This document shows positions 1 through 64,000 of a DNA stretch of 64,000 nucleotides, piece after piece; the stretch's first letter is position 1; every line of letters starts with the position of its first letter. Both the position numbers and the translations under genes were made by a program. The stretch lies in NCBI RefSeq assembly GCF_020520425.1, contig NC_079487.1, positions 58,876,719 to 58,940,718 of the forward strand. Direction: 5' to 3'. The stretch comes from Spinacia oleracea (taxonomy: Eukaryota > Streptophyta > Magnoliopsida > Caryophyllales > Amaranthaceae). The notes below the pieces were generated by a model. That model did no database searches, had not been told where the DNA came from, and saw only the letters and a program-made list of their open reading frames with translations.

Positions 1-1907
1 AAATTATAATTAATTATGAAAATAAAATTAATTCTAAATTATTCTAATTTTCAACAAATTAATCATAATTATAAATTAGATTGCATAATTAACAAGGCTA
101 GGCATTCAAACTTGTTAAACATATACAGTAGGTCAATCAAAAATTCAAGATTTATCAACAAGAATCGCAAATATTTAATTTAACATCTTAAATTTACGAA
201 ATTTTGCATTCGAAAAACTAAAACCTCCGAAAAGTCATAGTTAGGCTTCGAATTTGAGAATTCTGGGTTCGGCCGAAAAATACTACTTTTGCCAAAATTT
301 TAGAATGCCTTTTACATGCGGAATGGACACAAAAATCACTCGATTTGGTTGAGTAACGAAGAAACTGCCGAAAAACTGCGTACGTATAATTAAATAAACG
401 CAATTTGCAATTAATTAACAATTACGAAAATTAATCACCCCTTTTAATTCTTCCAAATTTGTAATATTTAACCATGTTCATGCAATTTAGATTATGAAAA
501 TAATAAGAGGCTCGTGATACCACTGTTAGGTTATGATACATATGACAATTCATAAATCATGCGGAAAAACCATAAAGTCAGGAAAACATATTATTTACAC
601 ATAATCATTTAGCATAGTTTAGATGCATACTCTTTGTTGCGTGCCTTCCCTAGCTGCGCCCGAACCGAACAAGAACAAGTCTCTAGGACTCCAAGTGTCG
701 TCCCTCCGTAGATAGTCCACAGCACGTCCGGATCCGCCTTAAGATTGACCAACTAGAATCGCCCTTAAGGTACTATTATTTTCGGCACTTTATAGGCAAA
801 TGTATGACTGAATTTTTCTCTCAAAAACTCACTTTGAATACTTGAATAATCTATGTAAATATGTGACCCTAGGCACCTATTTATAGAGTTATGGAAAAGG
901 TTTTGGAATCCTATTAGGATACTAATTTATTTAATTATAACCCTACTAGGACTCTAATTAAATAATCATTATCTAATAGTTTTAGGATTTAATCATATTT
1001 CGAATCCCGATTGCTTTAGGATTCCCGCACAAGCATTGCACGAGCACCGTACACCCGCGCAAGCCTTGCGGCCCACGCTAGGCGCACAGCGCTCGGCCCA
1101 CTGCTGCTGTGCTCTCGCGCGCGCGCCTTAGGCCTTGGCTGGGCCTGGCCTTGCGCTGGGCCTGGTCGAGGCTTGGCACACGATTGTGCGTGTGGGCTCG
1201 TTGGGCGATGGCCTGGCTTCGTGCTGGGCCTTCGTCTAGCGGGCCTCGTCCGATGCTAATTCGTACGATACGCTTCCGATTAAATTTCCGATTCCGGAAT
1301 TCATTTCCGATACGAACAATATTTAATATTTCCGATTCCGGAATCAATTTCCGTTTCGAACAAATATTTAATATTTCCGTTTCCGGAATTATTTTCCGAT
1401 TCCGATAATATTTCCGATTCTGACAATATTTCCGTTTCCGGCAATATTTCCGATTCCGGCAATATTTCCATTTCCGATAATATTTTCCGATACGTACCAT
1501 GTTTCCGTTTCCGGCAACATCTACGACTTGGATAATATTTATATTTCCGATACGATCCATATTTCCGTTTCCGGCAATATCATCGTTTCTGGAGTATTCA
1601 TTTCTTGCCTGTGACGATCTCAGCTCCCACTGAAACCAAGATCCGTCGATTCCGAATATCCATAGATGGAGTATTTAATGCCATTAAATACTTGATCCGT
1701 TTACGTACTATTTGTGTGACCCTACGGGTTCAGTCAAGAGTAAGCTGTGGATTAATATCATTAATTCCACTTGAACTGAAGCGACCTCTAGCTAGGCATT
1801 CAGCTCACTTGATCTCACTGAATTATTAATTTTTTAATTAATACTGAACCTTATTTATTAGACTTAACATTGAATGCATACTTGGACCAAGGGCATTATT
1901 TCCTTCA
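1..1907 (-). mobile_element. 5' end of a Ty1/copia element (leader, PBS and 5' LTR), body continuing left of the window
   Basis: Read on the minus strand, a 5' LTR (1907 down to 524) begins TGAAGGAAAT and ends CCTAACA. It is followed by a primer-binding site reading TGGTATCACGAGCC (about 508-522) and AT-rich leader down to position 1. The LTR has near-identical copies at 6703-8085 and 18361-19754, and an inverted one at 3445-4850. The leader at 1-523 matches 17831-18360. The element sits directly inside the reverse-transcriptase reading frame of the next copia element, which resumes at 1908. The expected 5-bp target duplicate on its right is ATTGA (1908-1912); the left copy is outside the window. 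Confidence 0.85.
524..1907 (-). repeat. copia LTR, family 1, copy 1 (5' LTR)
   Basis: A 1384-bp LTR with TG...CA termini. It contains a GC-rich block (about 1020-1250), a tract of short TTTCCG/CCGGAA-type tandem repeats (about 1265-1600), and a TATA-type sequence on the minus strand in the AT-rich section near 880-890. No protein is encoded. The apparent ORFs across it are translations of the TTTCCG repeat tract. Confidence 0.9.
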
Positions 1908-2592
1908 ATTGATTGGTTCAATAATGTATGCTATGATATGTACACGCCCAGATGTTGCGTACGCACTCAGTGCTACGAGAAGATACCAGTCAGACCCAGG
2001 AGAGGCGCATTGGACTACTGCCAAGAATATTCTGAAGTACCTGAAAAGACACAAAGATGACTTCCTGGTCTATGGTGGAGATGATGAATTAATTGTTAAA
2101 GGCTATACGGACGCAAGTTTCCAAACCGACAAAGATGATTTCAGATCACAGTCTGGGTTTGTCTTCTGCCTCAACGGAGGTGCAGTAAGCTAGAAAAGTG
2201 CTAAGCAAAGCACCATTGCGGATTCAACAACTGAAGCGGAGTACATAGCTGCACATGAAGCAGCAAAGGAAGCTATATGGCTAAGGAAGTTCATAGGTGA
2301 ACTTGGTGTAGTCCCCTCCATTAAAGGACCAATAGCCCTGTATTGCGATAATAACGGAGCTATTGCACAGGCAAAGGAGCCTAGACACCACCAGAGAGTC
2401 AAGCATGTACTTCGTAGATTTCACCTTCTACGAGAGTTCGTTGAAAGAAAAGAAGTCGAGATAAACAAGATTGGAACTGATGACAACATATCAGATCCAT
2501 TGACTAAACCTCTGCGCAGGCGAAGCACAACTCGCACACTGCAGCTATGGGAATCAAGCATATTGGAGAATGGCTTTGATATCCCTGTTTAA
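1908..2592 (+). pseudogene. Ty1/copia reverse transcriptase C-terminus plus RNase H (pol remnant)
   Basis: The frame encodes the end of a copia RT (IGSIMYAMICTRPDVAYALS) followed by the RNase H domain: YTDASF, then STTEAEYIAA, then ALYCDNNGAI, ending LENGFDIPV and a TAA stop. The first part of pol is missing because a minus-strand copia element is inserted just upstream. One in-frame TAG lies at about 2191-2193, where related pols usually have Trp before KSAKQ. The remainder downstream is open. This pol belongs with the 3' LTR at 3445-4850, the same strand, with a normal 850-bp 3' non-coding region between. Confidence 0.92.
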
Positions 2593-3444
2593 TGTTTTAA
2601 AGTTTTAGAGTTTAAATCTTTGTTAAACATTATTGGTTAATCATTCACAATAAATGAAAAGAATTCATTTTTCCATTTAATTTGTGGTTTATTAAATGAT
2701 GAGTCCCTTCAATTTGACGATATATTAAAGATAGACTGTCAGGACCAGTCCTGTGACTAAGAAATGTCTATCAAGTGAACTTGAATGTCAAAGGTTGAAA
2801 ATGGTCCCTAGTCGGAGTTTTCTATAAAATTGGACGCATAGAAAACGTTAGACGATTAGAATGCAAGATGACTAGTAGTTCTATTTCTTGAACTATGTGG
2901 ACATGGCAATGTCATAATCATTTGCATAGATACTTACTTTGGGAAGACTAGTATCGGACAAGACCTATGAAACTTTACTGTAAGAGATGAAAATCTGTCA
3001 TAAGTAAATTTCATTAAAATTATTAGACACTAAATCCTCAATACCTGAGTGATTTGAGATTACTTGTTTGAGAACTGGTTGCTTTAACGTTGACCAACCG
3101 TCGCACCGTAAAAGGAGGCTATAAAGGCAACGCTCAGGTAATCACCTATCAAACGAAGTCTAATCTCAAGATCGCAAGATTGGGATTGTCCTCCCATAAA
3201 TCGGGATGAGATGCTTAAAAGTTGTACAAGGCCACTCGGAGAGCTAGAAACTGTGAAATGCATGGCCGTGCTCGGATGAATCATAGGCTATGATTATCTG
3301 TTTATTTGATCAGTTGAACTCTGAAACCGAGGAACACCTCTGGACATAATAAGGATGACAACTCTTACCTTATGTTCAAGAGCAAGCATCGAGCGACAAA
3401 GGAATTAGGAAATGCACACTTGTCCCTAAGGACAAGTGGGAGAC
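2593..3444 (+). mobile_element. copia 3' untranslated interior and polypurine tract
   Basis: Non-coding stretch between the pol stop and the 3' LTR. It ends in a polypurine tract (GGACAAGTGGGAGAC, 3430-3444) directly against the LTR. The inverted copy is 8086-8930 in the large copia element, so the two elements belong to one family. No gene is seen. Confidence 0.85.
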
Positions 3445-4850
3445 TGAAGGAAATAATGCCCTTGGTCCAAGTATGCATTCTATTTGAAGTCTAATAAGTG
3501 CGGTTCAGTATTAATTAACAAGTTAATAATTCAGTGAGATCAAGTGAGCTGAATGCCTAGCTAGAGGCCGCTTCAGTTCAAGTGGAATTAATGATATTAA
3601 TCCACAGCTTACTCTTGACTGAACCCGTAGGGTCACACAAATAGTACGTAAACGGATCAAGTATTTAATGGCATTAAACACTCCATCTATGGATATTCGG
3701 AATCGACGGATGTTGGTTTCAGTGGGAGCTGAGATCGTCACAGGCAAGAAATGAATACTCCGGAAACGATGATATTGCCGAAAATGGAAATATGGATCGT
3801 ATCGGAAATATAAATATTATCCAAGTCGTAGATGTTGCCGGAAACGGAAACATGGTACGTATCGGAAAATATTATCGGAAATGGAAATATTGCCGGAATC
3901 GGAAATATTGCCGGAAACGGAAATATTGTCAGAATCGGAAATATTTTCGGAATCGGAAAATAATTCAGGAAACGGAAATATTAAATATTTGTTCGAAAAG
4001 GAAATTAATTCCGGAATCGGAAATATTAAATATTGTTCGTATCGGAAATGAATTCCGGAATCGGGAAATTAATCGGAAGCGTATCGTACGAATTAGCATC
4101 GGACGAGGCCTGCCAGACGAAGGCCCAGCACGAAGCCGGGCCATCGCCCAGCAAGCCAGCGCGCCACAACGCACCAGCCAAGGCTGCGCCAGGCCCACCG
4201 CAAGGCAGGCCCAGCGCGCGCCAAGGCTCTGGCAGCGTGTGGGCCTCGTGGCAATGTGCTGCGAGCTCGCGGGCTGCGCGCGCGCGCATGGCGCCCCTCA
4301 TGGGCTGCTGTGCATACGTGTGTGTGTTTGTGTGCTATACGAATCCTAAAGCTGTCAGGTTTCGACATATGATTAAATTCCTAAACCTAAAAGGATGAAT
4401 TAATTAAATAAGAATTCTATTAGGATTCTAGTTTAATTAATTCGTATCCTAATAGGATTCCAGTTCCTTTTCCATACCTCTATAAATAGGTGCCTAGGGT
4501 CATAATTTATAGACACAATTAAAAGTATTCAAGTATTCAAAGTGATTTTTGAGAGCAAAAATTCAGTCACATAATTGCCTACAACAGCCGAAAATTCTAA
4601 GTACCTTAAGGGCGTTCCTAGTTGGTCAAACTTAAGGCGGATCCGGACGTGCTGTGGACTATCTACGGAGGGACGACACTTGGAGTCCTAAAGACTTGTT
4701 CTTGTTCGGTTCGGGCGCAGCTAGGGAGGGCACGCAACAAAGTGTATGCATCTAAACTATGCTAAATGATTATGTGTAAATAATATGCTTTCCTGGCTTT
4801 ATGGTTTTTCCGCATGATTTATGTTTTGTCATATGAATAATAACCTAACA
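3445..4850 (+). repeat. copia LTR, family 1, 3' LTR in plus orientation
   Basis: A 1406-bp LTR, TGAAGGAAAT...CCTAACA, preceded by the polypurine tract. A TATAAATA box lies at about 4482-4489, matching the usual U3/R position. The TTTCCG-type repeat tract (here read as CGGAAA) covers about 3770-4080, and a GC-rich block covers 4100-4300. To the right, 4851-4855 (GTAGA) is the first base run of another copia LTR, into which this element inserted. Confidence 0.9.
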
Positions 4851-5577
4851 GTAGATGTTGCCGGAAACGGAAATGTGGTACGTATCGGAAAATATTATTG
4901 GAAATGGAAATATTGCCGGAATCGGAAATATTGCCGGAAACGGAAATATTGTCAGAATCGGAAATATTATCGGAATCGGAAAATAGTTCCGGAAACGGAA
5001 ATATTAAATATTTGTTCGTATCGGAAATGAATTCCGGAACCGGGAATTTAATCGGAAGCGTATCGTACGAATAATCATCGGACGAGGCCTGCCGGACGAA
5101 GGCCCAGCACGAAGCCAGGCCATCGCCCAGCAAGCAAGACGCGCGCCAGCGCCTAGCCCAAGGCAGCTCCAGGCCCACCGAAAGGCAGGCCCAGCGCGCC
5201 AAGGCAAGGCTGCGCAGCGTGGGCTGCGTGGGCCGAGCGCACGCGTGCGGGCGCCCTTGTGGCTCCGTGCGTGTGTGTGTTTGTGTCCATGCACAATTCC
5301 TAAATCTATTAGGATTTGGTGTATAATTAAATTCCTATTCCTAAAAGGATTATTTAATTAATTAGAGTCCTTGTAGGATTCTAAGTTTAATTAAATCGTA
5401 TCCTACTAGGATTCCAATTCCCTTTCCAAACCTCTATAAATAAGGGCCTAGGGTCATAATTTATGCACACGGGATTGAAGTATTCTAAAGGTAAGTTTTG
5501 AAAGAAAAATAAGCCAAACACTTGCAAACACATTAACCGAATTTCCTAGTAACCTTAAGGGCGATTCTAGTTGGTCT
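4851..5577 (+). repeat. copia LTR fragment, family 1-related, interrupted and truncated
   Basis: Resumes in the middle of the family-1 LTR (same sequence as about 3828 onward), including CGGAAA repeats, a GC-rich block and TATAAATA at about 5434-5441. It stops at about 5577, where it is fused to gypsy interior sequence. Its left part must lie beyond the nested elements to the left. The end has a 2-bp overlap (TC) with the gypsy sequence, so the join looks like a deletion or illegitimate recombination breakpoint rather than an insertion boundary. Confidence 0.8.
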
Positions 5578-6702
5578 GAAAACTTCATTTGAACATTATT
5601 TTTTGAATACTTTGCCCATGTGACATTCATGGTTATTTCAATTAGCATGTTCGGTTTTGGTGCCGAGCATTGTCGTCGTAGGAGGCCTAACAACGACACA
5701 AAGAGTTATTTTATTTTTTACAAGTCGCTTTTTAGAATCGAGTGCCTTTCATACGCCCTCGCAACAATTTTTTCAAAAAGTTTTTTTTTGCTACGTATAT
5801 TTTTTTATGCGCGGGCACCGAGGCTGCTGTGCCTGACCAAAAGGCCAGGCAGCAACTTCAGCGCCCAGCAGTGGGCGTGAGAAATTTCGGCGCCAAGCCA
5901 GGGGCGTTGAAAATGCGTCCCTGGCTGGTTCTCGTTTTCAGTTTTCGTCTACTTTTGTTTTTACGACTTTAAATTTGCGTGCTTGCCTTATAACGTCCTT
6001 TACGCGTTGTGCAGCGTTTGTGGGATTCGTTACGGCCATCCCGAGCGTCGCTTATTTTTGTGGCGATCGTTCGGGCTTGCGGAACACGTATTTTGGTATA
6101 ACTCTTTGGCCAATTGGTTCATGAATGTTTGGGCAATTCTTTTTAAGGTCCTTAGTTTTCTAGCATTATTTGTCTAGCATTTTTCGTACGCACAATCATA
6201 ACATAGTCACACAGTTCGCTACACATAACTACATTACAAACATGGATTTGAAAATTAAATATGTCACGTAGTTTATGATAGGCTTCTATGGGTAGTATTT
6301 GCGCCTGGCTTGGTACCGCTTCTATCGTAGATCCAACACATGCCCCGATCGAGGTAGTGTCTTCAACAGACGAATTTCGCTCAAGAGGCAAACCCGCAAG
6401 TGCAAGCCAAGGGGGCATGCAGGCGAGAGGGACCTAATGAGCGAGCGATTGGGTTCGGGATAGGTGTACTACCTGCACAAGTATCGAGTGGGCAACAATC
6501 GCGGCGTATGCACCCCCCTATTGGCGAAAAAAAGGTATCCTTAGTCCCAACTCCCGAGGGAGCCGAGATTCGTTATGCGGTTCTGCCCGTTCACATTAAT
6601 ATGCTGATTTTCAGGTCGTCCCAACTTGATGGGGAAATAAACGCGCGGTAGGATCGTTTCACCTTTCGGCTATTTTGATTACCTACAAGCACGAGTATTT
6701 CC
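5578..6702 (-). mobile_element. truncated Tat/Ogre-like gypsy interior (PBS-proximal part)
   Basis: Matches 28072-29150 and 39784-40900 nearly base for base. Those are the PBS-proximal interior parts of the two complete non-autonomous gypsy elements. It includes one paired GC hairpin (5861-5907). The continuation to the primer-binding site is at 19755-19785, after the copia element at 6703-19754. Everything further from the PBS, including a 3' LTR, is lost at the 5577/5578 junction. No coding capacity is seen. Confidence 0.85.
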
Positions 6703-8085
6703 TGTTAGGTTATGATACATATGACAATTCATAAATCATGCGGAAAAACCATAAAGCCAGGAAAGCATATTATTTACACATAATCATTTAGCATAGTTTA
6801 GATGCCTACACTTTGTTGCGTGCCTTCCCTAGCTGCGCCCGAACCGAAGAAGAACAAGTCTTTAGGACTCCAAATGTCGTCCCTCCGTAGATAGTCCACA
6901 GCACGTCCGGATCCGCCTTAAGCTTGACCAACTAGGATCGCCCTTAAGGTACTTAGAATTTTCGGCTATTGTAGGCAATTATGTGACTGAACTTTTGCTC
7001 TCAAAAATCACTTTGAATACTTGAATACTTCAATTGTTGTATCTATAAATTATGACCCTAGGCACCTATTTATAGAGGTATGGAAAAGGAACTGGAATCC
7101 TATTAGGATACGAATTAATTAAACTAGAATCCTAATAGAATTCTTATTTTAATTAAATCATCCTTTTAGGTTTAGGAATTTAATCATATGTCGAAACCTG
7201 ATAGCTTTAGGATTCGTATAGCACACAAACACACACAGGCACGCATAGCAGCCCACGAGGGGCGCCATGCGCGCGCGCGCAGCCCGCGAGCTCGCAACCC
7301 ATTGCCACGAGGCCCACACGCTGCCGCAGCCTTGGCGCACGCTGGGCCTGCCTTGCGGTGGGCCTGGCGCAGCTTTGGCTGGTGCGTTGTGGCGCGCTGG
7401 CTTGCTGGGCAATGGCCCGGCTTCGTGCTGGGCCTTCGTCTGGCAGGCCTCGTCCGATGCTAATTCGTACGATACGCTTCCGATTAATTTCCCGATTCCG
7501 GAATTCATTTTCGATACGAACAATATTTAATATTTCCGATTCCGGAATTAATTTCCGTTTCCTGAATTATTTTTCGATTCCGATAATATTTCCGATTCTG
7601 ACAATATTTCCGTTTCCGGCAATATTTCCGATTCCGGCAATATTTCCATTTCCGATAATATTTTCCGATACGTACCATGTTTCCGTTTCCGGCAACATCT
7701 ACGACTTGGATAACATTTATATTTCCGATACGATCCATATTTCCGTTTCCGGCAATATCATCGTTTCCGGAGTATTCATTTCTTGCCTGTGACGATCTCA
7801 GCTCCCACTGAAACCAAGATCCGTCGATTCCGAATATCCATAGATGGAGTATTTAATGCCATTAAATACTTGATCCGTTTACGTACTATTTGTGTGACCC
7901 TACGGGTTCAGTCAAGAGTAAGCTGTGGATTAATATCATTAATTCCACTTGAACTGAAGCGGCCTCTAGCTAGGCATTCAGCTCACTTGATCTCACTGAA
8001 TTATTAACTTGTTAGTTAATACTGAACCGCACTTATTAGACTTAGCATAGAATGCATACTTGGACCAAGGGCATTATTTCCTTCA
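6703..8085 (-). repeat. 3' LTR of the complete copia element
   Basis: 1383 bp, TGTTAGG...CCTTCA on the plus strand. It differs from its partner LTR by a few substitutions and a deletion in the TTTCCG repeat tract (near 7555). The next 15 bases (8086-8100) are the reverse complement of the polypurine tract GGACAAGTGGGAGAC. Confidence 0.93.
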
Positions 8086-10241
8086 GTCTCCCACTTGTCC
8101 TTAGGGACAAGTGTGCATTTCCTAATTCTTTTGTCGCTCGATGCTTGCTCTTGAACATAAGGTAAGAGTTGTCATCCTTATTATGTCCAAAGGTGTTCCT
8201 CGGTTTCAGAGTTCAACTGATCAAATAGACAGATAATCATAGCTTATGATTCATCCGAGCACGGCCATGCATTTCACAGTTTCTAGCTCTCCGAGTGGCC
8301 TTGTACAACTTTTAAGCATCTCATCCCGATTTATGGGAGGACAATCCCAATCTTGCGATCTTGAGATTAGACTTCGTTTGATAGGTGATTACCGGAGCGT
8401 TGCCTTTATAGCCTCCTTTTACGGTGCGACGGTTGGTCAACGTCAAAGCAACCAGTTCTCAAACAAGTAATCTCAAATCACTCAGGTATTGAGGATTTAG
8501 TGTCTAATAATTTTAATGAAATTTACTTATGACAGATTTTCATCTCTTACAGTAAAGTTTCATAGGTCTTGTCCGATACTAGTCTTCCCAAAGTAAGTAT
8601 CTATGCAAATGATTATGACATTGCCATGTCCACATAGTTCAAGAAACAGAACTACTAGTCATCTTGCATTCTAGTCGTCTAACGTTTTCTATGCGTCCAA
8701 TTTTATAGAAAACTCCGACCAGGGACCATTCTCAACTTTTGACATTCAAGTTCACTTGATAGACATTTCTTAGTCACAGGACTGGTCCTGACAGTCTATC
8801 TTGAATATTTCGTCAAATTGAAGGGACTCATCATTTAATACTAAACCAAGATTAAATGGAATATGAAAATACATTTCATATATGATAAATGTTCAACCCC
8901 AATGTTTTACAACCATGGGCCTTAAACCCATCTTTAAAACAGTTCATGGAATTTCAAAGCTATGTTTGATTTCCAGTGCTACAATGTGAGTGTTGCTTCT
9001 CACTTGTTGCATAGGTTTAGTTATCATGCTTTGCCAATCTTAATATCCTTTTCATCGAATGATTTTCGAGATATGATGATAAGATCTTTTGAGTTTGTTT
9101 ATTATGTGATCTAGTCTTTCTTACTTAAATAGTGGTTCTACGCATTTTGCAATGAAGAACCATCAAGGTAGCAGACATGTGATCCACCCAAGTTCAATGA
9201 AGAACTCTTTAATATAAACAACTCTATTTTATTGCTTCTTAGGCAATAAGTACTTTTACTTCAACTGTATAGGTTGCTAGTGATGCTTTGTTTGGATTTA
9301 CTTATCCAAGCAGTTCACAGATATGCGGAAGACTTTCCAACTATATCTTAGAACTTAGAAATTTAATTTCCCACGCAACAACTCATGGTCTCCAATCAAT
9401 GTTGCCATTTCAAATCACGATGCTCTATGGCTCGTCTTTGTCAATGGTTAACTCCATAGGGTCTTGCTTGATCCTTTGCCAGTGTTTATGCATGTAGCAT
9501 CCATATTTAGCACATCTTTATTTCCTTGAATCAATAACTATTCCTATGTACCCTTTTAAGTACCATAAGTATTCTTGATCTCAATCTAGTTGATCTTTAC
9601 TTAGATCAATAGAGATTGGTATATGTTCGTCATGCCTAAAGTCATACGATACATTTTTGGCGATCCTCATATTATATCATACATGATAAATTCTTTTGCA
9701 GAATAATTCTCAATTGAATTGTATTCATGTAACTTTAGCTCATTCAATTTCAGTAGATACTGAATCCAGCTAAATTCTTTGACATATAATATAGGTTAAG
9801 AATCTCACTTAGATTCTTTGATGTTTTAACTTAGTAAATGCTTATACATAGTTCAAACATTCTTTTACTTAGATTTATTCACATGGGTCGAATATCTCCA
9901 ATGGAGTATTTCGTGTTTGATTTAGTAAATGCCATTACTTAATCCAAAACAATATTATAAGATCTTTGTAAATAGATCTTAGTACCCAGTATGGACTAAG
10001 TTTCACCTTGGTCCATCATTGATGAATAATCTCAAATCTAAGTATTTAGCATTTGAATGTTATTTCACAATAGAGAGATATGTGTGTGATACACATAGGA
10101 CCAATTAAGTTTTATGTACTCCCACTAAACTTCTTATATATCTATAAGAATCATGTACATTTTATGAAACTAAAATACTTATTAGCTTCACTAAAATACA
10201 TTTCTAATTCCCAATTGCTTGCTTAAATCTGTACTTAGATT

Positions 10242-10538
10242 TTATAAACTAGCTTTTCTTTTCAAGCATTTATTTGGATCCACAAATCCTATGACATACC
10301 ATGTACATAGTTTCTTCCAACATTTGACTGGGGAAGATGTTTTGTCATCCAATTGCCATATGTACCAATATGCAATCATTGCTTGAATTATAGACTTAAG
10401 CATTACGATTTTGCATGAGGTTTCAACACAATCCACATCGTGAATTTGCTTGTAACCTTTAGCAACTAATCTAGCTTTGTGTGTGAACACAATTTCATGT
10501 TTGATGGTTTTTATCCTTAAAACAAACTTTGCAACCAA
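10242..10538 (-). pseudogene. copia reverse transcriptase relic
   Basis: A 98-codon open stretch reads VFTHKARLVAKGYKQIHDVD, then VETS, MLKSI, IWQLDDKT and GFVDPNK. This is the fingers/palm start of a copia RT (usual motifs KARLVAKGY, MDVKTAFLNG, EGF). The catalytic YVDD region is not recognisable. The usual WQMDVKTAFLNG is changed to WQLDDKTSSPVK, so the enzyme is dead. It lies on the same strand as the enclosing element and is the clearest remaining part of its pol. Confidence 0.8.
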
Positions 10539-10742
10539 TAGGTGTGAAACTATTCTTGCAAATCAACAAAATTTCAATTTTGTCATCAAAACATTGAGTA
10601 TGTTTTATGGCCACTAACCATTTAAAACATTTGAGTTTATATATGGCCTCTAACCGTTTTAGGGAATCTGGGTTTCGTCATAGCTTTCTTACAAGTCACA
10701 AACTCATTAATCTACATGATAATAGTTTGACTGCAAGTTGTA

Positions 10743-10852
10743 GGTTTCTTCACTATCTAATAGAAGAATTGCATAGTTACAGTGACCTGAACTCCATGTT
10801 TCTTCACTATCTAATAGAAGAATCTCATAGTTTCAGTGACTTGAACTCTATG
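10743..10852. repeat. 55-bp tandem duplication
   Basis: Two copies beginning GTTTCTTCACTATCTAATAG at 10743 and 10798, with about five differences. It lies in the decayed interior of the copia element; no function is evident. Confidence 0.85.
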
Positions 10853-12653
10853 CCTACAAGAGTATAGAACATCAAACAACAGAATATCAATAGCCACTTA
10901 AAAGTCCTTTGAATATTCTGTTCTCCTTGAAGCACTTGTAAAGTCTTCTAAGAGATGTCTATTCTTTAAAGCCACTTCTAAAGTCCTTAAAGAATACGTG
11001 TTCGGATTTTCTAAAGAACTTCGAAAAGCCTCCGGAATGTCCGTTTATGTTTGTTGTTCGCCTCGAAGACTTTCGAGGTCTATTTTCTCCCACTTGTCAT
11101 TTTGGAAACGAATCTCCAAAATGACATTATTTCGAGCAAACAAACATTACGTTCTCAAAAATTCGTGGTAGAAACAATACCCTTGTGTCTCATTTGAATA
11201 AATCACAATGAAACATATATCTATACTTGGGCCATAGTTTGTCGAATGACAAACACTAAGCTCCCACTGAGTTTTGCAACTCTCTAGATATATTTATGAA
11301 AAGTTATTCTGAAATTACTTTTCAATAGCTTTGACGAATTTGGTTTAGTTTGGTGGTAGTTGAGCATTTTGTTTTAGAAATTATAGGAAAAGTCCTTATG
11401 ATTCATCATTAATCGAATCAAGTACTAATTGACTTCGATTATTCCAACTAAGATATGCCATATCTTATGGACCTAGATTGTGAAATTACAACACACAACC
11501 TGATGATCATATTTGGTCTCAAGTAATCATCAACATGATCTAACCTAGATCTTTATGATTTCTTGCCAAGTGGATTTTATACTTCTGAATCTTGGAACTA
11601 CAGCAAACAGATTCAACTTATATCACATTTGAGTCAATAAACCCATATTCACTCAAATCCATGTGAAATAATAAAGTCATAAAATCTTTCTTTAGCTTTG
11701 AACTCTATTGTCTAGGTGTTCTAACAATAGTTCATATCTTTTGTTACTTTCAACAAGTAAGACTAGTCGTCTTAAATTGATCTAGAAATCAATGAACTTT
11801 CAAAAGTCCATTAAAATAGAGCTTTTGAATGTTAACTTGTTGATATGGTCTAAGCAACAATGCCAAAGATTAGTGGAACTCAAATCAAGGGTTTGATTTG
11901 AACCTAGTAAAGTTTTTATTTTTAAAGAGTTGTTTGTTTTAATCAAGCATATTGACTCAACCCGTAAATGACCATTTCATTCAAATAAACAAACAAACAT
12001 TGTTTTTGTTCTTCTGAATGTGAGTCTTTCTGTGTTTGAAACAGAAATTTAGGTATGCTGATTATGGAACAAAATATCCATTAAGTTCCAGCCTTTGAAA
12101 GGACTTAAAACAAACTAGATGACCCTACAACTAATGTAGCATTGCCATGCTTCATTTCCCACTTGTAGGTCATTAGTGTAGCCTAGCTTCCATTGTTTGA
12201 GTTATTACCGAAGTAAGAACCTCAAGCGGTATATGATGTAACACCCCCGATTTACTAGCTAGAAAGAAATAAGAATATAAAAGACTTTATAATAAATTTG
12301 CGGAAACTTACACCTAAATCGGAGGTATCACCGCCACACTTGATCACATTGTCAAGTGCTAAGGCTTACAATACTCAAACTATTACAACTCGATTACTAG
12401 GTGGTCTATTTAAACTAGAAGTATTAAACGGTCATACACGACAAAACGATAATATTGAGCTCTTTCAACTTGTAATTGCATCTTTCACGATCCATCTGCT
12501 CCAGTCAATCTTGACTGCTCACCATAGTGGACAAATTCCAAAAGGATCGTCGCAGGGCCACCATAAGAAAAAGACATGGCCGCAAACACACATAACAAAT
12601 AAACACACACGTCAGCAAAAGCTGAGTAATCAACGCTTATTGAATAAGCAGAC

Positions 12654-12655
<2 letters not shown>

Positions 12656-12705
<50 letters not shown>

Positions 12706-12730
12706 TAATAATAATAATAATAATAATAAT
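12656..12730. repeat. (AAT)n microsatellite
   Basis: About 25 AAT/AATA units in a row, inside the solo LTR. It is likely polymorphic in length. Confidence 0.95.
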
Positions 12731-12837
12731 TTAGCAAACACATAAGTACAAATTGATAAACAATTCTTATAAAACTAGTACATATAACCATAAGTAACAA
12801 GGGTTTATTTTTAATTTCTTATAAGTTCACCATTTGA

Positions 12838-13021
12838 GTATTGTGGATCGAGTCCACCACCCAATAGTATATATTGAACTATTGGATGTAACCACCAGAG
12901 AGATGTGGATCGCGTCCACCACCCATTAGTATATATTAAACTATTGGGTGTAACCACCAGAAAAATGTGAATCTAGTCCGGCCACCACCCAATAGTATTG
13001 GACTATTGGATGTAACCACCA
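12838..13021. repeat. three tandem ~65-bp repeats with internal palindrome
   Basis: Each unit has GTGGATCGnGTCCACCACCC, then CAATAGTATATATTnnACTATTG (a perfect stem), then GTAACCACCA. Copies start near 12841, 12904 and 12966; the third is slightly altered. They lie inside the solo LTR. Confidence 0.85.
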
Positions 13022-16000
13022 AACAGGTCTTAGTCTTTAAGTGTGCACACCCCCCAGTGAGTGTTTTTAACTCAAAGGAGTAGAATAAGCCTAGGTCGTG
13101 CTAGTTAGCTCCGACTAAAATATTAAGACACGATGTGTCATACCACCAATATGTTCATCACCTTAGGGGATCCTGCCTAAGATGTCTTACCGACCAAGTG
13201 TATTACATTTTAAGTACTTATATTTTAATAGAGAGTGTGTATGATTGTACATGCATAACCAGTTATCAACAAGCAATTATTTTGCACTTTTACGCAAGGT
13301 CATTTCGAAAATCAAGGCAACTTACTACCACCTACATCAAATTGTTAACATATAAAAATATTAAAGGGGTTTTCTAACACTTCTAATCTCACTGCATACC
13401 CATATATATATATATAAGTTACATTAATAAGCTAGGCACATATCTGACTATCGTATGTCACGGTTCAACCATTCCGACTAATAAAACATGTATAGTATAA
13501 TTCGATAAGTCACATGCCGTAATAATCTTTAACATAAAATACCAAGCAAACAACATATCACACGTATTCACGTAAAAACCATATTTCTTTATAGGGTTTA
13601 CAAAGTGGTGAACATAGTAGCTTACCTTAACTGCTTATATAGTTTCAAAGATCGCGTACACGCACACTAATAGGGATCTTCCCGCTCTACGGATTCTACA
13701 ACCAAGTATAACATAACCAGTGTCAAATACCATAGTGGTCGTAACCTATGTAATATATATAGTAGACATATTTTACGATACATATATATGTGTGTGTGTG
13801 TACGATGCGGGTGTGAAAGGCCTTGTTATAATCTCTGTTAGATTAGTGGGTGGATAAAATATTTAAATCCAAAATATGATAACCTTATTACTATAATAAG
13901 TCAAAATTATAAGGAAAGCTAAATCAACCTAGCATCTAAATACGTAGCAGTGTTAGAATCGATTTCATAAAAAAAAGAATTTGTTTATTTATAAATATAG
14001 TACCAAAGTTTAATGAAAACAGAGGTTAATAATGAAATCCTTTCTCTTATGTGACTCAAGAGAAAAGGATGAACCCTCAAGAAAAGAGTTAACTTTACGT
14101 AACCAAGACACCTAAAAAAATGCAAAAGAATAGTCGAGCAACCAAGCCAATTTCGGAAAGGAACACTACCTTCGTTACCGGTCGGGTTTCTAAAATGTAA
14201 AGCCAAGTGTGTAGGGGATGATGCAGACTACAAGGTAGTGTTTTTCACGGTAGTATTCGTTGTAATTTAGTGGTGTTTCGGTGCAGCCGAAAGTAGGTAG
14301 AAACCAACTTCCGCGATCGAGGTTTATCTTTAGTTTTCTTGAGTGGTTCTTCTGGAGAGGATGTGAGGGAGTAATATGTTTTTGCAAAATCCTAGGAATG
14401 ATGACAAAGTCAGTATTTATAGGAAATCCTAAAAGTGTGAAGTTAAGGGTTAAAATACTAATTAACCGGGATAAGATGATGATAAGCATTGCTAAAAGAT
14501 AAGTAGCTAGTTTGTTAGTTTCGGGAAGTTTGTTAGAGATGGATGGAATAAGATCACGGTGGATTGGGTTATGATCCTAAGTTTGTTGGACAATTCAAAT
14601 CATAATAAGATTGAGATGAGTTAAATCTTGAGGCTTGATCACGTATGCGAGATACTAGGGGTTACTTGGTAATGGAGGTTAATGAGTCATACGGTTTCTT
14701 TGGTGTAGGTGCCTCCCACTAATTGTCTAGGTAAAACAAAAACAATTTATAATAAGTCAATTTTATAATAAGTAGATCATGATAATTATTAGAATAATAA
14801 AGTACTACTTTTAGATTTAAGATAATAGCTAATATTTATAAAATTTAATAAAACAATTATGTTTATTGATAAAATAGTATTTTATTTTACTACAATAATT
14901 AGCATTGTTAGAGATAAAATAAGGGTTATTACATATGATACCAAGGAAGTTTGATTGCTAGGTCACTTCTCTTTAAACATAAACTTATAGGTAGAAACGA
15001 AATCGTAAATTCCTTTCATTTGTTCCTTGTTTTCCTATTTCTTGTACCCTTTCTTATAGTCTTAAGAATTGAATTCTATAGTGTTGACTTTTATACTTTG
15101 TTAGACATGTCCGATGTCATTCCAACAGAGTTCTTACCATTTTATTTATGTTGAATATTCTGTTTCAACTAGATGATCTTACTAGAAGCTTCTAAAGTTC
15201 TCTAAGCATCAATCTTATTCGACTGTCTAGGGACTAGACTCATTCGAGAATTAAATGGACAAAGATATTAGGTTGTTAATCATTGGTAAAGCTGAGTGTT
15301 TAAACTCAATGCTTTATGATCTCAAAACTACATTGTATTTTGAATTCACAAGCACCATTCGGTTTGCCATTCGACTTTGATACTCGAAAACAACCATAAA
15401 AGTCGCTAAAAGAAACGTACATTTTAAATCGCTCATTTTCTCTCATTTCCGTGAATCGTTCTTGAATTCACTACCAATCGAGGAAATTTACTGTTACCTT
15501 TCTAAAAGGATTTATTGCAGGGCAAGATATTTAATTATAAACAATAATTAAAACATACATTGAAGCATGCAAAGTCTAAACATTTATCATGAATAATAAC
15601 TTGAAAATTAAAGCAATCATGCAATTTAAACAAGTCATTAGCATTTTATTCGAGTTTACTGTTCCGGCAGGTGTGAATAAAATGATTCCAAGATCCTAAA
15701 ATCATTGAAGAACTAAGCACAGTTTGTCGACTTAATCCTAAAACATCTTAGGTAAGCAAAAGCCTTTTGCTAATAGTCTAGAAACTATTCTTGGTTGATA
15801 GGTACGTCTAAGAACTTATTAGGTAAACCTATCGATTTTGCCACGACATAAAAGGACTCCTTACTTATATCGTTGAGTTTCACCAAAACTAACATGTACT
15901 CACAATTATTTGTGTACCTTGCCCCTTTAGGACCAATAAGTAACACCACGCTGAGCGAAAACTATTACTAGATTGATGTAAAGGATATCCAAGCAAGTGT

Positions 16001-16974
16001 ATATTTTGGCATGGAACCTTTTAACTCAATTTTTAAGTTTGGAACTTAAGGCTCTTACTATGTTGGTTAGATTTTAAGTGAACTAAAATCCTTAATCATG
16101 CAACATAATCAAGCTTTGATCTCATGCATTTTAAGACATATTTAAAAGCAATAAATAACTTAAAACATGCATAAGATAAATGTGATCTAGTATGGCCCGA
16201 CTTCATCTTGAAGCTTCAACTTCGAAGTTCGTCTTGAAAATCTCCGTGGGAGGCACCATTTTCTTCAAATAGGATAAGCTATAATTAAAACTAATTACAA
16301 CTATTTGATGGTACGCAGACCATATTTGAATTGAAAAACAACTTTGGTACTTTAGACCAATTACATTCAAATTAATGGTACGCAGACCATATTTTCTATC
16401 CTATTTGGGCCATACTAGTCACTTCATAACCTGCAAAACAGTACATATACAATATATACCATTCACCCATTCATTATCATGAATGGCCCACATAGCTGGT
16501 TAGTAAAACACATTATGCATCACATAAACATTTGCAGCAATTAATCAAGGGCACCAATAATCTACAAATTATTCAGTCCTTATTAATTCTAATCAAGTTG
16601 TTTTAACCTTAAGGATTTGTAGACCTAATCAAGAGTTTATGACTAAAAAGGGCTCCCACTTAAACCAATAAATTCATATGCTTTACTAATTTTAAACATA
16701 AAAATGTATTTCTAGTCTAACCGGAAACATACAAATTTAATTAAAATTTAAAGCTCATATAAATTTATAATTGAATCCATCAATTTAATTTAATTTCAGT
16801 CGTATTTAAATTAATAAATGATTTTAATTTTAGTAAAATAATTAGAATAAATAAAATTTATTATAATTACAATATTCAAAATTAAAATCCAAGAAAATAA
16901 TTTAAATTATTAATTTTAAAATTAATTAAAATTACGTAAACTGAAAATCTCAAATTAAAATTTCAAAATGATCT

Positions 16975-17580
16975 AATCGCAACGCAACAACCCCACGCAA
17001 CGCACGCCCATGGGCCACACGCACACAGCCATCGCTGGCCATGTGCGCGCAGCCCATGCGCTGCGTCGCATCGCTGCTGCTCCCCATCGCAAGGCGCCAA
17101 TCGAACACGCGAGCCAGTGCACGCTGCGCGCGCCAGCGCTCGATGCACGTGAGCCATCGCTCGCTGCGCTCGCTTGCCAGCGCTCGATCCATGCGAGCCA
17201 TCGCTCGCTGCGCGCCTGCCTTTCCCGCACGCGAGCTTGCGCTCATCGCACGAGGCAGCAGTATGCGAGCTGGCGCTCGCTGCGCGCGAGCCATCGACGC
17301 TGTGCGTAGCGCTCGTGGCACGCGAGCTTGCGCTCGCTGCGCGCGAGGCTCCGCATGCTTGCGCGAGGCAGTGCGCGCTGTGGCGCAGCACGCTTGCTGC
17401 CCACACGCGACTGATGTGCCTTGCTCTCGCCCTTGCCCACACGCCCATTGCTCACAGCCCACGACACAAGGCAGGGCTGCTGCCTTGTGCTCGTGCACCA
17501 TGCCCTTGCTCGCTGCATTCGTACCGCATGGGCGACGAGCTCCCTTGCTCGTCGTCGCATGCCCGCACTATACAACACCC
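16975..17580. repeat. GC-rich imperfect repeat block in copia leader
   Basis: Sudden change from AT-rich flanks to a GC-rich tract made of degenerate units containing GCGCTCG, GAGCCATCGCTCGCTG and GCGCGAG. It is open in several frames on both strands, which is the signature of biased composition. It resembles in character, but is not the same as, the GC-rich block inside the LTRs. Confidence 0.8.
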
Positions 17581-18345
17581 TTTAAGGGTAACACGTAGCG
17601 TCCATTGCTTTGTGCGTGCAAGTTATATGAGCGAGTCGCATAAAAATTAAAATTTATATTCAAAATTAATGACAAATTAATAAATAATATTAATTTCATA
17701 ATTTTAGGGCGAAAAATCGAAAATTTATTATTTAATTGATTTCCGATTAACATGGATTCAAGTCTAGGTCATATAAATTTAAATTTTATCATAAATTTAC
17801 AATTTTTATGGTGGTTTTTAATCATAGGTATCTAATTAAATTATAACTAATTATGAAAATCAAATTAATTCTAAATTATTCCAATTTTCAACAAATTAAT
17901 CATAATTACAAATTAGATTGCATAATTAACAAGGCTAGGCATTCAAACTTGTTAAACATATACAGTAGGTCAATCAAAAATTCAAGATTTATCAACAAGA
18001 ATCGCAAATATTTAATTTAACATCTTAAATTTACGAAATTTTGCATTCGAAAAACTAAAACCTCTGAAAAGTCATAGTTAGGCTTCGAATTTGAGAATTC
18101 TGGGTTCGGCCGAAAAAAATTACTTTTGTCAAAATTTTAGAATGCCTTTAACATGCGAAATTGACACAAAAATCACTCGATTTGGATGAGTAACGAAGAA
18201 ACTGCCGAAAAACTGCGTACGTATAATTAAATAAACGCAATTTGCAATTAATTAACAATTACGAAAATTAATCACCCCTTTTTAATTCTTGCAAATTTGT
18301 AATATTTAACCATGTTTATGCAATTTAGATTATGAAAATAATAAG

Positions 18346-18360
18346 AGGCTCTGATACCAC
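18346..18360 (-). other. primer-binding site (initiator tRNA-Met type)
   Basis: On the minus strand the sequence after the LTR is G then TGGTATCAGAGCC. TGGTATCAGAGC is the standard plant copia primer site complementary to the 3' end of initiator tRNA-Met. The other family members in this window (508-522 and 30740-30754) read TGGTATCACGAGCC, with an extra C. Confidence 0.9.
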
Positions 18361-19754
18361 TGTTAGGTTATGATACATATGACAATTCATAAATCATGCG
18401 GAAAAACCATAAAGCCAGGAAAACATATTATTTACACATAATCATTTAGCATAGTTTAGATGCATACACTTTGTTGCGTGCCTTCCCTAGCTGCGCCCGA
18501 ACCGAACAAGAACAAGTCTTTAGGACTCCAAATGTCGTCCCTCCGTAGATAGTCCACAGCACGTCCAGATCCGCCTTAAGCTTGACCAACTAGGATCACC
18601 CTTAAGGTACTTAGAATTTTCGGCTATTGTAGGCAATTATGTGACTGAATTTTTGCTCTCAAAAATCACTTTGAATACTTGAACACTTCAATTGTTGTAT
18701 CTATAAATTATGACCCTAGGCACCTATTTATAGAGGTATGGAAAAGGAACTGGAATCCTATTAGGATACGAATTAATTAAACTAGAATCCTAATAGAATT
18801 CTTATTTTAATTAATTCATCCTTTTAGGTTTAGGAATTTAATCATATGTCGAAACCTGATAGCTTTAGGATTCGTATAGCACACAAACACACACACGCAC
18901 GCACAGCAGCCCACGAGGGGCGCCATGCGCGCGCGCGCAGCCCATTGCCACGAGGCCCACACGCTGCCGCAGCCTTGGCGCGCGCTGGGCCTGCCTTGCG
19001 GTGGGCCTGGCGCAGCTTTGGCTGGTGCGTTGTGGCGCGCTGGCTTGCTGGGCGATGGCCCGGCTTCGTGCTGGGCCTTCGTCTGGCAGGCCTCGTCCGA
19101 TGCTAATTCGTACGATACGCTTCCGATTAATTTCCCGATTCTGGAATTCATTTCCGATACGAACAATATTTAATATTTCCGATTCCGGAATTAATTTCTG
19201 TTTCGAACAAATATTTAATATTTCCGTTTCCTGAATTATTTTCCGATTCCGATAATATTTCCGATTCTGACAATATTTCCGTTTCCGGCAATATTTCCGA
19301 TTCCGGCAATATTTCCATTTTCGATAATATTTTCCGATACGTACCATGTTTCCGTTTCCGGCAACATCTACGACTTCGATAATATTTATATTTCCGATAC
19401 GATCCATATTTCCGTTTCCGGCAATATCATCGTTTCCGGAGTATTCATTTCTTGCCTGTGACGATCTCAGCTCCCACTGAAACCAAGATCCGTCGATTCC
19501 GAATATCCATAGATGGAGTATTTAATGCCATTAAATACTTGATCCGTTTACGTACTATTTGTGTGACCCTACGGGTTCAGTCAAGAGTAAGCTGTGGATT
19601 AATATCATTAATTCCACTTGAACTGAAGCGGCCTCTAGCTAGGCATTCAGCTCACTTGATCTCACTGAATTATTAACTTGTTAATTAATACTGAACCGCA
19701 CTTATTAGACTTAACATAGAATGCATACTTGGACCAAGGGCATTATTTCCTTCA
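18361..19754 (-). repeat. 5' LTR of the complete copia element
   Basis: 1394 bp, partner of 6703-8085. It carries the TTTCCG repeat tract at about 19125-19440 and a TATAAATA-type box (minus strand) at about 18727-18734. The right boundary CCTTCA is followed by the second TTTCC target copy. Confidence 0.93.
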
Positions 19755-19785
19755 TTTCCTTCACTATACCCAGTGGAGTCGCCAC
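19755..19785 (-). other. gypsy primer-binding site of the truncated element
   Basis: TTTCCTTCACTATACCC then AGTGGAGTCGCCAC. On the minus strand this reads GTGGCGACTCCACTGGG directly after LTR A. The same site precedes LTR B (29148-29166) and LTR D (40906-40924) as GTGGCGACTCCACTGGGGA or with one change. This resembles the primer site I recall for Ogre/Tat gypsy elements, assigned there to tRNA-Arg; the tRNA assignment is from memory. Confidence 0.8.
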
Positions 19786-21246
19786 TGTGAGGGGGTCGAA
19801 AAAGCACGAGGCTAATGCATGACCTCGCCCCTCGTGGGTGTGACGCTTCTTTTTATTCAATCAAGTGTAATTGGATTTCCTGTGAGTTTACACCCAATTG
19901 ACTAGTAATATAGGAGTCGCCATTCAGTTTTTAACAACAATGAGAAAAACTGACAAAACCCGGTTATCGTGACATAAAGGGAGTGCAATTATGTTTGACC
20001 ACGACGGCCGTAGGTTCCCTTGTGATCCCTGGTGTGGGGATCTCTCAACATACACCCGCAAGGTAGAGATTGAGGGTTCGGGGGACTGTAACTACCGAGA
20101 GGAGTACTTCGCTCGTCGATAACTCCAGAGGCAGGATATCCTTACTAGCTCAGCATAAATAATTGAAGGGACATGCGTTAACTATTAAACTAATCTGAGT
20201 TGATTTTAGCAATATGCAACATATAATACTAGATCGATCGCGATTATCTGATTTAAATAGCATTAAGGGGCCTAGCATGATAATCCAATTTCCCAAAAAT
20301 ATTATATTTGTTAGGCGTGATAGAACAATCAGATTTAGTTAGTTTAACAGTTCATAAAAAGGGCGAGGAAAGCAATTAAATCATCGAAAAGGGACACATT
20401 ACGACGCACCCTTGAGAGGTGCGTCACGGTTCTCAGAAAACTAACCACTTTGACTTTGCTATTTCTCCTTTTTATTTAACGAATCTCAAATTATGGGACA
20501 GGATACGTTCTGTTCGATTTATGGATCGATTGCGACAGAACGCGTGAACAATTTCGCAGCGTGAGGCTTAGGCTAAGGGTTGGAGTCAATACTCAGAATA
20601 TGAATTGTGTGTTGTGTCTTTTTCACGTCAAACTTAAGGGTCTATTTATAGGAAAGAGTGGCATAGAAAGATAGTTTTTCAGGAATTTGAATACGAAACG
20701 GATTAGGAAAAGAATCCGTCCCAGGTATTTTCGGCGCCCAGCTCTGGGCGTCAAAGATTTCGGCGCCCAAGGCTGGGCGTTGAAAATAGGGTCTGGAAGA
20801 ATTCTTTGTCAGATTGGACTCTAGAGTACGGAGTTCATTAAGAGACTTAATCCGAGTTATTTGGTGCGTATCAATTTACGATGGAATGCGTCTGGGCCCT
20901 TTACGAACTCTAGGTTCGTTATGAGTTTAATTAATACGTTAACTCTTTTATCGAACTGCGATAGGAATAGAATTCCTTTTACAATTTCTATCTCTTTTAG
21001 GATTTATGTTGGAGTGCAACACCTAATTCTGACATGTTTCTATCTTTTTATTCTTACTACTTTTAGCAACTACCCTTTACGGCAGTTACTATTTTTAGCA
21101 GGTTTCCATAAATAGCAGGCTTCGGGTGAAATGAAAAGGGTGATTGAGATTCGTTATTTTATAGGAGATGCGTTGTCAAGTGGAGATTTACGTTTTCATC
21201 ATCGAACCTTCCCTTTCGGGAATGGGGACAAAAGTAGGTGTCTACA
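19786..21246 (-). repeat. gypsy LTR A (shared between two element bodies)
   Basis: TGTGAGGGGG...GGTGTCTACA, 1461 bp. A TATA box (CCTATAAATA, minus strand) lies at about 20643-20652. A paired GC hairpin lies at 20732-20780. Uniquely in the window it has a primer-binding site on its left and a polypurine tract on its right, so it serves as 5' LTR of the truncated element and 3' LTR of element 1. Confidence 0.9.
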
Positions 21247-21261
21247 GTTAGCCCCCACTTT
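21247..21261 (-). other. polypurine tract of gypsy element 1
   Basis: AAAGTGGGGGCTAAC on the minus strand, flush with the LTR. The same tract stands at 32729-32743 and 57477-57491. Confidence 0.88.
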
Positions 21262-21763
21262 GACTGAGTCTTGGAGTAAGACGATGGTCAAAGTATTAGA
21301 CGGAGTGCATCGCACAAGCCATGGTGACCTGTTTTGGCGAGGGTCTCACGAGCCCCCGAGTGATAACATTTGACTTAAGGGTCATCACTTGAAGTGTCGA
21401 CATATCCCTCACGTGTCATTGGGATTTGTCAACGAATAGTATAGAAACTCCCTCACTTTGTCATTGGAAGTATCTAAAGAGGCGTAGAAACTCCCTCACT
21501 TTGTCATTGGGAGTAGCTACAGATGTTTTCGAAATCAAAGCTATAAAGTGTAATTGGGCCTGGCCAAGCCCAACCACGAGGTAAAAATGTTTTTAAAGAT
21601 TCTCATTTTCAGGGCTAGCTAAACGAGAAAACCCCCTTGTTTTTATGGGACGTAAAACGAAGGAAAATCCAACACATCGTTCTTTTTTGGAAAAACGGAA
21701 AACCAATCCTTTTATTTTTTTGGAAAAAGGGAAAACCGTAAAAAGTTATCGCTGCAACGACTA

Positions 21764-22200
21764 AGGACCTGCGTGGTTAGTGACGCAGACCCCGCCGGCT
21801 AAAGATGGCGAGCCTGTCCGCTAAGGGTGGACACCCCGTCCGATAGAAGTGGACGAATCTGTTTTTGAAATTTGAAAATAAGGACCTACGCGGTTTGTGA
21901 CGTAGACCCCGCCGGCTAAAGATGGCGAGCCTGTCCGCTAAGGGTGGACACCCCGTCCCATAGAAGTGGACGAATCTATTTTGAAATTTGTTTGTGCTTT
22001 TTTGAAAATAAGGACCTACGTGGTTTGTGACGTAGACCCCGCCGGCTGAAGATGGCGAGCCTATTTTAAATTTGAAGACTTTATTTTTCGAAAACTGAGG
22101 ACCTGCGCGGCTAGTGATGCAGACCCCGCCCGCTGAAGGTGGGTGAGCCCTGTCCGCTAAGGGTGGACGCCCCGCTTGCTGGAGGTGAGCGAACCTGAAT
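21764..22200. repeat. four degenerate tandem repeats (87-130 bp) in gypsy element 1
   Basis: Units start GGACCT(G/A)CG at 21764, 21882, 22012 and 22099. Each carries GACGCAGACCCCGCC, GGCTAAAGATGGCGAGCC and, in some, CCGATAGAAGTGGACGAATC. Sister arrays are at 33473-33910 and 57996-58270. The long minus frame across it is a repeat translation, not a gene. Confidence 0.88.
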
Positions 22201-22259
22201 TCGTCTTTTCGATTTGGGATTCGTGTGCCGCGATCTTGCCCGATTGAGGTGGGCAAGTC

Positions 22260-25200
22260 CCTATTTCATTTTTTTTTTTTTGTGATTTCTTTTGAGAATT
22301 TCTTTTTATTCATTCTTATAGGAGCGAATTCTTCCGAGGGATGCTCGGATTTAGTTGCAACCTGAATGTGGGTTGACAATGTGTTTAGATGGACCATAGT
22401 CTTGTGGTCATCACCTTTTCATGGTTTTGAGCTAGTCTATCTGGCTCAATTTTTCCACTACCTGGATCCTTGATTAGGGGACTATGTATAAGTATCAACG
22501 GCGACCTTTGTCTCGAGGTCGTAATCCGGTTTTATTTTTTGAGACATCCAAACACGGGACTTCGTACAACGTAGTCTGGGAATATTGTTTTAATTTTTCA
22601 TACTCTCTTTTGAAAAATATATATTTTCTTTCTAGCCCCCAAGCATTCGTGTTTGACGGTCATTTCTTGTCAAAGGGGTTCTTTGGGAATACGCTATTTG
22701 TGATGTCCTTGATCGTGTTTGGGATCGTGCAGCGAGCGATCTTTGTAGTGGTGTGCTACTCTTGACAAAGCCGTGAGGTGCGACTTCCAGTAAAGAAACC
22801 GGCAATTTTCGAGTCGAATGGATGCGGCAGGGCCCAATAGAAGTTAGGGCCTTTTTTGAGCCTGGGTTCATTTTCGGCGCCCAGGCCTGGGCGTTGAAAT
22901 AATTCACGCCCAGGTAGGGCGTTAAAAGTGTTGTTTGGGCTGGTCTTTTGATGAAACAGTTGGCCTCTTGTTCATTCGTTTATTTCACTTGGAAGTTCTA
23001 TGTATTCTCTTTTCTTTTGTTTTTTTCTTTGTTTTTAGAACGTGATGATTTTCTTGAGAAGTCGTAGCCGATTGGTGGACTACGGTGCTTGTCGCTTTGG
23101 GGCGATTATTTTAAGGAACTGTTGCTCTTAAGGCGTACAGTTATTGTGATAGTTGGGCGAGTCTATATGGCCCGAGGAACATACCTTGAGGCGTAAGACT
23201 TTGACCGCTCTTGTTGTTGTATATTTTTCCTTTTGAACGCGTTCGTGAATGTTCGATACTTAGAATGATGATATGTATGTGCGAACGAGCGTTCATAGAA
23301 TGGCCGTTGTGTGCGGTCCGTTAATCAGTTTGCTTGAATTAATTTTTTTTTTTGAGCAATGACTGATTTTGAATAGTTTGCTTAGAAGCTTGAGAGGGTT
23401 CAGGCCCATTTATGAAGTGGGCTCAAACATCGTACCCTTTCGATTGTTCAAATATTTGCTTCGAGATTTTTTTTGTTTTGCTATGGTTGTTTCGTAGCTT
23501 GGAGCCCCCAAGTATGCATGTTGGGATGCTTCCTTTTGGCATACGTTTTTTGTAGGTTTTTTCGAGACTGATGCCCTGGGGTTCTGCTCGTGTAGGTGCG
23601 AGCTATCCCTTTCGTGGTAGGTAATATTTTGCTACCTTTAATCATTAATGTAGAAGTCGTGTGGCTTGCATTTTGAATTTGGGGCGACAAGTAATCTTTG
23701 CCTCTTTTACACATGCTCTTTGGTCGTGCTCGCATTAGTGCAATATGTCTTACTCTCTTTTTTTAGACTTGTACCGTGGGATGGTTTAACTTATGGTGCG
23801 ACGTAGGCTTGTGTGGCCTAACGGCGTGTCTTAGAACATTTCTCCAGGTGTTGGGATATCATTATTATTTTTTCCGTTGGAGTACTTTATCACGCATTCG
23901 TTCAGGTGTTCGAACAAGTGCAGCACCTTCTGCGTGGGTTTGCACGGCTTATTACTTCGTTCGATGCGAGAACTCAGGTGTTTCTTTCTTATTTTTATAT
24001 CTGGGCAAAACATGGCTAGCAGAAAGATTCAGCGCCCAGGCTGGGGCGTTAAAGATATCGGCGCCCAGCTCTGGGCGTTGAAAATGATTTCTGGGTATAT
24101 TTTGATAGTTCTTATCCTTGATTTTTTCTTTCGCTTTTGCTTTGGAACGATGTAGACTGTGTAACGGGCGCTTTATAGGGCGAGCGTTATGTGCAGTAGT
24201 TTGATCGGAGTTTTGGTGACTCGTGATTTTCAGTTACCCTTGTTAGTGGGGTGACTTTATATATTCTAAGTAGCGTTTAGAATTTGGGAGGGGTTGTAGC
24301 CATTCTAAGGTTCGTTTTACATGATCAAACCTTAGGATTGTGCCCCTATGATGTATGTATAGCATTAGCGTCGAGAATTTGCGATAAAATCGTCATTTCG
24401 AGCATCTTTAGAGTGTTTTTCTCAAGCCCCCAATTGTAGCTACGGGATTGGCTTGGTGCTATAATGCTTTGCATACGCCTTTATGTATTCATGGTGACAT
24501 GGCTCACGAATAGTTTGAACCAGACTCGTTTAGTGCGAGGTACGTTCGAGTAGTGACCTGCTACTTCTCTTGTAAATGTCGTATTATGCGACATCGCCAT
24601 GGTCAAGGTAGTAACATGTGGAAGTGTGCCTTGACCAAAAGTTAGGTGCCTTTCTTTTACCCATAATCATATTTAGAAATCTTTTGACTCACTTGCAACA
24701 TCGGGATAAACGCATACTTAGATTAAACCAACGACTCTTTATTATGTTCGAAGAAGTTTTTGATAATTATTTGGAAATTGTTTAAAATCCGAATCCTACT
24801 GTGTACAGTCCGAGGTGTCCTAACTAAGTTGACTTATAGAAGGGTTCGTACAGGATTACATGAATCAAAATACTGTTACGATTTTTGGAATGTTGTCTAA
24901 GGATTTTCTGGAAGCCAGGGTGCAGGCGTCAAGATATACTTGTGCCCGTTTGGCATATGCTTTAGGCTTTTAGGGCCATCTTTTCCAGAATTGCGGGAAT
25001 ATAAACCGTTTTCAAATCGACTTAGATTTACTTGGTGTATGTCTGCACAAAAGGTCAAGGTATACTTAGTTCTTTCCCTTGCCCTTTCATTTCAATTTTT
25101 ACCCCCCAATTAATATTATGTCTTCCCATTAATAATGCTTTCAGATTTCGATTTTAGATTCCCGTGTCACATGTCTGGGTAGGGTGAGCCTCGGTTAAGT

Positions 25201-26340
25201 GCCAAGTCCTATTGACAATGTCTGATTTTTTTCAAAGGAGATTAGCAGGCATTCGAGTTACCATGAACGGGTGCCCTGAGTTCGAAGGAACGATGGGGTG
25301 ATGCCGTAGAACAATCCTCTTTATTGCAAGCTTACTGCCTTTACTACTTGTCGGCGACTATGACTGTGTCTAGGGGTGAAAGAAGGTCTTTAAGCGATCG
25401 ACTATGTCTAGTGGTGAAAGAAAGTCTTTAAGTGAGTTAGTTCGCTTTAGGGAGGGTCAAGTCGAGTACTTTAGAGGTTATGGACGCTTGCGCTAGCCCC
25501 CATTTAATTGAGGCAAAGCGGTTTTTTGAGTCTTGGCTAAGCGCCTAGGAGTGTGAGTGCTCCTTCTGGCAAGGGTACGTGCCCTTTATTATTTTTCGAT
25601 GTGTGCTTGTTTTGGCATCTTGATGACTTGGATTCTTCTTTTGACTTAAGTTTTTCTTTCGACTTGGATTGCAAGTAATTAAATTTCAATAAGGGACTCC
25701 ATTTCTTATTCTTGTTATTCTATAGGCTTTAATATTTATGTAAATTGGTTGGACCGAATCATGGATTGCCTACGTATCCGCCTTAAATAGATTTAATTTG
25801 GAATCAGGTCTTGCGTAGTTCTTAGCCAGAAAATGGTTTCATAGAATGCCGAATTCGATAAGTATGTTGTGAGATGGAAACATATTATTTGAAACGGTAG
25901 AATAAGTGAGGTTTATTATTATTTTAATCTGCTGCTTTGCTGTAAGCCAAAAATTTGTTTTATATATTTTTTTGAGTACATGTATTTTTTGGTGGTACGT
26001 ATATCTGAATACGTGTTGTACCCCTCCTAAGTGTTCGTTATTTTTCCGTGCATGTGCGGATAAAATGACGAGCACTTCTGAACAAAACTTGGCAGGCAGA
26101 GAGTTTCAACGCCCAGGCAGGGGCGCTAAAGATTTCGGCGCCCAGCTGTGGGCGCTGAAAATTATTTCTGGGCGGATCTTTTTTGGTGCGCTAAATGCTT
26201 TTTTTTTCTTTTTAGACGAACTTTTAAAGGCTCTTTGCAAAGTTTCTTTAACATTTTTTTATTATTTTTTGTACTTTTATTTGTTTTTTATATTCGTAAC
26301 TCAAGACGGCTTGAAAGACGGGTTGAATGAGATAGGATAA
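22260..26340 (-). mobile_element. non-coding interior of gypsy element 1, polypurine-side part
   Basis: No recognisable protein. Paired GC hairpins stand at 22875-22922, 24031-24079 and 26109-26156. Polypurine-like GGGGGCT motifs (minus strand) lie at about 22633, 23501, 24424 and 25492. The sequence around 25745-25830 (GGATTGCCTACGTATC) is conserved in element 2 at 37434 and in the autonomous-type element at 62104, where integrase coding sequence starts about 400 bp further right. Confidence 0.8.
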
Positions 26341-26362
26341 TTTGTATAGGTATTAGTGAAGC

Positions 26363-26743
26363 ATGAGGATTACATCTGCTAGGACTCACAATTTGCGGCT
26401 TCAAACTAGTGTCATGAGTTTACATCAACCAAGGCCAAGGAGTAGCATGGGGATGACTCAAGGGTATATCAACAGGATGTATCCAAACAAGTTAAATGGT
26501 CATTATGCTAATGGTGGTGTAAGAGCAGGTTTTGGTTTTGGAAATGATGGGCATGACGCACGTGTCAATGGCAGTGCGTGGTTTGCGGTTGACAACAAGT
26601 TCAAGAACAAGAGTCGAGGTAATGGTTTCTTGGGTTATGGCAATGAGAACATGGATGGGTTAAATGAGCTGAACAGGGGTCCCAGAGCGAAAGCGTCTAA
26701 GAACATAAGGATTGGAAAGGGTAGACATCGTAGAATTTTATGA
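26363..26743 (+). pseudogene. captured fragment of a YTH-domain (ECT-type m6A reader) gene
   Basis: A 126-codon open frame contains GYINRMYPNKLNGHYANGG, then NGSAWFAVDNKFKNKSRGNG, then NENMDGLNELNRGPRAK. This is the stretch just before the YTH domain in plant ECT proteins: the Tyr/Gly-rich linker with RMYPNK, and the very conserved GLNELNRGPRAK. The YTH domain itself, with the Trp cage, is absent; the frame ends IRIGKGRHRRIL after the homologous part. It lies antisense to the retrotransposon. A second copy is at 38059-38450. The host protein binds m6A-modified mRNA; this piece could not. It was captured by the element, then copied with it. Confidence 0.82.
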
Positions 26744-29166
26744 TTTGGATTGGTTGACTCAATTCTTTTCCTTCGTTTGCTTGGGTAAATTCCGCGCTTT
26801 GGGAGGTACGGGCTAACTATTTCATGGCTCGCTCTTTTCGCTCTCCCTTTTCCCTTTCTTTTTAAGTATTTCATGGCTTGCTCTTTTCGCTCTCCCTTTT
26901 CTCTTTCTATTTTTTTGTTTTTGCTTGGGATTTCTCCCCAACATGAATCCTTCAAAATTTTTTATTTGGGCTAGGAGGTAGATGGTTGTGGTCTTTGAGT
27001 CACGAGGCGAGACCGAGTGAGCCTCGTTTGGTAGGCCTATAGTGGACCTTTAATTTTAGTAGGCCTAGGGTGGACCTTTAATTTTCTTACTTTGCAAGCG
27101 TATTTAGTCGTTTCTTAAAATGTGCAAATAGCGTAGATTCAAAATGTTATTTTTACCTTATTGAAATTTAACGGAAGAATTATATCGAAAATAATGTTTT
27201 TTCTCCTTTTCAGATTCCAGTTTATGGGATTTAATTGGAAGTTGTGATCTAGACTCGAACTTTCATTAATCTTTCTGATTATAACCCGTGTATGAATACA
27301 AGGAGGTGGCCTAGACTCAAAATAATGACGTGGCGTGAGCCTGTAATACTTGATCAAGCGACTCTCAGACTTAGGCTAATTGGACCATAACTTTCGTTGG
27401 TTGACACTTTAGATTTTAACCCTTGGGTGTTCATTTGTCATGCGCCATTTTGCTTAATGTTGGCAAGGTAGTTAATTGGGGAGATCGAATTTTTATTTTT
27501 TCAAGACTAGAATCATTAGTGCGGCTTCTCTCTTAGTGTGTATTGCTTTACCCCAATGGCAGCCTTATGGTATGCCGATTTGGGTATTTTCATGGTTGGT
27601 CATGTTGCATTCGTGGAAAATCTTTTAGTCCGTACTTAGTAGTATTTCAAGGAGCGAGTGACTCGAGAGGACTATGATAGTCGTGACCCGATGTGATTAT
27701 AAGCCTTGAGGCCATTAATTCTTGCTAATGGTATTGACACCTTAGGTTCACTTTGGGGGTTGTGCGACTATGGGGGAATGATTTCCAGAATGTGGCTGTT
27801 TCCATTTTGCAAATACATAAAATATTCTTTTTATTGGTGAGAGAGAGTATTGAGGCCGTAAATTCTTAGTAAGGGATGACAATTACATATGGGTGCTTAT
27901 TGATTTAAATGTTAGGAAGGGAGACTCAATATGGTTTAACCTTTTAACTTGCAGAACGACACCAAGCATTAGGACCGATTCTATGGATAAGACAACCGAG
28001 ACTTAGGATTTAGATTGTACTTTGGCATAGCCTAGTCTAGACTCGGATTTTTTTTTATTCGAACATCATTTTTCTGAAAACTTCATTTGAACATTATTTT
28101 TTGAACGTTATTTCAATTAGCATGTTCGGTTTTGGTGCCGAGCATTGTCGTCGTAGGAGGCCTAACAACGACACAAAGAGTTATTTTAGTTTTTACAAGT
28201 CGCTTTTTAGAATCGAGTGCCTTTCATACGCCCTCGCAGCAATTTTTTCAAAAAGTTTTTTTTTGCTACGTATATTTTTTTTATGCGCGGGCACCGAGGC
28301 TGCTGTGACTGACCAAAAGGCCAGGCAGCAACTTCAGCGCCCAGCAGTGGGCGTGAGAAATTTCGGCGCCCAGCCAGGGGCGTTGAAAATGCGTCCCTGG
28401 CTGGTTCTCGTTTTCAGTTTTCGTCTACTTTTGTTTTTGCGAATTTAAATTTGCGTGCTTGCCTTATAACGTCCTTTACGCGTTGTGCAGCGTTTGTGGG
28501 ATTCGTTACGGCCATCCCGAGCGTGGCTTATTTTTGTGGCGATCGTTCGGGCTTGCGGAACACGTATTTTGGTATAACTCTTTGGCCAATTGGTTCATGA
28601 ATGTTTGGGCAATTCTTTTTAAGGTCGTTGGTTTTCTAGCATTATTTGTCTAGCATTATTCGTACGCACAATCATAACATAGTCACACAGTTCGCTACAC
28701 ATAACTACATTACAAACATGGATTTGAAAATTAAATATGTCACGTAGTTTATGATAGGCTTCTATGGGTAGTATTTGCGCCTGGCTTGGTACTGCTTCTA
28801 TCGTAGATCCAACACATGCCCCGGTCGAGGTAGTGTCTTCAACAGACGAATTTCGCTCGAGAGGCCAACCCGCAAGTGCAAGCCAATGGGGCATGCAGGC
28901 GAGAGGGACCTAATGAGCGAGCGATTGGGTTCGTGATAGGTGTACTACCTGCACAAGTACCGAGTGGGCAACATGCGCGGCGTATGCACCCCCCTATTGG
29001 CGAAAAAAAAGGTATCCTTAGTCCCAACTCCCCAGGGAGCCGAGATTTTCAGGTCGTCCCAACTTGATGGGGAAATAAACGCGGGGTAGGATCGTTTCAC
29101 CCTTCGGCTATTTTGATTACCTACAAGCATTAGTATTTCCTTCACTATCCCCAGTGGAGTCGCCAC
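26744..29166 (-). mobile_element. non-coding interior of gypsy element 1, PBS-side part
   Basis: No coding region recognised. There is a tandem duplication rich in CTCTTTTCGCTCTCCC at about 26826-26910 and a paired GC hairpin at 28335-28385. 28072-29150 matches the truncated element at 5578-6702. It ends in the primer-binding site at 29148-29166. Confidence 0.8.
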
Positions 29167-30626
29167 TGTGAGGGGGTCGAAAAAGCACGAGGCTAATGCA
29201 TGACCTCGCCCCTCGTGGGTGTGACGCTTCTTTTTATTCAATCAAGTGTAATTGGATTTCCTGTGAGTTTACACCCATTTGACTAATAATATAGGAATCG
29301 CCATTCATTTTTAACAACAATGAGAAAAACTGACAAAACCCGGTTATCGTGACATAAAGGGAGTGCAATTATGTTTGACCACGACGGCCGTAGGTACCCT
29401 TGTGATCCCTGGTGTGGGGATCTCTCAACATACACCCGCAAGGTAGAGATTGAGGGTTCGGGGGACTGTAACTACCGAGAGGAGTACTTCGCTCGTCGAT
29501 AACTCCAGAGGCAGGATATCCTTACTAGGTCAGCATAAATAATTGAAGGGACATGCGTTAACTATTAAACTAATCTGCGTTGATTTTAGCAATATGCAAC
29601 ATATAATACTAGATCGATTGGGATTATCTGATTTAAATAGCATTAAGGGGCCTAGCATGATAATCCAATTTCCCAAAAATATTATATTTGTTAGGCGTGA
29701 TAGAACAATCAGATTTAGTTAGTTTAATAGTTCATAAAAAGGGCGAGGAAAGCAATTAAATCATCGAAAAGGGACACATTACGACGCACCCTTGAGAGGT
29801 GCGTCACGGTTCTCAGAAAACTAACCACTTTGACTTTGCTATTTCTCCTTTTTATTTAACGAATCTCAAATTATGGGACATGATACGTTCTGTTCGATTT
29901 ATGGATCGATTGCGACAGAACGCGTGAACAATTTCGCAGCGTGAGGCTTAGGCTAAGGGTTGGAGTCAATACTCAGAATATGAATTGTGTGTTGTGTCTT
30001 TTTCACGTCAAACTTAAGGGTCTATTTATAGGAAAGAGTGGCGTAGAAAGATAGTTTTTCAGGAATTTGAATACGAAACGGATTAGGAAAAGAATCCGTC
30101 CCAGGTATTTTCGGCGCCCAGCTCTGGGCGTCAAAGATTTAGGCGCCCAGGGCTGGGCGTTGAAAATAGGGTCTGGCAGAATTCTTTGTCAGATTGGACT
30201 CTAGAGTACGGAGTTCATTAAGAGACTTAATCCGAGTTATTTGGTGCGTATCAATTTACGACGGAATGCGTCTGGGCCCTTTACGAACTCTAGGTTTGTT
30301 ATGAGTTTAATTAATACGTTAACTCTTTTATCGAACTGCGATAGGAATAGAATTCCTTTTACAATTTCTATCTCATTTAGGATTTATGTTGGAGTGCAAC
30401 ACCTAATTCTGACAGGTTTCTATTTTTTTATTCTTACTACTTTTAGCAACTACCCTTTACGGCAGTTACTATTTTTAGCAGGTTTCCATAAATAGCAGGC
30501 TTCGGGTGAAATGAAAAGGGTGATTGAGATTCGTTATTTTATAGGAGATGCGTTGTCAAGTGGAGATTTACGTTTTCATCATCGAACCTTCCCTTTCGGG
30601 AATGGGGACAAAAGTAGGTGTCTACA
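29167..30626 (-). repeat. gypsy LTR B (5' LTR of element 1)
   Basis: 1460 bp, partner of LTR A, with two GC hairpins at 30112-30160 and TATA on the minus strand near 30023-30032. The right neighbour is copia leader sequence (AATAAACGCAATTTGC), the same as position 384 onward. Confidence 0.92.
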
Positions 30627-31360
30627 AATAAACGCAATTTGCAATTAATTAACAATTACGAAAATTAATCATCCCTTTTAATTCTTTGCAAATTTGTAAA
30701 ATTTAACCACGTTAAGCAATTATTATGGAATTAATTAGAGGCTCGTGATACCACTGTTAGGTTATGATACATATAAACGAATATAAATCATGCGGAAAAA
30801 CCATAAACGCCAGGATTCCAAATTAATTGCCACATAATAATTAGCATAATTAGGATGCGTAATCTTTGTAGCGTGCCCTCCCTTGCTGCGCCCGAACCGA
30901 ACAAGAACAAGTCTTTAGGACTCCAAGTGTCGTCCCTCCGTAGAAAGTCCACAACACGTCCGGATCCGCCTTAAGATTGACTAACTAGAATCGCCCTTAT
31001 GGTACTAAATATTCGACTATATGGGCAAGGTGTTTGACTGAATTTTTGGCTCAAATTCTTACCTTTGAATACTTCAAACTCGTTATAAATTATGAGCCTT
31101 GATCTCATAATTATAGGCCATGGAATAAGTAAACGAATTCTACTAGGATACGAATTAATTAAATTAGAATCCTAGCAGAACTCTAAATTAATTAATTTAT
31201 CTTTTTAGGGTTAGGAAATTTAATCATCAAACGAATCCTATACGCTTTAGGTTTTGTATGTGAACACAAACACACACGCACGCACAGCAGCCCAAGAGGG
31301 GCGCCATGCGCACGCGCGCAGCCCGAGCAACGCAACCCACTCGCGACGCTAATTCGTACG
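30627..31360 (-). mobile_element. copia fragment: leader, primer-binding site and truncated 5' LTR
   Basis: 30627-30738 matches the leader at about 384-505. The primer site reads TGGTATCACGAGCC on the minus strand (about 30740-30753). 30755-31360 is the first part of a family-1-related but more diverged LTR. It is cut at 31360, inside the GC-rich block, and joined to gypsy LTR C. Gypsy element 1 ends inside this leader on the other side. Confidence 0.85.
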
Positions 31361-32728
31361 ACAATGAGAAAAACTGAGAAAACCCGGTTATCGTGACATA
31401 AAGGGAGTGCAATTATGTTTGACCACGACGGCCGTAGGTTCCCTTGTGATCCCTGGTGGTGGGGATCGCTCAACGTACACCCGCAGGGTAGAGATTGAGG
31501 GTTCGGGGGACTGTAACTACCGAGAGGAGTACTCGCTCTTCGATAACTCCAGAGGCAGGATATCCTTACTAGCTCAGCATAAATAATTGAAGGGACATGC
31601 GTTAACTATTAAACTAATCTGAGTTGATTTTATCAATATGCAACATATAGTACTAGACCGAACGCGATTATCTGATTTAGATTGTTTTAAGGGACCTAGC
31701 ATGATAATCCAATTTCCCAAAAATATCATATTTATTAAGCGTGATCGAACAATCAGATTTTAGTTAGTTTAACAGTTCATAAAAGGGCGAGGAAAGCAAT
31801 TAAACCATGGAAAAGGGACAAATTACGACGCACCCTTGAGAGGTGCGTCACGGTTCTCAGAAAACTAACCACTTTGACTTTGCTATTTCTCCTTTTATTT
31901 AACGAATCTCAAATTATGGGACAGGATACGTTCTGTTCGATTTATGGATCGATTGTGACAGAACGCGTGATCAGTTTTGCAGCGTGAGGCTTAGGCTTAG
32001 GGGTTTAGAGTCAATACTCAGAAATAATAATTGTGTGTTGTGTCTTATTCATGTCGAACTTAAGGCCCTATTTATAGAAAAGAGTTCGTGGAAAGATAGA
32101 ATTGTAAAAGTCTAATCCACGCGGAATTAGGAAAAAACACGTACTAGGTATTTTCAGCGCCCAGTGCTGGGCGTCAAAGATTTCGGCGCCCAGCTCTGGG
32201 CGTTGAAAATAGGATCCAGGCAATTTCAGCGCCCAGGGCTGGGCGTTGAAATTGCTGTTTGGGCCGCTTCTTTGTCAGATTCGGACTCTTAGAATCCGGA
32301 GCGTATGAGACTTAATCGAGTCTTTTAGTGCGTATTAATTTTATGACGGAATGCGTCTTGGCCCGTTACGAACTCTAGGCTCGTTAGGATTTCAATCAAT
32401 ACGTGACTCTTATTTTCGGATCGTATTAGGAATAGGATTCTCTCGCAATTTCTATCTCATTTAGGATTTATGTTGGAGTGCAACACCTAATTCTGACAGG
32501 TTTCTATCTTTTATGACTTGCCACTTTTAACAACTACCCATTACGGCAGTTACTATTTTAAGCAGGTTTCCATAAATAGCAGGTTTCTATAAATAGCAGG
32601 TTTCGGGTGAAATGAAAAGGGGTGATCGAGATTCGTTATTTTATAGGAGATGCGTTGTCAAGTGGAGATTTATGTTCTCATCATCGAACCTTCCCTTTCG
32701 GGAATGGGGACAAAAGTAGGTGTCTACA
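31361..32728 (-). repeat. gypsy LTR C (3' LTR of element 2, outer end deleted)
   Basis: Begins at ACAATGAGAAAAACTGAG, which is about 155 bp into the intact LTR. The join with the copia LTR has a 4-bp overlap (ACGA). Three GC hairpins lie at 32156-32246. It ends GGTGTCTACA followed by the polypurine tract. Confidence 0.9.
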
Positions 32729-33159
32729 GTTAGCCCCCACTTTGACTGAGTCTTGGAATAAGACGATGGTCAAAGTACTAGACGGAGTGCGCCACACAAG
32801 CCATGGTGACCTGTTTTTGCGAGGGTCTCACGAGCCCCCGAGTGATAACATTTAACTTAAGGGTCATCACTTGGAGTGTCGACATATCCCACACGTGTCA
32901 TTGGGATGTGTCAACGGATAGTATAGAAACTTCCTCACTTTGTCATTGGAAGGATCTAAAGAAGTGTAGAAACTCCCTCACTTTGTCATTGGGAGTAGCT
33001 ACAGATGTTTTCGAAATCAAAGCTATAAAGTGTAATTGGGCCTAGCCAAGCCCAACCACGAGGTAAAAAATATTTTTAAAGATTCTCATTTTCAAGGCTA
33101 GTTAAACGAGAAAACCCCCTTGTTTTTATGGGACGTAAAACGAAGGAAAATCCAGCACA

Positions 33160-33450
33160 TCGTTCTTTTTTGGAAAAACGGAAAACCAATCCTTTACTTT
33201 TTGGAAAAAAGGGAAAACCAATCTCATCGTTCTTTTTTGGAAAAACGGAAAACCAATCCTTTAATTTTTGGAAAAAAGGGAAAACCAATCACATCGTTCT
33301 TTTTTGGAAAAAAGGAAAACCAATCCTTTAATTTTTGGAAAAAGGGAAAACCGATCCTTTAATTTTTGGAAAAAGGGAAAACCGATCCTTTAATTTTTGG
33401 AAAAAGGGAAAACCGATCCTTTAATTTTTTGAAAAAGGGAAAACCGATAA
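33160..33450. repeat. short tandem repeats of the TTTTTGGAAAAAGGGAAAACC type
   Basis: About eight units of 31-46 bp, alternating TTTTTTGGAAAAACGGAAAACC and CCTTTAATTTTTGGAAAAAGG. Element 1 has two or three units (21690-21740) and the autonomous-type element has two (57918-57970). Element 2 is therefore expanded. ORFs here are repeat translations on both strands. Confidence 0.9.
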
Positions 33451-33472
33451 AGGTTATCGCTGCAGCGACTAA

Positions 33473-33910
33473 GGACCTGCGCGGTTAGTGACGCAGACCC
33501 CGCCGGCTAAAGATGGCGAGCCTGTCCGCTAAGGGTGGATACCCCGTCCGATAGAAGTGGACGAATCTGTTTTTGAAATTTGAAAATAAGGACCTACGCG
33601 GTTTGTGACGTAGACCCCGCCGGCTGAAGATGGCGAACCTGTCCGCTAAAGGTGGACGCCCCGTCCGATAGAAGTGGACGAATCTGTTTTGAAATTTGTT
33701 TGTGCTTTTTGAAAATAAGGACCTACGTGATTTGTGACGTAGACCCCGCCGGCTGAAGATTGCGAGCCTGTTTCATTTTGTTTTTTGAAGATTCTATTTT
33801 TCGAAAACTGAGGACCTGCGCGGTTAGTGACGCAGACCCCGCCCGCTGAGGGTGGGCGAGCCCTGTCCGCTAAGGGTGGACGCCCCGCTCGCTGGAGATG
33901 AGCGAACCTG
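33473..33910. repeat. degenerate tandem repeats (~90-130 bp) in gypsy element 2
   Basis: Four units, collinear with 21764-22200 in element 1; motifs GACGCAGACCCCGCC and GAAGTGGACGAATC recur. Confidence 0.88.
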
Positions 33911-36900
33911 AATTCATCTTTTGATTTGGGATTCGCGTGCCGTGGTCTTGCCTGATTGAGGTAGGCAAGTTCCTATTTCTTTTGTTCATCGTGATTTCTT
34001 TTGAGAATTTATTTTTACTCAATCTTGTAGGAGCGAATTCTTTCGAGGGATGCTCGGATTTAGTTGCAACCTGAATGTGGGTTGACAACGTGCTCAGACG
34101 GACCATTGTCTCGTGGTCATCATCTTTCATGGTCTTGAGCTAGTCTTTACGGCTCAATTTTTCCACTACTTGGGTCCTTGATTAGGGGACTACGTATAGG
34201 TATCAACGGCGACCTTTGTCTTGAGGTCGTAAACCGGTTTTATCTTTTGAAACATCCAAACACGGGACTTCGTACAGCGTAGTCTGGCAGTCTTATTTTA
34301 CCTTTGCATAATATATATTTTCTTTCGAGCCCCCAAGCACTCGTGCTTGACGGTCATTTCTTGTCAAAGAGGTTCCTTGGGGATACGCATTCTGTAATGT
34401 CCTTGATCGTGTTTGGGATTGTGCTCGTAAGTGCGAGCGATCTTTGTAGTGGTGTGCTACTCTTAACAAAGCCGTAAGGTGCGACATTCAGTAAAGAAAT
34501 CGGCAATTTTCAAGTCGAATGAATATGGAAGGGCCCTATAGAAGTCAGAGCTGTTTTTTGGGCCTGGGCTCACTTTCGGCGCCCAGGCCTGGTCGTTGAA
34601 ATAATTCACGCCCAGGTGGGGCGTCAGAAATAACTAAAGCCCAGGTGGGGCGTTGAAAATGTTGTTTGGGCCGGTCTTTAGATGACACAGTTGGCCTCTT
34701 GTTTTTTCATTTATTTCACTTGGAAGTTCTATGTATTCTCTTTTCTTTTGTTTTTTCTTTGTGTTTAGAACGTGATGATTTTCTTGAGAATCCGTAGCCG
34801 ATTGGTGGACTACGGTGCTTGTCGCTTTGGGGCGATTATTTTAAGGAATTGTTGCTCTTAAGGCGTACAGTTATTGCGGTAGTTGGGCGAGTCTATATGG
34901 CCTGAGGAACATACCTTGAGGCGTAAGACTTTGACCGCTCTTGTTGTTGTATATTTTTCCTTTTGAACGCGTTCGTGAATGTTCGATACTTAGAATGATG
35001 ATATGTATGTGCGAACGAGTGTTCATAGAATGGCCGTTGTGTGCGGTCCATTAATCAGTTTGCTTGAATCATTTTTTTTTTTGAGCAATGACTGATTTTG
35101 AATAGTTTGCTTAGAAGCTTGATAGGGTTCAGGCCCATTCATGAAGTGGGCTCAAACATCGTACCCTTTCGATTGTTCAAACATTTGCTTCGAGATTATT
35201 TTTTTTTTTTTTTGCTATGGTTGTTTCGTAGCTTGGAGCCCCCAAGTATGCATGTTGGGATGCTTCCTTTTGGCGTACGATTTTTGTAGGTTCTTTCGAG
35301 ACAGATGCCCTGGATTCCGCTCGTGCAGGTGCGAGCTATCCCTTTCGTGGTAGGTAAGATTTTGCTACTTTCAATCCTTAATGTAGAAGTCGTGTGGCTT
35401 GCATTTTGAATTTGGGCGATAAGTAGTCTTTGCCTCTTTTACACATGCTCTTTGGTCGTGCCCGCATTAGTGCAATATGCCTTACTCTCTTTTTTTTAGA
35501 CTTGTACCGTGGGATGGCTGAACTTATGGTGCGACGTAGGCTTGTGTGGCCTAACAACATGTATTAGAACATTTATCCAGGTGTTGGGATATCATTGCAA
35601 TTGAGTACTTCATTACGCCTCGTTCAGGTGCTCGAACAAGTGTAGCACCTTCTGCGTGGGTTTGCATGGCTTATTACTTTGTTCGATGCGAGGATTCATA
35701 GATGTTTATTTCTTGTTTTTATATCTGGGCAAAATTTGACAAGCAGAAAGAATCAGCGCCCAGGCTGGGGCGTTAAAGATATCGGCGCCCAGCTCTGGGC
35801 GTTGAAAATTATTTCTGGGTAGAATTTTGACAGTTTTTTTTTTTGATTTTTTTTCTTTCGCTTTTGCTTTGGAACGAGGTAGACTGTGTAACGGGCGCTT
35901 GTAGGGAGAGCGTTATGTGCAGTAGTTTGATCGGAGTTTTGGTGACTCGCGATTTTCAGTTACCCTTGTTAGTGGGGTGACTTTATATATTCTAAGTAGC
36001 GCTTAGAATTTGGGAGGGGTTGTAGCCATTCTAAGGTTCGTTTCACACGATTAAAGCTTATGATTGTGCCCCTATGACGTGTGTATAGCATTAGCGTCGA
36101 GAATTTGCGATAAAATCGTCATTTCGAGCATTTTTAGAGTGTTTTTCTCAAGCCTCCAACTGTTGGTGCTATAATGCCTTGCACACGTTTTTATGCATTC
36201 ATGGTGACACGGATCATGAATTGTTTGAACCTGACTCGTTTAGTGCGAGGTATGTTCGAGTAGTGATTTTGCTACTTCTCTTGTAAATGTCGTATTGTGC
36301 GACATTGCCATGGTCAAGGTAGTCACATGTTGTAGTATGCCTTGGCCAAAAGCTAGGTGCCTTTCTTTACCCATAATCATATTTAGAAATCTTTTTGACT
36401 CACTTGCAACATCGAGATAAACACATACTTAGCTTAAACCAACGACACTTTATTATGTTCGAAAAAGTCTTTGAAAATTATTTGAAACTTATTAAAAATC
36501 CGAGTCCTACTATGTACAATCCGAGGTGTCTTAGGCAAGTTGACTTATAGAAGGGTTCGTACCGGATTATATGAGTGAATCAAAATACTGTTACGATTTT
36601 TGGAATGCTGTCTAAGGATTTGCTGGAAGCCAAGGTGCAGGCGTCAAGATATACTTGTGCCAGTTTGGCACATGTTTTGGGCTTTTAGGGCCATCTTTTC
36701 CAGAATTGCGGGAATATAAACCGTTTTCAAATTGACTTAGATTTACTTGGTGTATGTCTGCACAAAAGGTCAAGGTATACTTAGTTCTTTCCCTAGCTCT
36801 TTCATTTCAATTTTTAGCCCCCAGTTGCTGTTATGTCTTCTCATTAATGATGTTTTCAGATTTCGATTTTAGATGCCCGTGTCATATGTCTGAGTAGGGT

Positions 36901-38048
36901 GAGCCTTGGTTAAGTGCCAAGTCCTATTGACAATGTCTGATTTTTTTTTCCGAAGGGGATTAGCGAGCATTTGAATTACCATGAGCGGGTGCCCTGAGTT
37001 CGAAGGAATGATGGGGCGATGCCGTAGAACAATCCTTTTTATTGCAAGCTTACTGCCTTTACTACTTGTTGGTGATTATGACTGTGTCTAGTGGTGAAAG
37101 AAAGTCTTTAAGTGAGTTAGTTCGCTTTAGGGAGGGTCAAGTCGAGTACTTTAGAGGTCATGGACGTTTGCGCTAGCCCCCATTCAATTGAGGCGAAGCG
37201 ATCTTTTGAGTCTTGGCTAAGTGCCTAGGAGTGTGAGTGCTCCTTCTGGCAAGGGTACGTGCCCTTATTATTTTTCGATGTGTGCTCATTAATTTGGGCA
37301 TCTTGATGACTTGGATTCTTCCTTTGACTTAAATTTTTCTTTCGACTTGGGTTGCAAGTAATTAAATTTCAATAAGGGACTCTATTTCTTATTCTGGTTA
37401 TTTTATAGGCTTTAATATTTTTGCAAATTGGTTGGACCGAATCATGGATTGCCTACGTATCCGCCTTAAATAGATTTAATTTGTAATCAGGTCTTGCGTA
37501 GTTCTTAGCCTAGAAAATGGTTTCTTAGAATGCCGAATTCGATAAGTATGTTCTGAGGTGGAAACATATTATTTGAAACGGTAGAATAAGTGAAGTTTAT
37601 TATTATTTTAATCTGCTGCCTTGCCGTAAGCCAAAAAATTTGTTTTGTTTTATATTATTTTTTTGATTGAGTACATGTATTTCTTTGGTGGTACTTATAT
37701 CTGAATACGTGTTGTACCCCCCAAGTGTTCGTTATTGTTCCGTGTATGTGCGGATAAAATGACGAGCACTTCTGGACAAATTTTAGCAAGCAGAGAGATT
37801 CGGCGCCCAGGCAGGGGCGCTAAAGATTTCGGTGCCCAACTCTGGGCGCTGAAAATGACTTCTGGGCGGATCTTTTTTTGGTGCGCTAAATGCTTCTTTT
37901 CTTTTTAGACTAACTTTAGAGGCACTTTGCAAAGTTTCTTTTTTTTAAATTTTTTTTTTACGTTAAGCGTAGAATGTACTTTTCATTTGTCTTTTTTTAT
38001 TTGTGACTCAAGACGGCTTGAATGATGGGTTGAATGAGATAGGGTAAT
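33911..38048 (-). mobile_element. non-coding interior of gypsy element 2, polypurine-side part
   Basis: No protein recognised. GC hairpins lie at 34577-34665 (three arms), 35754-35802 and 37801-37850. GGGGGCT motifs (minus strand) lie at about 34327, 35235, 36815 and 37172. It is collinear with 22260-26340. Confidence 0.8.
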
Positions 38049-38450
38049 TTGTATAGGTATTGGTCAAGCATAAGGATTACATCTGCTAGGATTCACATTT
38101 TACGGCCTCAGGCTAGTGTCACGAGTTTACATCAATCAAGGCCAATCAGTAGCATAGGGACGGCTCAAGGGTATATCAACAGGACGTATCCAAACAAGTT
38201 ATATGGTCATTATGCTAATGGTGGTGTAAGAGAAGGTTTGGACTTTGGAAATGATGGGCATGACGCACGTGTCAATGGCCGTGCGTGGTTTGCGGTTGAT
38301 AACAAGTTCAAAAACAAGAGTTGAGGTAATGGTTTCTTGGGTTATGGCAATGAGAATATGGATTGGTTAAATGAGCTGAACAAGGCCCCAGAGCGAAGGC
38401 GTCTAAGAACATAAGGATTGGAAAGGGTAGACATCGTAGAACTTTATGAT
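38049..38450 (+). pseudogene. second captured YTH-domain (ECT-type) gene fragment, more decayed
   Basis: Collinear with 26363-26743. Open from 38049 through QGYINRTYPNKLYGHYANGG and NGRAWFAVDNKFKNKS to a TGA at 38322-38324. The frame continues GNGFLGYGNENMDWLNELNK, then shifts by one base so that the RGPRAK part is lost. The shared extra 5' codons (YRYWSSIRITSARIHILRP) suggest the captured piece begins slightly upstream of the copy in element 1. It is antisense to the element. Confidence 0.8.
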
Positions 38451-40924
38451 TTGGATTGGTTGACTCAATTCTTTTCCTTTGTTTACTTGGGTAAATTTCG
38501 CACTTTGGGAGGTACGGGCTAAGTATTTCATGGTTCGCTCTTTTCGCTCTCCCTCTTCTCTTTCTTTTCATAGCTTGCTCTTTTCGCTCTCCCTTTTCTC
38601 TTTCTATTTGTTCTTTTTGCTTGGGATTTCTCCCCAACATAAATCCTTCAAAATTTTTTATTTGGGCTAAAAGGTAGATGGTTGTGGTCTTTGAGTCACG
38701 AGGCGAGACTGAGTGAGCCTCGTTTGGTAGGCCTATAGTGGACCTTTAATTTTAGTAGGCCTAGGGTGGACCTTGTTAAATTGTCTTACTTTGCAAGCGT
38801 ATTTAGTCGTTTCTTAAAATGTGCAAATAGCGTAGATTCAAAATGTTATTTTTACCTTATTGAAATTTAACGAAAGAATTACATCGAAAACAATTTTTTT
38901 TGCTTTTTTTTTTTCAGATTCTAGTTTTTGGGATTTAATTGGAAGTTGTGATTTAGACTCGAACTTTCATTAACTTTTCTGATTATAACCCGTGTATGAA
39001 TACAAGGAGGTGGCCTAGACTAAAATTAATGACGTGGCGTAAGCCTATAATACTTGACCAAGCGACTCTCAGACTTAGGCTAATTGGACCATAACTTTCG
39101 TTGGTTGACACTTTAGATTTTAACCCTTGGGTGTTCATTTGTCATGCGCCATTTTGCTTAATGTTGGCAAGGTAGTTAGTTGGGGAGATCGAATTTTTAT
39201 TTTTGCAAGACTAGAATCATTAGTGCGGCTTCCCTCTTAATGTGTATTGCTTTACCCCAATGGTAGCCTTGTGGTATGCCGATTTGGGTATTTTCATGGT
39301 TGGTCATGTTGCATTCATGGAAAATCTTTTAGTCCGTACTTAGGAGTATTTAAAGGAGCGAGTGGCTCGAGAGGACTATGATGGTCGTGACCCAATGTGA
39401 TCATAAGCCTTGAGGCCATTAATATTTCTTGCCAATGGTATTGACACCTTAGGTTCACTTTGGGGGTTGTGCGACTATGGGGGAATGATTTCCAGAATGT
39501 GACCGTTTCCATTTTGCAAATACATAACATATTCTTTTTATTGGTGAGAGAGAGTATTGAGGCCGTGGATTCCTAGCAAGGGATGAAAATTACATATGGG
39601 TGCTCATTGATTTAAATGTTAGGAAGGGAGACTCAATATGGTATAACCTTTTAGCTTGCAGAACGACACCAAGTATTAGGACCGATTCTATGGATAAGAC
39701 AACTAAGACTTAGGATTTAGATTGTACTTCGGCATAACCCAGTCTAGACTCGGATTTTTTTTTTTATTCGAACATTATTTTTCCTTGAAAACTTCATTTG
39801 AACATTATTTTTTGAATATTTTGCCCATGTCACATTCAAGGTTATTTCAATTAGCGTGCTCGGTTTTGGTGCCGAGCATTGTCGTCGTAGGAGGCCTAAC
39901 AACGACACAAAGAGTTATTTATTTTTATTTTTTTCGTCGCTTTTAGAATCAAGTGCCTTTTCATACGCCCTCGCAGCAATTTTTTTTCGAAAAGTTTTTT
40001 TTTTTGCTACGTATTTTCTTCACGCGTGGGCACCGAGGCTGCTGTGCCTGACCAAAAGGCCAGGCAGTAACTTCAGCGCCCAGGGTAGGGGGTGAGAAAT
40101 TTCGGCGCCCAGCCAGAAGCGTTGAAAATGCGTCCCTGGCTGGTTCTCGTTTTCTGTTTGCGTCTACTTTTGTTCATGCGACTTCGATTTTGCGTGCTTG
40201 CCTAATAACGTCCTTTACGCGTTGTGCAGCGTTTGTGGGATTCGTTACAGGCCATCCCGAGCGTCGCTTATTTTTGTGGCGATCGTTCGGGCTTGCGGAA
40301 CACGTATTTCGGTATAACTCTTTGGAAAATTGGTTTATGAATGTTTGGGCAATTTTTTTTAGGTCGTTGGTTTCCTAACATTGTTTGTCACATGATCACA
40401 TATTGCGCTACACATTACTAACATCACATCATGAAGCAATAATAATATGTCACGTAGTTTATGATAGGCTTCTATGGGTAGTTATTTGTGCCTGGCTTGG
40501 TACCGCTTCTATCGTAGATCCAACACATGCCCCGGTCGAGGTAGTGTCTTCAGCAGACGAATTTCGCTCAAGAGGCCAACCCGCAAGTGCAAGCCAAGGG
40601 GGCATGCAGGCGAGAGGGACCTAATGGTCGAGCGATTGGGTTTGGGACGGGTGTACTACTAGCGAAAGTGCCGAGTGGACAACATTCGAAGCGTATGCAC
40701 CCCCCGGTTGGCGATGGGTATCCTTAGTCCCAACTCCCAAGATGAAACACCAAGGGAGCCAAGATTCGTTATGCGGTTCTGTCCGTTCACATTAATATGC
40801 TGATTTTCCGGTCGTCCCAACTTGATTGGGAAATAAACGCGGGGTAGGATCGTTTCACCCTTCGGCTATTTTGATTACCTACAAGCACGAGTATTTCCTT
40901 CACTATCCCCAGTTGAGTCGCCAC
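38451..40924 (-). mobile_element. non-coding interior of gypsy element 2, PBS-side part
   Basis: No coding region recognised. A GC hairpin pair lies at 40074-40122, and the primer-binding site (one mismatch, AGTTGAGTCGCCAC on the plus strand) at 40906-40924. Confidence 0.8.
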
Positions 40925-42443
40925 TGTGAGGGGGTCGAAAAAGCACGAGGCTAATGCGTGACCTCGTCCCTCGTGGGTGTGACGCTTCTTTTTGTCAAAT
41001 CAAGTCTAATTGGATTTCCTGTGAGTTTACACCCAATTGACTAGTAATATAGGAGTCGCCATTCAGTTTTTAACGACAATGAGAAAAACTGACAAAACCC
41101 GGTTATCGTGACATAAAGGGAGTGCAATTATGTTTGACCACGACGGTCGTAGGTTCCCTTGTGATTCCTGGTGGTGGGGATTGCTCAACGTACACCCGCA
41201 GGGTAGAGATTGAGGGTTCGGGGGACTGTAACTACCGAGAGGAGTACTCGCTCTTCGATAACTCCAGAGGCAGGATATCCTTACTAGCTCAGCATAAATA
41301 ATTGAAGGGACATGCGTTAACTATTAAACTAATCTGAGTTGATTTTATCAATATGCAACATATAGTACTAGATCGAACACGATTATCTGATTTAGATTGT
41401 TTTAAGGGACCTAGCATGATAATCCAATTTCCCAAAAATATCATATTTATTAAGCGTGATCGAACAATCAGATTTTAGTTAGTTTAACAGTTCATAAAAG
41501 GGAGAGGAAAGCAATTAAACCATGGAAAAGGGACACATTACGACGCACCCTTGAGAGGTGCGTCACGGTTCTCAGAAAACTAACCACTTTGACTTTGCTA
41601 TTTCTCCTTTTATTTAACGAATCTCAAATTATGGGACAGGATACGTTATGTTCGATTTATGGATCGATTGCGACAGAACGCGTAATCAGTTTTGCAGCGT
41701 GAGGCTTAGGCTTAGGGGTTTAGAGTCAATACTCAGAAATAATAATTCTGTGTTGTGTCTCTTTCATGTCGAACTTAAGGCCCTATTTATAGAAAAGAGT
41801 TCGTGGAAAGATAGAATTGTAGAACTCTAATCCACGCGGAATTAGGAAAAAACACGTACCAGGTATTTTCAGCGCCCAGTGCTGGGCGTCAAAGATTTCG
41901 GCGCCCAGCTCTGGGCGTTGAAAATAGGATCCAGGCAATTTCAGCGCCCAGGGCTGGGCGTTGAAATTGCTGTTTGGGCCGCTTCTTTGTCAGATTCGGA
42001 CTCTTAGAATCCGGAGCGTATGAGACTTAATCGAGTCTTTTAGTGCGTATTAATTTTATGACGGAATGCGTCTGGACCCGTTACGAACTCTAGGCTCGTT
42101 AGGATTTCAATCAATACGTGACTCTTATTTTCGGATCGTATTAGGAATAGGATTCTCTCGCAATTTCTATCTCATTTAGGATTTATGTTGGAGTGCAACA
42201 CCTAATTCTGACAGGTTTCTATCTTTTATGACTTGCCACTTTTAACAACTACCCATTACGACAGTTACTATTTTAAGCAGGTTTCCATAAATAGCAGGTT
42301 TCTATAAATAGCAGGTTTCGGGTGAAATGAAAAGGGGTGATCGAGATTCGTTATTTTATAGGAGATGCGTTGTCGAGTGGAGATTTATGTTCTCATCATC
42401 GAACCTTCCCTTTCGGGAATGGGGACAAAAGTAGGTGTCTACA
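40925..42443 (-). repeat. gypsy LTR D (5' LTR of element 2)
   Basis: 1519 bp, TGTGAGGGGG...GGTGTCTACA, with three GC hairpins at 41871-41960 and TATA on the minus strand near 41785-41793. One base (G, 42444) separates it from the solo copia LTR on the right. Confidence 0.92.
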
Positions 42444-42444
42444 G

Positions 42445-43425
42445 TGTCCTTCACCCAAGGTGCATTAAGTCTAATACCAAGGTTCAGATTAATTATGAAC
42501 AATTAATTCTCTGAGATCAAGTGATCGGAACAGCTAGCTGGAGCAATGCTTCCGATCAGTGAGTTCTAGTCTATATTAGGCTCACAACTTACTCTTGACT
42601 AAACCTATAAGGTAACACCATTGGCATGTAACAGATCACCGGATTAAATGAATCGAAAATTCATTTAATAGCTTTTCGGGAAATTAGTTCGGAAAACATA
42701 ATTATACGATTAAACATTGGATCGTGAAATCGTATATCGTATTGCGTATATTGGTAAGCTAGGCAAGACGAATAAACATATCGTACGACATTGGATCGTC
42801 AAGTACGAAACGATAAATAAATTGTCAAAGGATAATTTAATCGCAATACAAAAGCAACCCACAACCCGGAGCGCACAAGCGCAAGACCCATGGGCGCAGT
42901 GTGCATGGCAATGCAGCGCTGGCCCAAAGGCCTTGGTTGTGTAGCGCGCACGGACCAAAGGAGTAAGGAGCAGCAGCTGCACGCGGCCCACGACCCGGCT
43001 GTGCGCGCCTGCTGCTTCCTTTGCTTGTGGGCTTGGCCGGCCAACTTGGTTGGCTGGCTTATTATGACTACTAGGTTATTCTAATAACCTTAGTACACCT
43101 TTCCATAACACACAATTCAGTTTACACATCAAACCCTAAGGAAGAGAGAGAAACCATAATTCTCACTTAGCCTCCATGCATGTGTTCTTCCCAAAAAGCA
43201 CAAACTCTTGAATATTGTCTAAGCTACGATTATCAAGACGGATCTGAATGTGTTAGTGAACCAAATAGAGGAACGACAATTGGAGTTCTTTGTTCGTGTT
43301 CGTTGATACTAAACTCGGGAAAACACGCTTTGAATGTATGTATGCTTAATCTGTGATTTATACATGTTTCTTGGCTTTGGGGATCTTCCGCACATGTTAT
43401 ATGTATTTAATTGTATTCCCCTACA
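42445..43425. repeat. solo copia LTR, family 2
   Basis: 981 bp, TGTCCTTCACCC...CCCCTACA. Its layout parallels family 1: an early CTTACTCTTGACT, a GC-rich block at about 42850-43045, and TTCCGCACATGTTAT near the end where family 1 has TTCCGCATGATTTAT. No primer site or polypurine tract is adjacent, so it looks like a solo LTR. No clear 5-bp duplicate is seen (TACAG left, GCTAC right). The GC-rich ORFs in it are not genes. Confidence 0.65.
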
Positions 43426-43800
43426 GCTACGACCGAGGGGAGCCGTAATCAGCGCTAGGCACCAAGGGTGAGTGCATAGGTAATCGTTGTTATCTCTAGC
43501 AAAAAGGAGTTGTGCTACGATGTAAACTTGGCTAGGCACTAGGAGTTGTGCCATGGATGGAGAAGCCTGACTTGTCTAAGCATCGAGGCTTGGAGAGTGG
43601 CGCACGGTGCGTGACTAGGCCAAGAGACTTGGAAAAATAGTCAACACGTGACAATAAGTTGTCTATACATCTATCTTATTCTCAGTTCATACGAACTACT
43701 ACACCAATCTGGTACTTGTCTAGGCCACGCCACCCCACTTAGGTCCTTTAATAAAATAGCATAAATATCCTTCGGGATCGCCTAGTGTAAAACTAGTCTT
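43426..43800. other. unassigned sequence
   Basis: No ORF, repeat or motif recognised. It may be old transposon interior; the repeated phrase GGAGTTGTGC with GGCTAGGCACTAGG suggests decayed internal duplication. Confidence 0.4.
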
Positions 43801-43802
43801 TG

Positions 43803-44070
43803 CTCCTATCGAACACCAAGGTTAGCCAACCAATCTGCAGCCCGGTTGCCTTCCCTGTAACAATGTTCAACTGTAACCTCCCATTCTTGTCTAGACATGA
43901 GAGCCTTACATTTACGGATTATATGAATAAACGGAGAGTTGGCAGGAGTATCATCTACCAACATACGAACCACAACTTTCGAATCACAATTAAGTCAACT
44001 GGGCTTTCCTATGCCCACCATCCCGTGAAATAGAAAGCCCACGAAGAAGAGCCATCAACTCTGCCCTTGT
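43803..44070 (-). pseudogene. LINE-type RNase H (RVT_3) fragment
   Basis: On the minus strand one frame reads KAELMALLRGLSISRDGGHR. After a frameshift/stop near 44010 another reads DSKVVVRMLVDD, HIIRKCKALMSRQEWEV and REGNRAADWLANLGV. This is the plant RNase H-like domain found at the end of LINE pols and in many solitary RVT_3 copies: the E of AELMAL, the D of DSK and NRAADWLA are the usual landmarks. It is disrupted and lacks the start. The left TIR of the Mutator-type element begins 30 bases to the right. Confidence 0.78.
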
Positions 44071-44099
44071 ACATTTTACACACTACGTATTTTATTTTA

Positions 44100-45441
44100 C
44101 GGATATTTCATGAAATACCCCCGAGTTTTGCCTTAATTCACCAAATGCCCATCAAGTTCCAATAATTCACCAAATACCCCTCACAAATGACTTAATACCC
44201 CAAATACCCCTCCATGACGTCATCATCCTCAATTAACTCAATTACCATCTAATTAACCCACTCATTTACCCATTTTTCCTAATTAACCCATTTTTTCCTA
44301 ATTAACCCATCTTCTTCCTCTCACTTCTTCCGCCACCACCCCTTCTTCATCTCCCTTCTTCCGCCACCACATCGCCCCCGTTTTCTCCCTCCTCGACCCC
44401 ATCACCGCCGCCACCACCTCGCCCCCATTTACCATTTGTCGCTCCTCGCCCTATCCTCCTCCCTCTGGTCCTCCCTCCCTACATTACCACCACCGCCGCC
44501 ACTCATCATCATCATCATGATCTCCTCCTCCGACAACACCAACAGCCTCCTCCGACAACACCACGTACACCAAAATCGACGCCGGGTCTCCTCCTTCGAC
44601 AACACCAACACCACCAGCCTCCTCCGACAACACCACACCAAAATCGACGCCGGATCTCCTCCTCCGACAACACCAACACCACCTGCAGCCTCCTCCGACA
44701 ACACCACACCAAAATCGACGCCGGAAGAATCAAAGAGAACAATCGCCGCCGTCGTCAAACCCAGAACCACAAAAAACAACCGAAATCGACGCCGGAAGAA
44801 TTGAAGAGAACAACCCACATGAACGAAGTTGGGTTCTCTTTCCTCCATCAATCCCAAACTCAATTTTCTCAACAAAAAACACCTGTTTTTGCACAAATCC
44901 CCTTTCATTTTCATCAAAATTATCCATGTTCTTCACCCAATTCTTCAATGCTCGATTTTGGGTATTATTTTTCTTCATCCGATTTGTTGTATATTGGGAT
45001 TGCAATTGATGTGTGTGAATTAGCCGTAAATGGAAGAAGGAAGGAGGGAGAGAGAAAGATCTGGGAAGGTCAGGGAAGAAGGAAGGTGGTGAGGAGAGAG
45101 AGTGAAGAAGGGGGGCAGCCATGGAAATCCTTGAGTTGGGTGGTGGGTTAATGGAAGAAGGAAGGGGAGTTGGAAAAGAAAAAGAAATGGGTGGGTTAAT
45201 GGGTTAATGGGTGGGTTAATATGTTAATGGGTGGGTTAATGGGTTAATTGGTGGTTTAATTAGGATAATTAGGGATTAGGTGAGTAATTAGATCGTAATT
45301 GGTTGATTATGAGGATGATGACGTCATGGAGGGGTATTTGGGGTATTAAGTCATTTGTGAGGGGTATTTGGTGAATTATTGGAACTTGATGGGCATTTGG
45401 TGAATTAAGGCAAAACTCGGGGGTATTTCATGAAATATCTG
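44100..45441. mobile_element. Mutator-type TIR element, non-autonomous
   Basis: Terminal inverted repeats of about 135 bp, GATATTTCATGAAATACC at both ends, running through ATGACGTCATCATCCTCA. The 9-bp direct flank TTTATTTTA is perfect (44091-44099 and 45442-45450). TIRs over 100 bp with a 9-bp duplication fit Mutator-like elements. The interior holds no MULE transposase. It contains CTCCTCCGACAACACCA/CAAAATCGACGCCGG repeats and a pyrimidine-rich tract, possibly captured host 5' coding/UTR sequence as in Pack-MULEs. Confidence 0.85.
44515..44800. repeat. internal repeats within the Mutator-type element
   Basis: At least four copies of CTCCTCCGACAACACC and four of AAAATCGACGCCGG, at a 50-65 bp period. 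Both strands are open over this tract (plus 44436-44804; minus 44429-44917), which fits a short-period repeat. One strand could still derive from a captured Ser/Thr/Pro-rich coding exon. Confidence 0.75.
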
Positions 45442-45573
45442 TTTATTTTAATATTTGAAAAAGTAATAATCATAAACATCATTTTGAAACGTAGCCACCT
45501 TAAGTTTAGATGCTCTATGCAGTCGCCCACCATACCCACAACACAGCAATTCAACACCGCCACTTTAGGTACA

Positions 45574-46283
45574 TCTATACTATATATTAAAATCTATACT
45601 ATTATTAAAAGTCAATGACATTTCTTGTCATCTCGCCACATGTCGACCCCATTACATGGCAAGTGACATGGCGTCAAATAATAGCCGCATTGACATATAA
45701 TATTTTCTTACAAAAACATGAAGAAATGCCAACATCAATGTTTGAACCCATAACCTCGTGTTCATGAGCTAGAACTTTGACCACTAATCCAATTACACAA
45801 CTTATAGTATTTAAGCAATTCAAAACATATAAGTTATGTTTATTAATACTCGTATTAAAACTTTAATGCATACCATAATTATATATTTTAATAATTTCTT
45901 ATGAAACTAAACTATACTTACATTTTTTTTCATTTACGTTTTATTTTTATAATTTCATTTACAATTACATTTTTTTTAGCAAGCCAGTTCATTTACAACT
46001 ACTTAGAACTGTAAAAAAAAAAAAAAAAAAAAAGTAATTGGAATTTAAATTAGCAACCGACTACTACACTTTAAATTTAAATTTAGTTTACTAAGATGTT
46101 TAACCAAATTTTGTATTAAACCACCCTTATAAACATAAATTATACATAAAATATTTATCTCATATTATATGTAAGCATTTAAATATCAAACTATTATAAT
46201 TTTTTTAATTCAACTAATTTTTTATTAGGATCAATTTTCATATTACATATAATCACCGGGGCATCGCCTGAGGCCATAACTAG
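45574..46283 (+). mobile_element. small non-autonomous Helitron
   Basis: The start TCTATACTATATATTAAAAT after an A, with a second TCTATACTATTATTAAAAG at 45593, and the end in a hairpin (CCGGGGCATCGCCTGAGGCC, approximate stem) shortly before CTAG|T at 46280-46284 are the standard plant Helitron ends: 5' TC, 3' hairpin then CTRR, inserted between A and T. No RepHel protein is present; the interior is AT-rich with an A tract at 46012-46033. Which of the two TCTATACTA sites is the true start is open. Confidence 0.72.
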
Positions 46284-46558
46284 TTTTATTTTAAAAGTCG
46301 TCCAATAATTTCCAGAATTCCTGGCATAAAATTGTGATCGTTGACTATTCGTCATATGTTTATGAGTAATGACTAATTTAATGAGTTCCTTTGCAGTTTT
46401 GTACTAACGATCATGAGTTTAATAGAATTAGTACGACATTGTTTACTCCATAATCTCATCTTTCTATACTGCACATCTTGCAGTCCATATTGAATAATAA
46501 CTCATCATGCATCGTTTTTTTATTTTCTTTTACAGGACATCTTGCTAATTAAAATCTG

Positions 46559-46566
46559 TATAAATA
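46559..46566 (+). promoter_or_regulatory. TATA box of the berberine-bridge-enzyme-like pseudogene
   Basis: TATAAATA 40 bases before the ATG at 46606, with an A-rich leader between, a normal plant layout. Confidence 0.6.
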
Positions 46567-46605
46567 GACTAAGCAATTTCATTAGTAACCTCAAATAGAA
46601 ATAAA

Positions 46606-47339
46606 ATGAAAAACGTTCTAGTATTCTCATTTCTATTCTTGTTATTGTGTATTTTACATGTAATAGCTTCAAATTCATCCATTGACAACTTCCTTCAATG
46701 CATTCCGTCTCAGTCGAATTCATCACATCCAATCTCTAACGCCATCTACACCCCTACTAACTCTTCGTTCATAAATGTTCTTCAAAATTACATACGTGAG
46801 ATGGCACCCAAACAGGTACTCCTCTTGAGATATTACTGGATAGGTCACCAACGCCGTCCCACTCCTACGGAAAACACAAGTCTGATTATGTCAAGACACC
46901 TATTCCAAGGGCAGGGTTAGAGACGATATGGAAAAAAATGATTCAAGTACAATCGGATAATATTCTGCTGATGCAATGGAATCCTTATGGTGGGAGGATG
47001 AGCGAGATTCCTGAGGATGCAACGGCATTCCCTCATCGAGCAGGAAACCTCTTTAAGATACAATACCTTACACTATGGCAAAATCATAGTGTTGAGGCTA
47101 CAAATAAGAATATCCAAGCTACTCGAGACCTTCATACTACATTTACTCCTTTTGTGTCCAACAACCCAAGGGAAACATTCTTAAATTATAGGGACATTGA
47201 CATAGGCACCAACATCAATGGGACCTTAGATTTTGCTATGGACTTTTTTAAGAACAATGTCAAGAGATTATTGCAAGTTAAAGCCAAGGTCGATCCCACC
47301 AATTTCTTCAGGTATGAACAGAGTATACCAATTTCCTAA
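46606..47339 (+). pseudogene. berberine bridge enzyme-like (FAD-linked oxidase) pseudogene with large internal deletion
   Basis: The start MKNVLVFSFLFLLLC is a signal peptide, followed by DNFLQCIPSQSNSSHPISNA and INVLQNYIR, the N-terminus of plant BBE-like enzymes. Right after NYIR the sequence jumps, in another frame, to GTPLEILLDR, SDYVKTPIPRAGLETIWKKM and QWNPYGGRMSEI. It continues FPHRAGNLFKIQYLTLW, PRETFLNYRDIDIG and VDPTNFFRYEQSIP to a TAA. The skipped part, roughly 250-300 residues, is the FAD-binding domain with the bicovalent His/Cys sites and much of the substrate domain. BBE-like genes usually lack introns, so this is a deletion, not splicing. Related enzymes are secreted oxidases of carbohydrates, monolignols or alkaloid precursors. 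Confidence 0.9.
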
Positions 47340-47660
47340 GAAACAACCAAAGACTACTATTGGTATAATGGTATGTAATTGACCAAGTTGTTTAAAACTT
47401 GCTATTGTATTTTGTTTTATTTATATAAGTACGAAGCTGTATCAATAATATGTGTGCATTTGTTGCAAAAAAGAAACCAAAACATTCACGGGTGAAATTT
47501 GTTAGACGAGCCAATTTTATTGAAGCATGCTGTCTATTAAACAACAAAGTGCAGGGAAAACAGAATTGCCTATCATATTGAAACTCAAGACTGGACAACA
47601 AACAGAGTTAAACGTTGTAATTAAGACATGAATTCTTGGATCCATCTTTCCATTAACTGA

Positions 47661-50600
47661 TCACTTGATGGTCGAAAACTTGAACAACATGTGATGGTTA
47701 TACTTTTCACCAGGTGCAACCATCACAGAAGGGAAATTTGGATGATTAACTGAATCAGGAAACCCCTGAGTCTCCAAACACAAAGCAGCATGAGGTCCAT
47801 AAACATATCCTCCTTTACCTGTCGCACTCAGCGTGTTGCTAGTATAAAACTGTACTCCAGGCTTGTTTGCCCACAACTCCATTATCCTCCCTGATTTTCT
47901 CTCATTTACAACAGCAACTCTTGTCATAGGACCATGCTTTTTAGCCACATCAACCACGTAATTTATGTCATATCCTCCTGGAAGATCAGTAATCTTGTTT
48001 CCAACAGCATGGGATTTGAGAAAATCAAATGGTGTTCCCTTAACTTGCTCGAATTTGCCAGTTGGGATGAGTTGATCATCTACAGGAGTGATTTGGGAAG
48101 CAAATATTTGAACTTCATGTGATAAAATGTTTCCACTGTTGTGGCCTCCAAGATTCCAGTACGTATGTTGGACTAGATTAACTGGAGATGCCTTGTTCAA
48201 AGGTTCTGCTTCCATTGCAATAGACAGATGCCTTCCTTCGACTATCTTATATGTCACTTTTACTTTAAGATTACCCGGGAAACCTGCAATATTTTGTGGT
48301 ACCATTTAAGTTCTTGAATTAGAATAATCTAGCAGCTAAAACCTAGAAAGTTGGTGGGAAAGTTTTAAGATCATGGTAATGGTAATGGTAATGCAACTAA
48401 CCTTGTTCTCCATCAGGACTGAAGTAACTGAACCTAACATAAGGAGAAGGATCATTCGGATAGTACTGATCTACATCCCAGATAACGCGACTGAATCCTT
48501 TTGGGCCACCTGTTACAGTATATAAGAAAATGTCACTGAAATTACAATACAATAAAATTTAGATGAAGTGCATATACATGTAACTATATTGAACAGGAAA
48601 AGGGGTTTTACCATGAATACTGTTTTTCCCGTCATTTGGAATGAGTTTGTAGATTACCCCTTTGTAAGTGAATTGCGCACCGCTGATCCTGTTAGCGACT
48701 CGGCCCACAATAGCACCAAAGTATGTTGTATCATTCTGCATTCAGAAAAATTGTATCAGACGAAAACTATAGATTGGCCTAGAGATTGTCAAGAGATGTC
48801 CTATACATGGCTTCACAAAGATAATTTCATCAATAAAAAGAAAAGATTTGAGATTTTGATATCAGGGTGGTACATAATTCACAATTACTGTGTTATGTTA
48901 TCTTAAGTTTATAAGAAGTCAGACATATATTTTGAACAAAGTAGTCAGTGTTACATGAGGCACAGTGACTTAGAGTGGTTAAAAGGGCAGAAGTCCGGTT
49001 GATTACAAACTGATTACCAATTATATTCATGTTTTTCTTAATGCTAGACACTAACAACATTCAGTATCCCACTACAATCACAAGCTCTCGAAATTAGAAC
49101 TTCAAAATACGGCTAACCAACCACTATATAACTACCCGTTCAAAAAAGCTAGTTATATTTTGGATTTGTTTCAATAGTATATTCTTCAATATCTTCATGT
49201 TGCTGGAACGCATGTAGTTAATGTGCTGTGCACATGCTGTTGTGCGCAAGCCAACGGTTGACAGAAAAAACTAAGTTGATCCTTGGCACCTTGTTTAACG
49301 ATAAGTCATGGAAAATAAAAACTATGCAAAGTCAAGGGAGACAAATAACTCCGTAACTAATAATGTGATTAATTAAGTGAATAAACACTCTGTAGGTTAT
49401 ACTCCATATTAAACTATGTTGGCACGACCTCGTAATTTTTTAAGAGGGTTTCGGAAGATCAAAGTTCAATAATGTTAAGATTCCCATAAATGTTTGTCCT
49501 ATCCCTAATTATGAGACAATGAAATTATGTCATACCAAATTATGGACAAGAGAGACTATCATTGATCTTTGACTCTTCAAGGAGTATATGTATGTCTAAA
49601 TGATAAAATTTTCTAACTATCAATAATTACAATAATAAAGGCCAGGTCCCTACCTAAATATTCATCTTTATGTGTAGACGTAAAGAGAGCCTCAAAAGGC
49701 AAATGTGCAGATGGTATTTGATCTCAAATTTTGGTACTACCCCAAAGAGTTTAAACCAACTGAGTTTTCGAAAACATTTTTATTCTTCAATATTATTCTA
49801 TACTCAGGGAATGTTTGGTTTGATTTAAGACCATTTCTCTTTTCTCAATCATTTTCCGTTTTAATTGAAATTGTTAATTGGGTTGGAAAGAAGCGAACTT
49901 GAAACTACCAGCTAGAGTTTGGACTTTGGACCGTGACCTTTCCTACAAAACTTTTAGGCAAATTTGCCAAAAATGACCTTTTATAACTCAAATTTTGCGA
50001 GAAAGAACCTTATATAATTTTTTTGTGAAAACACACTTTAAAGTAATTTTTTTTGCGAAAAAGGACCTAAGAGAAGTTTCCGGCATTGACTGAGCTTTTC
50101 CGGCCATTGACTTGCACGTGAGCAGCACGTGTGGCTTACGTTGGCTAAAGACACTGATTTTCCCGACTCTTGAATTTTCAAACTTGATTTTATTTCGATT
50201 TTTTTTTCAACTTTAGGTTTTAAATCTTAGATTTTTGGAGGAAAATTGGGTGTGATTAGCAAAATAAAGGCACACGTGCTTCTCACGTGCAAGTCAACGG
50301 CCGGAAAAACTCAGTCAATGCCGGAAATTTACTTTTGGTTGTCTTTCGAAAAAAAAAATTACATTAATGTATGATTTCACAAAAAAATAATTATATAAGG
50401 TCCTTTCTCGCAAAAAAATGTACATTAAAGTGTTATTTCACAAAATAAATTATATAAAGTCCTTTCTCGCAAAATTTGGGTTATAAAAGATCATTTTTAA
50501 CAAATTTGCCAAACTTTAAAAATAGGTACTATATGAGGAAAAATGCGTACCACATAGTCCCTCGCCAAGTCATACCCGAGAACAACATCAGCCAGCTTTC

Positions 50601-51212
50601 CTGTAATTAAATGAGAAAATGTGGTAAATACCCTTAAGAATGTCCATTACGCACCTCGGACATACAATGTATTTTGCAACCAGGATTAACTAAAAAAGTG
50701 TTTATTTAATTGTAAAATTAAACAACACAATGTATATGTTGGTATGTATGATCTAAAAATGTCAAAGAAAGAAAATTATCTTCCGGCCAGACTTGTTTCC
50801 TTCAACAAAGCCATAGCTAATCAAGTAAAACAGATACAGAATTACAGACACGCATAAGGATGATGTTAAGAGTGCAGTCTATACCGGGTGTTCAAAGTAC
50901 AGTCTAAATCGTACTAAACCAATTATGACCACTAGAATTAGAAAATGTATTAATGAAAAAGCATAAACCAAAAAGAAATATAGAAAATTTACCATGTTTG
51001 TCAGGAATAATGACGGACATGACAATAGCACCATAATTAGTGAGCTTAACACTGATATTCCCTTTCTTAAGCTCATAAACACCAATCTCTGGGTGATTTT
51101 TTTGATGTTGATGGCTTGAAATCTGAGAAATTTCAGGATTAGTGGCTAATATTCTACTAATTAAGCTTTGACAAAACAGAGTTAAACATAATAGTATCAT
51201 ATTATTAGCCAT
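47661..51212 (-). CDS. aldose 1-epimerase (galactose mutarotase-like), five exons
   Basis: Exons on the minus strand: 51212-50993, 50600-50551, 48735-48612, 48509-48402 and 48283-47661. All introns are GT-AG, and the joined frame is 1125 bp, 374 codons plus stop. The N-terminus MANNMILLCLTLFCQSL is a likely signal peptide. Family landmarks follow in order: VKLTNYGAIVMSVIIPDKHG, DVVLGYD, YFGAIVGRVANRI, the first catalytic-type His in NSIHGG, the second in HTYWNLGGH, and the Glu in LETQGFPDSVNHPNFPS. The length matches plant members, about 340-380 residues. It interconverts alpha and beta anomers of galactose/glucose, probably in the secretory path or apoplast. The gene is convergent with the BBE-like pseudogene, 320 bp apart. 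The 1.8-kb intron 2 holds a MITE. It looks intact and is the only intact host gene in the window. Confidence 0.93.
49957..50510. mobile_element. Mutator-type MITE in the large intron of the epimerase gene
   Basis: 554 bp with long imperfect terminal inverted repeats: GGCAAATTTGCCAAAAATGA at the left; the right end, inverted, reads GGCAAATTTGTTAAAAATGA. The repeats continue inward through TTTTGCGAGAAAG and TCCGGCATTGACTGAG. Flanks AAACTTTTA (49948-49956) and AAACTTTAA (50511-50519) are a 9-bp duplication with one change. No coding capacity. Confidence 0.85.
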
Positions 51213-51282
51213 TTTGGGGCTAAAGAGTTAAGAATTTTACTTTTATTTCTTTAAGGTTTTGTTTGGGAACTGAAATGGGAGG

Positions 51283-51289
51283 TTTTATA
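51283..51289 (-). promoter_or_regulatory. TATA box of the aldose 1-epimerase gene
   Basis: TATAAAA on the minus strand, about 71 bases upstream of the ATG at 51212. Confidence 0.6.
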
Positions 51290-51299
51290 CATTTTTATT

Positions 51300-52151
51300 T
51301 GGAATTTTACTCGTGTTTTAAATTGGATAGATTTGTATGATTGTATGAATGATGATGATGATACATGAGGAATTGAGGATAGACCTGTTCAACAACGGGC
51401 TGGGCCAGGCCAGACCATACAAAATATTTTAGCCCAATATTTTGGGTTGGTCGGGTCAAAATCCGACTTACACATTTTGATGTACACTTAGATCTGAGCC
51501 GCCCAAAAAACGTTAAATTGTGTCGGGTCGAATAAAGGCAAAAAAAATTCCAAGCAAATTCTTCTGATATTCATTATTTATGAGGACAGGTAGGGTTGCA
51601 CTGTTGCACGTGATCGACTTCATATCAAGGAAACTCATGTAAATCTATATTATTAAAGTAGAGTGGTGGAGAATGAGAGACCTACAAATCTCAATCTCTC
51701 TACTCTCATTAACCGGCTATATTAGGAAATGTCATAATATAGTTCTTTAATAACACTATAAATCAATATCATATCTCATGAAAAGTCAAATCATCAACAC
51801 AATAATTTATTTTATTGTAAATATTCTACAAACTTTTATGACAAATTGAAAAAAATAAAAAAAATTTACAAATTAAATCATAAACACAATGAAGAATCCA
51901 AACGGAAATAATCCTAATTTACTGCAAATATTCTACAAACTATTATGACTAAATGAAATAAACCCAAATCAGAGAGAGGGGGAAATGGTGTGTCGTGTGT
52001 GTCAGCAACAAAATTCCATTCAATAAAAATCTTATAATGTTTGTACAATATAGTTCAGTTTGCGAATGAATAACATAAATAAATTGCATTATGCGCAATA
52101 AACTTTTATAATGTTCTTTATATGTGTATATATATGATTGACACAAGTAAA
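51300..52151. other. intergenic, upstream of the epimerase gene, with likely small transposon debris
   Basis: AT-rich with no gene. 51395-51545 contains GGGCTGGGCCAGGCC, TTTTGGGTTGGTCGGGTC and GTGTCGGGTCG, resembling a degraded inverted-repeat transposon. 51643 (TCTATATTATTAAAGT) resembles a Helitron start, but no 3' end was found. Confidence 0.4.
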
Positions 52152-52163
52152 GTATACGGAGTA

Positions 52164-53809
52164 ATTGCTGACTGTTATACCCGGGTACAGCCAGCTCTGG
52201 CTGTACCCCCCAAAAACGACGCGCTCATATTGTTTGTTCATTCTTGTCGACTGTTTGTTCTTTTTTATTGTACTGTTTGTTCATTCTTATTGTACTGATT
52301 GTTCTTTCTTGTTGTACTGTTTGTTCTTTCATGTTGTTTTTAAATTCATCATCAAATTTTCATAATTGTTGTATTTTTTGTTATTTCTTCTTGAATTTTA
52401 TGTTCTTTTTTATATTGTTTGTTCTTTCTTGTTTATTTGTTTGTTTATAATAATCATATGGTTAATGTTCATAATTAAATTCTTCATTAATCTTTTATTC
52501 TTTCTTTTTGTATTGTTTGTTCTTTCTTGTTGTACGGTTTGTTATTTCTTGTTGTTTTTTAAATTCATTCATCAAACTTATTGTTGTATTATTTGTTCTT
52601 TCATGTTGGCATTAAAATTCATCATAAAATTGTTCATAATTGTTGTATTGTTTGTTCTTTTTTCTGGAATTTTATGTTCTTTTTTATATTGTTTGTTCTT
52701 TTTTGTTGAATTATTTGTTCTTTCTTGTTTATTTGTTTGTTCATAATAATTATTTGCTTTATTGTTTGTTCTTTCTTTTTGTATTGTTTGTTCTTTCATG
52801 TTGGCTTTAAAATTCATCATAAAATTGTTCATAATTGTTGTATTGTTTGTTCTTTTTTCTGAAATTTTATGTTCTTTTTTATATTGTTTGTTAATTTTTG
52901 TTGAATTATACGTTTGTTCACAATAAATATATGGTTAATGTTCATAATGAAATTGTTCACTTCATTGGTCTTTTATGTTTTTACAAGCGCCTATATTGTT
53001 TATTTTCAAATAAATAAATAAATGTTCATTTCCAAAATAGTAAATGTTCATTCCAAATAAATAAATAAATATTCTTTTCCGAAATAGTAAATGTTCATTT
53101 CCGAAATAGTAAATGCTCATTTTTGTAGTGTATTTCCAAATAAATAAATAAATGTTCATTTCCAAAATAGTAAATGTTCATTCCAAATAAATAAATAAAC
53201 GTTCATTTTCGAAATAGTACATGTTCATTTTTGTACCAGTATTTGTTCTTTCTTGTTTTATTGTTTGTTCTTTCATGTTGGCTTTAAAATTCATCATAAA
53301 ATTGTTCATAATTGTTGTTTTGGTTGTTCTTTTTTCTGGAATTTTATGTTCTTTTTTATATTGTTTGTTCTTTTTTGTTGAATTATTTGTTCTTTCTTGT
53401 TTATTTTTTTGTTCACAATAAATATATGGTTAATGTTCATAATGAAATTGTTCACTTCATTTGGTGTTTTATGTTTTTACAAGCGCCTATATTGTTTATT
53501 TCCAAATAAATACATAAATGTTCATATCCAAAATAGTAAATGTTCATTCCAAATAAATAAATAAATGTTCATTTCCGAAATATTAAATGCTCATTTTTGT
53601 AGTTTATTTCCAAATAAATAAATAAATGTTCATTTTCAAAATAGTAAATGTTCATTCCAAATAAATAAATAAATGTTCATTTTCGAAATAGTAAATGTTC
53701 ATTTTTGTACCAGTATATTAATGTTCATTTTAAACAACACAAAACGACATCGTTTTGGATGGGGGTACAGCCAGCTTTGGCTGTACCCGGGTATAGCCAA
53801 AAATTTGCG
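52164..53809. mobile_element. TIR element with palindromic termini and a tandem-repeat core
   Basis: Left end TATACCCGGGTACAGCCAG...TGGCTGTACCCCC followed by AAAACGACG; right end the inverse (ACGACATCGTTTTGGATGGGGGTACAGCCA...CCCGGGTATA). Each end is itself a palindrome (GGGTACAGCCAG|CTCTGG|CTGTACCC). The direct repeat GTATACGGAGTA flanks it (52152-52163 and 53810-53821), a candidate target duplication. The core is made only of TTGTTTGTTCTTTCTTGTTG-like and AAATAAATAAATGTTCATTTCC-like repeats, with no transposase. It may be a fold-back or Mutator-type derivative. Confidence 0.72.
52230..53740. repeat. short-period tandem/interspersed repeats in the TIR element core
   Basis: The first kilobase repeats TTGTTTGTTCTTTCTTGTTG with ATTCATCATAAAATTGTTCATAATTG. 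A larger unit of roughly 450 bp (about 52790-53000 versus 53260-53500) recurs. AAATAAATAAATGTTCATTTCCAAAATAGTAAATG units cover 53005-53215 and 53500-53705. All frames through it are low-complexity. Confidence 0.85.
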
Positions 53810-53821
53810 GTATACGGAGTA

Positions 53822-54344
53822 TTAGTTTTTCACTTTTACTTACTTGATGAACTTAAAATTCTTTATTGTTTGCTTAACCATTAAAGGAATGGATATGCAA
53901 TACTAATTATAAATTCATAGTATTCCCCACTTTTGTTACTATATTACTATACGATCAAATTAGTTCATCAATTAATATTATAAAAGGTGATAATCTAACT
54001 ATTTCAAGTTTAAAGTAAGTCTAGAAAACAACTAAGAGAAATGGTCAAAAGATTAGTTATTGTAACATAAAATTTTCATAGACCAAAATTTAATGATATA
54101 TCCTTTCTATTTTTTTACTTAGTATGGACACAAAAACAAATGAATATCGATACAAAGCTTGGTTGTATAAGATTGCAAGATTAATTAACGGTAGACGGAT
54201 ATTACTACTTAAAAGGACTTTATATCATGACAATAATGTGCGACATATAAGACGCCTTCTCTTTACAGGAGAAAGAACCACGAGAATTGATATTAGAAAT
54301 GTTGAGATTAGAACATCTATAGGATATATGATATTCAGAAAGTT
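53822..54344. other. AT-rich intergenic sequence with one unrecognised 76-codon ORF
   Basis: The only open frame of note is plus 54124-54354 (starts MDTKTNEYRYKAWLYKIARL, rich in Arg/Ile). No family recognised, and its end overlaps the start of the copia LTR, so it is probably not a gene. Confidence 0.35.
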
Positions 54345-54496
54345 TGTTAGATAGTTTGTTGCAAGTTAGTTAGGGTTAGTTGCTTGCTTGTATATAAAAC
54401 AATGTTGGCTTCTCTTACAAGCTAAGAAACTTAATCAGTAAAATCAGTTTCTTCAGCTATTTCTCTCTAGCACTCTCAATTCTCTTAGATTCTTCA
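54345..54496 (+). repeat. short copia LTR (family 3, 5' LTR)
   Basis: TGTTAGATAG...TTCTTCA, about 152 bp, with TATATAAAAC at about 54391 as TATA, directly followed by a primer-binding site TGGTATCAGAGCTG at 54497. A short LTR, an iMet primer and a gag ATG 170 bp further is the usual small-copia layout. The left limit is judged from the TG and TATA only; a left target duplicate was not testable because the rest of the element is gone. Confidence 0.7.
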
Positions 54497-54666
54497 TGGT
54501 ATCAGAGCTGAATCTCATTTTCGAGATTTAGGTTTTCGATTTAGTGAATCAATACTGTACGAATTGCTTGGATTGCTGCGAAACTTCTTGCAATTACGAA
54601 GTTTCTTGCTCAATTTTGCGATTTCGAATCTGCGATTGTGATTGTATTTGATTGATTGTTGATACA

Positions 54667-54901
54667 ATGCCAACTGATAATTCTGAAACTCATCAAGATT
54701 CTTACCAGAACAATGGTGAAAATGGAGGTAACCTTGATCCTTATTTCATAGCTAATCCAGACAGTCCAACTTCTTCTTTAGTTTCTGCTGTTTTCAATGG
54801 TTCGAATTTCTTGCGATGGAAAAGAAATGTTATGAGAGCATTAATAGCTAAGAACAAAGAAGGTTTTGTGAATGGAGGAATTGTGAAACCTGTTGTGAAT
54901 C
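54667..54901 (+). pseudogene. copia gag N-terminus (truncated)
   Basis: Starts [19 protein letters not shown], then [40 protein letters not shown] and [10 protein letters not shown]. This is the start of a copia-type gag polyprotein (the DNPY...L.GSNY..W...M..AL.AKNK.GFV.G signature). ATG 54667 is chosen over an upstream in-frame non-ATG extension because it follows the leader at the expected distance. The frame is cut after GGIVKPVVN by plastid DNA. Confidence 0.88.
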
Positions 54902-55092
54902 ACATCCTATTCTGGTTTCAAAAACCCCTTATTTTTCTTCTTTTCGACTATAAACGTTGGAATCGTCCAATGCGATATATAAAAAACAATCGGTTTGAAA
55001 ATGCGGTAAGAAATGAAATGTCACAATATTTTTTTTATACATGTCAAAATGATGGAAAACAAAGAATTTCTTTTACATATCCACCTAGTTTA
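54902..55092 (+). pseudogene. ycf1: nuclear-inserted plastid DNA: fragment of ycf1 (TIC214)
   Basis: About 63 codons in frame read [35 protein letters not shown] and [13 protein letters not shown]. This is the well-conserved central section of chloroplast Ycf1, a plastid inner-envelope translocon protein. The frame is uninterrupted with few changes, so the transfer is relatively recent. It lies between a truncated copia gag and a truncated copia LTR, with sharp edges on both sides, and is not part of any functional gene here. Exact edges are good to a few bases. Confidence 0.88.
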
Positions 55093-55660
55093 GCTTGCTT
55101 GGCGCGGCCCACTGTGCTGCTGCTGCCTTCCTTGCTTGGCGCGGCCCACTGTGCTGCTGGCCCATCAGCTGGGCGCTGGCGCTGGGCTCGTGCTCAGTGC
55201 TATGCGCTCGGCCTTTGCTTGTCGAGCGATGGGCCGGCTCGCTTGCCGGCTTGTCGCTCGTCGAGCTTCCGATTCGTTTTCCGATTCCGGAATCCATTTC
55301 CGTTTCGAACAAATATTTACGTTTCCGTTAATATTTCCGATTCCGGAAACAATTTACTTTTCTGACAATATTTCCGATTCCGGTAATATTTCCGTTTCCG
55401 GCAATATTTCTATTTCCGATAATATTTTCCTATACGAACCATGTTTCTGTTTCAGGCAATATCTAAGACTTGGATAATATTTATATTTCTGTTATGATCC
55501 ATATTTCCCTTTCCGGCAATATCATCATTTGCAGAGTATTCTTTATTTCGCCTTTTGACATTTTCAGCTCCCACTGGAAGCGAGATCCGTTGTTTCCGAA
55601 TGATCATAAATGGAGTACTTAATGAATAATATATTCACTTAAATACTTGATCCGTTCACG
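55093..55660 (-). repeat. copia LTR fragment, family 1-related, minus orientation
   Basis: GC-rich block (55095-55270), then the TTTCCG repeat tract (55275-55550), then AGCTCCCACTGGAAGCGAG and TACTTGATCCGTTCACG, collinear with 1100-1715 but clearly diverged. It is interrupted at 55660 by a plus-strand copia LTR. Confidence 0.85.
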
Positions 55661-56014
55661 TGAAGGAAATAATGCCCTTGGTCCAAGTATGCATATAATA
55701 TTAAGTCCAATAAATGCGGTTCAGTATTAATTAACAAGTTAATAATTCAGTGAGATCAAGTGAGCTGAATGCCTAGCTAGAGGCCGCTTCAGTTCAAGTG
55801 GAATTAATTATATTAATCCACAGCTTACTCTTGACTGAACCCGTAGGGTCACACAAATAGTACGTAAACGGATCAAGTATTTAATGGCATTAAATACTCC
55901 ATCTATGGATATTCGGAATCGACGGATCTTGGTTCTAGTGGGAGCTGAGATCGTCAAAGGTAAGAAATGATTACTCTGGAAACGATGATATTGCCGGAAA
56001 CGGAAATATGGATC
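55661..56014 (+). repeat. copia LTR fragment, family 1, plus orientation, split by gypsy element 3
   Basis: Begins exactly TGAAGGAAATAATGCCC and runs to GGAAATATGGATC, matching 3445-3799. Its inner continuation (GTATCGGAAATATAAAT) should lie beyond the right edge of the window, after the gypsy insertion. The left target duplicate would be TCACG (55656-55660). Confidence 0.88.
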
Positions 56015-57476
56015 TGTGAGGGGGTCGAAAAAGCGCGAGGCTAATGCGTGACCTTGTCCCTCGTGGGTGTGACGATTCTTTTTATTCAATAAAGTGTAAT
56101 TGGATTTCCTGTGAGTATACACCCAATTGACTAGTAATATAGGAGTCGCCATTCAGTTTTTAACGACAATGAGAAAAACTGACAAAACCCGGTTATCGTG
56201 ACATAAAGGGAATGCAATTATGTTTGACCACGACGGCTGTAGGTTCCCTTGTGATCCCTGGTGTAGGGAACTCTCAATATACACCCGCAAGGTAGAGATT
56301 GAGGGTTCGGGGGACTGTAACTACCGAGAGGAGTACTTCGCTCATCGATAACTCCAGAGGCAGGATATCCTTACTAGCTCAGCATAAATAATTGAAGGGA
56401 CGTGCGTTAACTATTAAACTAATCTGAGTTGATTTTAGCAATATGCAACATATAATACTAATTCGATCGTGATTATCTGATTTAAATAGCATTAAGAGAC
56501 CTAGCATGATAATCCGATTTCCCAAAAATATTATATTTGTTAGGCGTGATAGAACAATCAGATTAGGTTAGTTTAACAGTTCATAAAAAGGGCGAGGAAA
56601 GCAGTTAAATCATCGCAAAGGGACACATTACGACGCACCCTTGAGAGGTGCGTCACGGTTCTCAGAAAACTAACCACTTTGACTTTGCTATTTCTCCTTT
56701 TTATTTAACGAATCTCAATTATGGGACAGGATACGTTCTGTTCGATTTATGGATCGATTGCGACAGAACGCGTGAACAGTTTCGCAGCGAGAGGCTTAGG
56801 CTAAGGGTTGGAGTCAATACTCAGAATATAATTATGTGTTATTGTGTGTTCTTTCACGTCGAAATTAGGGGCCTATTTATAGGGAAGAATTCGTGGAAAG
56901 ATAGAATTGCAGAGTTCTAATCCACAAAGAATTAGGAAAAAACATGTACCCTGGTATTTTCAGCGCCCAGGCCTGGGCGCCGAAGATTTCGGCGCCCAGA
57001 GCCAGGCGTTGAAAATAGGGTCTGGGCTGTTTTCTTTAGTCAGATTCGGATTCCTGAAATCCGTAGAGTTTGAGATTAATTCGAGTCTTTTAGCGCGTAT
57101 CAATTTTATGACGGAATGCGTCTGGGCCGTTACGAACTCTAGGTTCGTTAGGATTTTAATTAATACGTAACTCCTATTTCCGAATTCTATTAGGAATAGG
57201 ATTCTCGCGGTTTTCTATCTCATTTAGGACTTATGTTGGAATGCAACACCTAATTCTGACAGGGTTATATCTTTTATGATTTGCCACTTTTAGAAGCTAC
57301 CTTTTACGGAAGTTACTATTTTTAGCAGGTTTCCATAAATAGCAGGTTTCGGGTGAAATGAAATGGGGAATCGAGATTCGTTTATTTTATAGGAGATGCG
57401 TTGTCAAGTGGAGTTTTTATGCTTTCATCATCGAACCTTTCCCTTGCGGGAACGGGGACAAAAGTAGGTGTCTACA
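56015..57476 (-). repeat. gypsy LTR E (3' LTR of element 3)
   Basis: 1462 bp, TGTGAGGGGG...GGTGTCTACA, with a paired GC hairpin at 56961-57010 and TATA on the minus strand at about 56874-56882. It inserted into a copia LTR after GGATC (56010-56014), which should be duplicated at the far end outside the window. Confidence 0.92.
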
Positions 57477-58605
57477 GTTAGCCCCCACTTTGACTGAGTC
57501 TTGGAGTAAGACGATGGTCAAAGTATTAGACGGAGTGCGTCACACAAACCATGGTGTATGTGACCTGCTTTGCGAGGGTCTCACGAGCCCCCGAGTGATA
57601 ACATTTGACTTAAGGGTCATCACTTGAAACGTCGACATATCCCTTACGTGTCATTGGGATTTGTCAACTGATAGTATAGAAACTTCCTCACTTTGTCATT
57701 GGAAGGATCTAAAGGTGCGTAGAAACTCCCTCACTTTGTCATTGGGAGTAGCTACAGATGTTTTCGAAATCAAAGCTGTAAAGTATAATTGGGCCTGGCC
57801 AAACCCAATCACGAGGTAAAACGTTTTTTTAAAGATTCTCATTTTCAGGGCTAGCTAAACGAGAAAACCCCCTTGTTTTTATAGGACGTAAAACGAAGGA
57901 AAATCCAGCACATCGTTCTTTTTTGGAAAAACGGAAAACCAATCCTTTAATTTTTGGAAAAAGGGAAAACCAAAAAAGTTATCGCTGCAGCGACTAAGGA
58001 CCTGCGCGGTTAGTGACGCAGACCCCGCCCGCTGAAGGTGGGCGAGCCTGTCCGCTGAGGGTGGACGCCCCGTCCGATAGAAGTGGACGAATCTGTTTTG
58101 AAATTTTATTTTGTTTTTTTTTTAAATAAGGACCTACGTGGTTTGCGCCGTAGACCCCGGCGGCTGAAGATGGCGAGCCTATTTTAAATTTGAAGATTTT
58201 ATTTCTTTCGAAAACTGAGGACCTGCGCGGCTAGTGACGCAGACCCGCCCGCTGAGGGTGGGCGAGCCCATTTTGAATTTCTTATTTTGCCTATGTAGAA
58301 GGGCTTTTGTGATTACAACCTGTTGGTGGGTCGTAATATTTCCTGATTAGATGTGTCCTATAAGTGGGTCCACACTGTGTATATTTTTGTTTAACAATTT
58401 TTTTTTTTTTTTTTTTTCAAAATACCGTTTTTTTTTGGGATAGAAATATCAAGTTAACGGATATCTTACACAAAATAGGGGAGTACGCGTGCCCGACAGC
58501 GAATATTCGCTGTCTGGGAAGCATTTTCAACGCCCAGCATTGGGCGCGAGAATTTCTAACGCCCAGAGCTGGGCGTTGAAAATGCGAAAGGGGGGGGGGC
58601 TGGTC
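57477..58605 (-). mobile_element. non-coding interior of gypsy element 3 next to the 3' LTR
   Basis: Polypurine tract 57477-57491; GGAAAA-type short repeats 57915-57970; tandem repeats with GACGCAGACCCCGCC at 57996-58270. A poly-T tract at 58399-58418 and a paired GC hairpin at 58530-58577 follow, immediately before the TATA of the antisense gene. After about 58290 the sequence no longer matches elements 1 and 2. Confidence 0.8.
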
Positions 58606-58613
58606 TTTAAATA
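58606..58613 (+). promoter_or_regulatory. TATA-like box for the antisense PMD gene
   Basis: TTTAAATA followed by CGCGGACC. About 140 bases further there is a 5' UTR intron with GTAAGT at 58747 and TTTTTAG ending at 59170, after which the ATG follows at 59179. The pyrimidine-rich leader (58620-58740) looks like a plant 5' UTR. This is read from layout only. Confidence 0.55.
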
Positions 58614-59178
58614 CGCGGACCGTCTCCTTCCTTTCCCATTTCCACCATTTTCGCTCAAACTCTTCACTTCTCTCTACTGATTTTTGCTCGTTTCCTTCAC
58701 TTTTCTTCACGAGTTCTACTCCAAATCACTTCCTAATCTTCCCAATGTAAGTAATTTTCAGTAATTTTGAGCTTTTTTTGTCAATTTCAGTATTTTTGTC
58801 AAGTATTTTTTGTGCATGAAATTGATTTGGGGTTTTTTGATTTTGTGCCCCCTTCCTTCAATTAGATAGTTGGAAATGTTCCACATAACATGTTAATTAG
58901 TTTGTGCATGTTAATTTTTGCAAGTATGTTGATTTTTGTTGAATTTGGGCATTTTCATGCTAGCCCCCAAGTATACCTACGACCCTAGTATTTTCTTATA
59001 ATGTAGGTATTTTGGTATATTGCTTGCGTTCCTCATAATTCATGGGTGACAAATCATGGGAGAATTTTGATTTTGCTTAGGGAATTTTGCTAAGTATGAA
59101 CTTAGTATCATGTTTTTAGGGAACAAAAATTGTATGACTCCATTTCATGAGTGAAATGCGCTCTTTTTAGGGATCGGT

Positions 59179-61570
59179 ATGAGTGCCAATTTTGTCAAAG
59201 GTATGAGTGGCCGCGAGGAGCGTGGCATGACGCGTCAGTCCACTGGCCCGGGTCTTTTATGGGTGGGCCCTGAGCTCTACGACGGTCGTGATCTGCACTA
59301 CGACCTAGAGCACCACGTGACTTCCCGCCTTCATGCGAGGAGAGAGACTACGGTTCGTGGCTATGGCGCAGCGACGAGTCAGACCGTTTTTAGCTATCTG
59401 AGCTCGGACGCCCAGGCCTTGGTGAGGGCGAGCTCACTGTTTACGGTGGTTGAGACCTTCTGGGAGATACTGCGGCTTAACATCTCCCTGTCCTTTCTGC
59501 GGTCGTTCATGAGGTGGTGGTGGGATACCACCAACACCTTCCATTTTCCTTGGGGCGAGATGACGATCACTCCTGAGGACTACACAGCTTTGACGGGCTT
59601 GACCTTTACAGGGAACCCCGTTCGTCTGAGTTCGGATGGCCCATCGCCGACTGTTGCTGAGGGTACCAGGCTCCTGGGCTCGTGGATGGGTAGTAGATTA
59701 CCTTCGTACCAGCCCCGTGGGATACCTTTCGCTGACCTGATGTGGGCTTTGGAGCATGGGGTAGAGGAGTCGCCTTCGAGACAGGCTCGGCTGTTCTACC
59801 TCCATTTTATTACTTCCACTTTTCTATCGGGTCCGACTGACACCTTTGACCCGAGGTGGATAGGCATGGTGGAGGACGTGTCTACACTGGGTGACTATCG
59901 CTGGGGCGATTTGGGCTATGCGACGCTTGTCGGCCAGATGAGTTTGTCGGTGCGCGACTCGGACCCGAGTAGACGTCACTTTGTGATTACATTAGCGGGA
60001 GTGCCGCGTTTGATCGAGGTATGTGCCTAGACTTTCTTTTGTTTTCTCGCTTTTACCCGGCCTCTTTTTTTTAAATGTTTTATTATCCTTTTCTTTTTGC
60101 AGCTGTGGGCCTTTGAGCACTTACCTTGGCTGGCTCCCCGAAAGGGGCAGAGGCCTTTGGAGTTCCCTGCCGGTCGCCGTTGGGGTTGGAAGAAGAAGCT
60201 GACAGTGCGTCCACCCCCCGATACCGTGTGGCATCTTATCCAGGACGGGAACCCTGAGCATGTACAGAATCTTATCCTCTATCTCGTATTTCGTCATCCT
60301 TTTATATATTTTTTTATGTGCGAGATCTGACTGCGTTTGTACAAAAACAGGTGGTTTGGACCCCATAGCTCTCTTTTAGTGGTACCCATGCTTCAGTCAG
60401 GGATAGTTATGCCCTGAGCCAGACGCGGGTCTTGTTCGTTGGTCGCCGGGACCCTGTCTGGTACCTAGGAGAGCGGGTACGTATGCAGACGGTCGGGGCT
60501 TTTTCAGTGCCCATGCCTCCGCCTGCGACCATGCTGTCTACTCGCTCGATAGGCGAGTCGTGGAGGGTCCACTCGAGGACTGGCGTGCCGGCGACGGAGT
60601 TGGTGATAGAGGGAGCTAGCTATTACCAGTTTATCCAGGATTCTCTTCGTCTCCCGGAGCCTGGCGCTGTAAGTTGCCTCCTCTCTTTGTATTGATTTTA
60701 GTGTTTTCATGCTCGTGCCCATGTGTTTATGCCTACTGTGTTTTGTGCAGGAGTGTCCTAACCCTTCGTTGGGGGGATGAGTGCTTCCCGATGCTCGGAT
60801 CTCGTATACCGGAGAGAGTGGATCCGAGATTGTGGAGACTTTCCCGGAAGACCGGGTTTTCCATGCTCCGCTCCCTGAGGGAGTAGAGGCGGTATGCACC
60901 TTTTATTTGTGTACTCTTCTTATATTTTTTCTGTCTTTTTTACTGACATTCTTGTTTCAGGTTCTGGCCCGTATAGCCAATGCGATGGTGGGGGTGATCA
61001 ACCGGTTGAAGTCCGCGTTGGTTCGAGCTCGGTCTGCACTTTCTTGCAGGAGCCCCCACTCTACTCGGGTAATGTGCCCTCTTTTTTTCTTTTGATCTGT
61101 ACCTTTTGTTTGGCTTTCGGTTATTCACTCTCTTTTTTTTTGTCCTTTGTTGCAGACATTCTTGTTTCATGTTCAGGCCCATACGGCCAATGCGATGGTG
61201 GGGGTGATCAACCGGTTGAAGTCCGCGTTGGTTCGAGCTCGGTCTGCACTGTCTTGCAGGAGCCCCCACTCTACTCGGGTAATGTGCCCTCTTTTTTTCT
61301 TTTGATCTGTACCTTTTGTTTGGCTTTCGGTTATTCACTCTCTTTTTCTTTTGTCCTTTTTTGCAGACGGCTGCTGGACGTGCCGGGGCCGACGACGCGG
61401 GTCCCTCGGGCGGGGGACACGGTCGTGAGAGAGAGAGGGCACGGCACTCGCCCCTACGGCATCGCCGTTCTGACGCGGGGGTGAGTTCTTCCGGGGAGAG
61501 GTCCGAGCCGGAGCGTAGGCGACGTTCCGTGTCGGTGGCCCGAGAGCCTAGCCCCGAGTTGCAGTCATAA
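59179..61570 (+). pseudogene. plant mobile domain (PMD, aminotransferase-like) gene, seven exons, antisense to the retrotransposon
   Basis: Proposed exons, all joined in phase 0: 59179-60018, 60103-60261, 60351-60668, 60751-60891, 60961-61068, 61156-61278 and 61367-61570, about 630 codons. Exon 1 has TFHFPWGEMTITPEDYTALT, the PMD hallmark (H...GE.TITL.D...L.GL), preceded by LSFLRSFMRWWWDTTNTF. LWAFEHLP, VVWTP and WYLGERV follow in later exons at the expected places. The C-terminus is Arg/Ser-rich. Two in-frame stops break it: TAG at 60366 (where Tyr is expected) and TGA at 60778. The introns are short (69-98 bp) with clean GT/AG. PMD proteins occur in transposons and as host genes (MAIL/MAIN) linked to silencing. 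This gene is transcribed against gag-pol; its function in the element is unknown. Confidence 0.82.
60945..61365 (+). repeat. 210-bp tandem duplication of an exon and its intron in the PMD gene
   Basis: The stretch from GACATTCTTGTTTCA through the exon (AATGCGATGGTGGGGGTGAT...ACTCGG) and the following intron recurs 210 bp later, nearly identical. In the second copy the original acceptor TTTCAG has become TTTCAT, but an upstream TTGTTGCAG keeps the frame open, adding five codons. Both copies keep phase 0. Confidence 0.88.
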
Positions 61571-62500
61571 CCTCATTTTCGGGGTGACTCTGGCTGGGGG
61601 GCCTCATACCACGGGGAGTGGAGTGGATGGACCGGCGAGGCTTGGAGACATGGAGCCGATGACGAGTCTTAGGCTTACCTCCTGTTTTGTACATATTCAT
61701 TCTTGTATTCCGCATGTATATGTATATTTTTTTGCGATTTTTGGTGCATGAATGTTTTGAGCCTTCCGTGGGCTTTGTTTTAACATATTATAGCAATATT
61801 AGCTTTCTAAACCAATGACGAATAGGAAAAGACTTTCGTAAAAATAACGAGTTCGTATAAGAGTGCACACATATTTTTAGACTAACCGACTACTTGGGGT
61901 ATTACATATGCATGTTCACTATTTTTTGTTTTTTTGCCGACTCGTGCCATACTCCTTTGTTGGGCTTGTTCCTGGAAATTCTAGTGGCTTTGTTTTTTCA
62001 TTCTATTTGGTCTTGCCCGTGCATGGGTTAGGGTAGAGTGCCCTTTGCAATATCTTTTCTCCTTGATGCATTGCATGACTTTAATATTTTTTTAATTTTT
62101 ATTGGACCGAATCCTTGAGAAGGATTGCCTACGTATCTTGTCAGAATCAGGTCGCGCGTAGTTCTAGCTTTTGAAAAAATTTGAAAGGGTGTTCATCACA
62201 CGTCTGCTTCCCCCCCAAGTGTTCGTGGTTTTTTTTTGGGTTAAAAAAAAGGATTACAAACACTTTGCAGAAGCGGGAGGGTAGGTGGCAAGAGAGAATG
62301 ACGCCCGATCAAGGGCGAAGGGAATATCGGCGCCCAGGCCTGGGCGTGAAAAATAACAGCGCCCAGTCCTGGGCGTTGAAGTTTTATCCTTCGCTTTTTC
62401 TACCTTACCGAGTTTTATGCCGTTTGTTTAGAGTAATGCGCAGAATGTTTGCTTATGAGTCTTAATGTGTTTTATTAGATGCCTTAACTCTGGACTGAAT
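61571..62500 (+). other. 3' flank of the PMD gene and spacer to pol
   Basis: No ORF recognised. 62095-62165 carries the GGATTGCCTACGTATC block shared with elements 1 and 2. A paired GC hairpin lies at 62329-62378, 120 bp after the GCTTCCCCCCCAAGTG motif. Pol of the gypsy element ends at 62501 on the opposite strand, so the two transcripts would converge here. Confidence 0.6.
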
Positions 62501-63998
62501 TTAAATATGGTACTTTTTTAATTGGTCTAAGTTCGTGAGGTTAGCGAATTCCGCTCCATCTATGTCAGCTAGTTGGACTGCTCCGCCAGGTAGGATGGTC
62601 TTTACAAAGTACGGTCCTGTCCAGTTAGGCCGGAATTTTCCTCGAGGGTCCGTAGTAGGTGCGCGGACTTCTTTTAATACAAAATCGCCTTCTTTGATAT
62701 TTCGAGGTTTGACTCTTTTGTTGAATTGCCTTGCGATGCGCTTTTGATACACTTGCACGTGATGTAGAGCTCTCAACCTTCGTTCGTCTAAAAGGACGAG
62801 CTCGTCGTACCTAGCTTGAACCCAATCGGCTTCGGGTAGCTTGCTTTCTAGGACGACCCGGAGGGAGGGAATCTCCAACTCGACCGGTTGGACTGCTTCC
62901 ATTCCGTATACCAAGGAGTAGGGTGTTACTCCAATGGAGGTGCGGATTGAGGTTCGATAGCCCCATAATGCGAAGTGTAATTTATTGGGCCAATCCTTAT
63001 AATTTTCGGCCATTTTTTTGATTATGACTTTAATATTTTTGTTGGCCGCCTCTACCGCGCCCGTTCATTTGCGGCCTGTAGGGAGAGGATTTATGGTGTT
63101 TGACATGATATTTTTCGAGCAGGTCTTGGACTTCGGCCCTGATGTGGAAACCTTGGTCACTTATGATTTCATGTGGAACCCCGTATCGACAGAATATGTT
63201 CTTTTCTAGGAATCGAGCGACATGTTTGGCTGTTAATTTTGCATAGGAGACTGCCTCTACCCATTTAGTGAAGTAATCAATTGCAACTAAAACGTACTCG
63301 TGTCCCCCTACGCCTGTTGGTGTTACCTTGCCGATTATATCTATACCCCAGGTGGAAAAGGGCCATGGAGAAGTGAAGGTGTATAGTTCCGAGGGAGGCA
63401 AATGGTTAAGGTTACTGAAGATTTGGCATTTTGGGCAAGTGTTTACAAAGTGATGGCAATCGGTTTCCATAGTGGTCCAATAGTACCCTGAGCGGGATAT
63501 TTTTCGGGATAGCATTTTTCCGTTCATATGGGGTCCGCACACGCCGTTATGGTATTCTTCCATTAGTCTTTGGGCTTGGTTTTGATGGACACAAAGTAAC
63601 TTGATTTTATTCGGCGTGTATTTGTACAGTTCTCCCAGAATTATGCTATATTGTGAAGCGAGGAGGCGTAGGGCCTTTTGTGCTCGCGGGGAAGTGTTTG
63701 GGGGGAATTCCCCACTTGTTTTGTAACGAAGGATGTCCGTGTACAATGGTTCTTCTTCGGTGTTTTCAGGTTCGGAGTCTATGGCAGAACAATAAGCCGG
63801 CTCTTTCCTTCGCTCGACCCGAAGGGTCATTCCGTCCCATTCATTCGGGATGTTGAGCATTGAAGCTAGCTTCGCTAGTGCATCCGCGAATTGGTTGTCC
63901 GTCTCTTGGCAAGTATGTATACTCGATTTTTTCAAATTGCTCGACTATTTGGTCCAAGTGAGCTTGATATTTTGAGAGACTAGTGCTTCGGACCTTCC
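62501..63998 (-). pseudogene. Ty3/gypsy pol: second RNase H end and integrase (frameshifted)
   Basis: From the right edge: SLSKYQAHLDQIVEQFEKIE and YTYLPR, then FADALAKLASMLNIP, the extra archaeal-type RNase H of Tat/Athila lineages. The integrase follows: zinc-finger HNGVCGPHMNGKMLSRKI...CHHFVNTCPKCQ, the catalytic core with GIDIIGK (first Asp), ISDQG (second Asp), YRPQMNG and VEAANKNIKV (Glu). The C-terminal part is WPNKLHFALWGYRTS, SLVYGMEAVQPVELEIPSL and GKFRPNWTGPYFV, ending LDQLKKYHI. One-base shifts occur near 63900 and near 63060; the latter lies just before the catalytic Glu. Gag, protease and RT lie beyond the window. Confidence 0.93.
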
Positions 63999-64000
63999 AT

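What the first reader, a model, noticed from the sequence alone, without database searches (positions are those of the whole stretch)
26363..38450. YTH-domain (m6A reader) gene fragment captured by a non-autonomous Ogre-like retrotransposon
Two gypsy elements that have lost gag-pol both carry, at the same internal position and antisense, a piece of a plant ECT-type YTH protein (RMYPNK, NENMDGLNELNRGPRAK). The copy at 26363 is still fully open; the copy at 38049 has a stop and a frameshift. A host-gene capture shared by two elements means it happened before they amplified. Antisense reads from the element would produce RNA complementary to, or sense copies of, an m6A-reader mRNA. That could feed siRNA against the host reader gene or retrotransposon RNA regulation; this last step is inference.
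Basis: partly seen in the sequence, partly recalled or inferred. Interest (0 to 1): 0.85.

Follow-up and report, generated by a model that had tools for sequence, protein, structure and literature searches.

The report
Retrotransposon carrying spliced m6A-reader mRNA piece
A plant jumping element that seems to lack its own enzymes picked up a spliced, backwards piece of an m6A-reader gene and multiplied to thousands of copies, so its RNA would be complementary to that gene's message; whether this matters to the plant is untested.

Summary
Two minus-strand LTR elements (A 19786-30626; B about 31358-42443) carry it antisense.

The parent gene is in the same genome (L053, contig C4, about 103 kb). 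Element A 26370-26711 matches two of its exons, joined exactly where the gene has a 773-bp GT-AG intron, so the source was spliced RNA. AGGATT stands at both edges.

Joining the two element flanks predicted an empty site; it occurs at 21 places (reversed control 0). The filled right junction occurs at 2,992 (control 0). One capture thus probably spread to about 3,000 copies.

The 126-codon frame is chimeric, open in A, broken in B. In 50 copies chosen by ORF similarity, variants are not far from neutral (N:S 121:65, expected about 2.7:1; 8 stops, about 8 expected). Pairwise pN/pS (0.47) is nevertheless below all 12 control frames (0.67-0.92). I read it as mainly a passenger; mild constraint is not excluded.

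Copies share a median of 87 perfect 21-mers with the parent mRNA (51-nt run in A).

The parts
19786..21246 (-). Element A, 3' LTR (TG...CA)
   Evidence: 98.6% identical to the right LTR; ends read
29167..30626 (-). Element A, 5' LTR
   Evidence: LTR-LTR K = 0.0138
29149..29165 (-). Element A primer-binding-site sequence next to the 5' LTR; sets element orientation to minus
   Evidence: the motif stands in element sense in 17 of 20 fetched 9.4-kb loci (not found in 3), on the other strand in 0 of 20
21237..21261 (-). Element A purine-rich tract at the junction with the 3' LTR
   Evidence: found in 3 of 20 fetched loci; those stretches are 9.4 kb of an element of about 10.8 kb
26363..26743 (+). 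Chimeric ORF, 126 aa: ATG and first codons from the element, the middle from the ECT gene, last about 10 codons from the element
26370..26711 (+). Captured ECT segment in A (342 bp): parts of two host exons joined, intron absent
   Evidence: host L053 149-195 and 969-1260
31358..32728 (-). Element B, 3' LTR, lacking its outer end of about 150 bp
   Evidence: 98.5% identical to the right LTR; end
40925..42443 (-). Element B, 5' LTR
   Evidence: PBS at 40907-40923; K = 0.0155
38077..38417 (+). Captured ECT segment in B, with a TGA and a 1-base deletion

Best explanation
A non-autonomous LTR element (probably Ty3/gypsy, Ogre/Tat group) took up, once, about 339 nt of spliced mRNA from the ECT-type YTH gene now at contig C4 about 103 kb. 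The piece entered in reverse orientation, at short matches (AGGA/TT) on both sides. Inferred step: the orientation fits a jump of the reverse transcriptase from its minus-strand DNA template onto the host mRNA during plus-strand synthesis; insertion of a cDNA piece into element DNA is possible too. Inferred step: the chimera was copied by the proteins of an unidentified autonomous partner to about 3,000 copies. The open frame came with the host exons and is mostly a passenger. Shown: parent, exon joining, edges, presence of the predicted empty-site sequence, count of filled junctions, orientation. Not shown: which machinery copied it, and any effect on the host gene.
For: Parent at DNA level with the 773-bp GT-AG intron precisely absent: of the 6 YTH-gene upstream regions fetched (of about 9 genes), only L053 aligns strongly (92% over 296 bp, plus 87% over 47 bp); L054 gives a weak 69% match over 71 bp. 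Predicted empty site at 21 places, reversed control 0; filled right junction at 2,992 places, control 0. PBS in element sense in 17 of 20 loci. Variant counts not far from neutral. With 14 of 50 copies set aside for unalignable flanks, ORF pi is 0.049 against 0.063 downstream and 0.107 upstream, the last over a partly T-rich stretch. B carries a broken frame and yet is a recent insertion (LTR K 0.0155).
Against: The 50 copies were picked by protein similarity to A's ORF, so neutrality was not tested on an unbiased sample. Within them there are signs of constraint: N:S 121:65 against about 2.7:1 expected, third codon positions most variable (0.043/0.046/0.060), and pairwise pN/pS of 0.47 where 12 control frames in the flanks give 0.67-0.92 (controls on 30 copies). 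No pol domain was found, so lineage and copying machinery are inferred. The empty sites could be deletions between the AGGATT repeats.
Confidence: 0.78

Rival explanations
1. The chimeric frame encodes a small basic, glycine/arginine-rich accessory protein, kept because it helps the element, for example by binding U-rich RNA as the ECT2 disordered region does.
For: No stop inside the match in 122 of the 150 scored copies (my count from the listing). N:S below neutral; pairwise pN/pS 0.47 against 0.67-0.92 in 12 control frames. 10 differences separate the gene from at least 95% of 50 copies, 6 silent and 4 not. The ECT2 IDR takes part in binding U-rich RNA (PMC8796052, passages).
Against: Copies were chosen by protein similarity. 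Stops are at the neutral number (8 against about 8 expected). The same stop stands in L005, L007 and L012, which group in the flank tree, so a lineage with a broken frame went on transposing; L008, L009 and L017 share another (a C-to-T change that may have recurred). Part of the 10 differences fell on the host gene's own branch.
Confidence: 0.15
2. The captured piece works as RNA: the element's genomic RNA is antisense to the ECT mRNA and feeds siRNA or duplex formation that lowers the m6A reader, which could favour the element.
For: The ECT piece is antisense to the element in A and B and in the 17 of 20 loci where a PBS was found. Median 87 perfect 21-mers per copy shared with the spliced gene, range 28-125 over 51 copies; 51-nt perfect run in A (copies aligned to A's length, so a few 21-mers may span a removed insertion).
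Against: No expression or small-RNA data. Silenced elements mostly make 24-nt siRNAs that act on DNA (recalled). The ECT gene's frame is open over the stretch read and its YTH exons still match, one with a TAG inside the match as in 5 of the 15 genome matches (probably intron read-through).
Confidence: 0.12
3. The 21 empty-site places are deletions by pairing of the AGGATT repeats in filled copies, not pre-capture relatives.
For: AGGATT stands at both edges, so a slip would restore exactly this sequence. One of the three empties read (L059) is slightly nearer to the filled copy L013 (0.090) than to the other empties (0.099, 0.140), and the empties sit beside L013/L024/L029 in the tree.
Against: The three empties group together in the unrooted flank tree with 18 filled copies (support 0.80, weak inside). 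All three carry two flank features seen in only 14 and 5 of 51 filled copies.
Confidence: 0.25

Closest known systems
Host-gene transduction by LTR retrotransposons (maize Bs1; [quoted passage not shown]
   Same: Pieces of host genes carried inside an LTR element
   Different: The review says transduced pieces are usually in the sense of gag-pol and in one or a few copies; here the piece is antisense and in about 3,000 copies
Antisense additional ORFs of plant Ty3/gypsy elements (Grande gene23, RIRE2, Retand ORF4/TRP28), PMC7264820 and PMC11963269
   Same: Antisense ORF inside a plant LTR element, repeated across the family
   Different: [quoted passage not shown] here no pol is detected, the parent gene is identified, and constraint is weak or absent
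AlkB (m6A demethylase) domain in Phalaenopsis Ty3/gypsy elements, PMC9289625
   Same: An m6A-pathway gene in a plant retrotransposon; that element has a tRNA-Arg PBS
   Different: That is an active enzyme domain in large gag-pol elements; here it is a domain-less linker fragment, antisense, in a non-autonomous element
Pack-MULEs and gene-carrying Helitrons
   Same: Gene pieces amplified by mobile elements (recalled)
   Different: Those copy DNA, introns included (recalled); here the intron is spliced out and the carrier is an LTR element

Membership tests
LTR retrotransposon, non-autonomous | Two near-identical LTRs with TG..CA ends, PBS and PPT | tested here: met
   A: LTRs 98.6%, PBS 29149-29165, PPT 21237-21261; B lacks the outer part of one LTR
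LTR retrotransposon, non-autonomous | No gag-pol coding capacity | tested here: met
   Longest stop-to-stop frames 162 aa in A and 145 aa in B; 0 Pfam families in 10 of A's 19 frames of at least 85 aa; 20 related loci judged by similarity to A only
LTR retrotransposon, non-autonomous | Target-site duplication | tested here: inconclusive
   None seen by eye at A, whose 3' LTR is followed by a PBS and leader remnant; B is truncated at one end
Ogre/Tat lineage | RT/RH/aRH/INT phylogeny | not testable with these tools
   No pol found in the element; autonomous partner not searched
Ogre/Tat lineage | PBS complementary to tRNA-Arg | tested here: inconclusive
   Conserved PBS sequence found; that Ogre PBSs pair with tRNA-Arg was read in PMC9289625 (passage); no tRNA gene was compared here
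ECT/YTHDF protein | YTH domain (PF04146) | tested here: not met
   No Pfam hit in the ORF; homology ends before the domain
Retro-captured (spliced) host gene fragment | Parent gene in the genome, intron removed exactly | tested here: met
   L053; 773-bp GT-AG intron absent
Antisense additional ORF of plant Ty3/gypsy elements | Frame kept by selection across the family | tested here: inconclusive
   50 ORF-selected copies: stops at the neutral number, N:S and pN/pS below neutral or control

The most novel reading that the evidence does not exclude
This would be a retrotransposon acting on the m6A pathway through complementary RNA rather than through an enzyme.
Probability: 0.1. Interest if true: 0.88.

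Novelty: new variant of a known kind. Interest (0 to 1): 0.55.

Why it matters
It is an unusually complete capture record: parent gene, exact splice junction, both edges with short matches, matching empty-site sequences, and an amplified family, all in one genome. The reverse orientation is opposite to the usual transduction (PMC7264820) and argues for a less described route of uptake. Thousands of dispersed copies complementary to one m6A-reader mRNA make a clear test case for whether retrotransposon-carried gene pieces regulate their parent gene. With the orchid AlkB case it is another link between plant retrotransposons and the m6A pathway, though here it may be accidental.

Tried and rejected
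An apparent sharp block of low diversity coextensive with the ORF (ORF pi about 0.03-0.06, flanks mostly 0.1-0.2) looked like strong coding selection. It came mainly from copies whose flanks are truncated or rearranged; with 14 of 50 set aside the contrast shrinks to 0.049 against 0.063 downstream and 0.107 upstream. I dropped the claim of a conserved block; the pN/pS difference remains and is reported as evidence against a pure passenger.

The first alignment of 30 loci was wrong because loci were not oriented, and its script failed at the end; it was redone. One search failed. The per-copy ORF listing for L031-L050 was cropped off centre and is not used. The four PDB matches (E about 1) are chance.

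An ORF-independent sample of copies could not be had: the flank-pattern request and the stop-allele count requests did not complete. The autonomous partner was not searched for. No structure was predicted.

Papers: PMC9289625 abstract, section 12 and passages; PMC7264820 parts 1 and 2 of 3; PMC11963269, PMC6337768, PMC6317226 and PMC8796052 passages; all others seen only as search listings. Six of my nine paper searches bear on a YTH/ECT fragment or a comparable capture in LTR elements (they held 0, 18, 73, 5, 17 and 2 papers and listed 0, 12, 15, 5, 8 and 1). I recognised no report of this case in the titles and abstract starts listed; unlisted, subscription and preprint papers were not seen.

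Full report
WHAT IS THERE. The window lies in an 894-Mb genome of 242 contigs. ORF 26363-26743 (+) is open, 126 aa. It matches 39 proteins at E <= 0.01 of 47 candidates: a dozen close short relatives (74-95% identity), then mostly plant YTH proteins or pieces of them, mostly at 50-68% identity; 22 of the 39 bear PF04146. In the alignment of the ORF with 15 of these proteins, the part shared by most runs from about SLHQPRP to KASKNIR and stops before the YTH domain. Pfam finds nothing in the ORF itself. So it is the linker region of an ECT protein, not a reader domain.

THE ELEMENTS. Self-comparison shows element A with LTRs 98.6% identical and element B with LTRs 98.5% identical, one end of B being truncated. 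LTR distances are K = 0.0138 and 0.0155; with a commonly used rate of 1.3e-8 per site per year (recalled) that is about 0.5-0.6 million years. A sequence of primer-binding type (TGGCGACTCCACTGGGG) follows the right LTR on the minus strand, and a purine-rich tract precedes the left one. The same PBS stands in element sense in 17 of 20 fetched loci (not found in 3) and on the other strand in 0 of 20; the purine tract was found in 3 of 20. The element therefore reads on the minus strand and the ECT piece is antisense. The longest frames are 162 aa in A and 145 aa in B; 10 of A's 19 frames of at least 85 aa gave no Pfam family. A passage in PMC9289625 says that Ogre elements use a tRNA-Arg PBS; no pol is present here to test the lineage.

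THE PARENT GENE. PF04146 gives 15 matches in the genome, about nine genes by position. I fetched the upstream region of six; three were not fetched. One, L053 (contig C4, 102600-104170), matches element A at 92% over 296 bp and 87% over 47 bp. The two host stretches are separated by a 773-bp intron with GT at its start and AG at its end. In the element they are joined exactly at that junction. L054 gave a weak DNA match (69% over 71 bp) and 42% at protein level; L051 gave 50% over 32 aa; the other three gave none. The fragment thus came from spliced RNA of this gene or one very like it. It starts inside one exon and ends inside the next, before the YTH domain. Fifty-one copies differ from the gene by 4.4-8.9%.

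EDGES AND THE EMPTY SITE. At the left edge the element reads ...ATGAGGA then TT from the gene; at the right edge the gene's ...ATAAGGA meets TTGG of the element. Taking the piece out predicts one short sequence. It was found at 21 places with up to 3 mismatches, the reversed control at none. The pattern carried one base seen in 1 of 51 filled copies, A, so 21 is probably a low count. The filled right junction occurs 1,512 + 1,480 = 2,992 times, control 0. If all were full length this would be about 32 Mb, near 3.6% of the genome (rough inference). Three of the 21 empty places were read. In an unrooted tree of their flanks with the 18 filled copies (of 51) whose junctions could be cut exactly, the three group together with weak support (0.80, and 0.10 inside), beside L013, L024 and L029; one of them is slightly nearer to L013 than to the other empties. 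All three carry two flank features present in 14 and 5 of 51 filled copies. They are probably pre-capture relatives; deletion between the AGGATT repeats is not excluded.

IS THE FRAME USED? Of 150 scored copies (4,595 candidates in the first look), 122 have no stop inside the match, by my count of the listing. This ranking favours intact frames. Among 50 of these copies, variants in the ORF are 121 amino-acid-changing, 65 silent and 8 stops; a neutral expectation with transitions weighted 3 is about 2.7 to 1, with stops 0.12 per silent change, or about 8. Pairwise pN/pS is 0.47, below the 0.67-0.92 of 12 control frames in the flanks. The choice of copies by protein similarity pushes in the same direction, so this does not decide. 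A stop shared by three related copies (L005, L007, L012) shows that a lineage with a broken frame went on to transpose; B is a recent insertion with a broken frame. An early impression of a strongly conserved block did not survive setting aside the 14 of 50 copies whose flanks cannot be aligned.

COULD THE RNA ACT? Each of 51 copies shares 28-125 perfect 21-mers with the spliced gene (median 87), and A has a perfect run of 51 nt. Element RNA would be complementary to the ECT mRNA. No RNA data could be consulted, so this stays a testable idea.

HOW IT PROBABLY HAPPENED. A jump between two RNA templates during minus-strand synthesis would put the gene in the sense of the element. The reverse orientation fits a jump onto host mRNA while the plus strand was being made, or uptake of a cDNA piece into element DNA (inference). 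[quoted passage not shown] This case differs on all three points, but without evidence of function.

VERDICT. A real, well-resolved gene capture, amplified to about 3,000 copies; most likely a passenger. It is a new variant of a known kind. The regulatory reading is open.

Noticed in passing
window 19754-19785: The 3' LTR of element A is followed by a further PBS and about 14 bp of leader before the neighbouring repeat begins, as left by recombination between elements or a truncated tandem pair; no target-site duplication was seen by eye.
   Followed up: partly
window 56014-58269: A third, partial copy of the same element family: one LTR and the adjoining PPT-side internal region, without the ECT part.
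   Followed up: partly
window 1-8912, 17838-19757, 30626-31344, 55278-56014: Another repeat family in several direct and inverted copies (up to 98% alike), including long inverted arms 2690-3979 / 7551-8840.
   Followed up: no
window 52227-53718: A cluster of degenerate, closely spaced direct repeats.
   Followed up: no
window 46573-48305: Open frames that look by eye like an FAD-linked oxidase (berberine-bridge type, +) and an aldose 1-epimerase piece (-); not searched.
   Followed up: no
window 62504-63944 and 1822-2589: Frames that look by eye like Ty3/gypsy integrase/RNase H (minus) and Ty1/copia RNase H (plus); not searched.
   Followed up: no
P0008: A public 151-aa spinach gene model named 'YTH domain-containing protein ECT2-like isoform X1' has no YTH domain and ends in the element-derived tail (IGKGRHRR), so it is probably a mis-named copy of this retrotransposon frame.
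   Followed up: partly
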